Of a DNA stretch of 64,000 nt, positions 1 through 64,000 are shown piece after piece. Source of the stretch: Rhododendron vialii (lineage: Eukaryota; Streptophyta; Magnoliopsida; Ericales; Ericaceae). The stretch is from assembly GCF_030253575.1 (NCBI RefSeq), contig NC_080562.1:28183852-28247851 (forward strand), in the 5' to 3' direction. The translations under genes and the position numbers were made by a program. Position 1 is the stretch's first letter. Each line of letters opens with the position of its first letter. The notes beneath the pieces are model-generated. The model was not told where the DNA came from, ran no database searches, and saw nothing but the letters and a program-made list of their open reading frames with translations.

Positions 1-1410
1 ACCATCGGTCATGTAACCTTTCCCTACATACATTCTAGCTTTAGTTAGAGTGACCCTATCTGCCTCAAAAACCAGACGGAAGCTGTGCTTGCTCAGCAGA
101 GAACCAGACACCAAATTCTTGCGAATATCTGGCACAAACAGCACATTATTCAGAGTCAACTCTTTTCCCGAAGTCATCTTCAGGACCACTTTCCCCTGCC
201 CCGCAACATCCGAGGTAGCTAAATTCCCCATAAACAGATTCTCACCGTTAGCATCTGGCTCGAAGGTAGTGAACAACATCCTGTCACAACAGATATGACG
301 TGTAGCCCCAGTGTCTACCCACCATTCCTGCGGGTTTGAACCAATCATGTTCACTTCAGATACCATAGCCGAGAGGTTGATATCGGCCACTACAGCCTCC
401 ACCTCAGCCAAGTGCGCCTGAGCGCGAGGGTTAAGCGGCTTCAAACACTCCGAAGCTCTGTGCCCGAACTTGTTGCAGTTGAAGCAAGTACCTTGAAACT
501 TCTCTTTCTGTTTCTTGGCAACACCACCTCTCGGTCCCAGATTGACACTTTTGTCCTTCTGTTTGCCAGCTTGCTTATCAGCCCGCTTGTCAGAGCGCTT
601 GTCAGAGCGCCTGTCATTCTGGTTTTTCCTCACACCGGAAGATTAACCATGCTCCATCATATTTTCCTTGGCCATGTAGGAGGCCTTTGCACTCCTATCC
701 ATACCCCGATTCTCCTCTTCAATACGGAGCTTAATGAAAAGAGCCTCCAACGTCATCTCCTTGTTCTTGAACATTAGATAGCTTTTGAACTCTTTCCATG
801 CTGGGGGTAGCTTGTGGATGACCGCAGCCACTTAGAATGCTTCACTCAGAATCATCCCTTCAGTCCTGATCTCATTGAGCAGGAGCTGCAGCTCTTGGAC
901 TTGGACTGCAACAGACTTGGAGTCCACCATCATGTAATCAAGGAACCTGCCCACAACGAACTTTTTGGACCCGGCACCCTCGATCTTGTATTTTCTGTCC
1001 AAAGATTCCCATAACTCCTTAGCCGACGGAGCCTCGCCATACATAGAATACAACAAATCATCTAGAGCATTCAGAATATAATTCTTGCACATATAGTCAT
1101 GCTCTTTCCATTTGGCCACATCAATCCGCTTCTGAGTGTCAGGATCTTACTCAGCAATAACAGGTGCCTCCTCGACAAGCCACTTTGCCAAGTTCAAGGT
1201 GGTGAGATAGAACAGCATCTTCTGTTGCCACCTTTTGAAGTCGACCCCAACAAATTTGCTCGGCCTCTCCATGTGAGACATTGGAACAGTGGGAATCCCA
1301 GGAATAGGAGCATGAGTTGGAAAAGCACCACCACCATTTCCATTGCCACTGACCCCACCAGTCTCTTTGTCTTTGCCAGTGACAGTTGTTTTCCCTTGCA
1401 CTGTTGTCAT
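1..1410 (-). pseudogene. copia D gag-protease, nonsense-riddled
   Basis: The ATG is at 1408-1410. One reading frame carries a UBN2-type copia gag (KRWQQKMLFYLTTLNLAKWL, then a stretch containing LWESLDRKY and KLPPAWKEFK), a CCHC knuckle ([14 protein letters not shown] at about 440-485) and a protease start with [11 protein letters not shown] (about 315-335). Stops in that frame lie at 1147-1149, 832-834 and 643-645. The frame is otherwise unbroken over about 1.4 kb, so the damage is point mutation rather than rearrangement. Pol lies beyond the window. Confidence 0.85.
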
Positions 1411-1544
1411 GTTTTTCCTGAAATTTGGAACAACAACACATAAGAGAACAAATCTCAATATCAAAATGACAAGCTATACATGTATAGATTAGGAATCTAT
1501 TAAACAAGCTAAGTCTAACATCCCCATAATACCATGTAATAAGG

Positions 1545-1680
1545 GGGTCCCAGGGGGCCGTGCCCCCTGGCGAGGGTCTTGGGGGCAGCGCCCCCGGGCG
1601 GGAGTCTGAGGGCTGGTCAGGTTGCGGGGGTCCAGGGGGTCGCGCCCCCTGGCGGGGGCTCGGGGGCAGCGCCCCCGAAA
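1545..1680. repeat. GC-rich imperfect tandem duplication inside the D LTR
   Basis: Two copies of a block rich in runs of G and C, with cores like CCCCCTGGCG and GGGGGCAGCGCCCCCG, occur at about 1545-1605 and 1630-1680. The blocks are self-complementary and could fold. The surrounding LTR is AT-rich, so this segment stands out in composition. Short unrelated-frame ORFs across it are not believable genes. Confidence 0.7.
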
Positions 1681-2644
1681 GGTAAACGGTATACACAATC
1701 TGCTACTAACAAGACTGTGGCCATCTGACTCCCCCTTCTGCTAAACAACATAATTTGGGTATTGGCTTATACCACATAGACCGTGTACCAAGGCTGAGTG
1801 AATCACGCCTACCACTGGCTTAATCACTTCAGGCAAGGCACACTAGGCCACATGCCACCTCTGGCCATGCCAAGTACCCAAATTGCATCTGCCAAGCAGA
1901 TCATCATAGTGAGATCAAGGCCAGGCGATGTCAAGGCATAAGCCAAGTAAATCACCCAGAGGCAATCCAAAAATTGATCCAAGGCCAAGCCGCGCACGAC
2001 TGCCTTAGGCCGTAGCCTTACTGTTTATCTCATCACCGAACAGTGGCCATGTCGCGCACGATAGGCCATGGCCGAAGCCAAACAGGTTTTGCAAATGATC
2101 TCTTTGAACATCGAGCAATCTGCCAGATTACTTCATAAATGCAGACACCAGTGGGGTTAATCCATCAAGGAAACTAATCTGTCACCAAACTGTTCTTGCA
2201 ACCCAAATGTTAGTCCCAAATAGAATATGTTTTCTGGAAATCCGATTGTCGATCAAAACGATCAAAGTCTGTTTTAAGCTTGTTATCCAAAAGTTTCAAT
2301 CGGGAATCCAGAATACAAATTCTATTGCATTTACACAAGAACTGAATTACAATATAATGAAATTACAAAACCGAAATGAGAACCGAAATACTGAATAAGG
2401 ATTTGTGAACCGAAACCCGTGTTGCACACGGTGTCCTTAAAATAGATTCACCGCCTACCGGAGGGTGTTGAGGTTACTCGGCGTCTGTCTCCCAGGATTG
2501 ATCCGGCTCGGACCACGAACGTCGGAACACCACCGAAGAACGTCTTGGCGAACTAACTCAGCGTCTGTCTCTCTCTCACACTATATCAGAAAATGCTAGT
2601 GAATTCTTGGGTGAATTGGTGTAGAACTATGCTGTGGAATGCTC

Positions 2645-2652
2645 CTTTTATA
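2645..2652 (-). promoter_or_regulatory. TATA box of copia D LTR
   Basis: The minus strand reads TATAAAAG within CCTATAAAAGGAGC. It is placed and oriented to drive the D element toward gag. Confidence 0.5.
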
Positions 2653-2804
2653 GGCAGAGCATGACCCTAATAATTCTGCCAGCCTTCAATACGTGGAGTA
2701 AATGAAAGAATGAATGGGGGAAAAACCCCCACAATGAATAGAGGTAACCCCCACCATGAATATGGGGAAGTAAAGGCCCCCCCAATCCATTCAAATTTCC
2801 AACA

Positions 2805-2871
2805 AGCCAGATTGCAAGCACAAGAGAGAAACAAGGTGCATGGAAAGGAAGAATGGCTTTAACACTGCCAT
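2805..2871 (-). pseudogene. P1: 5' stub of an LRR receptor-like kinase gene (signal peptide only)
   Basis: The ATG is at 2869-2871. The stub encodes [20 protein letters not shown] plus two residues, a secretory signal peptide nearly identical to that of G1 (39379 leftward). Homology to G1 stops exactly where the copia D LTR begins, so the exon was cut after about 22 codons. The LRR and kinase parts, if still present, lie left of the element and outside the window. The promoter side is intact in sequence and runs on as the duplicated flank. Confidence 0.8.
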
Positions 2872-5592
2872 GCCAAGGTGGTGATTGGAAATGTTAATGC
2901 TGCATGCGCTGCATGCCCATAACCATGCTTTAATAGGGTGTTGGTGTTCTAGTCAAGCATCTTTCTTGACCTTGGAAGACTTGTTTACCGGTTTAATCAA
3001 TTGTCCCAAATACGTTTTCAGACCGTACATTATTAGATAATTTACTTACATTATCATCCAGGTTGGAGTTTGTGGAAACAGCCTCTTTGCTCGCAGGGGT
3101 TGTCTCTCTGCTTCTTCTTTTTATTTTTTTATTTTTATGTGTAGTCAGATTATAGGTTTCTACTTATTTTCTACCGAAAGCTACATAAACTGAAATTCGG
3201 TGTTAGAAATTTATGATTATTTTTACCCCACAGTTTGCAAGCCCAACAATGGATTTCACGGCCTCGATCGCAAGCCATTTCTGATTGTTTCTGTCAGTTG
3301 ATCGTGTGGTCTTTACTCTCATCAATGACATTATCGAATAGCGATTTTACCTCTCTTCGTGTGCGAAAGTGCTGACTTTGAGAGGTCGAGAAGCCAAAAT
3401 CATTGCCCATGGATCGATGGTGCGTACTAGACTTTCTGTTTTTGTATTTCTTTTGTTTGGAATTTCAATAGTTCTTGCCAGTCTGTGTAGTAAGAGTGCA
3501 TTCCAATGGTTCTTCCCAATTCCCAATTGGACTTGGAATGTGGTCTGTACATGCTTATCGCAGATCATGCGATGCGGTATGTAGGAGGAAGCATTTGGTT
3601 ACAGTTGAGGGTAACACTAGAAGGAGGGGTAGATCATAATTGACATAAGAGGATTTGGTTGGGGTAGAGAGTGACACTAGGAGGGCTTAGGTGCTAAGAG
3701 TAAGAAAGTCAAGAATTCAACTCCTCTGAGGTGTTAATCTAACTATTCTAGCAATAGTAACTTTCGCCGAACAAAAAAGAGAGATTAACAGTACGAGAAG
3801 GGAGACATTAGAGGTGGTAATTCGAAGGGATCTAGGTTTTCTAAATATCATGAAACACAATGCCCTTTACAAAATTCAGTTAGAAAATGGATGCATAACC
3901 CAATTGATTGGGACTTACTTTGTTTGGTTTTGGAAAAAGAGTTTAAATTCTCTCCGTCGGCGGTGGAAACCATGGGGTTTTCCACCACTGCCATTGTGGG
4001 CCCACCGTGCATTTATTGTATTAATCTAAACCGTTCATTTTATAGGACTCACGGAATAGTATAACCCTACAAAAAATTAGCTTGATCAGAAATTAATATA
4101 TATATCCAAAAATAAATTTTCGTTTATCAAATGGAGGTTCATGGACAATCTGACTTTAAAATTAGACAATGACCGTCCATTTTATAAATCGAAATTCTAA
4201 TTTTGAAGCCTATAGAAGTCCAATCAAGTCTTTGTGATGCTAGTCAAAAGCAAAAATGGAAAAGTAATATTGGTAGCAGTTTTTTTTTTTTTACTTTCGG
4301 AAAGGGAATTAAAGCAATATTCATGATGCTATGTACTTATGTAGTAGTTAAATGTGAAAAGCAAGTTTGCGTTAAAAATATGTATGTGCAGCCAACGCGT
4401 TTATCAGGGACCACAACCTCGCGTCTATTCAGTCCTTATTGTCAGATTATCGTACTGGGTTAGTTCAAGCATGGGAGGCATCTAACACAACTATTTTTGT
4501 AGAGAACATTTTCAGTGCCGGGTGGGTACCATGTCACTGGCTGACGTGGTGCTCGAACGGGCACATCTGAGCCGTCCAAAAGTGTATTGTAGACTCAGTA
4601 AACTAAGAAGTCTATGAATTGATGACATTGTTTGCCCATTTACTTGTGTCTTTAGGTGGGTTTTGTTTCATTGTGATCTATGGAATGTACATGATTTGTT
4701 TACCACTCCACGTGCGAGTTGGAGTCGGGAGAGTGTACGTTGGAGCTTGCAATATTAATTAATTAGCAGCTCTCCAAAATTAATACATGAGCTTTTAGGT
4801 GACCTCTTTGCATATTGCTAATTGGTTTTGATTTCAATGCTTCGAAGACAAAACAAACCAAATTAAAAGAGAATATGCAAAATGAAATCAAGCTCATGCT
4901 ATGCCAGCTTATCATGAAGTTTTACCAAGGAAAGGTAGCACTGGGATATTTCCTTGTGATTTGATAATGGTTGCGATTCCCGCCTGTAAATGTCACATGA
5001 TTGAATAAAGTTAGGATAAAAAATGAACAAAAAAAAAAAAAAATGCATTTGGGAAGTTTGAATTGCAGTCACACCAAACGACTTGGGCTCACCCCATGTT
5101 GGTTCCCTCGTTGCCATTTTCCGATCCCCTCCAAGTGACCCCAAACCGTTTCCCATGGGAAACCACCCATTTAAAATTTACGCGTTGGAAGTTAGACTTA
5201 TTCCCTTATCCAATGACTGCATTTGAACTTTGAAGCATGGATTTTGGAAAAGTGTTCACGAAGAAAACAAGAGTAACAGGAACCATTTGAATTTACTTGT
5301 TGGAAGTTCCACTTCTTCCCTAATCCAGTAGCTGAATTTGTAATCATGGATTTGGGCAGTTGTTCATGAGTGAAAGGAGAGTGGCCGAACCTATTTGAAT
5401 TTTCTTCTGGAAGTTCGATTTCTTCCCTAATCTGGCGGCTGCGTTTGAACCATGCATTTGGGGAGTTGTTCTCTTAGGAAAAGGAGAGTAACTGGACACT
5501 TAAACAACAGTCAGCAAAAATCAAAACCACTCTACTTTGTACATTGATCTTCTCCGTTTAAGCTAACGCAAAGGCAGAGAAACTTTGTAAAT
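2872..5592. repeat. Flank copy 1, first part: duplicate of 39380-42125
   Basis: The sequence upstream of P1 aligns nearly base for base with that upstream of G1, for example around 3241/39781, 4860/41350 and 5400/41885, with small indels. No convincing coding sequence is present. The segment holds the middle of an Au-like SINE (3061-3098, GTGGAAACAGCCTCT) that has lost its 3' end here. It stops at 5592, where gypsy A is inserted, and resumes at 27749. Confidence 0.85.
5588..5592. repeat. Target-site duplication of gypsy A, left copy
   Basis: TAAAT immediately before the left LTR. The right copy is 27749-27753. Confidence 0.85.
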
Positions 5593-6171
5593 TGTAGGGG
5601 TTCGATTTGATGGGACCTTGACCTGAGTTAGTATTCCTCTTCCGTTGCTCCGTTCTCCTGCAACAAGTCACTAGGGCTGGAATAGCCCAGTGACCCTCCG
5701 ACGATCAAGTTAGATCTCAGAGGAGGATATAGATCTAGGGTTAGGGAAAGATGGCATACCTCTTTAGGTTAGAGTCCCTTTGTATTTATAGACCTAGGTT
5801 TGCTTGGCCTCCAAGCTAGCGCATGAAGGATACGCTCAGGTAACCGCCTCGGATGACATCACAGATGACGCACCGGATAAGGCGGTTATGAAGCACATGG
5901 CCAGACCTGACCTAGATGATCCTATCTGCCACGTATCGCTCTTGGTTCCCTCTTGGTCACCTCTTGTTATGCTACGTTCCTTCAAGAGACCTTAACGGAA
6001 TGCATGCTTCGGTAATTAACCGAAGCATTAACAGGAGGTTCGATACCGAGCGAGTAAATGGAAGGATATACGCTGTGGCCCGCCTGTGCAATCCTATAGA
6101 CCGTACCAATATGAGACCTCGGTCAACGATGGTCTGGCTAGGTTACCAAGGCCATAACCGAAGCCTCCACA
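5593..6171 (-). repeat. 3' LTR of gypsy A
   Basis: 579 bp, TG...CA. It is 11 bp longer than its partner because of a short repeat (CTTGGTTCCCT) near 5940-5955. Confidence 0.9.
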
Positions 6172-6185
6172 ATAGCCCCTTAACT
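6172..6185 (-). other. Polypurine tract of gypsy A
   Basis: The minus strand reads GAGTTAAGGGGCTAT directly before the 3' LTR, the expected plus-strand primer position. Confidence 0.6.
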
Positions 6186-6320
6186 CTCTGATGCGTCGGC
6201 TTTTTGCTTCAGGGGGTTAATCTTGTCCATGATCCATTATGCTTTTGGCTTTCAATACCCAAATCGCCGAAGAGAAAAACGACATCGGGGATTATCGGAA
6301 CGCCATTCCCAGCTTTCGAT

Positions 6321-6573
6321 GCCACGTGTCGATCATCGCCGAGGTACATGAGCCAACAGCTGTTCTGGCACGTGCAATACCAGTTGATTGGTATGGGCCG
6401 TCCTTTCGGTGACACGCGTCAAAAGCCCAATGGCTCGGTGATTCGGCGTTCTGACCTCGGTGAAGAACTTTTCGACCTTATCCGTCAGATGGTGCCACGT
6501 GTCAAAGATCCAATGGCTCGGCGCACGACGCTTCGTTTCCCGCGCGCCTCCTCAGATTGCCTGAGTATATAAG
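6321..6573 (+). promoter_or_regulatory. Candidate promoter of the antisense ORF of gypsy A
   Basis: A TATATAAG box at 6566-6573 lies about 490 bp before the ATG at 7064. Upstream are two exact GCCACGTGTC G-box/ABRE-like sites (6321-6330, 6494-6503), a further CACGTG (6369-6374) and an ACACGCGT variant (6412-6419). CACGTG cores are known bZIP/bHLH targets in plants. That they act here is inference. A 5'-UTR intron is possible (donor CAG|GTATGA near 6698, acceptor TTTGCTAG near 7053). Confidence 0.45.
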
Positions 6574-7063
6574 AGAGAAAGGAAAGAGAGGACGATAAAG
6601 CTCTCCCGATTTTGAACTCGAACCGCCGCCGCCGTCGCCTTCCGCTCTTTGATCGAGATTTTGAGCGTTTTAGACGCGGATCTTGACACGAAACCCAGGT
6701 ATGACGATCTTTAGCTGCTGGTTTTCATGTTTTAATCATTTTCTTCAAGTTTTCTTCCCTTTAATCCACATTTCTACATTTTGTGGTTGTACCGCCGTTC
6801 GCCGCTGGGTGTCTCCAGCGTTTTGTTCTTAGCTTTTCCGAGGTCTAAATTCAACCCGAGGGCCATATTCATCCCGAGGCCAATCTTCAACCCGAGACCA
6901 TAGATATAACCACTGGCCTCAGAGACCCCTCCCGGAGAAGCGTCCCCGGAAATCTACCGAGGAGCGATGACCATTCCGTCCCATTTGCTAGGTCATGTTG
7001 CTTTCCCTGGGCATATAGCTAACGGGCTTTTGCACACACATTTTTTTTGCTAGGTAGGGGCGG

Positions 7064-7859
7064 ATGGTTGTTGAAGTCTCCTCGGACAGTTCCAGCAGCT
7101 CTTCTTCTGCTAATCTTGAGGAGATCTTTGAGAAGTGTCGTGCCCAAGCTTTTTACCGAATTCCATTGGACGCCATTGAACCCTCGGACCCTCTTAGAGC
7201 TTCACGTCCTATCACAGCCTTCGTTCCTTGGGAGATGGAGATTCCCAGTACATCGGGCCATGGACCGGGCCCATTCGCCGATGCCCCTAAAGAGGTTCGG
7301 GGACGAAGGAGGCCGATGAGGCCGTGTCCCTATCTGAACCAGTATTTCAATGGGACCCCGGTTGCCTACGCCGAATTCAAAAGGGTTTACAGCATCCCTC
7401 CGGACGTAGAGGTTCGGCTGCTTCCTGACAACAACCCCAAGACCCTTCCTCACCGACCAGGGGAATTGATTTTTCCTTTGATGGCAATCGCTGAGAGAGG
7501 AGTTAGGTTCCCCCTTCATCAATTCGTCCGACGAGTACTCCGGACCCTTTCTCTTACCTCTTCCCAGCTCACGGTGAACTCTTACCGAATTATCACCAGC
7601 GTCATCGAGCTGAGGAGGCAGTTCAACTTGACCTTTGGGGTCGAAGAACTCTTCGGCGTGTATCTCGTGGGAGTCAACCGAGAGAGCAACCGATACTACC
7701 TCTCGTGCAGGACTGGATACGACACATTCCTTGTCGACCATCTCCCCGACTCCGAGGAGTGGGCGAACATTTATGTCTCGGTAACCGGAAATTTTATGTT
7801 CGGACCCGGGGAGAATGCAAATACCACTACCAGAGTTCAGTTTGGGACCGGGGCTCCTG
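7064..7859 (+). CDS. Antisense ORF of gypsy A, exon 1 (PF04195-like)
   Basis: Exon 1 encodes about 265 aa, opposite in sense to gag-pol. After a serine-rich start come motifs shared with the element B counterpart: YSIPPDVEVRLLP (B: YNIPENVGLELAP), RGVRFPLHQFVRRVL (B: GGVRFPLHPLLRQIL), and a middle part with SNRYYLSCRTGY (B: YNTYYFKVRRAE). This conserved block is typical of Tat-lineage antisense ORFs; the biochemical role is not known. A good donor (CCTG|GTTGGT) ends the exon at 7859. Joined to 21364 it keeps frame through the codon G|CT. The intron now holds a candidate LTR and all of element B. Confidence 0.75.
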
Positions 7860-7976
7860 GTTGGTAGAAATTACTCTTCGGTAGATGCTTTGAATGTTTT
7901 TGTGTAGAGACCCGTGATTTATTTTATTTTATTTTAGGCTGTATTTTTTTTTTTCTTCCTTTGTTAATGTACGGCC

Positions 7977-10219
7977 TGTTGAAATAGACGGTTCGGATAT
8001 TCGGTGTGACATGTTCATGGAAGGATATAAGGGTAATTGTGCGAGAGGTGCACGTGTATGTGTGTGGGGTGGGAGCATGGGATTACTCCCCATGCCAATA
8101 ATTTCCCCAGGAGACTACTTTCTCCCATTTCTCTTTTTCTCACTCTCTCGGCCAAACTCTCTCCTCCTCTCCTCCGAAACTCTCTCCTCCCTTCTCTCTT
8201 CGATTTCAACACCTTAGAGCGTGATTCTGGACGAAGTCCAAGAATTAAAATTGCTATACGGAGCACGGGCTTTCCGAATATCCAAGAAAAATCACGATCG
8301 GACCACGTGGGAGCTCGGTTGACTTAGTCAAAGGGTCGAGTTTTGCTCAAAACCCATGAGGTAGGGATTTTCTTACTCTTTTTATGCGTTTATACGGTGT
8401 TTATGTACCTAGATCGTATCCTGCTTCGTTGTTTAAGCATGTTCCTTCCATTTCCGAAAATCAGCAGAACAGGGCCTGTGTTTTTGGGGTTTTACGCCTT
8501 CTTAAGTTCAGATTTGAATTTTGGTTCCTTCGTATGAAATAGAGTATACTTAGAGCCTGTTCTAATGCCGCTCGAATCATACAAAACCGTTGAGAATTGA
8601 ATTGATGGTGATTTTTAGAAAACTGGTCTGCAATCTGTCTCGTGTTCTGGATTTCAGCCCACTTCGAATGGCCATAACTTCCTCGTCCGATGTCCGTTTC
8701 ATACAAACTTTATATTGATTCGAAGCTCTTGAAGTAAGCTTTCATTTGCCACTAAAATCGTCTTAACACTCTTAGTACACAGAAAGTTATGAACGTTTGA
8801 GTAGAGGTGTGTCAATCTGTCATGCTGCGTGACAGATTCGTGTAGCCTCGGAAAACCCCTGTTTAACAACCCTTGGAGTGCAGATTTGACAAGGGTTCCT
8901 TCGTGACTTTTAAGTTTCATTCAATCGCGCAACTATTGGGATCAGAATAACTCAAAAATATTAAGAACTCGATTTATAGTGATTTTTAGAAGATTGAACT
9001 AAAATCTGAAAATCTGGGCAGCTCACTGGGCTGCGTTTTTCATTGTTTGTTATGGTTAAATGACGCTATTGGTTATGGGTCCTTATGAGTTTTAAAGATT
9101 GGTAAGTTGGTGATCTTTTGGCGTTGGAATCATTGAAAAATATTGAGTATGGAATTTTTAACGAATTGTCGAACACTGACTGCTCGCTGGGACAGTTTTG
9201 GTCTGTTAGTTCTCGTTCGTCCGTTTTTTTTTTTGACTTTCGATCACTTCTAATCCATTTTAAGCATTGTTAAATCATTCCTAAGCTTGATTACTCAAGT
9301 TCTAATGATTCGTTGATCGTTTAGGTTTCTTCAAACTCTTTTGGCGCTCATTCCATGAGGTCTAAATATTAATATTAGCGGGTAGTATGTTGTAGAGTCG
9401 TTAGGAGGTTGGTACGATATTGTGATATATTAAGAGAAAAAGGCGCATACTCTTTTATCGGTCGATGTTATGTTATGATTGATCGTTTGGAATGCGTTGA
9501 AATGTGATTATCGATATGTGTTTAATCTATAAGTTGGTTTGATTGACGTGCTTTATTGCGTCATGAGATTATGAGAAGTATTTGTTCAAAGGATTGTGTG
9601 ATTGTTGGGATTCGAGTGAATGTAATTGAGAATTGGAATGAGGAAATGGATGCAACGCAAGGGTAGTAATGCAGAATGGTTGAGATTATGAGAAGTGTCG
9701 AAATGGTTGTGAACCTATTGTGAGTACGTTTGATTGATGTGATTTTAATAATGTTTCCACATGACATGTGAACAGTTAGGAATACTTACAAGTTGTTTGG
9801 AACTCTTTGGCCGTAGTTTCTCTTTCGTTGTGATAAACTTGTGTTTCTCATGTTCACTTATCGAATTCTTTCACTCTTTGTGCATACTTCATCGCATTTT
9901 CATATAACTTGAGTATAGATTTCTCTACTGGGCTAGTGTAGCTCAACCTATCATTTTCAGGTACACTACAGGAACACAGTCTTGGAGGGTGTGAAGTGCA
10001 TGCAGACATCACAGACTAAAGTTATTTTCTGAAGTACTTGTCTTTCATCATAAATTAAATTGCATTGTACTATTCTCTCTATTTTGGAATACTGTATCAA
10101 TTGACAGATTTGTAAGATTCAGAAACTGTATTGTAATTTGGGGTACCGTATGTACTATTGTGAGGATTCGTATTTAAAACGGTATTTTTATTTATGTTAA
10201 AAATCGAGGGCGTGACATT
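7977..10219 (+). repeat. Candidate solo LTR of a chromovirus (Tekay/Del-like) in the A intron
   Basis: A 2.2-kb non-coding block sits inside the intron of A's antisense ORF. It ends GAGGGCGTGACA, a form common at the 3' end of Tekay/Del LTRs, and contains the phrase GGCCATAACTTCCTCGTCCG (8669-8688), which looks like LTR sequence of such elements. The left end was set at TGTTGAAATAG but is uncertain, and I found no target-site duplication. It could also be native A intron sequence. ORFs here are short and unconvincing. Confidence 0.35.
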
Positions 10220-10227
10220 TTATTATG

Positions 10228-10232
10228 CCCTG
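10228..10232. repeat. Target-site duplication of gypsy B, left copy
   Basis: CCCTG, repeated at 21319-21323. Confidence 0.9.
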
Positions 10233-11204
10233 TGTAGGGGGATGAAAACAATTGGTACTTCGAATCAACTGGATCGCAACGGCTTATTCGTGCCTCTTCA
10301 CCGGAACCCTAGTTCGACGTCTGAACCCTAATCTGCAAAATAGACAGGGGGTGAGTGCACCTTTTCCTCTCGTGGCAAAGGCCCTCCGATGCCTTTGTTA
10401 GTATCACGTACTAGCAGTTAAACCCTAATTATCAGTAGGAAAGCAATAATAATGCAACGTATTGCGTACCTCTCACCTCTAGGTTTTCCTCATATTTATA
10501 GATTTATGGATGCTTGCTGTCCAAGCATCCTTATTGCCATAGGATTCCTAACTCGTATAGGAAACCCAGGATATCAAGGAGTCTCGTTTCCTTTATCAGT
10601 TTATGGAAAAGAGTCCTTTTAGGATTCTTTTCCTTTAAGAGCCGAACATCCCATACTCGTTGGGTATCTTTCTCAGATCCTATATTCTTGGGATCTTTAT
10701 CCCTATATGAGACATGACTATTCTGGAATCTTCCAGAGTATTCTCTCTGCTCCTACTCTCGATTGGAGTTCCATCTTTGTTCGGCCGTCTCATAGCCGAA
10801 CAGACGGCTTGGACCAGTTACCTCACATGTAACTGGTCCTTGAGCCCGTACAACCTTCCTGGACCATTGACTTCTCATGTCACTGGTCCATATTGCCGAA
10901 CACTTGTTTAGCATGATGACTGTCCTGTCTATATTCAAACTATGGTCCTACGTACCATTTATTCGGATATCGATTGCATTGCTTTCAACCCGTGATCACT
11001 CGTATCACGTGCTAGGTTCTTTACATCATCTGTTCGGCTGTATCATAACCGAACAGTCTATTTATAGCCATGACTTCTCATATCACTGGTCCATATCGCT
11101 GTTCACCGAACTACTCGGCGGTAAGTCTAGTCGTATTTACCACGTGTTCCTAGACATCACGTGTTCGATAACTAAATGTACCTGCTCGGGAATACCTCCC
11201 TACA
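10233..11204 (-). repeat. 3' LTR of gypsy B
   Basis: 972 bp, starts TGTAGGGGGATG and ends CCTCCCTACA. It contains many GCCGAACA/TGTTCGG and TGGTCCA motifs, and TTAGTATCACGTACTAG (10399-10415), which resembles the unit of the internal palindrome array. Confidence 0.95.
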
Positions 11205-11219
11205 ATTGCTCCCCAGCTT
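11205..11219 (-). other. Polypurine tract of gypsy B
   Basis: The minus strand reads AAGCTGGGGAGCAAT next to the 3' LTR. Confidence 0.65.
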
Positions 11220-11775
11220 CATATATTTACCACTGTTCGGGGGCAATATATGATGCTTAGAAACAGAATTCTATCTAGACCAAACTCTTTTGATCCCGTG
11301 CAGTAATAATTTCGATATCTTATTGATGCCTTTTGGCGCCTATGTCATTATACCATTTCGGGGTAAACGACTCCACGTGGCACGTTTCATATGCCTAGCA
11401 TTAACTTCGAACTGACGTTCTATGAAACGGCGTCAGAACGGTTTCTGCTTTCCGTTACTTTTTCCTGTAACGGCGTGAGAGGAGACGTTTCGTCTCCGTC
11501 TCTTACCCTTAAACCCCTGAAAGGGCTCTCTTTGGTTTTTCATCCAAAACATTCAAACTTTCAGTTTTTCTCCGTAAAGCTTTCCGCCATTGCCGCCGCC
11601 TGCAAACTCGATTGGATTCCAGGGAATCGTCACAATATTCTCGTAAGATTCTTGCTCTCATTCCCCTTCTTCTTCTTAGGTTTCTATCTGAGATCTCATT
11701 CTCAGATTTGGTGGGTCGTTTCTAGGGTTTCAATTCGTACCCATTTCCATCTTTTCTTCTTTTCTGAATATACTC

Positions 11776-13560
11776 ATGGCGGATGACAACCCTCCTAGAC
11801 CCAGTAAGTTTAGGAAGCTTTGTGATACCCCTGCTGCCATGGCGGCATTTAGAGAAAAATACAATATCCCTGAAAACGTAGGGCTTGAACTCGCTCCATT
11901 AGGAGCGGATAGGGATGCTGGATCGTGGGATAGAATGTGTATCCCAATCGTGTCCATTGTCGAAGGCGGGGTCCGTTTCCCCCTTCATCCACTCCTCCGC
12001 CAGATTTTAAGCTGGTACCGTCTTACACCCATGCAAGTTTCTACGAACGTTTTTAGACTGATAATGGGGACTATAGCCCTAAATGGGATTCTAGAAACCA
12101 ATTTAGGAATCTGGGACATCCAGTGGTGGTATAGTATAGTACTAAACCCTGAGTACAATACTTACTACTTCAAAGTTAGGAGGGCAGAGAAGCGCTTCGT
12201 GCTCAATCTGCCAGATTCTGCTCGTGACCATGAGATCGACTTCCTCTATGTAACTGGAGCATTCGAGCCTTTAGGGGAAGATGGCCAAGTGCTGGGGCTC
12301 CATTGCCCCCACATATGGGGCTATCCACGTATGCTCTTGATTTTCCTCTTTTACAATTCTTCATTTACTGCTTTCTCGTAGCTTTTCTCATGGACTAAAT
12401 TTGGTTTTTCAATTTGAATTTTGCAGCTGAAAACGTTAATCATCGTCCCAGACGTATACCAAGCAACATCCGAACAGAGGACATTAACAAAGTTCTGAAA
12501 TATAAAGGCGTGCCTGGTACCCGAACAGCTGGTCGGGGTCGTGACGCTGACGTACTTCTGGGATACGATCCTGCATACAGAGGTGTCATCGACAGGAGGC
12601 TCGCTCATCCTAGCACCAGCGCTGCCTCTACATCGACTGCTCCTCAGCCTAGGAGCACAAGAGCTAACGCAGGAGTAACTGTAGCTGGTCAATTGGGTGA
12701 AATCCCTATTTCCGAAGGTGTTCCATTACCTCGAGTTAGAGTTCGAAGATCCAGACAGGTCATTCCTCTTCAACCCGAACAGCCAGTATTGAATCTTGAC
12801 ACCAGTCAATCATCCTCTTCAGGTTATTCTCAATTTTCTCCTAACTCAAGCACCATGATACGTCAGCCTTTAAACCTCAGCTCCCTCCTCACCGTCTCTT
12901 CTCGGGGACGGGGATCTGGTCGGGTAGCTTCCACAGGGAACGCCCCCCCTGCACCCCGTCGCAACAGAGGAGGTTCGAACCGCTCCACTTCATCTCGTGA
13001 AGTGGAGACTACCATAGAGGCCAGTGATGCTCACAGAGACAAACGGCCTAGATCAGAAGACCCAACTGGTACTGCGTCCCAAGCAGATACCGAAACACAT
13101 CACCCCGTTTCACCAACTACCCAAGTACTTCCTCAAACATGGACTCCTCTATTCACTAGAGGAGACCGTCCCGTTCACCAAAAAGGCATCCTTTGAAGAT
13201 GGTTATCAGAAGGGTTTCGACGCCACAACATCAAGTTACGTCGAGCAGATGCCTGATATTCAAGATCAAATCTGGGTTGCCTGCTGGGAGGCATGCCTTA
13301 CAAAGGCAGGAGTTGCTGAGGACTCTCCCCTATGGGTTGAGAATGATCTACCAAGTCGCCAAGTTGCAGCTCAAGCAGATGATGTTGATCAACAGATTGA
13401 CAATTTTGCAGATGTTGATGAAGATATACAAGTTGAATCACAAAATGACGTGCAACCATCTGTTCAGGAAATGACCACTGAGATAGTTATCCCAGAGGTA
13501 CAAACTGCTGCTGCTGTTGCTGAGGCTGCCGTCCCTCTTGAGGTTCAGAACCTAGATTAA
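11776..13560 (+). CDS. Antisense ORF of gypsy B (PF04195-like, spliced)
   Basis: The ATG is at 11776. Exon 1 runs to 12328 (donor CCAC|GTATGC). An intron of about 98 bp ends in TTGCAG (12421-12426). Exon 2 starts at 12427 in frame (codon C|CT). Exon 1 carries the conserved block (GGVRFPLHPLLRQIL, WWYSIVLNPEYNTYYFKVRR). Exon 2 is basic and rich in Ser and Arg. Its frame stops at 13194-13196, while another frame overlapping from 13024 runs to 13560 with acidic sequence (FEDGYQKGFDATTSSYVEQM) resembling the C-terminal part of A's ORF (GYDEGWDAAGVEY). A third exon or a one-base shift near 13100-13196 is therefore likely. Convergent to the polyprotein gene; function unknown. Confidence 0.7.
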
Positions 13561-13719
13561 GATAAATCATCCGGCTGGTCTTGCATGACCATAGCCTTCT
13601 TTACCCTGCGTGGTAGCAGTACTATCAATACTTTATTTTAAAACAGGTATTCGGCCCTTCGTGGCATAACTTTTTTTGCTCGGCTTCCATGTTTGCTGCA
13701 TCTGTTCGTATGCAATTTC

Positions 13720-14385
13720 AATCTAAGTATTTCGTACTGTTTAAGCATCGTTTATGTGCATAAGTATTCGTACTTTAAGCAAATCTTACAAACATGCTTA
13801 TTTTGTATTGAGTCTAAGTTTCACGTACTTAAAAACATTTGTTTCCCAGTGTCTCGTACTGTTTTAAGTTTAGTACTTTACAAGTGTATTCATACTTGTT
13901 AAGTATCACGTACTTTCACAAAATCCCTTAAGTATCACGTATTTAGAACATCACACAAGTATTTCGTACTTGTGTTTAAGTTTCACGTACTTAATGTTTT
14001 GAAAATCTTACAAGTGTTTCATACTTGAAAATTTTACAAGTATACTTGTGTCTCAGTTTCACGTACTGAACTAAATGTGGCTTACATTTAAGTCAAGCCA
14101 ATATAGGTTCTCAAGTATCACGTACTTAAAACACCATATAAGTATCTCGTACTTTGAACGTCCATACAAGTATTTCGTACTTGTATTTGTTAAAAGAAAA
14201 CACACAAGTATTTTCATACTTGCTAAGTATCACGTACTTTAAGAAAATACATACAAGTGTGTTCATACTTGCATTCAAATGTATACCCAGGTTTCACATA
14301 CTTGGGATTCTATACAAGTGTTTCGTACTTGTATTTGTTAAGTGCCACGTACTTAAAAATTTATAAAACTTTTAAGTTTCACATA
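13720..14385. repeat. Array of about 23 short palindromes in gypsy B
   Basis: The unit is AAGTATCACGTACTT or ACAAGTATTTCGTACTTGT with variants; the arms AAGT(A)...(T)ACTT are inverted around a 5-7 bp centre. Units begin near 13725, 13815, 13901, 13957, 13978, 14113, 14139, 14168, 14227, 14316 and 14340, with others in between, spaced about 20-35 bp. The array lies between the 3' ends of the convergent antisense ORF and polyprotein gene. The spacers are AT-rich and not conserved. Short ORFs across it are artefacts of the repeat. Confidence 0.85.
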
Positions 14386-14618
14386 CTCAAAAGGTATACC
14401 CTGCTCCCCAATACGAATAAGGAGAACCAAACTCGTAGTTCGTATTTAAATACCACAACAGTTATTCGAAAGAAGTGATTTTATTCATAATCTGTAAAAC
14501 GCAAGAGGGCGTTACTCGTACCCTTGTTTTAAAAAATAATCAAAACTAGAACAAAGGAATTATATTCGTAATTCCCACACAATCACGTAGTGTAAATCCA
14601 AAACAGGATTTAATACTT

Positions 14619-17600
14619 CTAAACAAAGAACTTTCGTAAATTATGAACATTCCAAGGCCTTGGAATTGGATCACCATCCAAATCTGCCAATCGATAGGCT
14701 CCTATGCCTATAATCTCAGTTACTCTATATGGGCCCTCCCAGTTGGCCCCCAGCTTGCCTTCGTTAGCCACCTTGGTGTTGCCGAGCACTTTTCGTAGCA
14801 CAAGGTCCCCAACACCAAATTCTCGAGGGTGAACATGCTTGTTGTAGCTTTTCATCAGCTGTTCTTGGTAAGAAGCAAGATGTACCAAGGCTTTTTCTCT
14901 CCTCTCCTCGGCAAGGTCAAGCTCGATTTGAAGGGCCCTGTCATTGCCTCCACTCTCAACCAAAGCTGTCCTGTTGGTCGGCAGACCCACTTCCAGAGGT
15001 ATAACAGCCTCTGTTCCAAATGCCAACGAATAGGGGGTCTCTCCCGTAGACCTCCTAGGCGTTGTTCGGTGAGCCCACAAAACTAACGGTAACTCATCAG
15101 GCCATTTTCCCTTTGCTTTGTCCAACCTCTTCTTTATCCCATCTAGGATAGTTTTATTGGATGCCTCTGCTTGCCCATTACTCTGAGGGTAGGCTGGGGT
15201 GGAATAAAAATTTCTTATTCCATATTGGGCACAAAAAGTCTTGAATTTCTTCTGAAATTGGGATCCATTGTCTGTAATCAATGAATAAGGAACCCCAAAA
15301 CGAGTGATGATGCTTTTCCACACGAACCTTTCTATCATAGGCTCAGTGATTTTGGCCAGTGGTTCTGCCTCAATCCACTTTGTAAAATAGTCAGTTGCAA
15401 CAAGCAGGAATTTTCGATTCCCAGTTGCTTTGTGCAATGGACCCACGATATCCATCCCCCATTGAGCAAAAGGCCAGGGACTTGTTAATGGCACCAGATC
15501 TTCGGCGGGTGTTCGAATCATTGGTGAGAACTTTTGACATTTCTCACAAATCTTTACATACACCTTTGCATCTTCTTGCATGTGTGGCCACCAGTAGCCT
15601 TGAGTAATTGCTCGGTGGGCAATAGATCTGCCTCCAGCATGGCTCCCACATGTTCCCTCGTGGATTTCATGAAGGAACTTCTGTACCATCTCAGGATGTA
15701 CGCATAGCAAATAGGGACCCGTAAAGGATTTCCTATACAACTTACCCTCTGGGGACAGCCAAAACCTAGCAGATTTGACTCTTATCTTGTGGGCCTCCTT
15801 TTTATCAGAAGGGAGTATCTCGTCTCGTAAGAACTCCATTATTGGGTCCATCCAACTTGGTCCTTGGTTCACGTCCAAGACCAAGTCTACACTCCTCCCA
15901 ATGCTCGGCTCATTGAGGTATTCTACTGCCACCCTTCTTTTAAACTCTGTTGGTACTGCTGCAGCCAACCAAGCTAAAGAGTCTGCATGAGCATTCTGTC
16001 CAGAACTTATTTGCTCAATATATACCCTCTCGAAGGTATCAAGCAAGTCTTTTGCTGCCTGCACGTAGGCTACCATCTTTTCATTCCGAGTCTCGTACTC
16101 TCCGGACAGTTGATTCACAACAAGCTGGGAATCACAATACACCCTGACCCGTTCTGCTTTAAGGGTCTTCGCACTTCTTAACCCAGCCAAGAGTGCTTCA
16201 TATTCAGCCACATTATTCGATGCACTGAATCCAAGCCGAACAGAGAGTTCAATGAGAACTCCTTGAGGAGGAAAGAGGACAACTCCAATTCCAGAACCAG
16301 TATTGCACGCTGATCCATCAACGAATAACTTCCATTCTTTGGGATCCTGTTCGGCTACGGGTTGATCCTTCAAGGATGATGTCTTAGCTGCCTGTTCCTT
16401 TCTCGTAGGAGGCAAAGGAGCAACAGTGGGGGAAAACTCTGCCACAAAATCAGCCAATACCTGGCCTTTAATTGCTGTACGTGGCTGATACTCGAGATCA
16501 TACTGACTTAACTCTACGGACCATGTCGAGATCCGTCCCGAGAAATCTGCCTTTCGAAGCAGTGATTTTAATGGATACTCAGTATAAACCACAACCTTAT
16601 GGCTTTGGAAGTAGTGTGGCAATTTCCTGGTTGCTGTCCTAAGTGCCAGGACAAGTTTTTCTAAAGGCAGATATCTCGTCTCTGCATTCAACAACGTCTT
16701 GCTAACATAATAGATGGGGATTTGTTCGATCCCCAAGTCCTTCAACAAGACTGCACTTACTGCATGCTCGGAAACAGCTAAGTACAGAATTAAAGACTCA
16801 CCAGGCTGTGGAGTTGACAACAGTGGGGGCTCGGCCAGGTACTTCTTCAGGTCCTGGAAAGCTTGTTCACATTCTGCTCCCCATTCAAATCCCTCCCTTT
16901 TTTTCAATAACTGAAAAAAGGGTCTGCATTTGTCGCTTGACCTGCTGATGAATCTGTTAAGTGCTGCTGCCATCCCAGTCAGCCTTTGGACTTCCTTGGT
17001 AGTTTTGGGACTCTGTAATCTTTGTAAGGCATCAATCTGATCGGGATTTGCCTCTATCCCTCTCAAAGTTACCAAATGACCCAGGAATTTTCCTGAGCCA
17101 ACTCCAAACGCACACTTCGAGGCGTTGAGCTTTAATTTATACTTCCTCAGGATTTCGAACACTTCCTTTAGATCAGAAATATGCCCTCCCTTTTCTCGAC
17201 TCTTTACCACCATATCATCTATGTAAACTTCCAAAGTCTTCCCGATGAGCTTCTTGAACATAATGGTTGCAAGTCTTTGGTATGTAGCCCCAGCATTCCT
17301 CAGCCCAAACGGCATGACACTGTAACAGTATAACCCTCGTGGTGTGATGAACGAAGTCTTCTCTTGATCAGGTTCGAACATAGCAATCTGATGATATCTT
17401 CGATATGCATCGAGAAAACTCATTCGCTCGTAGCCAGATGTTGCATCAACCAATTGGTCAATCCTAGGCAAAGGAAAACTGTCCTTAGGGCATGCTTTGT
17501 TCAGGTCTGTGAAGTCCACACAGACACGCCACTTCCCATTCTTCTTCTTTACCACAACAGTGTTGGATAACCACTCTGGGTAATAGACTTCTCGTATTGC

Positions 17601-20297
17601 TTTGGCTTCCAACAAACGATCTACCTCCTCAATCACTGCATCTACATGCTGCACGGCTGCCCTTCGTTTCTTCTGAATGATCGGCTTGTGTTGAGGGTCA
17701 ATGTTTAAATGATGACAGATCACGTCTGCATCCACCCCGGGCATTTCCTCTGGCACCCATGCAAAAACATCAATATATTCCTTTAGAAATCTTATTGACT
17801 CAGCTTTTTCGTTTGCTGATAATGATTTCCCAATCAAAAAATATCTTTCAGGATCAATCTCGTTGATCTGAATCTTCTCCAGGCCCTCAACCACTTTTTC
17901 AGCCGGGCTTCTCCCAACATCCTCGATGGTTGGTTGATCTGGTACTTCTAGTGTGAGAACATGGTGGACCTTTGGGGTTGTTTTGATGATGGAAATCAAG
18001 CATTGCTGTGCTACCTTCTGGTTTCCTTTAAGGACTTCAATCCCATTTGATCCTGGAAATTTCACCATCTGGTGATATGTCGAGGAGACTGCTCTCATTT
18101 TGTGCAACCATGTCCTCCCTATAATCGCGTTATAGGAAGATGGGACATCGACTACCAAAAAGTCTGTCTTTAACACCACAGATCCAGCCCGAACAGGTAA
18201 AGTCACCTTTCCTAGGGGCCAAACTGCTCCTGCACCGAACCCAATTAGAGGTGTTGTTGATTGTTCTAAGTCTGATTGGGCCAGGCCCAGCTTCTTGAAT
18301 GCATCATAGTACAACACCTCTGTACAGCTCCCCGAGTCCACTAGAATTCTTTCGATGTCGTATTCCCCAACTCGTAGGGTTACGACCAACGCATCATTGT
18401 GGGGTATTTGGACCTCCGCCAAATCATCGTCACTGAATGCCATGCTCTCGTTGCATGCATTAGTCTCTCGCCCTCTCTTGTTTCCCAACCGCATCACGTG
18501 CTGATCATGCTTGACCTGTCTTTGCAACAGCCTCACCTCACTCCTCGTATAAGGTGCAGCCAACCCATGTATCATATGGATCACGCCTTTAGGGTGTTGC
18601 TCGTAACCCAGTTCCATGGCCTTCCCTTTCTCTTTAGGGTCCTCCTGGATAAACTCTTTGAGATAGCCCCGAGAGACCAAATCATCAAGGTGCCTCTTGT
18701 ATACCTCACAATCCTCGGTCATATGGCCCCAATCTTTGTGATAACTGCAGTGCTGATTCGTAGCACGCTTTGCATCTTTGTCTCCGCCTAGACTTGGGGG
18801 CCATTTGAAATATGGCTGATTCTTTATTCGATAAAGAATCCTGTATATTGGCTCCTTCCAAACCGTAGTGATAGAGAAGAAGGACTTGGGGTCAGGAGCT
18901 TGCTTGTCCTTGTATGGCTCTTTCTTAGCCTGCCCGTACTCCCTTCTGTCTTTGTAAGACTTGGGTTCAGGCTTATCCACCTTTTTGGCAGGTGCCTTCT
19001 GCTGTTCGGCAACCGTCCTGCCATCCTCACGGAGTATGTCATCCTCCATTCTGGCATGTTGCTCTATCCGTTCCATCAATTTAGCCAAGGTGGCTACTGG
19101 ATGTTTATTCAATGAACGGCGCAGCTCTCCCCGAACAGGCAAACCAGTTTTGAACGTAGCAATTGCATACTCTTCACTGCAACTTTCAATCTCGTTAAAA
19201 GTTTCCCAGTACTTCTTTGCATAATCCCTGATCTGCTCGTTCTCCTCCTGCTTCATGGTGGAAAGACTCTCAAAAGTTTTTGGGGCCTTTCTGCTCGTTA
19301 AGAACCGAGCAGTGAATTCTTCTGCCAACTGCCTCCATCCTCGTATGGATCGTGGGGCCAACTTATGAAACCAAGATAAAGCCACCTTGCCAAGACTGGA
19401 GGGAAACATCTTGCACAAGATGGAATCATCCCCCTCATGCATAAACATGGCCTGTTGGTAATGCTGTATGTGAGCTACGGGATCCGTATTTGTCTCGTAA
19501 AGTACGAACGCACCGTGCTTCACTCTGCTCGGCAACCTTGCTTCTTGTAGCCTCTTTGTAAAGGGAGAGGCTGCAATATTACTCAGGGCCTTGCGTGCTG
19601 CTTCTCGTGCAGTCACTGTCCCATCCTCTTGCTCCTTTGACTTGTGGGCCGAAGCCTTGACCCAATCAGCATCAGGTCTCTCGTACCTGTCTCGATGATG
19701 CTTTCTCGTGTCCTCTTCCTCGGGGGTAGAACTCCGGTCTCTGCTCCTCCTTTTTCGTGAAGAAGTCTTTCTCTCCGGTGTTCGGCTTCTACTTTTTCTT
19801 CCCCTTTTTCGTGGAGAAGCTTCGTGACGCCCTCTAACAGGACTTCTGCTCCTTCTTCCTCGTGAAGGATCCTTTCTGTATTGTACCATAGCATACCTAC
19901 TGCCTCTAGAATTTCCTCGAGACAGGCCAGAATCCTCCGGATGCTCCCTAATTCTTTCCAATTCTCTGATCTCATGCTCTCGTTTTTTAATCAGACGAGC
20001 ATACACCTCGACTTCTTGCCTCTTCCTATCAAGAACGTCGTCACTATGGTGCACACTCCTGGAGTGCGCGATTGATTCATCCCTTTGATGGGATTTACTC
20101 CTTCTCGTGGATCTCGAAGCCGTCTCTCCATCTCCTCTATTTTTGGAGTTATGATGCACGGTAAGGGGTCGGTCCTTACTCGTGTTCCTTCTGTGCCCAC
20201 CCTGGGGCTTTCTCGGAGCCCCAGGTGGTGATTTGTCCCTTCCCTCGTCTAACACATCTTTTGGTTCATGCGGCGTTGCTGGAGTTACTTCCACCAT
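14619..20297 (-). CDS. Gypsy B gag-pol polyprotein (gag-PR-RT-RH-INT)
   Basis: 1892 aa, uninterrupted, ATG at 20295-20297. Residues 1-230 are a basic Arg/Ser-rich head. The gag domain is about 244-420 (SLGKVALSWFHKLAPRSIRGW). A zinc-binding-like CSYHKDWGHMTEDC is at about 513-527. The protease active site VDSGS is at about 652. RT is about 860-1120 with YIDDMVV near 1025. A first RNase H-like region is followed by a second RNase H with LFVDGSA (about 1321) and CDSQLVVNQL; a second, archaeal-type RNase H is a known Tat-lineage trait. Integrase has an H-H-C-C region (about 1540-1590) and D-D-E residues in GMDIVGP (1614), TDNGSQ (1675) and GQAEA (1710). It ends at the YRVTEIIG...LRKFFV tail. Transcription would start in the LTR at 20347-21318. 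Confidence 0.96.
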   Translation of the reverse strand: MVEVTPATPHEPKDVLDEGRDKSPPGAPRKPQGGHRRNTSKDRPLTVHHNSKNRGDGETASRSTRRSKSHQRDESIAHSRSVHHSDDVLDRKRQEVEVYARLIKKREHEIRELERIREHPEDSGLSRGNSRGSRYAMVQYRKDPSRGRRSRSPVRGRHEASPRKRGRKSRSRTPERKTSSRKRRSRDRSSTPEEEDTRKHHRDRYERPDADWVKASAHKSKEQEDGTVTAREAARKALSNIAASPFTKRLQEARLPSRVKHGAFVLYETNTDPVAHIQHYQQAMFMHEGDDSILCKMFPSSLGKVALSWFHKLAPRSIRGWRQLAEEFTARFLTSRKAPKTFESLSTMKQEENEQIRDYAKKYWETFNEIESCSEEYAIATFKTGLPVRGELRRSLNKHPVATLAKLMERIEQHARMEDDILREDGRTVAEQQKAPAKKVDKPEPKSYKDRREYGQAKKEPYKDKQAPDPKSFFSITTVWKEPIYRILYRIKNQPYFKWPPSLGGDKDAKRATNQHCSYHKDWGHMTEDCEVYKRHLDDLVSRGYLKEFIQEDPKEKGKAMELGYEQHPKGVIHMIHGLAAPYTRSEVRLLQRQVKHDQHVMRLGNKRGRETNACNESMAFSDDDLAEVQIPHNDALVVTLRVGEYDIERILVDSGSCTEVLYYDAFKKLGLAQSDLEQSTTPLIGFGAGAVWPLGKVTLPVRAGSVVLKTDFLVVDVPSSYNAIIGRTWLHKMRAVSSTYHQMVKFPGSNGIEVLKGNQKVAQQCLISIIKTTPKVHHVLTLEVPDQPTIEDVGRSPAEKVVEGLEKIQINEIDPERYFLIGKSLSANEKAESIRFLKEYIDVFAWVPEEMPGVDADVICHHLNIDPQHKPIIQKKRRAAVQHVDAVIEEVDRLLEAKAIREVYYPEWLSNTVVVKKKNGKWRVCVDFTDLNKACPKDSFPLPRIDQLVDATSGYERMSFLDAYRRYHQIAMFEPDQEKTSFITPRGLYCYSVMPFGLRNAGATYQRLATIMFKKLIGKTLEVYIDDMVVKSREKGGHISDLKEVFEILRKYKLKLNASKCAFGVGSGKFLGHLVTLRGIEANPDQIDALQRLQSPKTTKEVQRLTGMAAALNRFISRSSDKCRPFFQLLKKREGFEWGAECEQAFQDLKKYLAEPPLLSTPQPGESLILYLAVSEHAVSAVLLKDLGIEQIPIYYVSKTLLNAETRYLPLEKLVLALRTATRKLPHYFQSHKVVVYTEYPLKSLLRKADFSGRISTWSVELSQYDLEYQPRTAIKGQVLADFVAEFSPTVAPLPPTRKEQAAKTSSLKDQPVAEQDPKEWKLFVDGSACNTGSGIGVVLFPPQGVLIELSVRLGFSASNNVAEYEALLAGLRSAKTLKAERVRVYCDSQLVVNQLSGEYETRNEKMVAYVQAAKDLLDTFERVYIEQISSGQNAHADSLAWLAAAVPTEFKRRVAVEYLNEPSIGRSVDLVLDVNQGPSWMDPIMEFLRDEILPSDKKEAHKIRVKSARFWLSPEGKLYRKSFTGPYLLCVHPEMVQKFLHEIHEGTCGSHAGGRSIAHRAITQGYWWPHMQEDAKVYVKICEKCQKFSPMIRTPAEDLVPLTSPWPFAQWGMDIVGPLHKATGNRKFLLVATDYFTKWIEAEPLAKITEPMIERFVWKSIITRFGVPYSLITDNGSQFQKKFKTFCAQYGIRNFYSTPAYPQSNGQAEASNKTILDGIKKRLDKAKGKWPDELPLVLWAHRTTPRRSTGETPYSLAFGTEAVIPLEVGLPTNRTALVESGGNDRALQIELDLAEERREKALVHLASYQEQLMKSYNKHVHPREFGVGDLVLRKVLGNTKVANEGKLGANWEGPYRVTEIIGIGAYRLADLDGDPIPRPWNVHNLRKFFV

Positions 20298-20330
20298 GGT
20301 CGTATTTCAAAAGGGAATTCTTTCGTTTCC

Positions 20331-20346
20331 CACAGACGGCGCCAAT
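20331..20346 (-). other. Primer-binding site of gypsy B
   Basis: The minus strand reads TGGCGCCGTCTGTGGG two bases inside the 5' LTR. TGGCGCCG-type sites are common in plant gypsy elements; the tRNA was not assigned. Confidence 0.65.
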
Positions 20347-21318
20347 TGTAGGGGGATGAAAACAATTGGTACTTCGAATCAACTGGATCGCAACGGCTTA
20401 TTCGTGCCTCTTCACCGGAACCCTAGTTCGACGTCTGAACCCTAATCTGCAAAATAGACAGGGGGTGAGTGCACCTTTGCCTCTCGTGGCAAAGGCCCTC
20501 CGATGCCTTTGTTAGTATCACGTACTAGCAGTTAAACCCTAATTATCAGTAGGAAAGCAATAATAATGCAACGTATTGCGTACCTCTCACCTCTAGGTTT
20601 TCCTCATATTTATAGATTTATGGATGCTTGCTGTCCAAGCATCCTTATTGCCATAGGATTCCTAACTCGTATAGGAAACCCAGGATATCAAGGAGTCTCG
20701 TTTCCTTTATCAGTTTATGGAAAAGAGTCCTTTTAGGATTCTTTTCCTTTAAGAGCCGAACATCCCATACTCGTTGGGTATCTTTCTCAGATCCTATATT
20801 CTTGGGATCTTTATCCCTATATGAGACATGACTATTCTGGAATCTTCCAGAGTATTCTCTCTGCTCCTACTCTCGATTGGAGTTCCATCTTTGTTCGGCC
20901 GTCTCATAGCCGAACAGACGGCTTGGACCAGTTACCTCACATGTAACTGGTCCTTGAGCCCGTACAACCTTCCTGGACCATTGACTTCTCATGTCACTGG
21001 TCCATATTGCCGAACACTTGTTTAGCATGATGACTGTCCTGTCTATATTCAAACTATGGTCCTACGTACCATTTATTCGGATATCGATTGCATTGCTTTC
21101 AACCCGTGATCACTCGTATCACGTGCTAGGTTCTTTACATCATCTGTTCGGCTGTATCATAACCGAACAGTCTATTTATAGCCATGACTTCTCATATCAC
21201 TGGTCCATATCGCTGTTCACCGAACTACTCGGCGGTAAGTCTAGTCGTATTTACCACGTGTTCCTAGACATCACGTGTTCGATAACTAAATGTACCTGCT
21301 CGGGAATACCTCCCTACA
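20347..21318 (-). repeat. 5' LTR of gypsy B
   Basis: 972 bp, practically identical to 10233-11204. Confidence 0.95.
20607..20614 (-). promoter_or_regulatory. TATA box in the 5' LTR of gypsy B
   Basis: TATAAATA on the minus strand, about 260 bp from the internal end of the LTR and oriented toward gag-pol. Confidence 0.5.
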
Positions 21319-21363
21319 CCCTGCATACTTATACTGATTCCTTGTTTTGATTTTGCCTTGCAG

Positions 21364-22754
21364 CTGAGGGAATCGTTCAAGGGCTTCGGGAAAGAGCTAA
21401 CCGGGCCCGGATTACAGCGGCCTACACCATTCCCATCACAAGTCGGTACGCACCAGAGCTGCTCGGGTACGTCCCAACTTACACGGGCTTTCTAAAGAAG
21501 AAACCGAGGCAGCAGGGGGTCCCGAGGGCAGGCCGAGAACGAGGCAGAGGGAGAGGGGGAGAGGAGAGGCTGCGATCGAGACCGAAGGGAGTAACTCCGG
21601 ACCTCGGGGAATCCTTCGCGAGGAAATTGACCAAGATACTCCCGAGAGAACCGGGCTGAGTGAAGAGATGGCAGGTCCCGGAACTTGGGAGGTGCTGAAT
21701 CTGAGGCGCCGGAGGCCGGCGGGTCGGGGCAGGGGAACAGTCCCCGGTACGCTAGGCGCCGGGACTTCGAGGGCGACTCCTGTTTCACCACAGGAGCCCC
21801 CGAAAAAGAGGGCTCGGCGTGAGGGGGGGGACGGAGAAGGGGGAGATCAGGAGACGATCCTAATCGAGGAGGAGCCGGGAGAGCCCGAAGGGGGGATCGG
21901 TGGAACGGAGGAAGGTTCCTGGGTCAATCCGAGGGAACTCCCCTGGGCTCCGGAGTTCCGCCACTTCGCCGGTCGCCAGATCCATCACGCCGACAGCGTC
22001 AAGAACCTCGGGGTAGCCTTCGGGATGCTTCAGGGAAGCATTCTTCCAAGGGATGCCCGGGCTGTAACTGGCTTGACCGAGGACATCACGGTCGAGATAG
22101 CTCAGGCCCTTTTCAATGTAAGTTAATGGTTTGTGTCCTGCTTTTTTCAACCTGAATGTTTGCACTTGGTGAATCTCTTTTGTTCTTTGTTTGCAGGCGG
22201 GAGCTCGGGCATTGGCTATCAATGACCGGTGCAAGGCGCAGGAGAAGGAGACCGAGAAGCTGAATCGGGAGTTAGCCCGGAAGGAAGAAGACCTCAAGCT
22301 GGCTCGGGAGACTTGCGAGCTCTACCTGGCAAACTTTCAAAGGTGTGACAGGGAGAGGGTGCAGGCAGAGGGCAGGGCCGCCAAGGCCGAGGAGGATGCC
22401 AGCACCTTGCGAGTCACCCGGGCCACAGAGGTTGACTTCGCGAGGAAAGGAGGCTACGATGAAGGTTGGGACGCAGCCGGAGTAGAATATAAGAAGCAGG
22501 TTCGGGAGATCGAGGCCGAGCTGCATCGGGACCATTTCTTGGACGGTCTTCGGTATGGCCATGAAGCTTTGGTGAGGAGGCTTAACCTCCCTGAAGACTC
22601 CGATCTCCGAACACTTCCCGAGGTGCCTCCCGAAGAGCTTGTTCTGCCAGTGGAAGAGGAGGTGGTGGAGCCTGAGGACCAAAACCCCGGGAACCAAGCT
22701 GATCCCAATGCCCCTGCGCCCGAGCACCAGCTCGACCTCAACGCTCCTGCTTAG
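21364..22754 (+). CDS. Antisense ORF of gypsy A, downstream exons
   Basis: After the acceptor TTGCAG at 21358-21363, the frame continues from exon 1 (AEGIVQGLRERANRARITAA) to a stop at 21657-21659. From 21668 another frame is open (WVNPRELPWAPEFRHFAGRQ, then ADSVKNLGVAFGMLQGSILP), spliced at 22120 (CAAT|GTAAGT) to 22199 (TTTGCAG|GCGGGAGCTC), ending TAG at 22754. The last exon is a charged coiled-coil-like stretch (RELARKEEDLKLARETCELY). The stop and frame change near 21657 mean this copy is broken or has one more exon junction. The region is GC-rich compared with element B. Confidence 0.65.
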
Positions 22755-23649
22755 GATAGTGTCCTTTCCCCTTATTTTTTGAAATTTCATGTCTTTTGTT
22801 TCTGTAGCTTTGACTGGACGGCTCCGGACATTTGGAGTTTGCCGTTCCAGGGCTTGTAAATATTTGATACCGAAGCTGTACCTTTTTGTTTATGATTTGG
22901 CGCTTAGAACTTGCGATGCCTTGTGAATGAATGCTTTTTTTTCCTCAATGTTTTCTTTAAAATGCTTGTCTGGTTCATTGTTTGGGTGATGATGCCCCTG
23001 CTTCGGTGGGATTTGAAGATTTGTAAAACAAGTTTAACCAAAGCATTAACCGATGAATTTTGCCAAGCATAGAAAAGATGTTTATTAAGGGAAAAATGAC
23101 CTGATCCGGAGCCCCTGCTTTAGGAGGGTCGGCAGAAACCGAATTATGGAATCAGAAGTAAGCATCGATTGAATTCTGAAATTTCACGCTTTTGTTAACG
23201 GAAATAAGCCTAGCGAGGAGTAGGCGCGTGAGATGGTGGTACCGCTTAGGGACGTAGGCCGAAGTCGCGAAGGGATATGGCCTCGGCCAAAGGTTCGGAA
23301 CGCAGCGAGTCCGAGCAGTGAGAGACTTTTGGTGAGTCGGTATAAGGGGCTCGGGGCGATGCCGAGTATCCTTAAAACGAGTGATCAGAAGTCCAAACGA
23401 CCAAAGAGGCCGGGGTGACTTAGTGGGAATTTTGTCCAAGGGTATTACCCATGGAGAACAATAACCCTGAAGTCGGTGTAAAACGGTCTGGGCAAGAACG
23501 GACCGAGTGTAAATAATTTAAACAGCAAAGGGTACAAGTAGTGCCTAGGAAAGAATTCTCATTCAAACTTGGAGTGCTGTCATTACATAAGCAAGTTGCC
23601 TTTGAAACTTTTTAAAAGAAAATGTAACATAAAAGAGATGAATTGGGCT
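22755..23649. other. Gypsy A spacer between antisense ORF and pol
   Basis: About 0.9 kb between the convergent 3' ends of the plus-strand ORF and the minus-strand integrase remnant. There is no array of palindromes like that in element B and no believable coding sequence. It probably holds both 3' untranslated regions. Confidence 0.6.
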
Positions 23650-24495
23650 TCGGTAACCGAGTACTATCCATAGAACTTCTTCAAGTTATTTGCATTCCAT
23701 GTTTTAGCTATGGGGGAACCATCCAGCTTCTCCAATTTGTAGTTTCCTGATCCGAGATGCTTGAGACACTTGGTAGGGGCCCTCCCAATTGGGCATTAGC
23801 TTTCGCTTTTTGGACTTCACCACCACTTTTTTCCAGACGAGATCGTCAGGCTTGAACGACCTAAGGCGGACGCTTCGGTTGTAACCTTTTGCAACCTCCT
23901 ATTGGTACGATACGAGCTTGATCCTTGCATTGTCACGTTCTTCTTCGGCTAAGTCGAGGTCCGAAGCAATGCTATTGTTGTTAACCGACTCATCAAAGTT
24001 TTCTGTACACATTGTTGGGAGTCCGACTTGGAGAGGGATGACCGCCTCTATTCCGAATGCCAAGGAGAAAGGAGTGCAACCAGTGGATCACCGGGGCGTA
24101 GTACGGTAGCCCCCGAGTACCCTGGGTAGCTCTTCGGCCCACTTTCCTCGGCGTGACTCGAGTCGTCGCTTAAGTCCAGATGAAATTGCCTTGTTTGCAG
24201 CCTCGGCCTGTCCGTTACCCTGGGGGTAAGTCGGAGTGGATGTGTCCCATTTGATGCCGTACTCATCTAATAGGGCTCGGTATTTCTGTCCAATAAACTG
24301 CCTTTCGTTGTCTGTAATAATGGCGAAAGGGACACCGAAGTGTGAAATGATATTTCGCCAAACGAAACGAATGATGTCTGTTTCTTCAATAGTTACCAAA
24401 GGTTCGGCCTCGACCCGCTTTGAGAAATAGTCTGTGGCGGTTAGGAGGAACTTAAATCCTCCTGGGGCAACGGGGACCTTACCGACGATATCCAT
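23650..24495 (-). pseudogene. Gypsy A integrase remnant
   Basis: The core begins MDIVGKVPVAPGGFKFLL and includes TDNERQF and NGQAEA, so the D-D-E residues are present (D in MDIVG, D in TDN, E in AEA). The frame stops after GYRTTPR at 24088-24090. Beyond it the C-terminal integrase continues with more stops (FGIEAVIPLQVGLPT, then LMPNWEGPYQVSQ) to about 23650. The H-H-C-C head, RT and RNase H are absent. Confidence 0.85.
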
Positions 24496-24533
24496 GCCCC
24501 ATTGGGGAAACGAATGATGTCTGTTTCTTCAAT
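24364..24533. repeat. 27-bp direct repeat at the gypsy A pol deletion
   Basis: An exact 27-bp sequence (starting GAAACGAATGATGTCTG) occurs at 24364-24390, its native place inside the integrase, and again at 24507-24533, next to the protease-integrase junction. The second copy is out of context and marks the rearrangement. Confidence 0.85.
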
Positions 24534-24620
24534 GAGATTAATCCGGGGGGTCTGTTTATAACTTCGGACGGCGTTGACGTAGCACTTCTTTGCCGCAGTT
24601 TGATCTCCGTACAAGTCTTC

Positions 24621-25378
24621 CTAGTGCCCATGAATACCAATGAAACGGACCACTTGGTGATAGGTGGAGGCAATCGCTTTAAGCTTATGCAGCCAGGTGC
24701 GCCTGACAATTGCGTTGTAAGGGCTAGGGACGTCGACTACCACAAATTCCGTTGCAAGGGTCACTGAGCCGGCGCGGACTAGAAAAGTGATCATGCCGAT
24801 GGGCCAGACCGGTGCTCCGTTGAAGCCGATAAGAGGAACTTCGGAGGGACGGAGGTCGGTGTCGGAAATTTTCAGATCTTTGAACAGAGAGTAGTACATG
24901 ACTTCAGCTGAGCTGCCCTGGTCCACGAGGACGCGACAGACGTTGAAAGTTCCGATGCGTAGCGTGACTACGAGGGCGTCGTTGTGGGGAAGCTGGATGC
25001 GGTCGAGATCCCTCTCGGTGAATGTTATTGTCCATTTGGAACCGTCATCAGTTCTGGGGCGTTTCGGTTCGGGACCAACCAACATGACCTGTTTGGAGGA
25101 GGAGGCCTCGCTCAGCTCGTCCCTGATGATTCGAGCGGCCTCAGAGTTTAGAGGACCATGTATGACGTGGATCGTCTGGACCTCTTCCTCGGTGTTTGTT
25201 TCTGTCTGTTGTGCCCGAGCCGTTGTCTTCTCGTGATCAATGAAGTTGCCGAGGTGGCCACCCGCAACAAGCTGCTCCAAGTAGGCCTTGAAGGGCTTGC
25301 ATGCTGTGGTGAAGTGACCCTGCTCGTTGTGGTAACTGCATCGGACGATGAGATTTTTGATTTTCCCATTTTCGGTCC
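24621..25378 (-). pseudogene. Gypsy A protease region
   Basis: A 219-aa open part (from 25280) has IQLPHNDALVVTLRIG and VDQGSSAEVMYYSLFK, the retroviral-type aspartic protease with DQG in place of DSG/DTG. It continues to YNAIVRRTWLHKLKAIASTY, homologous to YNAIIGRTWLHKMRA in element B, and stops at 24621. Upstream to 25378 are gag C-terminal and linker sequences in shifted frames. RT should follow but is deleted. Confidence 0.75.
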
Positions 25379-27097
25379 CTAGCTTTTGATTTGGGAAGGA
25401 GAAGAAAGGCTGATCCTTAACTTGATCGATGATCCGGTAGATAGGAATGGTGAAGACGGTTTTCTCGGCGTTGAAATCACTTGGCTTCGGTCCCCTCTTC
25501 TGCGACTACTTGATGGTGTTGACTTGTTTGTTGGCGTTGGGACAGGTGCTGAAACCGGTGTGGATACCGAGGTGTTTAACGTCTTTGAACTCGTAGGCTT
25601 CCCGATACCTCTCTCCGCCTTGGACTCGATGAGCTGACACCAACCCTCAATACGAGTCATAAGGTCCTTCATAGAGTTTGGCTTATGGTGAGTGAGGTCG
25701 TCGTAGACTTGCTCGTCCTGGGAGGTGAGACCGAGCTTGAATCCTCGGGCTGAGATGACGCCATCGCAACCCTCTATCTCATTGAATAGTTCCCAGTAAC
25801 GGCCGGCGTACTGCCGGAGCGTTTCGTCGTTCCTCTTGCGGAGGGCTAAGAGGGAATCGATCTCCTTCTCGTGCTTATTGCTTGTTACGAACCGAGCCAT
25901 GAAGGCATCACAGAGGGAATCGAACGAGGAAATTGACCGAGCCGGGAGTTGATTGAACTAAGTGAGGCCCAGGTTGCCGAGGCTTGCAGGAAACACTTTG
26001 CACAAGAAAGCATCGTCCGAGGGTTCGTTCCAAAGAAACAAAGACATGACAAGCTTGTATTGAACTAGGTGAGTGCACGCCTCGGTCTTGCCGTCGTATT
26101 TGGCAAACTTGGGTTGGGTGAATCCCTTGGGGGGGGTAACCGAGTCGATTTCTCTTGTAAAGGGGGAAGTCGTGTGTCGTGTAAGCCGCGTGTCGCGGTG
26201 AGGTCGGATCGAACGGTCGGGGCCGTCTGGACGCTCAGTCGCTGTACGCTTCTTGGGGACAAGTTTGTCCAATCGTTCATGTTCCTTTCTCTTTAGAGCA
26301 ACACTAACCGACTTCTTAGAGGAGCGTTCTCGGTGGTGATGGCGGTAGCTGTCCCGAGCGAAAGGCTCGAGGCGCTCAGTGATCGGGCTCCTGCTGTGTG
26401 CGCCGTCGGGGTGCGAGACGATGGGACTTCTGGCTCGAGGGCCTTTCGGGCGCTCGCGGTATTTCCTAGTCTGGAACTTCACAAGGTCGTCATTTCCTCT
26501 GGCCGCCCTTGTGAGGCTAGGGGTAGATTCCCGGCCTGTCTTGCCCACTCGGACCGAGTGGGTGGAAGAGGCAGAGACGCTCTCAGCACCGAGCCTTTCG
26601 AAGGCCGATGGTCTCCTTCGAAGCTGCATAGGGGAACGGGAACGGTCCCTATGCGATGTGTCATTTATGGCTCGAGCGTCTGCCGGTCTTGGTGGCTCGA
26701 GACGATCCTTGACTGAGGGGCGGGATCTGTGCTCCAGCAGGTGACCGACTTCGCGACTGTGAGGGGGAGTGTGACGGTCCTTCCTTCCGCCGCGACTCCT
26801 TGAGGAATGAGATGGGGAGATTTGGAGGAGGTGCTTGATCTCCGCCAACTCGTCTCGGACGTGTCTGTCGCGGTCCATCACCGTCGTGAGGTCGTCGATT
26901 TTCCGCTCAAGATGGCGGATGTAGGAGTGGAGCTCGGAGGATGGGCCTGCATCTGGAATTGACGCTCCGGCGCCAACTCCGACGGATACATGGGTCTTTC
27001 CAAGGGCGGTTGCTCTGCCGGAAGCCAGGCTGTGGTCCACGAGGGAACCGAGCCCGTGGGCGGTACCACCGTGATGCGCATCGTCGATCTCAACCAT
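25379..27097 (-). pseudogene. Gypsy A gag
   Basis: The ATG is at 27095-27097 (MVEIDDAHHGG). A Ser/Arg-rich head leads to a retrotransposon gag domain (KFAKYDGKTEACTHLVQYKL; CKVFPASLGNLGLT). A stop (25958-25960) replaces the Trp expected from the B paralogue (LSWFHKLAP), followed by ARSISSFDSL and MARFVTSNKHEKEIDSLLAL to 25379. The single TAG for TGG would truncate gag before its second half. Confidence 0.85.
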
Positions 27098-27160
27098 GTT
27101 TGATTCAGGAATGCTGAACGGAGCAGAAAGGGGGAAGTGAATGTTGAAAGAGTGGCTAGA

Positions 27161-27178
27161 TCCCCAGCAGAGTCGCCA
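27161..27178 (-). other. Primer-binding site of gypsy A
   Basis: The minus strand reads TGGCGACTCTGCTGGGGA two bases inside the 5' LTR. Confidence 0.65.
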
Positions 27179-27180
27179 AT

Positions 27181-27748
27181 TGTAGGGGTTCGATTTGACG
27201 GGACCTTGACCTGAGTTAGTATTCCTCTTCCGTTGCTCCATTCCCCTACGACAAGTCACTAGGGCTGGAATAGCCCAGTGACCCTCCGACGATCAAGTTA
27301 GATCTCAGAGGAGGATATAGATCTAGGGTTAGGGAAAGATGGCATACCTCTTTAGGTTAGAGTCCCTTTGTATTTATAGACCTAGGTTTGCTTGGCCTCC
27401 AAGCTAGCGCGTGAAGGATACGCTCAGGTAATCGCCTCGTATGACATCACAGATGACGCACCGGATAAGGCGGTTATGAAGCACATGGCCAGACCTGACC
27501 TAGATGATCCTATCTGCCATGTATCGCTCTTGGTCACCTCTTGTTATGCTACGTTCCTTCAAGAGACCTTAACGGAATGCATGCTTCGGTAATTAACCGA
27601 AGCATTAACAGGAGGTTCGATACCGAGCGAGTAAATGGAAGGATATACGCTGTGGCCCGCCTGTGCAATCCTATAGACCGTACCAATATGAGACCTCGGT
27701 CAACGATGGTCTGGCTAGGTTACCGAGGCCATAACCGAAGCCTCCACA
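27181..27748 (-). repeat. 5' LTR of gypsy A
   Basis: 568 bp, TG...CA, about 98% like 5593-6171. A TATAAATA box lies on the minus strand at 27371-27378. Confidence 0.9.
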
Positions 27749-28879
27749 TAAATGAAAAGGGAACGCATGTATATATGTGGCAGACACGTTTTAGCATATC
27801 GAGAGTGTGTCCAAACATGTCCCTGTCCCAATCATGTCGAACAAAGATACATTTTTCTTAGCATATTCTGTTTGAATTAAACATAGCCTAGATATATTGA
27901 GAAATCCAAAAGTACCTAATGAGGGGATAACATGGCACAAAAATGCAGATGAAATTTCTCGCTAGCCCTAGCAGGGTAATGCGAGGCAAAAATCATTCTA
28001 AATGAAAAGCAAATCCTATGCGTGTATTAATTCTTAACTGCCATCTTCAGTAATGTGAAATCGCTGAGCACACATGTAGAAGATCCAAATCAATATAGTC
28101 GAAGGAGAAGGAGCGATGGCAAAACAACACCATGAGTCAAGTACATATAGGACGGACATGTCATCTGATTGAAGCTAAAACAATAATATTCTGTGACAAA
28201 TAGACAAAGCACTATGCAGCATTGCATAGTTATTCTGCAACAACTATCTCAAGACAGTAGAACCAAGTAGAGGAGAAAGAAATCAAGTAATTTGAACTTG
28301 AATCAGCTTTTCAAGTCCTAATTAGAATTACGGATAAAGTTTTCCAAGCTGCAACTTTTATCATACAAGTGATTCTTATTATAAAAAATGACCAAAATAA
28401 GAATCTAATTAACAGGATCCTTTGAAAATTAGAGCTATATATTCCATTTCATTAAAATCTTGATGCTTCTGTTAGAATGTGCGTGACCTGCTTCAAGGGA
28501 AGTTTTCATGGCAACTTCTTTATCGAATGCAAGAAAACAAAAAGCCAACTGCACTGGCCTGTTTTATTTCTCGATCGCCTTTCTTCACGTCAATCAAACC
28601 ATTTGGGTTACTCAAATACCACTTGGCCATTCTAATTCTGAACGTGCTTTCCGATCCAGAAGGACATCCGAATCTAGACCTTTGACCTTTTTTTTTTCTT
28701 TTTCTGATCAGCAATCTAGCCCTTTGACCTTGATACAGGCTTTGGCAGTTGTTTAAAAATTTCTCGTTATTTTCATACTGTTTTGCAATACAATTAGCTG
28801 TCAGAGCTTTTCCTATATGTCCCCCTTTGTTCCATAAACCACCTCAGAGAAAAACTAGGCACTGGATTCACATGAAGAC
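27749..28879. repeat. Flank copy 1, second part: duplicate of about 42140-43348
   Basis: Begins with the right TSD of gypsy A (TAAAT, 27749-27753) and continues the P1 upstream flank. It aligns with 42140-43348, for instance AGCATATCGAGAGTGTGTCC at 27793 and 42180. No gene is supported. It ends where copia C is inserted. Confidence 0.85.
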
Positions 28880-29169
28880 TATTAGAGACTATAGCATCAA
28901 TTAGCTAGCCTAGTCAATTATGGATACTTCCTATCAAGCCCAAATCAATCCTTGATATCTGCAAATCATTCCTAGGCTTTCCTTCCCTTCTTGTATTCTA
29001 GATTTGATTTTATTAGCTGTGATTGTGGGATTGACTAGCTGTATAGAAGGGTAATGGTATGGTAATAGTTTGTATATATATCAGTAACAATGTAAGGTTC
29101 CTGTAAGGGATGAAGAGAGAAACCATTGTAGTTTTCTTCTCACACTTTTCTTCTCATTCCATTTTATTA
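28880..29169 (+). repeat. 5' LTR of copia C
   Basis: 290 bp, with a TATATATA motif near 29073-29082. Confidence 0.9.
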
Positions 29170-29186
29170 TGGTATCAAAGCAGTGA
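29170..29186 (+). other. Primer-binding site of copia C
   Basis: TGGTATCAAAGCAGTGA, close to the usual initiator-Met primer site. Confidence 0.8.
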
Positions 29187-29206
29187 CTGATCTGCCTCTT
29201 CAAACC

Positions 29207-32200
29207 ATGACAGAGAAACAAAACGAAAAAGCTTCCAATTCAAATGATGCCTTGGGATCAATCAACGATCCCTTCTTCATTCCTCATTCTGACAGTCCAA
29301 CTGCTGTTTTAGTTTCCCCTTTCCTCTCAGGAGATAACTATGGAACGTGGCTTCGCGCAATGACCATGGCACTTCGCGCTAAAAATAAGTTGGGCTTCGT
29401 CGACGGAACAATCGAAATACCCACGGAGTCCAGCATGTTGCGTCAATGGGAGCGATGCAATGATCTGGTTAGTTCATGGATTCTCAACTCCACAGAAACT
29501 GCGATCCGTGGGAGCATTCTTTACGCTGAAACAGCTAGAGAAGTGTGGCTGGATCTTCGTGATCGATTCACCCAAACCAATGCTCCGAAAATCTATCAAT
29601 TGAAGCAAGCCATTGGTAAAACAACACAAGAAGATACTACCGTCTCCACATATTTTACAAGGATGAAGGCACTATGGGATGAACTCAGTTCCCTCTCCAC
29701 TGTATAGCCTTGCACTTGTGGCCATGGAAAAGCGAATGCTGCTCTCCATCAACAAGATCGTGCCATGGAGTTCCTCCAAGGCCTCCATGAGCGCTATTCT
29801 AGTCTACGAAGTCAGATTCTTTTAATGGAGCCATTTCCAAGTGCCGCCAAGATTTATGCTCTCGTGCGACAAGAAGAGAAGCAACAGGAAATACACTTTT
29901 CAACCCCTTCTACAACCATGCCCGAAGCTGCTGCACTAATAGCCAATTCAGTTACTTCCAATGGCACAGAAAACCAGTCTACACCTTCTCAAAATCATGC
30001 TAATCTAAGCACCAATTCTAGGGGTTCGGGTCATCACCCAAACAGATCATCCAATCAGTACAACGGAAATCCTAATCAGCGCAACATAGGTGGAGACCAT
30101 CGCCAAACTGGGAAACCAAGGATGTACTGTGATTACTGTGATCGAAATAACCATAACCGAGATACATGTTATAGGTTGCATGGTTATCCCATAGATAAAC
30201 CAAGAGGTTCCTCAAATAACCATAGACTTTCGAGTTCCTCTTCTTCAGGAGCTCCTCGATCCAACGATCGAGCAATGGTGGCTGCTCCATTGATTACCCA
30301 AGACCAATACAACAATATTCTGGCCATGCTTTCTTCAGGTAGCATTAATTCTCAAGTCAACTTAGCAGGTATAGCTCTCAATGCGTTAGATTCTGCTTGG
30401 ATTATCGACACTGGAGCCTCAAATCACATGTGCTCCTCTTTGGCATGTTTCTCATCATATTCGCCATGCTCCACCCATGTCCAACTACCTGATGGTTCTC
30501 ATGCACCAGTCACACATATTGGAACCATAAAATTTTCACCAAATTTTCAACTTGAGGATGTTTTCTACATACCTTCCTTTCATTTTAATCTTCTATCTAT
30601 CAGTCAGCTCACAGAATCTCATCAATACTCTATGACATTTTTTCATGATCGATGTGTGTTTCAGGACCTGTCCGTGAAGAAGACGATTGGACTGGGTAGT
30701 GCACATGGTGGCCTCTACTACCTTCAAAACCCTTCTGCACATTTCATTACTGGTACACCTACCATCGACATTTGGCATTGGCGGCTTGGGCATCCTTCTC
30801 ATCATCGGTTGTCTGAGTTAGCCAAAAATGTTCCTTTTATTTCTTGTTCCAATAAATATGTTTGTGATGTTTGCCCTCAAGCAAAACAAACTAGGTTGAG
30901 TTTTCCCACTAGCTCTATTTCATCTATTAAACCGTTCCAATTGATTCATGTTGACATATGGGGGAGTTTTTCCCAGCAATCTATGAGTGGTGCACGTTAT
31001 TTTCTTACTATCGTGGATGATTTCTCAAGATGTACTTGGGTATACCTTATGCGTTTTAAATCTGAAACAAACTATCATTTAAAATCGTTCTTTTCCATGG
31101 TGAAAACCTAGTTTCAAGGCAAAATAACACATGTATTTTCTGGTGATGGTGACTTATTTCTTCCCCAAATTCAACAAGTTCATTCTGATAATGGGAGTGA
31201 ATTTTTGTCAAATAAAATGCAGCACTTCTTTTCTGAAAATGGTGTTATTCATCAAAGAAGTTGTGTATCTACACCTCAACAAAATGGCGTTGTTGAACGG
31301 AAACACCGACATCTCTTGGAAGTTGCTCGGGCATTAAGGTTTCAATCAAATCTACCTCTTTCCTTTTGGGGTGAATGCATACTTACTGCTACATATTTAA
31401 TCAATAAAACTCCAACACTTTTACTTCAAAATAGATCACCCCATGAAGTATTATTTTGCAAGCAACCTTCCTATTCCACCCTTCGCGTGTTTGGTAGCCT
31501 TGTGTTTGCCCATAATGCCAACATCAAACACAAGTTGGATCAGCGTGCCAAGCCTGGAATATTTGTTGGATATCCATATGCCCAGAAAGGATACCGTATT
31601 TACGATATCAAGAGCAAAACTATTTATGTGTCAAGAGATGTTGTATTTCATGAAACTATTTTTCCATTTCATGATGTCACTTCAACTCCCACACCAACAC
31701 CAGTCATCTCACTACCTATTGAAGATCATCCACGATATGATTATTACTCACCCTCAACTACAATCGCATCTCCAATGCCAAACTCATCCCCTCCTACAAG
31801 TGAACCATCTTTGGTTCCACGAGAATGTCCCCCCATTGTCCAGACATATCATTGCCGAAAAGCAGTCCCTATTATTCCCCAAGAAGTGCAGTCTAATCCA
31901 CCCACACCTTTGCCTCAAGTAGAAACTGTTGACAACATAAATCCTGCACCCACCAAACATTCCACTCGAGAGCGAAAACAACCAGCCTACCTCCAAGATT
32001 ACCATTGTTCTAAAGTCACTAATGCTGCACTACCTACTTCATCGGCTTCCAAATCAGCAGGTATCTTGTATCCCATTGATCAATATATTACATATACCAA
32101 TTTTTCAACTTCCCATCGAGCTCTCCTTAGTGGCATCTCCTCAAATGAAGAGCCAAAAATTTTTTCTCAAGCAGTTAAGATACCACATTGGCGTGATGCT

Positions 32201-33701
32201 ATGGCTGCCGAGATTGCTGCCCTTGAAAACAACCGCACATGGAGACAACCGCACATGGAGCCTTACTCATTTACCACCCAATAAGAAACCTATTGGGAGT
32301 AAATGGATTTATAAAATTAAGTACCGAGCTGATGGCACCATAGAAAGATACAAAGCCCGTTTGGTTGCCAAGGGTTTTACACAAGTCGAAGGGCTCGATT
32401 ATCATGATACATTTGCTCCCGTCGCAAAGCTTGTCACTGTACGGGCCCTTTTATCAGTTGCTTCTGTCAAAAATTGGTCTCTTCATCAACTTGACGTCAA
32501 TAATGCTTTTCTCCATGGTGATTTGGATGAGGAAGTGTACATGACCCTTCCACCTGGTTTTGCTCGACAGGGGGAGACTCGAGTTTGCAAGTTACATAAA
32601 TCCCTATATGGTTTAAAGCAGGCTTCTCGCCAATGGTTTGCTAAATTTTCGCAAACTCTTCACAAAGCTGGATTCTCCCAGTCCCGAGCAGATTACTCCT
32701 TATTTACGCGGGTGATAGGGAACTCATCCACATTCGTCTTAGTGTATGTTGATGACATAATTGTTACCGGAAATGATCATTCTGCAATTCAGCAATTGAA
32801 AGGGTTTCTTGCAGAAATTTTTTTCATCAAAGATCTTGGCCGATTGAAATATTTCATTGGTATTGAGGTTGCGCGTTCTCAACAAGGTATCTTCTTGTGC
32901 CAACGCAAATATACTTTGGACATTCTTAAAGATTCAGGATTACTTGGTGCAAAGCCTTCTGCTTTCCCCATGGAACAACACCTTCATTTGACTTCTATTG
33001 ATGGTGAATCTTTACCCGACCCTTCTACATATCGTCGACTCGTTGGACGTCTCATATACCTCACGGTTACTCGACCCGATATTGCTTATTCAGTACACAT
33101 TTTGAGCCAGTTCATGCAGGATCCTCGCACTACTCATATGGATGTAGCCACTCGTGTACTCTGGTATCTCAAAGGTACCCCTGGGAAAGGCATATTGCTT
33201 TCTTCATCTACTTCGCTCACCTTAAGTGGCTTTTGTGATTCTGATTGGGCAGGCTGTCCTATGACTCGTCGCTCTACGACTGGTTTCTGTGTTCTCCTTG
33301 GTTCTAATCCAATTTCATGGAAAACAAAGAAACAAACTACTGTCTCTCGGTCCTCTGCTGAAGCAGAGTATCGCGCTATGGCAACGCTCACATCCGAACT
33401 TCAATGGCTGACATACCTTTTGAGTGATCTTGGTATCCCTCCTTCATCGCCAATCAATCTTTATTGTGATAACCAAGCAGCAATCCACATTGCTGAGAAT
33501 CCTGTGTTTCATGAGCGCACAAAACACATAGAGCTTGATTGTCATTTTGTTCGTGACAAAATCCAATCGAAGTTGATTTCTCCCCACTATATCCGATCAT
33601 CAAACCAAATTGCTGACATTTTTACTAAACCGCTGGGTAAGGATCCATTTCATCATCTCATCAACAAGCTGGGCGTTACTCACGTACACGCTCCACCTTG
33701 A
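29207..33701 (+). pseudogene. Copia C gag-pol, two stops and a frameshift
   Basis: The ATG is at 29207. Gag contains LSGDNYGTWLRAMTMALRAK and a CCHC knuckle (CDYCDRNNHNRDTC, about 30127). The protease has WIIDTGASNHM (about 30400). Integrase has an HHCC region (HWRLGHPSHH...CDVCPQAKQ) and its catalytic core across 30945-31320 (VHSDNGSEF, QNGVVERKH). RT has [11 protein letters not shown] (about 32745). RNase H ends in the DCHFVRDKI and [10 protein letters not shown] region. Breaks: TAG at 29705-29707 in gag, TAG at 31109-31111 in integrase, and a 16-bp tandem duplication (32231-32246 and following) that shifts the frame before RT. Apart from these breaks the frame is clean. Confidence 0.95.
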
Positions 33702-33708
33702 GGGGGAG

Positions 33709-33998
33709 TATTAGAGACTATAGCATCAATTAGCTAGCCTAGTCAATTATGGATACTTCCTATCAAGCCCAAATCAATCCTTGATATCTGCAAATCATTC
33801 CTAGGCTTTCCTTCCCTTCTTGTATTCTAGATTTGATTTTATTAGCTGTGATTGTGGGATTGACTAGCTGTATAGAAGGGTAATGGTATGGTAATAGTTT
33901 GTATATATATCAGTAACAATGTAAGGTTCCTGTAAGGGATGAAGAGAGAAACCATTGTAGTTTTCTTCTCACACTTTTCTTCTCATTCCATTTTATTA
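33709..33998 (+). repeat. 3' LTR of copia C
   Basis: 290 bp, identical by eye to the 5' LTR. Preceded by GAGGGGGAG. Confidence 0.9.
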
Positions 33999-34671
33999 GG
34001 CATTCCTTAGTATTGTAATGGAGCGAAAAATTACGAGGAAATTAATGGGTCCATAGTATTAGACATGACAATCAATTGAAGTAAAAACCTTATCCAAGTA
34101 CATTCGATTGCGTAAGGAACTTGCAGATTCAGAACTAAGACCATAAAAGAGGCAAAACAAAAAGGTACAGCATAGGTTAATATACGTGACATGGCTGAAG
34201 AAATGTCCAGCATCAACAAATCTTCAAGGTCAAGTAGACATCAAAATCCCTGGACAGGAGAAAAATGTAGTTAGATGACAAAAAAGAAGAGTAAAGAAAA
34301 GAAAAGAAATGAAAAGACAGATGCTAGAAACTACACCAGCTTGAAAATTAGTTTTGTTGCTACCATACCAAATAAAGGATCCGTAATGGCGGGCAAAGGC
34401 GAAAAAGAAAAGAAAAGAAAATGCCATCCAATATGGATTCCTTTCATGTATGGCTGGAAGTTAACATTTGTTGCAATTATACTTTGTCTTCCATTTTCAA
34501 AGATAATTGAAACATCGATAACTCCATTTTCTTCATAACCTCAAGAAGTGGAGAGCTGAGTTATGTTGTCAGAAGCTATAAAGCAAAAGAAATGTTTGCG
34601 GGCTTTTAAAGAAATTTTGTGGTATTTTTCTCAAGTCACCAAGAAAGTGCAGGGATCATACCTGCTCATGA
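33999..34671. repeat. Flank copy 1, third part
   Basis: Continues the duplicated flank and matches 43350-43858 and then 56104-56520, that is, both sides of the Mutator-like element. It shows the empty MULE target (GGCTGGAAGTTAAC at 34451-34464). AAAGAAAAG-rich low-complexity sequence occurs at 34285-34320. No gene. Confidence 0.85.
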
Positions 34672-34800
34672 TCACCCAACAATTCTAGTACCTCGGCCTC
34701 TATGAGCTCCAGTTTGAAGCAATGTGCTTCTGATCGCATGCAACTGAGTAACAACATCCTTAATGTCCATTCGATTTGTCGGTATATCACGTGATCGCAT
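34672..34800 (-). pseudogene. Relic of LRR kinase last exon (flank copy 1)
   Basis: Minus-strand translation gives IPTNRMDIKDVVTQLHAIRS, then TLLQTGAHRG and a stop near 34672. This is homologous to the last 40-50 residues of the G1 kinase ([20 protein letters not shown]). Upstream of it the sequence no longer matches a kinase, so this is a 3' fragment without its gene. The same relic is at 56500-56950. Confidence 0.75.
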
Positions 34801-35493
34801 GCCACTTGACGCTACTAATCGCGAACGACACTCACGCGACCAAGTCACACACTTGATTGTAGGAGGAATCCTCAACTCCAATCAAGAAATACTAGCAAAT
34901 ATTTTCAAAATCTCAAACTCCAAACTATACTTTTTTCATTCATTAGAACACATATAAAGAGGCATTACAAAAGATGAATCTTCAAGACTCAATGAAGATT
35001 AGATGATTTCCTAGACAGACCTTTCAAATACCTAGACCACTATTAAAGCAAAAACACAACTTACTAGATAATCAAAACATAGATTCTTAGACCAGAAATT
35101 AAAAGACATTGACCAGAAACTAAATAGGCACTTCAAAAATAACTAAGATAACTCTTCAACATCCACACGGTTGCCACGGCTAAGCTCCTGCGTCAGACAA
35201 GATAGAAAAATTATAATTAGATCATTAAACACTTGGATGAGGTATGGCGATATTCAATCAATAATTAGATCACTAAACTGTTGCATGGAATATGATCAAA
35301 ATCAATTTTGTTGGTATGGTACCCAATTCATTGACTTTTGCCAACCCCAAAATGGTAATGCTGGAGGTTGTTCACCACCTAGTGCCAAAAATGCATTGGT
35401 CCTAGATATTGATGAATGTTTCTTCTCAAGTTACTAAGAAAGTGAAGGGGTAATACCAACTTGTGATGACCAACAATACTGGCTCTTTTTGCC
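34801..35493. other. Intergenic region downstream of G1
   Basis: AT-rich sequence containing the G1 3' untranslated region. A segment 35170-35490 is similar to 58860-59255 downstream of G2. No coding sequence or RNA gene seen. Confidence 0.6.
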
Positions 35494-38400
35494 TCAATGA
35501 ACTCCAATGTCAAGTAGAGTGTTTCGGATTGCATGTAACTGAGGAACAACGTCATTGATGTTCGGTCGATGTGTCGGTAGTTCTTCTGAACAAGCAATTC
35601 CAACTTTAAGTAGTGAAATCACGCAGTCCTGAATTTTGTAACTGGTATGAGAGCTTTGACTCTGATTGCTATCGATACTTGAACTGCCCTGCCCTGTTTC
35701 TCTTTGCTGAAACAATGTTGCATCAACAATTTCGGCTATTTTTTCAGGGAGAGACATCTTAACAAAGTTGTGGAGAGTGAGACTATCGCTAAACATGCCA
35801 TCAGTTGGTCTCTTCCCGGTAAACATCTCCAATAACAGGATTCCATAACTATACACATCACCAAATGTTGACACCTCATTGGCCAATCCATACTCTGCAA
35901 TTCAGGCACCATATAATAAGAAAGCTGACGAAGACTTGTTCTTGTTCTTGTTCTTGCCATGGTAAAAGTAATTGGTTTGTGGCTTTTGTCATGAGAAAAA
36001 CAGTACATACTTGAAACAAGCTTGATTCACAGTGACATTTTGAAATTCACAGTGACATTTTGAAAACCATCTAATTGATGGTCTTAAGAAGTCAAAGCTT
36101 GGGACAGTTTAACCAAAGATTAACCATAAATTATCACAATAATTTGTACAAAGTTTGTAGCTTTATCCGATTAATCATATATTTGAAAAATTGACAACTC
36201 TATACGTTGCAATAGTTGTCTTCGAAGGAAAGACACTAATAAAAGAACAAGTAGCTATTTGATTGACATTGAACTAGGAATAACAACGTGAACCAACTCC
36301 CACATGGCTTAACTTACATACATCCTGGGCTTGTACTACATAGCTACTTGGCTGCATAACTAGCTAGCTTCTCATTAGGGTATTGGTACTACTACCATCT
36401 AGATATTTACTAGTGACAGATTAACCATAGATGACTGTTTGTAGAACAATAATTTTTCTCTCTCTTTACCCCTATGGATGCAATCAAAGGAGACAAGCAA
36501 CAATCAGAAAATTTGACATATTTACATCCTCGCAGGGGTTCTGGGAAGACCTCCGTGGGGCACCTATTTGTCACATACACTAGGTTAAACTCAAGTATGA
36601 ATCATGAAAAGAACACACAAGAATGTCAAAATAACAAAAGGTGACAAGGAAAAATGACAAATTAAAGTAGAGTCTAAGAGGGAAATTTACCAGGAGCCAA
36701 ATAACCAATAGACCCCCTTATGCCTATTGAACTTGACTGATTTGTAGAAGCGCTATAGGTAGCTTCTTGAATGAATCTCGCTAAACCAAAATCACCGACA
36801 TGCCCAATCATTTCATCATCTAGAAGAATATTGCTCGGCTTCAAGTCACAATGAAGTATTGGGTTGGAGCAATGATGGTGAAGATAGTCAATTGCACATG
36901 CGACATCAATGGCAATATTTAACCTTTGTAGAATGTTTAAATGCCTTGATTCCATGTGGGTGTCTTCTTCGATCTCATTTGGATGCAACCACTCCTCTAG
37001 GCTCCCATTGATCATGAACTCATACACAAGAGCTTTGAAATCGTTACCTTGATAATCGACACTTGAACATGCTGTGAGTACTTTTAGAAGATTTCGATGT
37101 CTGATGCTTTTTAAGGCCTTACACTCAGCAAGGAAACTTTTGGAAGCACCACGGAATTGAAGGTTTAGTACTTTAACTGCAACAACTTTCCGACCCCCGT
37201 CAAGAATTCCTTTATATACTGAACCAAAACTACCCACACCAATCAAATTGGCTGGAGAAAAGCCATCAGTTGCTTTAAGTAGACTTTGGTAGGACAACTG
37301 GAGAAATGAGTTTCCTAAGAATTTAACTGATGGTACATTTATTGTCTTTTTAAACCAACAAAAATATAGGACACACAAGAACAGAAGCAGCCCCAAAAGC
37401 CCTAACGATATAGAAGTAATTAGTTTCATGGCAAGAGTAAATCCATGGTTTCTGGACCCTTTGGAGTTGCAACTGTGCAGCTGCAATTCAGGTATTCCCC
37501 CACAGAGCTTCTTGTTTCCTTCAAGTGAAATGATAGTTGCATTCTTAAATACACATCCTTCTGGTACTGCCCCCTCAAAATCATTGAATGACAGGTTTAA
37601 TTTCTTTAGAAAGACAAAGCCCTCCAAAAAGTTTGGGATTTTTCCGGAGAGGTTGTTGTGAGAAAGATCTAACTCCTCCAGACCTCTCAAATTGGCTAAA
37701 GTTGAAGGAAGGGTGCCCCGTAATTTGTTCCCCTCCACGTTTAATGACGTCAACTTCACACAACTACCAATAGAACTTGGAATACTACCTACCAACATAT
37801 TTTGAGAAACATCTAGTATTTCTAGATTTTGCAAAAGTCCGATTTCCAACGGAAGGGAACCACTCAAATTATTATGTGCAAGGTTTAGATCCAACAACGA
37901 CGAGAGATTAGCACTTTCTTTGGGTATGATACCACTAAGATAGTTATGATCAAGACATAGCGACACCAAAAAATGGTATTTACCGATATGTGAAGGGATG
38001 TTGCCATGAAGATTATTTCCAGATGCATTAAGATAAAGTAACAAAGTTAAATTTGCAAAAGATGCTGGGATCTCCCCATGGATATTATTATCATGGAATC
38101 TCAAAATCCGCAGCTTTTGAAGATTCCCGATATCAGAAGGAATGTTACCACTTAAACGGTTGAGGGACATGGAAAGAACCTGCAAATTGATTAGATTCCC
38201 TATACCGGATGGGATGCTCCCAACTAATTTATTGAAATCCAAGCTCAAAAATACAAATTCAGTGGAGCAATTGCTGATTGATTCAGGCAACTCACCTCCA
38301 AAGTTGTTTTCGGCTAGAGACACTCGTGCCAATCTAGTGGCATTGGTCAAAGTGTCGAAAAAACTCAAGTCACCCGCTTCCCCTGTTCCTAGAAGATTAT

Positions 38401-39379
38401 CGTGACATGTTATTTTCTCAAGATCACGCAGCTTTTCCAAAGAAGGGACTTTTCCTGTAAATCCATTTTCCGCCAAGGCAAGGTAATTTAGTTTGGTAGC
38501 ATTGGATACTGTTATCGGAATGGAACCAGTAAACAAGTTACCAGCAAGAACTAGGAGTTGGAGATTAGGAAGAGTGATTCCTAGGTCTGATGGAAGGCTG
38601 CCTTGGATTTGATTATATCCAACTTGAAAGGTTGTGATAGAAGAGAGATTATAGATGCATAAAGGAATGGTACCGACCAACTCCGTCATCACCAGCCCAA
38701 GGACTTCCAATTTTTCCCATCGACCGAAAGTATCTGGTATAGTCCCGCCAATACCATTGTAACTTGCATAAAAATCCACAAGAGATGATAGATTCCCAAG
38801 AGTAGAAGGCAAACCTCCGGCTAGATTGTTGTCTCCGATATACAGTCCCTTGAGCTTACTCAAAGAACCGAGCTCTGCAGGAATTTCTCCTGTCAGCCTA
38901 TTACCAGAGAATTCAAGGCCAACAAGGTTAGAGCAACTAGATATATTGGTGGGAATTTCACCATAAATTGAATTATTAAGCAGCGATAGTTTTTGCAGCC
39001 TTCGCAAGTGGCCGAATTCCGGGGGGATTTCACCACTCAAGCTGTTGTTGCGAAGCCATAGATTCCTGAGAAAGCTCAGATTTCCGATGTGGGGCGAAAC
39101 AGATCCCGATAGTTTTTTATGATAAATCCTCAACACAGTGACCCTCTGGTGTCGGCGGCCACATGTTACACCAACCCATTGACAAAAGTGGACGGATTCA
39201 TTCCACGAGTTTAGAGCTCCAAAGGGATCACTGGTTATGGCTGCTTTGAATGCAAGCAAGGCTAGACGGTCAGTCTCGTTCCCGCCTTGCATAAAGCCAG
39301 CTACCAAAGGAGAGCCAGATTGCAAGCACAAGAGAGAAACAAGGTGCATGAAAAGGACGAATGGCTTTAACACTGCCAT
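35494..39379 (-). CDS. G1: LRR receptor-like serine/threonine kinase (subfamily XII, EFR/Xa21-like)
   Basis: Two exons: 39379-36691 and 35894-35494, intron 796 bp (donor G|GTAAAT, acceptor TTGCAG|AG), joined inside a Glu codon ([11 protein letters not shown]). The product is 1029 aa, a length usual for EFR or Xa21. It has a signal peptide (1-22, MAVLKPF...), an LRR cap ([20 protein letters not shown], then CQWVGVTC), about 20 or more LRRs to about 640, a transmembrane segment (about 653-680, [20 protein letters not shown]) and a kinase with [11 protein letters not shown] (about 713), VAVKVL and [10 protein letters not shown] (about 843), so Cys precedes the catalytic Asp (non-RD), then GDFGLA. 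Non-RD kinases of this subfamily act as plasma-membrane immune receptors; the ligand here is unknown. An in-frame TTG upstream was not used because the ATG at 39379 begins a proper signal peptide. The frame is intact. The stop is TGA where G2 has CGA, shortening the tail by a few residues. Confidence 0.93.
35895..36690 (-). other. Intron of G1
   Basis: GT...AG intron in the kinase activation-segment region, a position conserved in G2. It contains a small direct repeat of about 22 bp (ATTCACAGTGACATTTTGAA, 36027-36070). Confidence 0.85.
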
Positions 39380-42300
39380 GCCAAGGTGGTGATTGGAAAT
39401 GTTAATGCTGCATGCGCTGCATGCCCATAACCATGCTTTAATAGAGAGTGTTGGTGCTCTAGTCAAGCAACTTTCTTGACCTTGGTAGACTTGTTTACCG
39501 GTTTAATCAATTGTCCCAAATACGTTTTCAGACCGTATATTATTAGATAATTTACTTACATTATCTTTCCAGGTTGGAGTTTGTGGAAACAGCCTCTCTG
39601 CTCGCAGGGGTATACATCAACTCTTCCCCAGACCCCGCAATGGCGGGAGCCTCGTGCACTGGGTTTGTCTTTTTTATTTATTTATTTATGTGTAGTCAGA
39701 TTATAGGTTTCCACTTATTTTCTACTGAAAGCTACATAAACTGAAATTCGGTGTCAGAAATTTATGATTATTTTTACCCCACAGTTTGCAAGCCCAACAA
39801 TGGATTTCACAGCCTCGATCGTAAGCCATTTCTGATTGTTTCTGTCAGTCGATCGTGTGGTCTTTATTCTCATCAATGACATTATCGAATAGCGATTTTA
39901 GCCCTCTTCATGCGCGAAAGTGCTGACTTTGAGAGGTCGAGAGGCCCGAATCATTGCCCATGGATCGATGGTGCGTACTAGACTTTCTGTTTTTGTTTCT
40001 ATTTTGTATTTTTTTTGTTTGGAACTTCTTGCCAGTCTGTGTAGTAAGGGTGCACTCCAATGGTTCTTCCCAATTCCCAATTGGACTTAGAACGTGGTCT
40101 GTACATGGTTATCGCAGATCATGCGATGCGGTATGTAGGAGGAAGCATTTGGTAACGGTTGAGGGCGACATTAGAAGGAGGGGTAGATCATAATTGACAT
40201 AAGAGGATTTGGTTACGGTTGAGAGTAACACTAGGAGGACTTAGGTGCTTAGAGTAAGGAGGTCAGGAGTTCAACTCCTTTAAGGTGTTAATCTAACTAT
40301 ACTAGCACTAGTAACTTTAGCCGAACAAAAAAGAGAGCGTAACACTACGAGAAGGGAGACATTAGAGGTGGTTTTTCGAAGGGATCTAGGTTTTCTAAAT
40401 ATCATGAAACACAATGCCCTTTACAAATTTCAGTTAGAAAATGATGCATTACCTGAACCCGATTGATTGGGACTTACTTTGTTTGGTTTTGGTAAAAGAG
40501 TTTAAATTCTTTCTGTCGGGAGTGGAAAGCATGAGTTTTTCCACCATTGCCATTGGTTAATCTGAACCGTTCATCTTATAAGGCCTGCAGAATAGTATAA
40601 CTCCACAAAAAATTAGCTTGATCAGAAATTAATATGTACTCCAAAAATAAATTTTCGTTTATCAAATGGAGGGTCATGGACAGTCTAACTTCAAAATTAG
40701 ACAATGACCGTCCATTTTATAAATTGAAATTCTAGTTTTGAAGCCTATAGAAGTCCAATCAAGTCTTTGTGTTGCTGGTCAAAAGCAAAAATGGAAAAGT
40801 AACATTGGTAGTTTTTTTTAAACTTTTGGAAAGGGAATTAAAGCAATATTCATGATACTATGTATGTAGTAGACTAGTAGTTAAATGTGAAAGCAAGTTT
40901 GCCAACGCATTTATCAAGGACCACAACCTCGCGTCTTTTCAGTCATTATTGTCGGATAATCGTACTGGGTCAGTTCAAGCATGGGAGGAGAAATTTTTCA
41001 GTGCCGGGTGGGTACCACAGGAAGCCCGCTCGGCGCATCCAAGCTGTCCAAAAATATTTTGGACAGTCCGGATTTTAACACAACTCTTTTTGTGATTTAT
41101 ACATTGTAGACTCAGTAAATTAAGAAGTTTATGAATTGATGACATTGTTTGCCCATTTACTCGTGTCTCTAGGTGGGTATTGTTTTATTGTGATCTATGC
41201 CATATAAATGTTTTGTTTACCACTCCACGTGCGAGTCGGAGTCGGGAGAGTGTACGTTGGAGCTTGCCATATTGATTAATTAGCAGCTCTCCAAAATTAA
41301 TACATGAGCTTAGGTGACCTCTACATATTGCTAATTGGTTTTGATTTCAATGCTTCAAAGACAATACAAACCAAGTTAAAAGAGTATGCAAAAAGCTATG
41401 AAATCAAGCTCATGCTTTGTCAGCTTACATGGAGTTGTACCAAGGAAAGCTAGCACTGGGATATTTCCTTATGATTTGATAATGGTTGCGATTCCTGCCT
41501 GTAAATGTCATATGATTGAATAAAGTTAGGATCAAAAGGGAACAAAATGAAAAAAAAAAAAGCATTTGGGAAGTTTGAATCGCAGTCGCACCAAACGACT
41601 TGGGCTCACCCCATTTTGGTTCCCTCGTTGCAATTTTCCCATCCCCTCCGAGCGACCCCCAAACCATTTCCCATGGGAAAACACCCATTTAAAATTTACG
41701 CGTTGAAAGTTAGACTTATTCCCTTATCCAATGGCTGCATTTGAATCATGGATTTTGGCGAATTGTTCGCGAAGAAAACAAGAGTAACAGGATCCAAGTT
41801 CCACTTCTTCCCTAATCCAGTAACTGAATTTGTATCATGGATTTGGGTAGTTGTTCATGAGGGAAAGGAGAGTGGCCGAACCTATTTGCATTTTCTTATT
41901 GGAAGTTCGATTTCTTCCCTAATCTAGCGGCTGCGTTTGAACCATGCATTTGGGGAGTTGTTCACTTAGGAAAAGGAGAGTAACTGGACACTTAAATGGC
42001 ACAAAGAGCTTGATTAAGTGTTCATTCTTGTTTATAAAATCACAAAATCTGCTGCAACAATAGTCAGCAAAACTCAATACCACTCTACTTTGTACATTGA
42101 TCTTCTCCGTTTAAGATAACGCAAAGGCAGAGAACCTTGCAAAAGAAAAGGGAACACCTATATGTGGCAGGCACGTTTTAGCATATCGAGAGTGTGTCCA
42201 AATGTGTCCTTGTCCCAATCTTATTGAACAAAGATACATTTTTCTAAGCATATTCTGTTTGAAACATAGCCTATATATATATTTAGAAATCCATAAGTAC

Positions 42301-43849
42301 CTAATGAGGGGATAACATGGCACAAAAATGCACATGAAATTTCTCGCTAGCCCTAGCCGGCTAATGCGAGGTAGAAATCCTTCTAAATGAAAAGCAAATC
42401 CTATACGTATTAATTCTTAACCACCATCTTCAATAATGTGAAATCGCTGACCACACATGCAGAAGATCCAAATCAATATAGTCGAAGGAGAAGGAGAGAT
42501 AGCAACACGACACCATGAGTCTAGTACATATAGGACCGACACATTGTTTGATTGAAGCTAGAACAATATGCTGCATATACTATTCTCTGTGACAAATAGC
42601 CAAAGCAGGGGTGTTTGGGATTCATCATACAAGTGATTATTGACTTGCAACTATCAGAACTAGAACTAGAATTCTGAGGAATCCTTTTACCTTTGTCTGC
42701 CAACTTATAAAATTGTTTCCTCCGTGTGCAAATTTTGACTTCAAATCGATATAGTCATATTTTCCAAGAGGTCATTGAGTTCGTTTTTACTTTTTGCCTC
42801 GTCACATTTAATTGCAATAAACTTCTTTTTCATTGCCTCATTCTCAATCCCGTACAAATATTACAAAAGATGACCAAGATAATAATCTAATGAACAGGAT
42901 CCTTTGAAAGTTTGAGCTATATATTCCATTTCTTTAAAATCATGTTGCTTCTGCCAAAGTGCGTGACCTGCTTCAAGGAAAGTTTTCATGGCAGCTTCTT
43001 TATTGAATGCAAGAAAACAAAAAGCCAACTTCACTGGCATGTCTTATTTCTTGATTGCCTTTCTTCATGTCAATAAAACCATTTGGGTTATTCAAATCCC
43101 ACTTGGCCATTTCTGAACATGCTTTCTGTTGCAGGACATCCGAATCTAGATCTTTGACCTCTCTTTTTTCTTGATCAGCAATCTAGACTTTTGATCTTGA
43201 TACCTGCTTTGGCAGTTGCTTAAAAAATTTCTGTTATTTTCTAACTGTTTTGCTATACAATTAGTTGTCAGTGCTTTTCCTATATGTTCCCCTTTGTTCC
43301 AAAAATCTCCTTAGAGAAAGACTAGGCACTGGATTCACATGAAGACGACATTTCTTAGTATTGTAACGGAGCGAAAAGTTAAGAGGAAAGTAATGGATGC
43401 ATAGTATTAAACGTGATAATCAATTGGAGTCAAAACCTTATTCAAGTACATTCAATTACAGCATAGGATAATATATGTGACACAGCCGAAGAAATATCCA
43501 GCATCAACAAATCTTCAAGGCCAAGTAGACATCAAAATCCCTGGACAAGAGAAAAATGCAGTTAGATCACAAAATTTCTAGGATGGGACATGATGGAAAA
43601 TTAAAAAAGAAGAGTAAAGAAAAGAAAAGAAATGAAAAGATAGATGCAAAAGCTGTTCAAAAAAAAGTAAAGAAAAGACAGATGCCAACGTTGTTCAAGT
43701 AAAAGAAAAGAAAAGACAGATGCCAAAAACTAGGCCAGCTTGAAAATAAGTTTTGCTGTTACCATACCAAATAAATGACCCATAATGCATTGCAAAGGCG
43801 AAAAAGAAAGAAAAGAAAATACCATCAAATAAAGATTCCTTCATGTAAG
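39380..43849. repeat. G1 upstream flank (flank copy 2)
   Basis: Non-coding sequence that duplicates 2872-5592, 27749-28879 and 33999-34450, here without the gypsy A and copia C insertions. It should contain the G1 promoter, but I could not single out a TATA box with confidence. AAAAGAAAAG low-complexity runs occur at 43610-43735. No genes. Confidence 0.8.
39572..39669 (+). repeat. Au-like SINE fragment
   Basis: Contains GTGGAAACAGCCTCT and then CTTCCCCAGACCCCGC followed by GGCGGGAGCCTCGTGCACTG, in the order found in plant Au SINEs. The tRNA-like head and part of the middle are missing. In flank copy 1 (3061-3098) only the first motif remains. Recognised from memory of the family, so moderate confidence. 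Confidence 0.55.
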
Positions 43850-43858
43850 GCTGGAAGT
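43850..43858. repeat. Target-site duplication of the MULE, left copy
   Basis: GCTGGAAGT, exactly repeated at 56104-56112. Present once in the empty site at 34452-34460. Confidence 0.9.
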
Positions 43859-44040
43859 AGGGGTGTTAAATGGGCGGGTTTGGGTCAAAATGGGCAAGTT
43901 ATAAGTGGGTTGGGTCTTTAATGGGTCATTGACCCATTTAGACTCATTAATTATGAGTTCAATTACCCATACCCAACCCGACCCATTTATTTAAAATCAA
44001 ACCCGCCCCGCCCATAAACCCAATTACATACTATGTACTA
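43859..44040. repeat. Left end of the MULE
   Basis: Starts AGGGGTGTTAAATGGGCGGG. The first 170 bp contain GGGTTTGGGT and, inverted, ACCCAACCCGACCC and AAACCCGCC, so the end can fold back on itself. Similarity to the right end is strongest in GGGGTG and in the ACCCATT/AATGGGT motifs. Confidence 0.75.
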
Positions 44041-44866
44041 AAATTTAAATTGGCTAAAATACCAATGTACATTAAAATGACCATATTACCCCTGTAAATC
44101 TAAATGACAAATACCCCTATACACTAAAATTACTATACTATCCCTATACTACTAAAATGATCAAATTACCCCGTTACACATAATTACCATATTACCGTCT
44201 CCTTGTCTCTCTAGTCTTCATACTCTTCACTTCCCCCACTCCTATACACTAGCCTATCACATCCCACATGGGTCTCGTAAATAATGGCATTTATTTGTTA
44301 TGCACAGGTTTAATTACAAAAACAAGAATGATTTTTGTCTTTGTTTGTCTTAGATAAAAATGAAAAATTTAGATATACCGATAATATTTTTATAAAGAAC
44401 ACAAAAAAAAAATCATTCTTATTTTTTAGAGAGCTTCGGCCAGAGGTCCATAGTATAGGGACTAATACTGTAATAAAGACATGAATAATTTTGGTACTGC
44501 CACCAGGACAATTGGACCCGGTTTCCAAATATAACCTTGTTTTGAAACAAAAGCGGGCACACTTTTCCCCACTCTATTCGATCAAAAACATTTCCAGAAG
44601 AAGAGAGAGAGAACGGTTCACGATCATCGTCGTTGCCGTTGTCATCGTCGCCATCCTTCGTCGCCTGCCACAGTCGTCGTTGCCGTTGTCGTCGTCGTCG
44701 TCGTCCCCTTCAACGTCGTTGTCAGCATCTTCCTTCGACTGGTTCGTTCTGCAAATTTACGTTTTGTAATGGTTTTGTTCTGCACATTTACGTTTTGTTT
44801 CTCTGTTTCTACACATTTAGGGACTACGAACTGCTTTCTTCCAAAAAATTTAGGTTTCGTTCCACA
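44041..44866. other. MULE left non-coding region
   Basis: AT-rich sequence followed at 44620-44720 by CGTCGTTGCCGTTGTCGTCG-type repeats in a TCG/GTC-rich stretch. Possible promoter and leader of the ULP1-like gene. No convincing coding sequence. Confidence 0.5.
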
Positions 44867-45545
44867 TGTTGTTATGGTTTATTTAGGGTTTCTTTGCTAC
44901 TGATTATGTTTTATTTACGGTTTGTAGTCCATTGGTTAGAGCTTCTTTGTAATTTTGCAAGAGCAGTACTCTGCATTTTTTTTGTTCTTACAAATCACAT
45001 GACAAATGTTGTCATCTGTTGCATACTCTGCGTTTGTAGTCCATTGGTTAGGGTTTCTTTGCTACTGATTATGGTTTATTTAGGGTTTGTAGTCCATTGG
45101 TTAGAGCTTCTTTGTAATTTTGCAAGATCAGTACTCTGCATTTTGTTTGTTCTTACAAATCACTTGACAAATGTTGTTATCTATTGCATACTCTTCGTTT
45201 GTAGTCCATTGGTTAGGGTTTCTTTGCTACTGATTATGGTTTATTTAGGGTTTGTAGTCCATTGGTTAGAGCTTCTTTGTAATTTTGCAAGATCAGTACT
45301 CTGCATTTTTTTTGTTCTTACAAATCACATGACAAATGTTGTCATCTGTTGCATATTCTGCGTTTGTAGTCCATTGGTTAGGGTTTTTTTACTACTGGTT
45401 ATGGTTTATTTAGGGTTTGTAGCCATTGGTTAGAGCTTCTTTGTAATTTTCTCTTTTGCAAGATCAGTACTCTGCATTTTGTTTGTTCTTACAAATCACT
45501 TGACAAATGTTGTTATCTGTTGCATACTCTGCGTTTGTTGTCCAT
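44867..45545. repeat. 165-bp tandem repeat, about 4 copies
   Basis: The phrase GTTTGTAGTCCATTGG followed by TTAGGGTTTC starts copies at 45032, 45197 and 45362, exactly 165 bp apart, with a diverged copy before and a partial one after. Because 165 is a multiple of three, one frame stays open for 266 codons (44633-45433), but its hydrophobic product is probably an artefact. It lies in the 5' leader region of the ULP1-like gene. Confidence 0.85.
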
Positions 45546-45798
45546 TTTTAGTGTATTGGTACTCATAGCACTGAATCCAGAATGATAACGACATTTGTCT
45601 GTTTTATTGAGGAACATCCATAAAACATAAGTTGACTGATGTCTCTCTTGTCTGTTTTATTGAGGAACATCCATAGAACACAAGTTGGCAGATGTCATTA
45701 TTTGTTCATCTCTGTGCTATACAAGATTTGAAGATTCTTACATATAACAACATCATCCGGTGATTTTGTTCAAATTTTCTGCTATTTTGTTACAGGAA

Positions 45799-46283
45799 AT
45801 GGTGAAAACAAAGAACTCTAATAAAGAATTGGCCGGTACTTGTAGTAGATACTATGAAACCATTGCAAGTTATTATGCCTCCAGAGAGGATGAGAATGAA
45901 GAAGACACCACGGAAAAAAATAGCAGTACAAAGTCCAAAAAAGATGGCAGAAAAAGATGAAGTTAAACAGCCTGCCTCTCAAAAGAGAACAAGAACAATA
46001 GAAGATGAAGAAGATGAAGCAGAAAAAGATGAAGTTAAACAGCCTGCCTCTCGAAAGAGAACAAGAACAATAGAAGATGAAGTTAAACAGAGTCCAACAA
46101 AGCGAATGACAAGATCTATCACACAACAAGAGAGAGATTCTCATAAAATGGACATGAAAGAAAAGAAGAATGACAAGAAAAAGGGACTTAACCCTGTTAA
46201 ACAGAAGAAAAACGATAATAAAGAGAAGGACAAAAAGAAGAATATACAAGAAGAAGAAGTAGAGTATGAGGATGAGGAAAAGG

Positions 46284-46314
<31 letters not shown>

Positions 46315-46597
46315 TCACAAGCCAACGAAAAAGGAAGCCAATTAAAAATCTAGGTATGGTTTATGACTAGAATACTACAGATGATGAAATCTGTCATACT
46401 ACAACATATGGTTACTTTGTGATAATCTGCATATATGTATTCATTCATATATTGACCAAAAACTTTGAAACTCATACAGGTCTAGTCCAAAGACGAAGCG
46501 ACTTAGCCTTATTAAACGAAAGAAGAATGACAAGAAAGAGAAGGACAATGTGAAGAAGAAGGATAACAAGAAGAAGAAGATACAAGAAGAAGAAGAA

Positions 46598-46629
<32 letters not shown>

Positions 46630-49600
46630 AGAAGAACAAAAAGAGGAAGAAGAAGAAGAAGAAGAAGAAGAAGAAGATACTGATGATGATGATGAAGAAG
46701 AAGAAGATTACAAAGAAGAAGAAGAAGAAGAAAAAGAAGAAGAAGAAGATCTTCACAAGCCAAAGAAAAATGCTGCCCATCACAAATCTAGGTATGGTTT
46801 ATGACTAGAATACTACAACATATGGTTACTGAATCCATTCAAATACTGAATAAAATTTGCAAATTACTTTGTGATAATTTGCATATATGTATCCATTCAT
46901 ATACTGAATAAAAATTTGAAACTTATGCAGGTGTAGTCCAAAGACGCGCGGTAAGAAACAGAAGCAACAGAGGCAAGTGGCAAAAAGGATAGCAGTGAAG
47001 ACGCAAAAGAAAGAGGTCAAGAAAGAGGTTAAACCTAAGCCTAAACAAATTCAGTACAGGTAATCTAAAAATTTCGACATTTGTCTATTTTGTTGGCAAC
47101 ATTCATATAAAATAACGACATCTGTCCTATACCAACATCTTCCTGTTATTTTGTTCAAATTTCACACAGGTCGAGTTTTCAAAGTTTTGTGAAACTCTTG
47201 AAGGACATAAAGTTCACAACGCTCCAGAAAGAGAAGATAAGAAAAACGCCATTTGCAAATCTTATATTTGCTCTGGTTGATGAGAGCTTGACTGAGGCGT
47301 ACCTGAGGAAAAGCGACCTGCATGCTCTTTCGCTGATAAGACGATATGAGGGATCGGGAGGGAGGTTCAACCTAGGAACTAAATCAGTCAAGATAACAGC
47401 ACAAGAGTTTGCATTTGTATTCGGCATCCCGTATGGGCCCAACCGAATTAATCCAACAACAAAACCGAGGATGCCAGAAACAAGGTTTGCTAATGAAATA
47501 TGTGTTCGAGGAGGTAGGATAATGACGAATTCAAGTCTGAAAGAATACTTCCAAAAAGCTGTGAAGAAAAAGGATGAAGAAAGTGCAAACGACGTAGCAC
47601 GTGTGCTAACACTGTATCTTATCTCGACAGTGTTTCTCCCAAGCACAACTTCAAGGGTGAGTTGGAATTTAATCGAGTTCATTGAAGATTTGGATAAGAT
47701 CAGCTCCTATGACTGGGCAACATTCTTTACGGATGAGCTCATAAGGCAACTGAACGACAATATGAAAATACCGGCATCAACCGGGGGCTGCATATCAGGG
47801 CTCCTGGTAAAATTCTACCCTCTTATGATATCAACTTTTTGTCTGTGATAAACTGCCTATATATATACTGGAAGATGTAGTTATCTTTCATAATCTGCCT
47901 ACATGTATACTAGAAGATGTGGATATCATTGGTCTTCTGCCTATTTTGTGTATTTAAACTAATTTGTATTTTTCATGAAATACAGTATTGGTTCTGTGAG
48001 CACGTGAAATTGGTAAGCCAAGGAGATCCAACAAACTTCCCGAGGTTCGTCAAGTGGAGGCTTACCGACCTTAGTGTTGGTTTGGCAAATAATCCGTTGG
48101 ATGTTCTTGATCTGTTAATCGTGAACGACTCAAAGTTGGAGGCAACATAATTGGAGAAAGAGATGCTCGAATTTGTTGAGGTGCCGGAAGATGATCATGT
48201 GAAGCCAGAAGATGGTGATGACCCAGACCATGATGATGCAAATACAGAGCTTCAAAAAGAAAATGAAATCCTCCGAGAAAAAATCAAAAGATTGACGGAG
48301 GAGAATGAGCAAATCAAAAGGTTGACCGAGGAGAATGAGCAAAAAGATGCTATAATTGCCCAGCTTTAGAAAAGAATTTCGAAGCTTCAAGACGAGACAT
48401 ATGAGGAAATAGTTGCTGAACTCAATTTTGAAGTGGAGACTGTTCATGTTAAGAGGGATTTTTTTGTGAAAGAGGTTGAGCATAAGGAAGTTGAGATCTG
48501 CAACGTGCTCGTAGAGAACAACATTATAGCTGAAAAGCTAGAAAGAGCAGAGGGAACCATTGACGACGTAGAGACACATATTAATATCCAACAATTCAAG
48601 GTAATATAACCTAATCTTATTTCTAAAACACATCTTAGGTTATATGCTTCTTGTTTTTTTTTTTCCCTTTATCTTTCCACAGAACCACACAGATAACCTA
48701 ATCTTATTTCTTTATTTGGAAAATAGACAAGTGAAAGTGTGGAGAAAGATGCAGAGGGTAAAGATGAAGGGAAGAAAAAGAAGAAAAAGAAGAAGAATGT
48801 GGTCCTGAGCATCAAATGGTAACGGATGAAGAAGTGGAAATGACAACTATTGAAGCTTTCACGGGTGTACTAGCTGAAAACAGTCCAAAACCAACCAAGA
48901 AAAAGAGGAAACAGGTGGACCCTTCATCTCTTGTACAGAATGTGAAAATTGAGACAAGAATAGAGAAGAGGGAGGATGGTTTTGTCTATGAAGACCTAAA
49001 GAAGGTAAAGAAGAATAAACAGGAGGAGATGGATGATGTGATACCAAAATGGAAAGTTGAAAAAACAAAATTGGGTAATGGCTGGAAGAAGAAGACAAAG
49101 CGTTGCTAAATCTGTTTTATGACCTAAACCAGGGGCATGTGAAGTAAGTAAAGATACACTTATTTCATTAATTCCCAATTCCATTCTCTTTGTATAATTA
49201 TTTCCTTTTGACATCACAGTAAAGAAGTCTAGACAGACAACGAAACAAGTTATACCATAACTTTCAAATCAATAATAAAGCTTTTGGATGAACTAGACAT
49301 GGGGAACGAGGTAATAGACGGGTACACATCAATGCTGAAAAGGGAGCAGAAAGTTAAACGACTGATGCAAAGAAACAGTGCATTCTTCACATCCACCTGC
49401 TGGGTAAGTACATTGCCCTTTGCCCACAACAAAACACTATTATGTTCACACTGTTTTGATGTCATTATTTGTTCATGTCTGTGCTATACCAGAAATGCAG
49501 ATTTTCACATATGTTTGTGTTTATCTAACTAACATACTTTATTCCCACAGACACTTATCACAATGGCAAATCAGTCCCCCAAAAAGTTTCTCCTTGATAG

Positions 49601-50351
49601 CAAACTTGAACAACTCTACAACGAATTACATGACAGGAGCTTAGATTACTTTCGGTACCTTGTTTTCCCGATGAACTCTTCAGGAAATAAGACGAACAAA
49701 AACAGTCCATATCATTGGACTCTGCTTGTTTATGATATGCAAGAGCAGGAATGGAAGCATTATAATTCATTCAAACCAAGAAAGAAGGAAAAATCAGGCG
49801 ACCCTTACCTTAAAGATGCTGCAATAGTGGTAAAAAACCTTCACCTCTCTCTTATTTGCTTATTTAATTGCTTATAATCAATGACTGCAACTAACATAAA
49901 AAATTTACTTTGAAAAAATAGAAAGATGCTGTTGAGAAATTCATGAAGGAATTGGAAGAAAGGAGTAATCAGCCACAATTCAACTTGCTAACTCCCATAG
50001 AGTCAATCTTTAAAGATGGTGCTCAACTAAGAACAGTGCAAGAAGCACCACAACAGAATATTGCTTCGTAAGCTTCAATCAAACTTTCCATAGTTAAGCA
50101 TATGACGACATCTATTGCAATTTACTAAACTCTATCTCTTGAATATATGCAGGGTTGATTGTGGACCTGTTGTTTGTTATGTCATCAAAAAGATTGCAGA
50201 GCTTGAGGAAATACCACAAAAGCTTGAAAAAGATGTTTCAGCTTTTAGAGTGCATTTGGTCCACAAGATTTTACATGATGAGCCAAGATCATGGACGAAA
50301 GAAAAGTGGCAAGACAAAAAACTAGCTCACGATTTTACTTCTGATCAGTAG
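45799..50351 (+). pseudogene. MULE-borne ULP1-like cysteine protease gene (DUF1985 + C48 type)
   Basis: ATG at 45799. Lys/Glu-rich exons follow with repeats of DEVKQPAS and KRTRTIEDE. Exon 47170-47815 has a DUF1985-like domain (FALVDESLTEAYL; VKITAQEFAFVFGIPYGPNR; YLISTVFLPSTTSRVSW). A coiled-coil part follows (48150-48600). The C48 (ULP1) domain covers 49283-50351 over exons ending at 49403, 49829 and 50067, with His in YHWTLLVYD, Gln in APQQNIAS and Cys in VDCGPVVC. The usual catalytic Asp is Asn (KHYNSF). In-frame stops occur at 46343-46345, 48148-48150 and 48367-48369, so the gene is not functional as read. Family role: SUMO/ubiquitin-like protease domains spread by MULEs. Confidence 0.8.
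46200..46930 (+). repeat. Duplicated exon plus intron in the ULP1-like gene
   Basis: A Glu-rich exon ending AATCTAG|GTATGGTTTATGAC and its intron occur twice: exon to about 46352 with intron to 46480, and exon to 46791 with intron to 46930. The next exons start similarly (GTCTAGTCCAAAGACG, GTGTAGTCCAAAGACG). The GAA-rich tract (46570-46750) encodes over 40 acidic residues. Confidence 0.75.
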
Positions 50352-50414
50352 AGAAATCTGGATTCAGCACTGGTTTAGGAGCAAATTCTCCTCTTTTGTT
50401 TAGAAACACAAAAT

Positions 50415-50615
50415 GTGTTAGTGGTTGGTTTAACACTTTGTAGATGGCAGAACACTTTGTAGATGGCAGAACAGTGTGTAGGTTGTTGGTTTGACAGTTT
50501 GTAAGTGATTCGTTTGACAAATGTGTTAGTGGTTGGTTTAACACTTTGTAGATGGCAGAACAGTGTATAGGTTGTTGGTTTGACAGTTTGTAAGTGATTC
50601 GTTTGACAGTTTGTA
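50415..50615. repeat. Tandem repeat after the ULP1-like gene
   Basis: Two copies of a block of about 105 bp beginning GTTAGTGGTTGGTTTAACAC, one with an extra 24-bp internal copy (CACTTTGTAGATGGCAGAA). Lies in the presumed 3' untranslated region. Confidence 0.7.
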
Positions 50616-50859
50616 ACTGGTGACAATCTGGATTTTGATAGTTACATAAAACTTTCATTTTGGCTATGATTGTTGATTGTGGTTGTTGGCTATGATTGTT
50701 AACTGTGATGACAAAAAGGCCCGGTGTGGGTTTATTTGTGAATTTCTATTGTGAATGGTAATTTAGGATGAGAAATGCCCGGAGTGGGTTGATATACACT
50801 GTTGTTTGTTGCTGTTTTTATTAGTTTGAGACGCAAGGCGTCAGGCCAGGCCATAAAGC

Positions 50860-51290
50860 AACGAAACCGGCCCTGTCAATTTTTTCCCTTGTTTGCTGCA
50901 CATTTTCTGGGCTTGGCTTCTTGAGTTGCCATGCTTTCCAAAAATGACATTAATATTGGTACATTTGCTGAATACCTATGCTGCTGCTGATTTGGAAACT
51001 GAAATATGTACATTTGTGTTCATAACACTGATGTGAATGTGCAAACAGATGATGAAATCTGTCAAACAGATGATGAAATCTGTCATATTCTGTTCGGCTA
51101 GGCCATAAAGCAAGGAAACCACGTCAATTTTTTTTCTTGTTTGCTGCACATTTTCTGGGCTTGGCTTCTTGAGTTGCCATGCTTTCCAAAAATGACATTA
51201 ATATTGGTACATTTGTGTTCATAACATTGATGTGAATGTGCAAACAGATGATGAAATCTATCATATTCTGTTCTCTGTATTTTGGCAACA
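50860..51290. repeat. Imperfect duplication of about 240 bp between the two MULE genes
   Basis: The stretch GCACATTTTCTGGGCTTGGC to TAATATTGGTACATTTG appears near 50899-50964 and 51146-51212. ACAGATGATGAAATCT is repeated three times (51046-51260). No gene. Confidence 0.7.
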
Positions 51291-51435
51291 AAACATACAG
51301 GACTGAAAAACTGTGAAAATTAGTACGCTTTATTACATCAACAAAATCTTATCTATCATGCTAACAATCAATATCCTAAGAACAAGTTCAAATCGAATGA
51401 ATCAAATAATACTCAGCAATATCCTAAGAACAAGT

Positions 51436-54400
51436 TCACTCAATTGGCTCTTTACATCTCTTCCTATTGTGGTTTCCCAACTTTTCACACCTCCCACACC
51501 TTATTTGTCTCACCTTCTCCCCCTTTGATCGAATTCTTTGAACCTTAGGTCTATCCCGCGGCCTTCTTGTCTTAGGAGGAAGAACTACACGGTTCTCTTT
51601 TGTCACTTCTGGAGCTCCGAGAGTGGGAATAGGATTTATCATACTCTCATACGACAATCGGAAAGCTTCAACGGTGTAAAAAGGATCTATGTAGTTTGAA
51701 ACTTGGAGGCCAACCTTTTGAATAGCCGTCACTGCATGCACACAAGGAAAACCGTTCAACTGCCATCGACAACATGTGCACGTCCGTCTCTGAACATCAA
51801 CTACAACTGTCGGAAGGGAGAACACTTCAAAAACATCTTCACTTACCTTTGCCACAGTCCACGACCGACCTTTGTCGAAACTTGTGACCAACTTCTTATC
51901 CATTTCAGGACACACGATGCCATTCCACTTCCATGACTGTTGCCTCCTATCACACATTTGCTCTATTAGTTTAACCCTTATCGTGTCAATTGCATTCAAA
52001 ATTTACAAATGACGGGCTTCCAAAATCCATCTGTTGAAAGACTCAGCTGGATTTGAACACATGTCCCCATATCTTCTACCTTCAAAATATGCATTTGCCC
52101 ACTTGTCAAGTGGGCAACGATTCAACAAAATCCTTAGCTTTTGGACCACCAACATTGCAGAGTTCTTTAAAAGCTTCCTCATAATCAAAAATCGATGGTG
52201 CATATGCACAATAAGAAAACAACTCGACTACTCTGTCCCTAAAACCATTAGACAATCTGCCCTTAAACTTGTCCCTCAAATTACACTTCAGATGCTGCAA
52301 ACAATACGAATGATATCCATTGGGAAAAACCTCTGGAATACCTTTCAAAAGCCGAGAATGACGATCTGTTAAGAATGTTATTGGACGAGATAACAGAATT
52401 GTTGACAACTTTCTCAAAAACCAAAGCCAATTCTCGTCAGTTTCAGAATCAGCAATGCCAAAAGCCACTGGAAACAATCCTAATCCAAAAAAAAAGCAAC
52501 AAGCAACATTAATCTACATTAATATATTCATGGTATAACATTGTAGGGGGATGAAAACAATTGATGCTTTCTGATCAACTGGATGGCAACGGCTTGTTCG
52601 TGCCTCTTCACCAAAACCCTAATTCGTCGTCGGAACCCTAATCTGCAAAAATAGACAGGGGGTGAGCGCACCTTTGCCTCTCGTGGCAAAGGCCCTCCGA
52701 TGCCTTTGTTAGTATCACGTACTAGCAATAAAACCCTAATTATCAGTAGGAAAGCAATGAGAATGCAATGTCTTGCGTACCTTTTGCCTCTAGGTTTACC
52801 TCATATTTATAGATTTTCGTATGCTTGTTACCCAAGCATTCCTGTTGCCATAGGATTCCTAACTCGTATAGGAAACCCAGGATATCAAGGAGTCTCGTTT
52901 CCTTTATCAGTTTATGGAAAAGAGTCATTTTAGGATTCTTTTCCATTAAGAGCCGAACATCCCATACTCGTTGGGTATCTTTCTCAGATCCTATATTCTT
53001 GGGATCTTATTCCTTTATGGGACATGACTATTCTGGAATCTTCCAGAGTATTCCTTCTGCTCCTACTCTCGATTGGAGCTCCTTCTTTGTTCGGCTGTCT
53101 CATGGCCGAACAGACTACCTGGACCAAGGACTTCACATGTAACTTGGTCCAAACGTAATCAAAATGTCTCTTATCTGCCGAACAGATAGTTTACACCAGT
53201 GACTTGTCATGTCATTGGCCTTTATTTAGCCGAACAGATTGCATGGACCAGGGACTTCACATGTCATTGTTCCATATCGCTGTTCTTCATACTGCCCGGA
53301 GATAAGTCCAGTCGTATTCACCACGTGCTCCAAAACATCACGTGTTCGGCAACTAAATGTATTTGCTCGGGAATACCTCCCTACAAACATAATCAATGCA
53401 AATTAGTCCTTTGTATCTTAGAATCTAAGGGAAAATATAACGTTATCTGTATTTATTTATTAATCTGCTATGACTGCATATCAACAGAAAACAATAGATG
53501 TTATCTATATTAAACTTGTCTCCCAATCTTTCAAATAACATAACATAAACAGAAAACCAATATTGAACAGACAAGAAGATGAATAAAAATAACTAACCTT
53601 GATCGCCATCTTTTCCTATAGCTCCGAAAAGGGTTCCAATGTACCTCCCCTTCAAAAAAGTCCCATCAAGCGCCAACAAAGGACGGCAGTAATTGAAGCC
53701 TTTGATACACGCATCAAATGCTACAAAAATCCTTCTAAAACAATTAGTTTTGTCACAATACTCAACATCAATAACACTTCTTGGGTTTTTCTCCTTCGCT
53801 ACCTCAGCATACCACCTTAGTAGGTCAAAAGACAATGCATAATTTCCATACAGCTCATCACCTGCCTTCTCAACCCCAAACCAAGCATGGTGATAACTGA
53901 TTTTACTTCCATAATACTTCTCAAAAAAATTCACTGCTTCTATTGGTGCATAGTTTGTCTTAGTTCGAACTTCCTCCCTAATCTGTTTAGCAACCAACTT
54001 TGAACTCATCCGAGGATTCTTCGAACTAGCAAAAACACCAACACAACTGTGATTCTTCTCAAACTCCCTAATACAAAAGAAACCGTTAGATCTCTCAATG
54101 GTTGCATGAATAAACCATTGACAACCAGATTCTGTATATTTTTTTGAACATTCCGTCGTTACTCTAGTCTTGTCACTCTTCAAAAACTTATATACAAATC
54201 CGACTTCAATAGCATACATTGCCAGACAATCCCTAAATTCTTTTACTCCGCCTCTAAACTCTTGGCCAACATGAGTAATCAACTTAGCCCAACCAGCAGA
54301 AAGACGAACAGTCTCGTGGTGCTGACAAAACCTCTCAAGTGGATCTTCTTCTACTTCATGCATAGTACTACTTTGACCAACTTCAAAACTTCTTCGACAT

Positions 54401-54711
54401 TCAACACTTTCAACAACAACACTCCGATTATTATAATCAGCACAAGAAGAAAGCATTTCAACAACTACATCAATGCAACTAACCCCATACGCACCAGCCA
54501 ATGCGAACATATTTACAAAATCAGCATCATTATCTAGAACGCAATTGTCATGTCCACCTACAGCATACAAAAGTTGAAAACTAGAGGTTTTCAAATTTGG
54601 CCACTTCTTAACCAGACCACGGACAACATCGTCAAAGCAGAAATCTCTTCTAACTGATACGACAAGAGTTTTTGAACCATATTTGCACAGAAGAACAATA
54701 GAAGATTCCAT
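51436..54711 (-). pseudogene. MURA-like MULE transposase
   Basis: ATG at 54709-54711. Exon 1 runs to 53598; the intron is 53597-52481 (donor CAAG|GTTAG, acceptor GGATTAG). Exon 2 is 52480-51436. It has an N-terminal PB1-like or MuDR head, a zinc-type DNA-binding part (CSKKYTESGCQWFIHATIER), and a MULE transposase domain (RPLLALDGTFLKGRYIGTLF, then FPVAFGIADSETDENWLWFL, ITFLTDRHSRLL). A SWIM zinc finger follows (CTCCRWQLNGFPCVHA), then a terminal knuckle (CGRCEKLGNHNRKRC). A one-base frameshift near 52105 (after VESLP) and a stop at 52003 after ILEARHL inactivate it. The intron is swollen by an 844-bp solo LTR. Confidence 0.88.
52542..53385 (-). repeat. Solo LTR of the gypsy B family
   Basis: 844 bp starting TGTAGGGGGATG and ending CCTCCCTACA, flanked by AACAT (52537-52541, 53386-53390). 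Similar over its whole length to the B LTRs but with many substitutions and a missing segment near the right part. No internal region remains, as expected from LTR-LTR recombination. Confidence 0.93.
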
Positions 54712-54902
54712 ACTGCAAATTTAACACCCTCTGCAAGCAAAAAATGCAAACAAATATCATTATCTGTCCTATTAATCTGCTCCAAAAAAATGAAAAACAA
54801 AATATCATTGTCGACATAGATCTGTTCTATCCATTCAGTCCACAAACCGCACAAATGCACACACACACTCAAAAGCTGACTTGTAAACTGGATTATCAAA
54901 TA

Positions 54903-54905
<3 letters not shown>

Positions 54906-54952
<47 letters not shown>

Positions 54953-55096
54953 TCGTCAGATCACAGTGAGAAACCTTCGGCTACAATTCAAACCTTCCAA
55001 TCGCAGTGGGAAATCTTCGTCAGATCACAGTGAGAAACCTTCGACAGCAATTCAAACCTAAATCTCCAAACCAAACCTAAATCTCCAAACCAAACC

Positions 55097-55149
<53 letters not shown>

Positions 55150-55211
55150 TCGTCAGATCACAGTGAGAAACCTTCGACAGCAATTCAAACCTAAATCTCC
55201 AAACCAAACCA

Positions 55212-55261
<50 letters not shown>
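54906..55261. repeat. (GA)n runs with interspersed repeat unit
   Basis: GA runs of about 44 bp at 54906-54949, 55101-55145 and 55215-55261. They alternate with a unit containing CTTCGTCAGATCACAGTGAG followed by AAACCTTCGACAGCAATTC (54952, 55016, 55148). Upstream of the MURA start on its strand, so part of its leader or promoter region. A further (GA)n is at 55754-55785. Confidence 0.9.
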
Positions 55262-55263
<2 letters not shown>

Positions 55264-55750
55264 CAACAATTGAAACCATGAGAGCGAGACAGAGGAAGCA
55301 TTGATCGTGAATTTGGTCGTCCCCAAATTCACGACAGTAATGACAGCAAGAAGAGTTCTCTTCTCTCTTCTCAGAGTTTAAATCTGGCATTTATATACCA
55401 AGGGTAGTTTGGTCCGTTAATGGACCTAAGACTGCATACAAGTTAGTATAATGGATCCGCAGCCTATTAAAAGAATTACTCGGACTAGAAGGCCCAATAA
55501 GTGTAGACTGTGGACTCTAGCCCAATTTTCTGTATTTTTTATGAGGCACAAAACTAACAAACGCAAAAAAAATTCAAATAAGGACAAAATTAAAAAAGTG
55601 GAAAAAATTGTTAGTGGAACGGGGTCTGAGATTTTGATTTAACTGTATTATCGACTAAATTCTACTGCTAGTCTACTGGAGTACTAAATTTCAGGATTTC
55701 TCAAAAAGAGAAAAAAAAAAAGAGAAAAGGGGAAAAAAAATAGAAAAAGG

Positions 55751-55787
<37 letters not shown>

Positions 55788-55929
55788 AGCATGGTATGGC
55801 ATTTTCGTAAATCCACCAAGATAAAAGGCTACGCACACACAAAGGTGCCGTGCCCGAAACGCCACATTCAAATCTAACTCAGTCAATTTCATATCCGCGA
55901 ATTTACAAATGGACTGATGAAGGTTTTTT

Positions 55930-56103
55930 TTTTGTTGGGTTATAGTCATGATTTATTGGGTCATTTATTGAGACCCAATTAATAATGGGTTAGATGGATT
56001 GAGACCCATTCTAACCCAACTAATAAATGAGTTGGGTTGGATTTATTTTTTAGTAAATGGGTTTGAATTTTTTAATGGGTCTGAATTCACTTTGTCACCC
56101 CTA
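55930..56103. repeat. Right end of the MULE
   Basis: Ends GTCACCCCTA. Read inward on the minus strand it begins TAGGGGTGACAAAG and then repeats ACCCATT/AACCCAAC. It contains its own inverted motifs (TTGGGTT, AACCCAA), mirroring the left end. Confidence 0.75.
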
Positions 56104-56112
56104 GCTGGAAGT

Positions 56113-56499
56113 TAACATTTGCCGCAAGTATACTTTTTCTTCCATTTTCAAAGATAATGGAAACATCGATACTCCATTTTGTTCAAAACCTCGTGAAGTG
56201 GAGAGCTGAGTTATGTTTTGTCAGAAGCCATAAAGCAAAAAATAATAATTTTGCGGGCTTTTAAAGAAATTTTGTTGTATTAATTAGAACTAAAAAAATT
56301 CAAAATCAGTTCAATGGACTGACAATAGTGAGTGTGTGAATGTGTATTAAAAGGTATAAAAAGTACACAAAAATATGTGTTTTCCTTGTCTTCTAATGTG
56401 CTTATCGTCAGCCCAGTAGACTGACAATAGCAAGACCGTGAGAACTATAAACATGTGTTTTTTTTCCCTCTCAAGTCACCAAGAAATTAAGTGCAGGGA
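56113..56499. repeat. Flank copy 2, continuation after the MULE
   Basis: Picks up exactly where 43858 left off and aligns with 34461-34650. A segment of about 200 bp near 56270-56460 is not in copy 1. No gene. Confidence 0.8.
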
Positions 56500-56950
56500 T
56501 CGTACCTGCTCATGATCACCCAACAATTCCAGTTCTTCAGCCTCTGTGACCTCCAGTTTGAAGCATAGTGCTTCTGATCGCATGCAACTGAGGTCCCGTT
56601 CCAGAACACCTTCTTAAAAAATAAGTACTTATTTCACATTTTTAAACTTAAAAATAATATAAATGAAAAATAATTTTTCAATTTTTTTTGCACCGTATTA
56701 AAGATCTCAATGAGATCTATCAAACAAGATCCATAGTGATAGAAAATTTATTTACATAAGCACATAATTTTTCAGCTTGAAATTGCCTTCTTAAAAAATA
56801 AGTACTTATTTATCGTTTTGGAACGGAGCCTGAGTAACAACAGCCTTAACGTCCATTTGATTTGTCAGTACATCGCGTGAACAAACGTCTCCAATTTTAA
56901 GTATTGAAACCAAGCACTCTTGGGTTTTGTGAGTTCTAGAAGAGCGATGG
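56500..56950 (-). pseudogene. Relic of LRR kinase last exon (flank copy 2), split by a MITE
   Basis: The minus strand reads TQECLVSILKIGDVCSRDVL, then TNQMDVKAVVTQ, is interrupted at 56829, and resumes at 56592 with QLHAIRST and LQTG. It is homologous to the G1 kinase end ([20 protein letters not shown]). It is the same relic as 34672-34800, with slightly more of the exon kept. Confidence 0.75.
56593..56829. mobile_element. MITE of 237 bp with inverted ends
   Basis: Left end GTCCCGTTCCAGAACACC, right end (inverted) GCTCCGTTCCAAAACG, with long AAGTACTTATTT-containing arms (CTTCTTAAAAAATAAGTACT present on both sides). Flanked by CTGAG (56588-56592 and 56830-56834). The empty site is seen at 34740-34750 (CAACTGAGTAAC). 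Superfamily not certain; it could be hAT-related. Confidence 0.75.
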
Positions 56951-59255
56951 ATTGGAAAAGTGGTCTCAATTAATAGAACGTTGTGACATAGCACAATACA
57001 ATTAATTTGGTAGAAACAAATATTTACACGGGCAGTGTAAATAATTTAATCTTGTAAAGTAATTCAGCCAATTTATTGAATCCCCAACTCCAACTCCAAC
57101 AGTATGAAGGTCATTACGAAGGCATTTGGCCGATATCATGTTTGCCATTCCAGATAGATTCAATGGGTGTAGAAATCATTACGAATTTTTCAAGAGCGAG
57201 GGTGCCCATTTTGGAAAACAGGGGTATTCTGCCAAGCGGCTGATCCAGCCGTTCATCTCGGCTTGGATAGGTCAGAGTAAATATGAGCGCAAATAAATCT
57301 GAGCTGTCGATTGCTCGGCAAATATTCGAACCGTTGATTGCCGAGATGAACGGCCGGATCGGTCTATCTACACCGCTTTGGAGGAGGTGCTTGGAAGCAT
57401 CTCCATTCCTATTTTTTTTGCCTTTATTCAAATTTTTTCGCATTTATTAGTTTTGTATTAAACTTTCGAGGGTTATTAATTCGTCACGACGAAAGGAAAT
57501 CGGAAAAGTAATTTACTATGATCAAAATTCATAATTTTATGAATAAAGACGAAAATAAGCTAAAATTTTGGGATGTTTTTTGAATGACGCTTTTACACTT
57601 GTGCTCGCACACGTGTACAAGTGTTATGTGGCTTAGGGGTGTACAATGGTATACAATTGATTTGAACTGTAATTTATACATATTCATTAGCGGAACGGGG
57701 CCTTAGAAATTTGAATAGTTGATCCTTTATATTTTGAGAGACGTAGGATGTTTATTTGAGGCCAAGCTTGTCTACGGTTGGCAGGTGCTACCCACACTTG
57801 TGTGTCCCGCGACATGCCGTATTCTTGTAACCATTCATTTTTAGGAAGTTTCATATTGGGAGAGTTGGCAGCAAGGGAGAGTCTAAGATTTTTCGGTTTA
57901 GAAACGGGTTATACAGCCGTTTGAGGTTGAGAAACGATGGGGGATGTTGAAGCCATCATTTCTATGGTTAATAGGAAGGGGAAGGCAGCTGAATCTAAAG
58001 AAATGGACAATCTAACACTGAAAAAAAAAAAAAAAAAGGCATAAAGGTAAGCGTCTCCCAGAAGCTGATCTAACAATGCTGAAATCTGTTACAAAATCCA
58101 AGGTTGATCTTGGAATTGTTTACAATGACAATGTTAGACACGGGGAGAAATTATAGATGATTGATATCAAGAATTAACAAGGTAAACTCGTGTTCCCTTC
58201 CGGAAGGCGGTGTATTTTAAGATTTTTTGAACAAGGTCAAGTCATCTAATGATAAGTCTTCGCTACCCAACAATTGAAAACCCATGATATTAGATAGAGG
58301 AGGTATAGAGGATTCTTTCTACAGCGATTTCTGGCTCATCGTTTAATGGGACCATCCATGACCTAGACCGTTCAAAGCTCAAGCTTTGATTATACAAGTG
58401 ATTCTTGATTTTCTACACCCGGAAGCAGAACTAGTAATCTGAATATTGTTTTTTCTCTGTTTTTCAAACTGTTTCTCAAGAACAATTCTTTGTATCAGAG
58501 CTTGCTCTATTTCATTTGCCCATTGTTTTGTAATCCGCCTAATAGAAAAATAACAGGCAGAAATCACATGAAGACAACATTTTATAGACCAGTACTGTCA
58601 TAGAGGCTAAAAGGTGCCAACTGTAGAATCCATTACATTAGTATTAAGACAGGATAGCCATTGCTAGTCATGGCCTTATTGTAAAGTACATTTGATCATG
58701 GAAGTTGTAAATTGAAAGACACTAAATATAATGAAACAAAACTGGAAACAAAAGCATAGGATGGTATTGATAACACGACAAAGGAACATGTTGCATCAAC
58801 AAGTCTTCAAGACCAGTTAGACCTTAGGTACCTAGGACAATATAGAGAAATTATAAGTAGATCACCAAACAGTTGGATGGGGTACGATGATATTCAGTCA
58901 AGAAAATAATTAGATCACTAAACTGGTGGATGGGGTATGGTCAAAATCAATTTTCTTGGTATGGTACCAAATTCATTTTTCAGCGGCTAATGCTAGCATA
59001 TAAGGATGCCGTTTGGCATATTTTATTGTACGGAATGAAATTGAAAACCAAATGCAATTTGCATTTGATACTGGAACCATCATCATGCTGAATGAGAGGG
59101 ATCATAGCCGACTTTTTCAAACTCCAAAATGTGAATGCTGAAGAATGTCACCACCTACTGTCGAGAAAGCAGTGGTTCTAGATGTTGACGAATGTATTTT
59201 CTCCAAGTCAAGGAGAAACTGAAGGGGTCATACCTACTCGAGATGACTGACAATA
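56951..59255. other. Intergenic region upstream of the relic and downstream of G2
   Basis: AT-rich, without a convincing gene. It contains a foldback at 57232-57384, a poly-A run at 58020-58037, and from 58380 onward sequence loosely similar to other flank parts (58860-59255 resembles 35170-35490). Confidence 0.6.
57232..57384. repeat. Foldback (MITE-like inverted repeat)
   Basis: Arms of 21 bp with one mismatch, GATCCAGCCGTTCATCTCGG at 57242 and its complement at 57340-57360, extended by weaker CCAAGCGG/CCGCTTTGG pairing to 57232 and 57384. The centre holds ATTGCTCGGCAAATATTCGA. No target duplication found. Confidence 0.6.
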
Positions 59256-59671
59256 CTAGTTCCTTTTGCCTCGATGGGCTCCAGTTTCAAGCAGAGTGTT
59301 CCGGATTGTGTGTAACTGAGGAACAATGTCAGTCATGTTCAGTCGATTGGTCGGCAGTTCTTCCGAACAAGTGATTCCAACTTCAAGTAGTGAAATCATG
59401 CAATCCTGAATTTTGTGACTGCTATGAGAGCTCTGACTCTGATTGTTGTCAATACTTGAACTTGCCTCCCCCATTTCTCTTTGTTGAAATAATGTTGCAT
59501 CAACAATTTCTGCTATTTTTTCAGGAAGAGACATCTTAACAAAGTTGTGGAGAGTGAGACTATCACTAAACATGCCATCGGTTGGTCTCTTCCCGGTAAA
59601 CATCTCCAATAAGAGGATGCCATAACTATACACATCACCACATGTTAACAACTCATTTGCCAATCCATACT

Positions 59672-60989
59672 CTTCAATTCAGGCACCACATATATAATAA
59701 GAAAGATGACGAAGATTACAGACTTGGTACTGTTTTTGAGAATAAAATGTGGCTACTTTTTAAATGCATGGTAACAAGTCACTATTCTAAGAGTACTTAT
59801 AGATTGTGTGACCCTTAAACAAGGTAGAGTTCCATGTTAGAGGCATATATTTGAATGTGACGTAAGACAATATTCCATGATCACATGATAGATCTAAGCT
59901 TTGATCAGATGTGAGCGATTATTAATGCGTTTCTTATTTCTTCTCTTTTTCTTTTTTTCTTGCCATGGTAAAAGTAGTTGGTTTGTGGCTTTTGTCATGA
60001 GAAAAACATTACAGACTTAACACAAGATTGATTCACAGCGACATTTTGAAAACCATCTAATTGATGGTCTTAAGAAGTCAAAGCTTGGCACAGTGTATCT
60101 AAATTCTATTTACTATTGACAGATTAACTATAACTTTCTCACAAAAAATTTTAGAAAGTTTGTTGGTTTATTGATTAATCAATATATTTAAAAATTTTAA
60201 AACTCTATACGTTGCAATATTTGTCTTCAAAGGAAAGATACTAATGAAAGAACAAGTAGCTAGATTGTGTTTCCCGTTCCAAAGTTTCAACTAGTGGCCA
60301 TTTCATTTACATTTAAGTAGGAATAACAGCATAAACCAACTCCCACATAGCCCGCTCCTATTAACACAGGAATGGAAAGTGGAACAAAAGGTATAATCTA
60401 CGTATATTGATATGTTCCATAAAAAAGCTTTTTATTAGAAATTATTTTCAATTCACCAGATCTTATCTTTTTCAAAAAGGTTAATAAAAAAAAAATAAAG
60501 TTCACTAAGTTAAACTAGCTAAAGTTGAATTTTCTAATTTAATATTCTTTAATGTACAAACATCCTGGGCTTGTACTAGTGCTTGTACTAGTACTACATA
60601 GCTTCTTGGCTGCATAACTACTAGCTAGATTCTCATTTGGGTATTGGTACTACTATACTAGTGAGAGATTACAATAAATGACTACATATAGAACAACAAA
60701 TTGCCTCTCTCTTTACCCCTATGGATGCAATCAAAGGAGACAAGAAACAATCAGAAAATGGGACATATTTACTTTCACTTATGGCGCCAGCTAGAAAACT
60801 AAGGTTTTAGACACTTCTACATTCTCACAATGATTCAAGAAAGACCTCTATGGGGCACCTATTTGTCACATAAACTAGGTTAAACTCAAGTCAGTAAGAA
60901 TCACAGAAAAGAACACAAAAGAATGTCTACATAAGAGAAGGTGACAAGGGAAATGAGAAATTATACTAGAGTCTAGGAGGATCATTTAC
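59672..60989 (-). other. Intron of G2
   Basis: About 520 bp longer than the G1 intron. The ends align with G1, and the extra sequence lies mainly at 59720-59950 and 60330-60545. No gene. Confidence 0.7.
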
Positions 60990-61290
60990 CTGGAGCCACA
61001 TAACCAACAGATCCCCTTATGCCAATTGAACTTGACTGATTTGTAGTCGAGCTATATGTAGCTTCTTGGAGGAATCTAGCTAACCCAAAATCACCTACAT
61101 GTCCAATCATTTCCTCATCTCGAAGTATGTTGCTCGGCTTTAAGTCACAATGAAGTATTGGGTTGGAGGAATGATGGTGAAGATAATCAATTGCGGATGC
61201 CACATCAATTGCAATATTTAACATTTGTAGGGTGTTTAAATGCCTTGATTCCTTTCGGGCATCTTCTTCGATTTCATTTGGATGCAGCCA

Positions 61291-61822
61291 GTGTTCTAAA
61301 TGGCGGCCGCCGAGGCCGCCTAGGCGCTTGGAGGTGTCCTGCCGCCACGCCAATACCCCTTGGCTTTTGATTTGGCGCCCAGGGAGGTTTGGCGGTGTTT
61401 GGCGGCCGCCTAGGCGGCCTTGGCGGCGTCGTCGGCGTCTTTGGAGGCCTTTGGTGGCCTAAAATGTATAGTATTAAACTAATGGAGATCAAGTTTTGGA
61501 AGGGTATGGAGGAGAAGAGTTAGAGGAAGGAGATGAACTTTGAACTTGGCATTAGGGATCTCCGATCTCGTTTATTTCTACTTATTGTCTTATTCAACTT
61601 ATTTGCTAGTTGCTACTACTTAATTTCATTTGAGTTTGTACATTAAACTTTGCATTATGGTTATGTAGAACTTTGAACTTGCATTATGGATACATAGAAT
61701 ATAGTTTGATTGGATAATGGTTTGTTAAAAAAAAAAAACGCCAAATTGCTTGGCGTCGCCTAGGCGGTTTGGCACTTGGAGGTGGGTCTCCGCCCTACTA
61801 GCGCCAAGCGCCATTTAGAACA
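61291..61822. mobile_element. Non-autonomous TIR element, GC-rich ends (GGCGCC/CCTAGG type)
   Basis: 532 bp with inverted ends TGTTCTAAATGGCG (61292 and, inverted, ending 61822) followed by CGCCTAGGCG-type palindromes on both sides and an AT-rich centre with a poly-A run. Flanked by a 13-bp direct repeat TTGGATGCAGCCA (61278-61290, 61823-61835) that occurs once in G1. It interrupts the G2 kinase exon. Confidence 0.85.
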
Positions 61823-62357
61823 TTGGATGCAGCCATTCCTCTAGGCTCCCATTGACCATGAACTCAAACACAAGAGCTTTAAAATCGTTGCCTTGATAAT
61901 CGACACTTGAACATGCTGTGATTACCTTTAGAAGATTTCGATGTTTGATGCTCTTCAAGGCCTTACACTCAGCAAGGAAACTCTTGGAAGCACCGTGGAA
62001 TTGAAGGTTTAGTACTTTAACTGCAACAACTTTCTGACACTCATCAAGAACACCTTTATATACTGAACCAAAACTACCCATACCAATCAAATTGGTTGGA
62101 GAAAAGCCATCAGTCACTTTAAGTAGACTTTGGTAGGACAATTGGGGAAATGAGTTTCCTAAGATTTTGACTGACGGTACATTTATTGTCCTTTTAAACA
62201 AACACAGATAAAGGAAACACAAGAACAGAAGCAGCCCTAGAAGCCCCGAGGGTATAAAAGTACTTAATTTCATGGTAAGAGTAAATCCTTTATTTCCGGA
62301 CCCTTCGGAGTTGCACGGTTGCAACTGCAATTCAGGTATTCCCCCACAGAGTTTCTT

Positions 62358-62645
62358 GTTTCCTTCAACAGAAAAGGCTGATGCATTCTGAAATACACCT
62401 CTTTCTAGTACGGGACCCTCGAAATCATTGAATGATAGGTTTAGTTTCCTTAGAAAGACAAAGTCATCCAAGTAGTCTGGAATTTTTCCTGAGAGGTTGT
62501 TGTTTCCTTCAACAGAAAAGGCTGATGCATTCTGAAATACACCTCTTTCTAGTACGGGACCCTCGAAATCATTGAATGATAGGTTTAGTTTCTTTAGAAA
62601 GACAAAGTCATCCAAGTAGTCTGGAATTTTTCCTGAGAGGTTGTT
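62358..62645 (-). repeat. 144-bp in-frame tandem duplication in G2
   Basis: Two copies, 48 codons each, offset exactly 144 bp (TTTCCTTCAACAGAAAAGG at 62359 and 62503). Each encodes NLSGKIPDYLDDFVFL, then [20 protein letters not shown] and a GN tail. They differ at only one or two bases, so the event is recent. G1 has one copy. Confidence 0.92.
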
Positions 62646-64000
62646 GTGCGAAAGATCTAAGTCCTCCATACCTCTCAAAGTAGCTAAAGATGAAGGAAGG
62701 GTGCCCCACAATTTGTTCCCTTTCATGTTTAGTGATGTAAACTTTACACAACTACCAAGAGAACTTGGAATATTACCGTCCAACATATTTTGAGAAACAT
62801 CTAGTTCTTCTAGATTTTGGAGAAGTCCAATTTCCAACGGAAGGGAACCACTCAATTTATTATAGGCAAGGTTTAGATCCAACAACGATGAGAGACTGCC
62901 AACTTCTTTGGGTATTATACCACTAAGATAGTTATGATCAAGATACAGCAACAATAAAAAATGGCATTTACCCATATGTGAAGGGATGTTCCCACGAAAA
63001 TTATTTCCAGATACGTTGAGATAAAGTAACGAAGTTAAGTTCTCAAAAGTTGTCGGGATCTCCCCGTGGAATTTATTTCCATCGAGGTTTAAAATCTGCA
63101 GCCTTTGAAGCTTCCCGATATCAGAAGGAATGTTACCACTTAAATGGTTCATGGACATGGAAAGAAAATGCAAATTGATTAGATTCCCTATGCCAGATGG
63201 GATACTCCCTACTATTTTGTTCTCAGCGAAGCTCAAAAACTAAAATTTAGTGGAAAAATTGCTGATTGATTCAGGCAACACACCTCCAAAGTTGTTGGTG
63301 GCTAGACCCATGACGGACAATCTAGTGGCATTGGTCAAAGTGTCAAGAAAGCTCAAGTCATCCACTTCCCCTGTTCCTAGAAGATTAACTTCAAGCACTA
63401 TACTCGTAAGATCAGGCACATTTTCCAAAGAAGGGACTTTTTCTATAAATTTGTTTCGCCCCAAGAACAGGTAAGCTAGTTTGGTGGCATTGGATATTGT
63501 GATAGGAATGGAACCAGTAAACAAGTTACTAGCAATAGTTAGGACTTGGAGATTAGGAAGAGTGATTCCTAGGTCTGAGGGAAGGCTGCCTTCAATTTGG
63601 TTTTCTGAAACTTCAAAGATTTCGATAGAAGAGAGATTATAGATTGAGAAAGGAATGGTACCAACCAAATTGTTCAACCCTAATTGAAGAGCTTTCAATT
63701 TTTTCCACCCACCAAGAGTATCCGGCACATTATTGCCAATCTTATTGTTAGTTGCAAAAATAATTGTAAGAGAAGATAGATTCCCAAGAATAGAAGGCAA
63801 ACTTCCTACTAGATTGTTTTTCGCAATATACAGCCCCTCGAGCTTACTCAAAGAACCGATCTCCGTAGGAATATTCCCTGTCAGCCTATTACCAGAAAAT
63901 TCAAGGCCAAGAAGGTTAGAGCAACTAGATAGATTTGTGGGAATTTCACCAGAACGGTATTGTTCACCAATGATATTCTTTGTAGTCTTCGCAAGTGGCT

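Follow-up and report, generated by a model that had tools for sequence, protein, structure and literature searches.

Why does a plant retrotransposon carry some two dozen short palindromes between the ends of two convergent genes, and what might read them? The question is raised by a 64,000-nucleotide stretch of Rhododendron vialii DNA (the window, to whose numbering all positions refer), in which a Retand-like element, here called element B, holds a dense array of dyads (Table 1).

Table 1. Positions of element B, its genes, the dyad array and the related LTR sites in the window
Feature	Position	Strand	Details
Element B, Retand-like Ty3/gypsy retrotransposon	10233..21318	-	gag-pol on minus strand; LTR pair; CCCTG flanks both ends
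3' LTR of B	10233..11204	-	972 bp
LTR dyad site TAGTATCACGTACTA	10399..10413	+	in 3' LTR of B
Antisense TRP28 gene (Transposase_28, PF04195)	11776..13560	+	ORFs 11776-12381, 12414-13196, 13024-13560
Array of 23 dyad units	13725..14388	+	mostly AAGT-N7(8)-ACTT; centres TCACG, TTTCG, TCTCG and variants
gag-pol ORF	14619..20297	-	1892 aa: gag, RT, RNase H, second RNase H-like domain, integrase
5' LTR of B	20347..21318	-
LTR dyad site TAGTATCACGTACTA	20513..20527	+	in 5' LTR of B
Solo LTR, B family	52542..53386	-	two aligned pieces, 91% and 84%; AACAT on both flanks
LTR dyad site in solo LTR	52710-52724

A dyad array in a Retand-like element

By its structure, element B is a young Retand-like Ty3/gypsy element with LTRs that are 99.9% identical over 972 bp; the Retand-like label reflects domain content rather than an RT tree. 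Two features of Retand elements are found in it: an antisense TRP28 ORF lies between pol and the 3' LTR, and the region from pol to the 3' LTR spans ~3.4 kb (14619 to 11204), the published range for Retand being 2,933-6,566 bp (PMC11963269). The first TRP28 ORF matches PF04195 at E=1.5e-4 (22.3 bits, under the curated cut-off of 26.2), and this family is matched at E<=1 by 36 of 60 aligned TRP28 members, the copy of B included; the second and third ORFs of the antisense gene gave no match in the domain scan. The closest named TRP28 match is a Rhododendron molle protein (78%). A putative intron with GT..AG borders was placed by eye at 12328-12426. In the window copy, the reading frame of the antisense gene also shifts at ~13190, where the second ORF overlaps the third, by either a second intron or a frameshift.

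The array lies between the converging ends of the two genes, with ~165 bp separating it from the TRP28 stop and ~230 bp from that of pol. About 23 palindromes had been reported there in a preliminary description, and 23 units were indeed placed, all in one orientation (CGTACT occurs 14 times in the array, AGTACG never). Exact inverted repeats (arms >=6, loop <=8) number 10, whereas 100 dinucleotide shuffles average 2.5 and never exceed 6; in an inverted-repeat scan of the 64 kb the two segments covering the array took the top ranks. In the window copy, half-site words fall within units in 16/16 cases for AAGT[AG][CT], 18/18 for [AG]TACTT, 20/21 for AAGT and 18/19 for ACTT; CpG is found in 15 of the 23 units, and spacers hold just two. 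The units recur as described, at start-to-start distances that range more widely than the 20-35 bp first given (16-59 bp, mean 29.5). The spacers, described as not conserved, are mostly unlike one another, apart from a few places where a block of two units was duplicated (13880-13924 with 14204-14248, 89%; 14161-14193 with 14309-14341, 94%). Tandem Repeats Finder (TRF) reports a single 2.6-copy piece at 14112-14182, so that surveys based on this program could miss such an array.

The two arms of a unit change together, in agreement with the preliminary description. Watson-Crick pairs fill 47 of the 69 outer cells (pairs -3 to -1), compared with 32.4 +- 3.4 when 3' arms are dealt among the units, and none of 20,000 deals reaches the observed count. 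The same score is 25/39 for a non-redundant subset of 13 units (p=0.003), 21/30 for the ten units with a TCAC centre (p=0.086) and 26/39 for the thirteen others (p=0.009); all these p-values are too small, since the units are related by duplication. The Watson-Crick excess is 14.6 on register. Moving the register outward by one or two positions lowers it to 2.3 and 5.7, respectively (three pairs scored), and moving it inward lowers it to 0.0 and 4.0 (two pairs and one pair); some single off-register cells also reach 4.0.

The core of the unit is common to the array and the LTRs, as had been claimed: AGTATCACGTACT occurs six times in the 64 kb, three times in the array and once each in the two B LTRs (10400 and 20514) and the solo LTR (52711). 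The LTR dyad site is exact in all 30 LTR loci examined in the host genome, which are the best-scoring of 1,988 LTR candidates and 99-100% identical and thus make a weak test of its conservation. A TATA-like stretch, judged by eye, suggests that the gag-pol transcript probably starts ~50-60 bp upstream of this site. The B LTRs (10376-11170 and 20490-21284) are also rich in distinct dyads, such as GGACCAGTTAC..GTAACTGGTCC and TGTTCGGC..GCCGAACA. Compared with the solo LTR, the stems of the LTR dyads differ at 32 of 229 positions and the remainder at 74 of 543, which is equally often and gives no sign of extra constraint. When 159 segments of the window were ranked by local folding z-score, the solo LTR (52801-53400), the B LTRs and the array made up the top seven.

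Conservation of the unit among copies of the B family

The host genome (532.6 Mb in 13 contigs) was searched with TRP28 exon 1, the best 150 matches among 2,498 candidates were scored, and the sequence downstream of TRP28 was read in the lowest-ranked 20 of the 150 (93-98% protein identity). Absence of the array from most intact family members had been named in advance as an outcome that would refute the earlier interpretation, but 18 of these 20 TRP28-selected copies carry it, with 11-19 units each. The two copies without a proper array (L160 with 0 units and L168 with one) were left out of the alignment counts, which rest on the other 18. A search with the array itself gave at least 47 matches, with 40 of 1,029 candidates scored; the 28 copies found by this means (L066-L093) were excluded from the evidence for presence.

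Units change more slowly than spacers. Measured against the window, the 18 divergent copies show substitution levels of 0.184 (stems), 0.209 (centres) and 0.317 (spacers); their aligned arrays are 70-86% identical to that of the window, with ~28% of the aligned positions gapped. In 9 closer copies the corresponding levels are 0.022, 0.021 and 0.066. Block amplification differs among the diverged copies L164, L154 and L157, and L164 holds a two-unit block of ~57 bp three times; amplification of different blocks in different copies implies that the arrangement turns over while the unit stays.

The arms, whose independent drift was the other refuting outcome, do not drift independently across copies. 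A set of 137 distinct units was called by the right core only ([GA]TACT fixed, left arm disregarded); the left AGT is present in 114 of them, and Watson-Crick counts at the outer pairs -1 to -4 exceed the dealt means (114 v 94.8, 75 v 51.4, 70 v 46.7 and 63 v 50.6), whereas the left inner position +3 varies (T 61, G 42, A 33, C 1; n=137). Part of this covariation comes from the existence of two related unit classes, in which the TCAC centre goes mostly with T..A flanks and the TTTC centre with C..G flanks. In the 18 copies, Watson-Crick cells of the window that have changed on both sides are Watson-Crick again in 72 of 124 cases, a count that has no shuffled control, in which the cells are non-independent and to either class of which alignment errors may contribute; a further 18 double changes, from cells that are non-Watson-Crick in the window, fall outside the 124. 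Single changes from a Watson-Crick pair gave 35 G.T, 31 A.C and 80 other mismatches.

A second family with the unit and a lineage without it

Family C was defined as loci 80-83% like P0049 (best 150 scored of 2,411), an R. molle protein 52% identical to the TRP28 of B over 81% of the query; the likeness between B and C proteins is known through P0049. AGT-type units follow the TRP28 stop in four of the six C copies read (L176-L179, with 6, 6, 13 and 9 units, L176 and L177 being nearly identical), and a stricter pattern still yields 6, 6, 10 and 9, against 0.24-0.34 in letter shuffles. The same four copies hold 4, 4, 1 and 4 GCAT-ATGC dyads with a centre that is mostly TTCGTA; such a dyad is in effect an AGT unit in which three arm pairs have been swapped together. 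The other two copies were counted as misses: L174 has no AGT unit within ~1 kb past the stop, and L175, which resembles another insertion, shows nothing of note. Patches of the B and C arrays can still be aligned, mostly at 68-84%, so that their likeness is not confined to the units. In the one C LTR read (L180), which is 79% identical to the B LTR, the LTR site is TAGT-CTTTCGT-ACTA, compared with TAGT-ATCACGT-ACTA in B. The arms are retained while the centre has moved to the other main class of the array, and this switch, seen in one LTR, is the best single sign that LTR site and array have one reader.

Element A is an older Retand-like element with LTR-like parts at 5590-6171 and 27178-27748 (97% identical) and internal parts at 7064-7867 (+) and 23670-26560 (-); it was apparently split by the insertion of B. 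Its TRP28 (7355-7795) is 33% identical to that of B, and no array is present in its convergent region, nor in ~1.1 kb past the antisense ORF in L181 and L182, which belong to an A-related subfamily and have open TRP28 frames. With the array missing from three A-lineage stretches, it is in this sample a trait of B and C and not of Retand elements at large. Matches to the unit in viral and prokaryotic collections (61 stretches, one match each) were taken as chance; no TRP28 relative was confirmed in the viral_contigs collection, and the bacterial collection gave four weak matches.

Candidate readers of the dyads

The spacing of the arms is nearly fixed. Among 127 distinct AAGT-N0..9-ACTT pairs, 100 have a gap of seven and 20 a gap of eight, against ~0.4-0.8 per gap length in shuffles, and the GCAT-ATGC dyads of family C have N8 in 12 of 13 cases (not de-duplicated). 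Half-site centres therefore lie 11-12 bp apart, or about one helical turn, which would suit a dimer bound to one face of the DNA and which the loop of a hairpin would not need. On a DNA-site reading, the covarying arms would represent classes of homodimer sites.

By analogy with VANC proteins, the array may be a docking platform for an element-specific regulator, most likely TRP28 or a partner, with a VANC-like outcome; of the readings considered we favour this one, tentatively. The ~20 operator-like DNA sites of the array would each consist of two half-sites one helical turn apart on which a protein dimer docks, and each LTR would supply one site of matching grammar. The putative reader is the TRP28 protein encoded antisense in the element, or its partner, with AAGTNTCACGTACTT as the putative target. 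Occupancy of the sites in the 3' noncoding region and in the LTRs would mark copies of the element, and marked copies would stay transcribed or unmethylated, as happens with VANC on VANDAL motif arrays. TRP28 is proposed because it co-occurs with the array, is predicted to bind DNA and has a nuclear homologue in Grande (PMC11963269, PMC7264820). The sequences directly show the sites, their occurrence in two families, the covariation of the arms, the fixed spacing and the common LTR site; from these we infer that a protein binds, that TRP28 is its likely identity, where the transcript starts and that copies are activated or spared silencing. Several observations weigh against the proposal. The TRP28 model (11776-12381, pLDDT 89.5) matches none of the solved folds, and may possibly represent an undescribed one; the unit is alike although the TRP28 proteins of the two families share only about half their residues, as could equally be expected with a host reader; the A lineage bears TRP28 and lacks the array; the region upstream of the TRP28 gene itself (11205-11775) contains no unit; and no helical phasing of unit centres relative to one another was seen. 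The earlier interpretation, a protein-binding array shared by LTR and internal region, is supported in part: the common site grammar holds, and both further copies and a second family retain it.

A host DNA-binding dimer, for example a factor of the SBP/SPL type, that reads the dyads as an enhancer or silencer array of the element is an unlikely alternative reader. SBP/SPL-type factors have a GTAC core. GTAC is present in 105 of the 137 distinct units, called with [GA]TACT already fixed, the motif is common to families whose TRP28 is ~52% identical, and one-turn spacing suits any dimer. However, GTAC is missing from 32 of the 137 units, the AGT arm is more constant in the window (22-23 of 23 per position) than GTAC (16/23), and the array is present in only some of the sampled families.

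That a hypervariable 3' repeat region simply turns over, with duplication and conversion keeping units alike without any function, is quite unlikely. Arrays of this kind are frequent in Retand elements and have no known role (PMC11963269); block duplications, unit numbers that differ among copies and the patchwise alignment of B and C arrays are all in keeping with simple turnover. Duplication would, however, bring the spacers along, and these differ ~1.7x (divergent copies) to 3x (closer copies) as much as stems; moreover, the arms covary, and an LTR site outside the array obeys the array grammar in B and in one C LTR.

It is similarly improbable that the units are RNA hairpins in overlapping 3' UTRs of the convergent transcripts, with a role in processing, stability or the control of sense-antisense pairing. 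The covarying arms and the double changes that restore pairing would suit hairpins, and the array folds better than shuffles (z -6.4 on the + strand and -4.7 on the - strand with 100 shuffles; -6.7 and -3.4 with 20). On the + strand, the inner mismatches seen in the window are of the G.T kind (6 at +3 and 14 at +4), and inverted repeats number 20 when + strand G.T is allowed (null mean 9.7) and 15 when A.C is allowed (null mean 12.1). Against this stand the spacing, fixed at 7-8 where a loop could vary, and the lack of strand preference, both in the nearly equal numbers of G.T and A.C among single changes in the 18 copies and in the outer pairs of the 137 distinct units (G.T 33, A.C 46); inner positions of the latter are not comparable between strands, because the right core was fixed in calling them. 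In addition, +3 and +4 show no covariation in the window, single hairpins are weak (0 to -6.1 kcal/mol, + strand), and the site is shared with the LTR. Fixed spacing and outer wobble pairs without strand bias favour a DNA dimer site, and the hairpin reading was demoted on these grounds.

A boundary or 3'-end element separating convergent transcription, suggested by the position between the TRP28 and pol stops, is very improbable, since genomic RNA must pass through the array to reach the 3' LTR and an LTR site close to where transcription probably begins would be unexpected.

Comparison with known systems

In maize En/Spm, TnpA binds many short motifs near the element ends and counters silencing. 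These arrays, which consist of subterminal sites in a DNA transposon, resemble the present one by description and not by sequence. Arabidopsis VANDAL elements and their VANC proteins offer a further parallel, with arrays of a short motif repeated in noncoding element DNA and an element-coded candidate reader (PMC5735166, PMC10398659). VANC21 binds YAGTATTAY repeats (PMC5735166); the LTR site TAGTATCAC differs from this motif by one mismatch, and none of the 23 array units contains it exactly. The two systems differ in several respects. VANDALs are Mu-like DNA transposons, whereas B is an LTR element; VANC carries DUF1985/DUF287 (PMC5735166), neither of which is among the families matched at E<=1 by 60 TRP28 proteins; VANC targets vary considerably between related elements, whereas the unit is common to B and C; and binding and demethylation have been demonstrated for VANC (PMC5735166) and are hypothetical for the B array. 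The comparison with VANC is accordingly meant as a functional analogy.

Tandem repeats of Retand elements are alike in lineage type, in location between pol and the 3' LTR, in the nearby antisense TRP28 and in a copy number that varies between copies (PMC11963269). They are defined by TRF as tandem, variable and family-specific, whereas TRF recovers only 2.6 copies in B, whose short dyad units are separated by dissimilar spacers and recur in two families and in the LTR. Dyads are not mentioned in the available part of that account (PMC11963269), and no description of a palindromic array in Retand elements was found among titles and abstract openings in the literature. The array is real and occurs in two families, and here the pairing of an element-coded regulator with a motif array would be found in an LTR retrotransposon. 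Antisense TRP28 is reported, with no function assigned to it, in 97% of recently active Retand clusters (PMC11963269). A conserved array adjoining TRP28, together with an LTR site of like grammar, provides a defined candidate DNA ligand, with which the question of DNA binding by TRP28 becomes directly testable and element-coded anti-silencing can be addressed in LTR elements. Were the proposal true, which we consider rather unlikely at this full reach, it would represent a counterpart of VANC that arose independently, and would explain what a gene present in most recently active Retand elements does. In sunflower, Retand shows a local dip in CG methylation, as do eight other lineages (PMC12844716). 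Elsewhere in the window, at 44883-45546, a 165-bp sequence is repeated four times in tandem (94% matches) and overlaps a 266-aa ORF.
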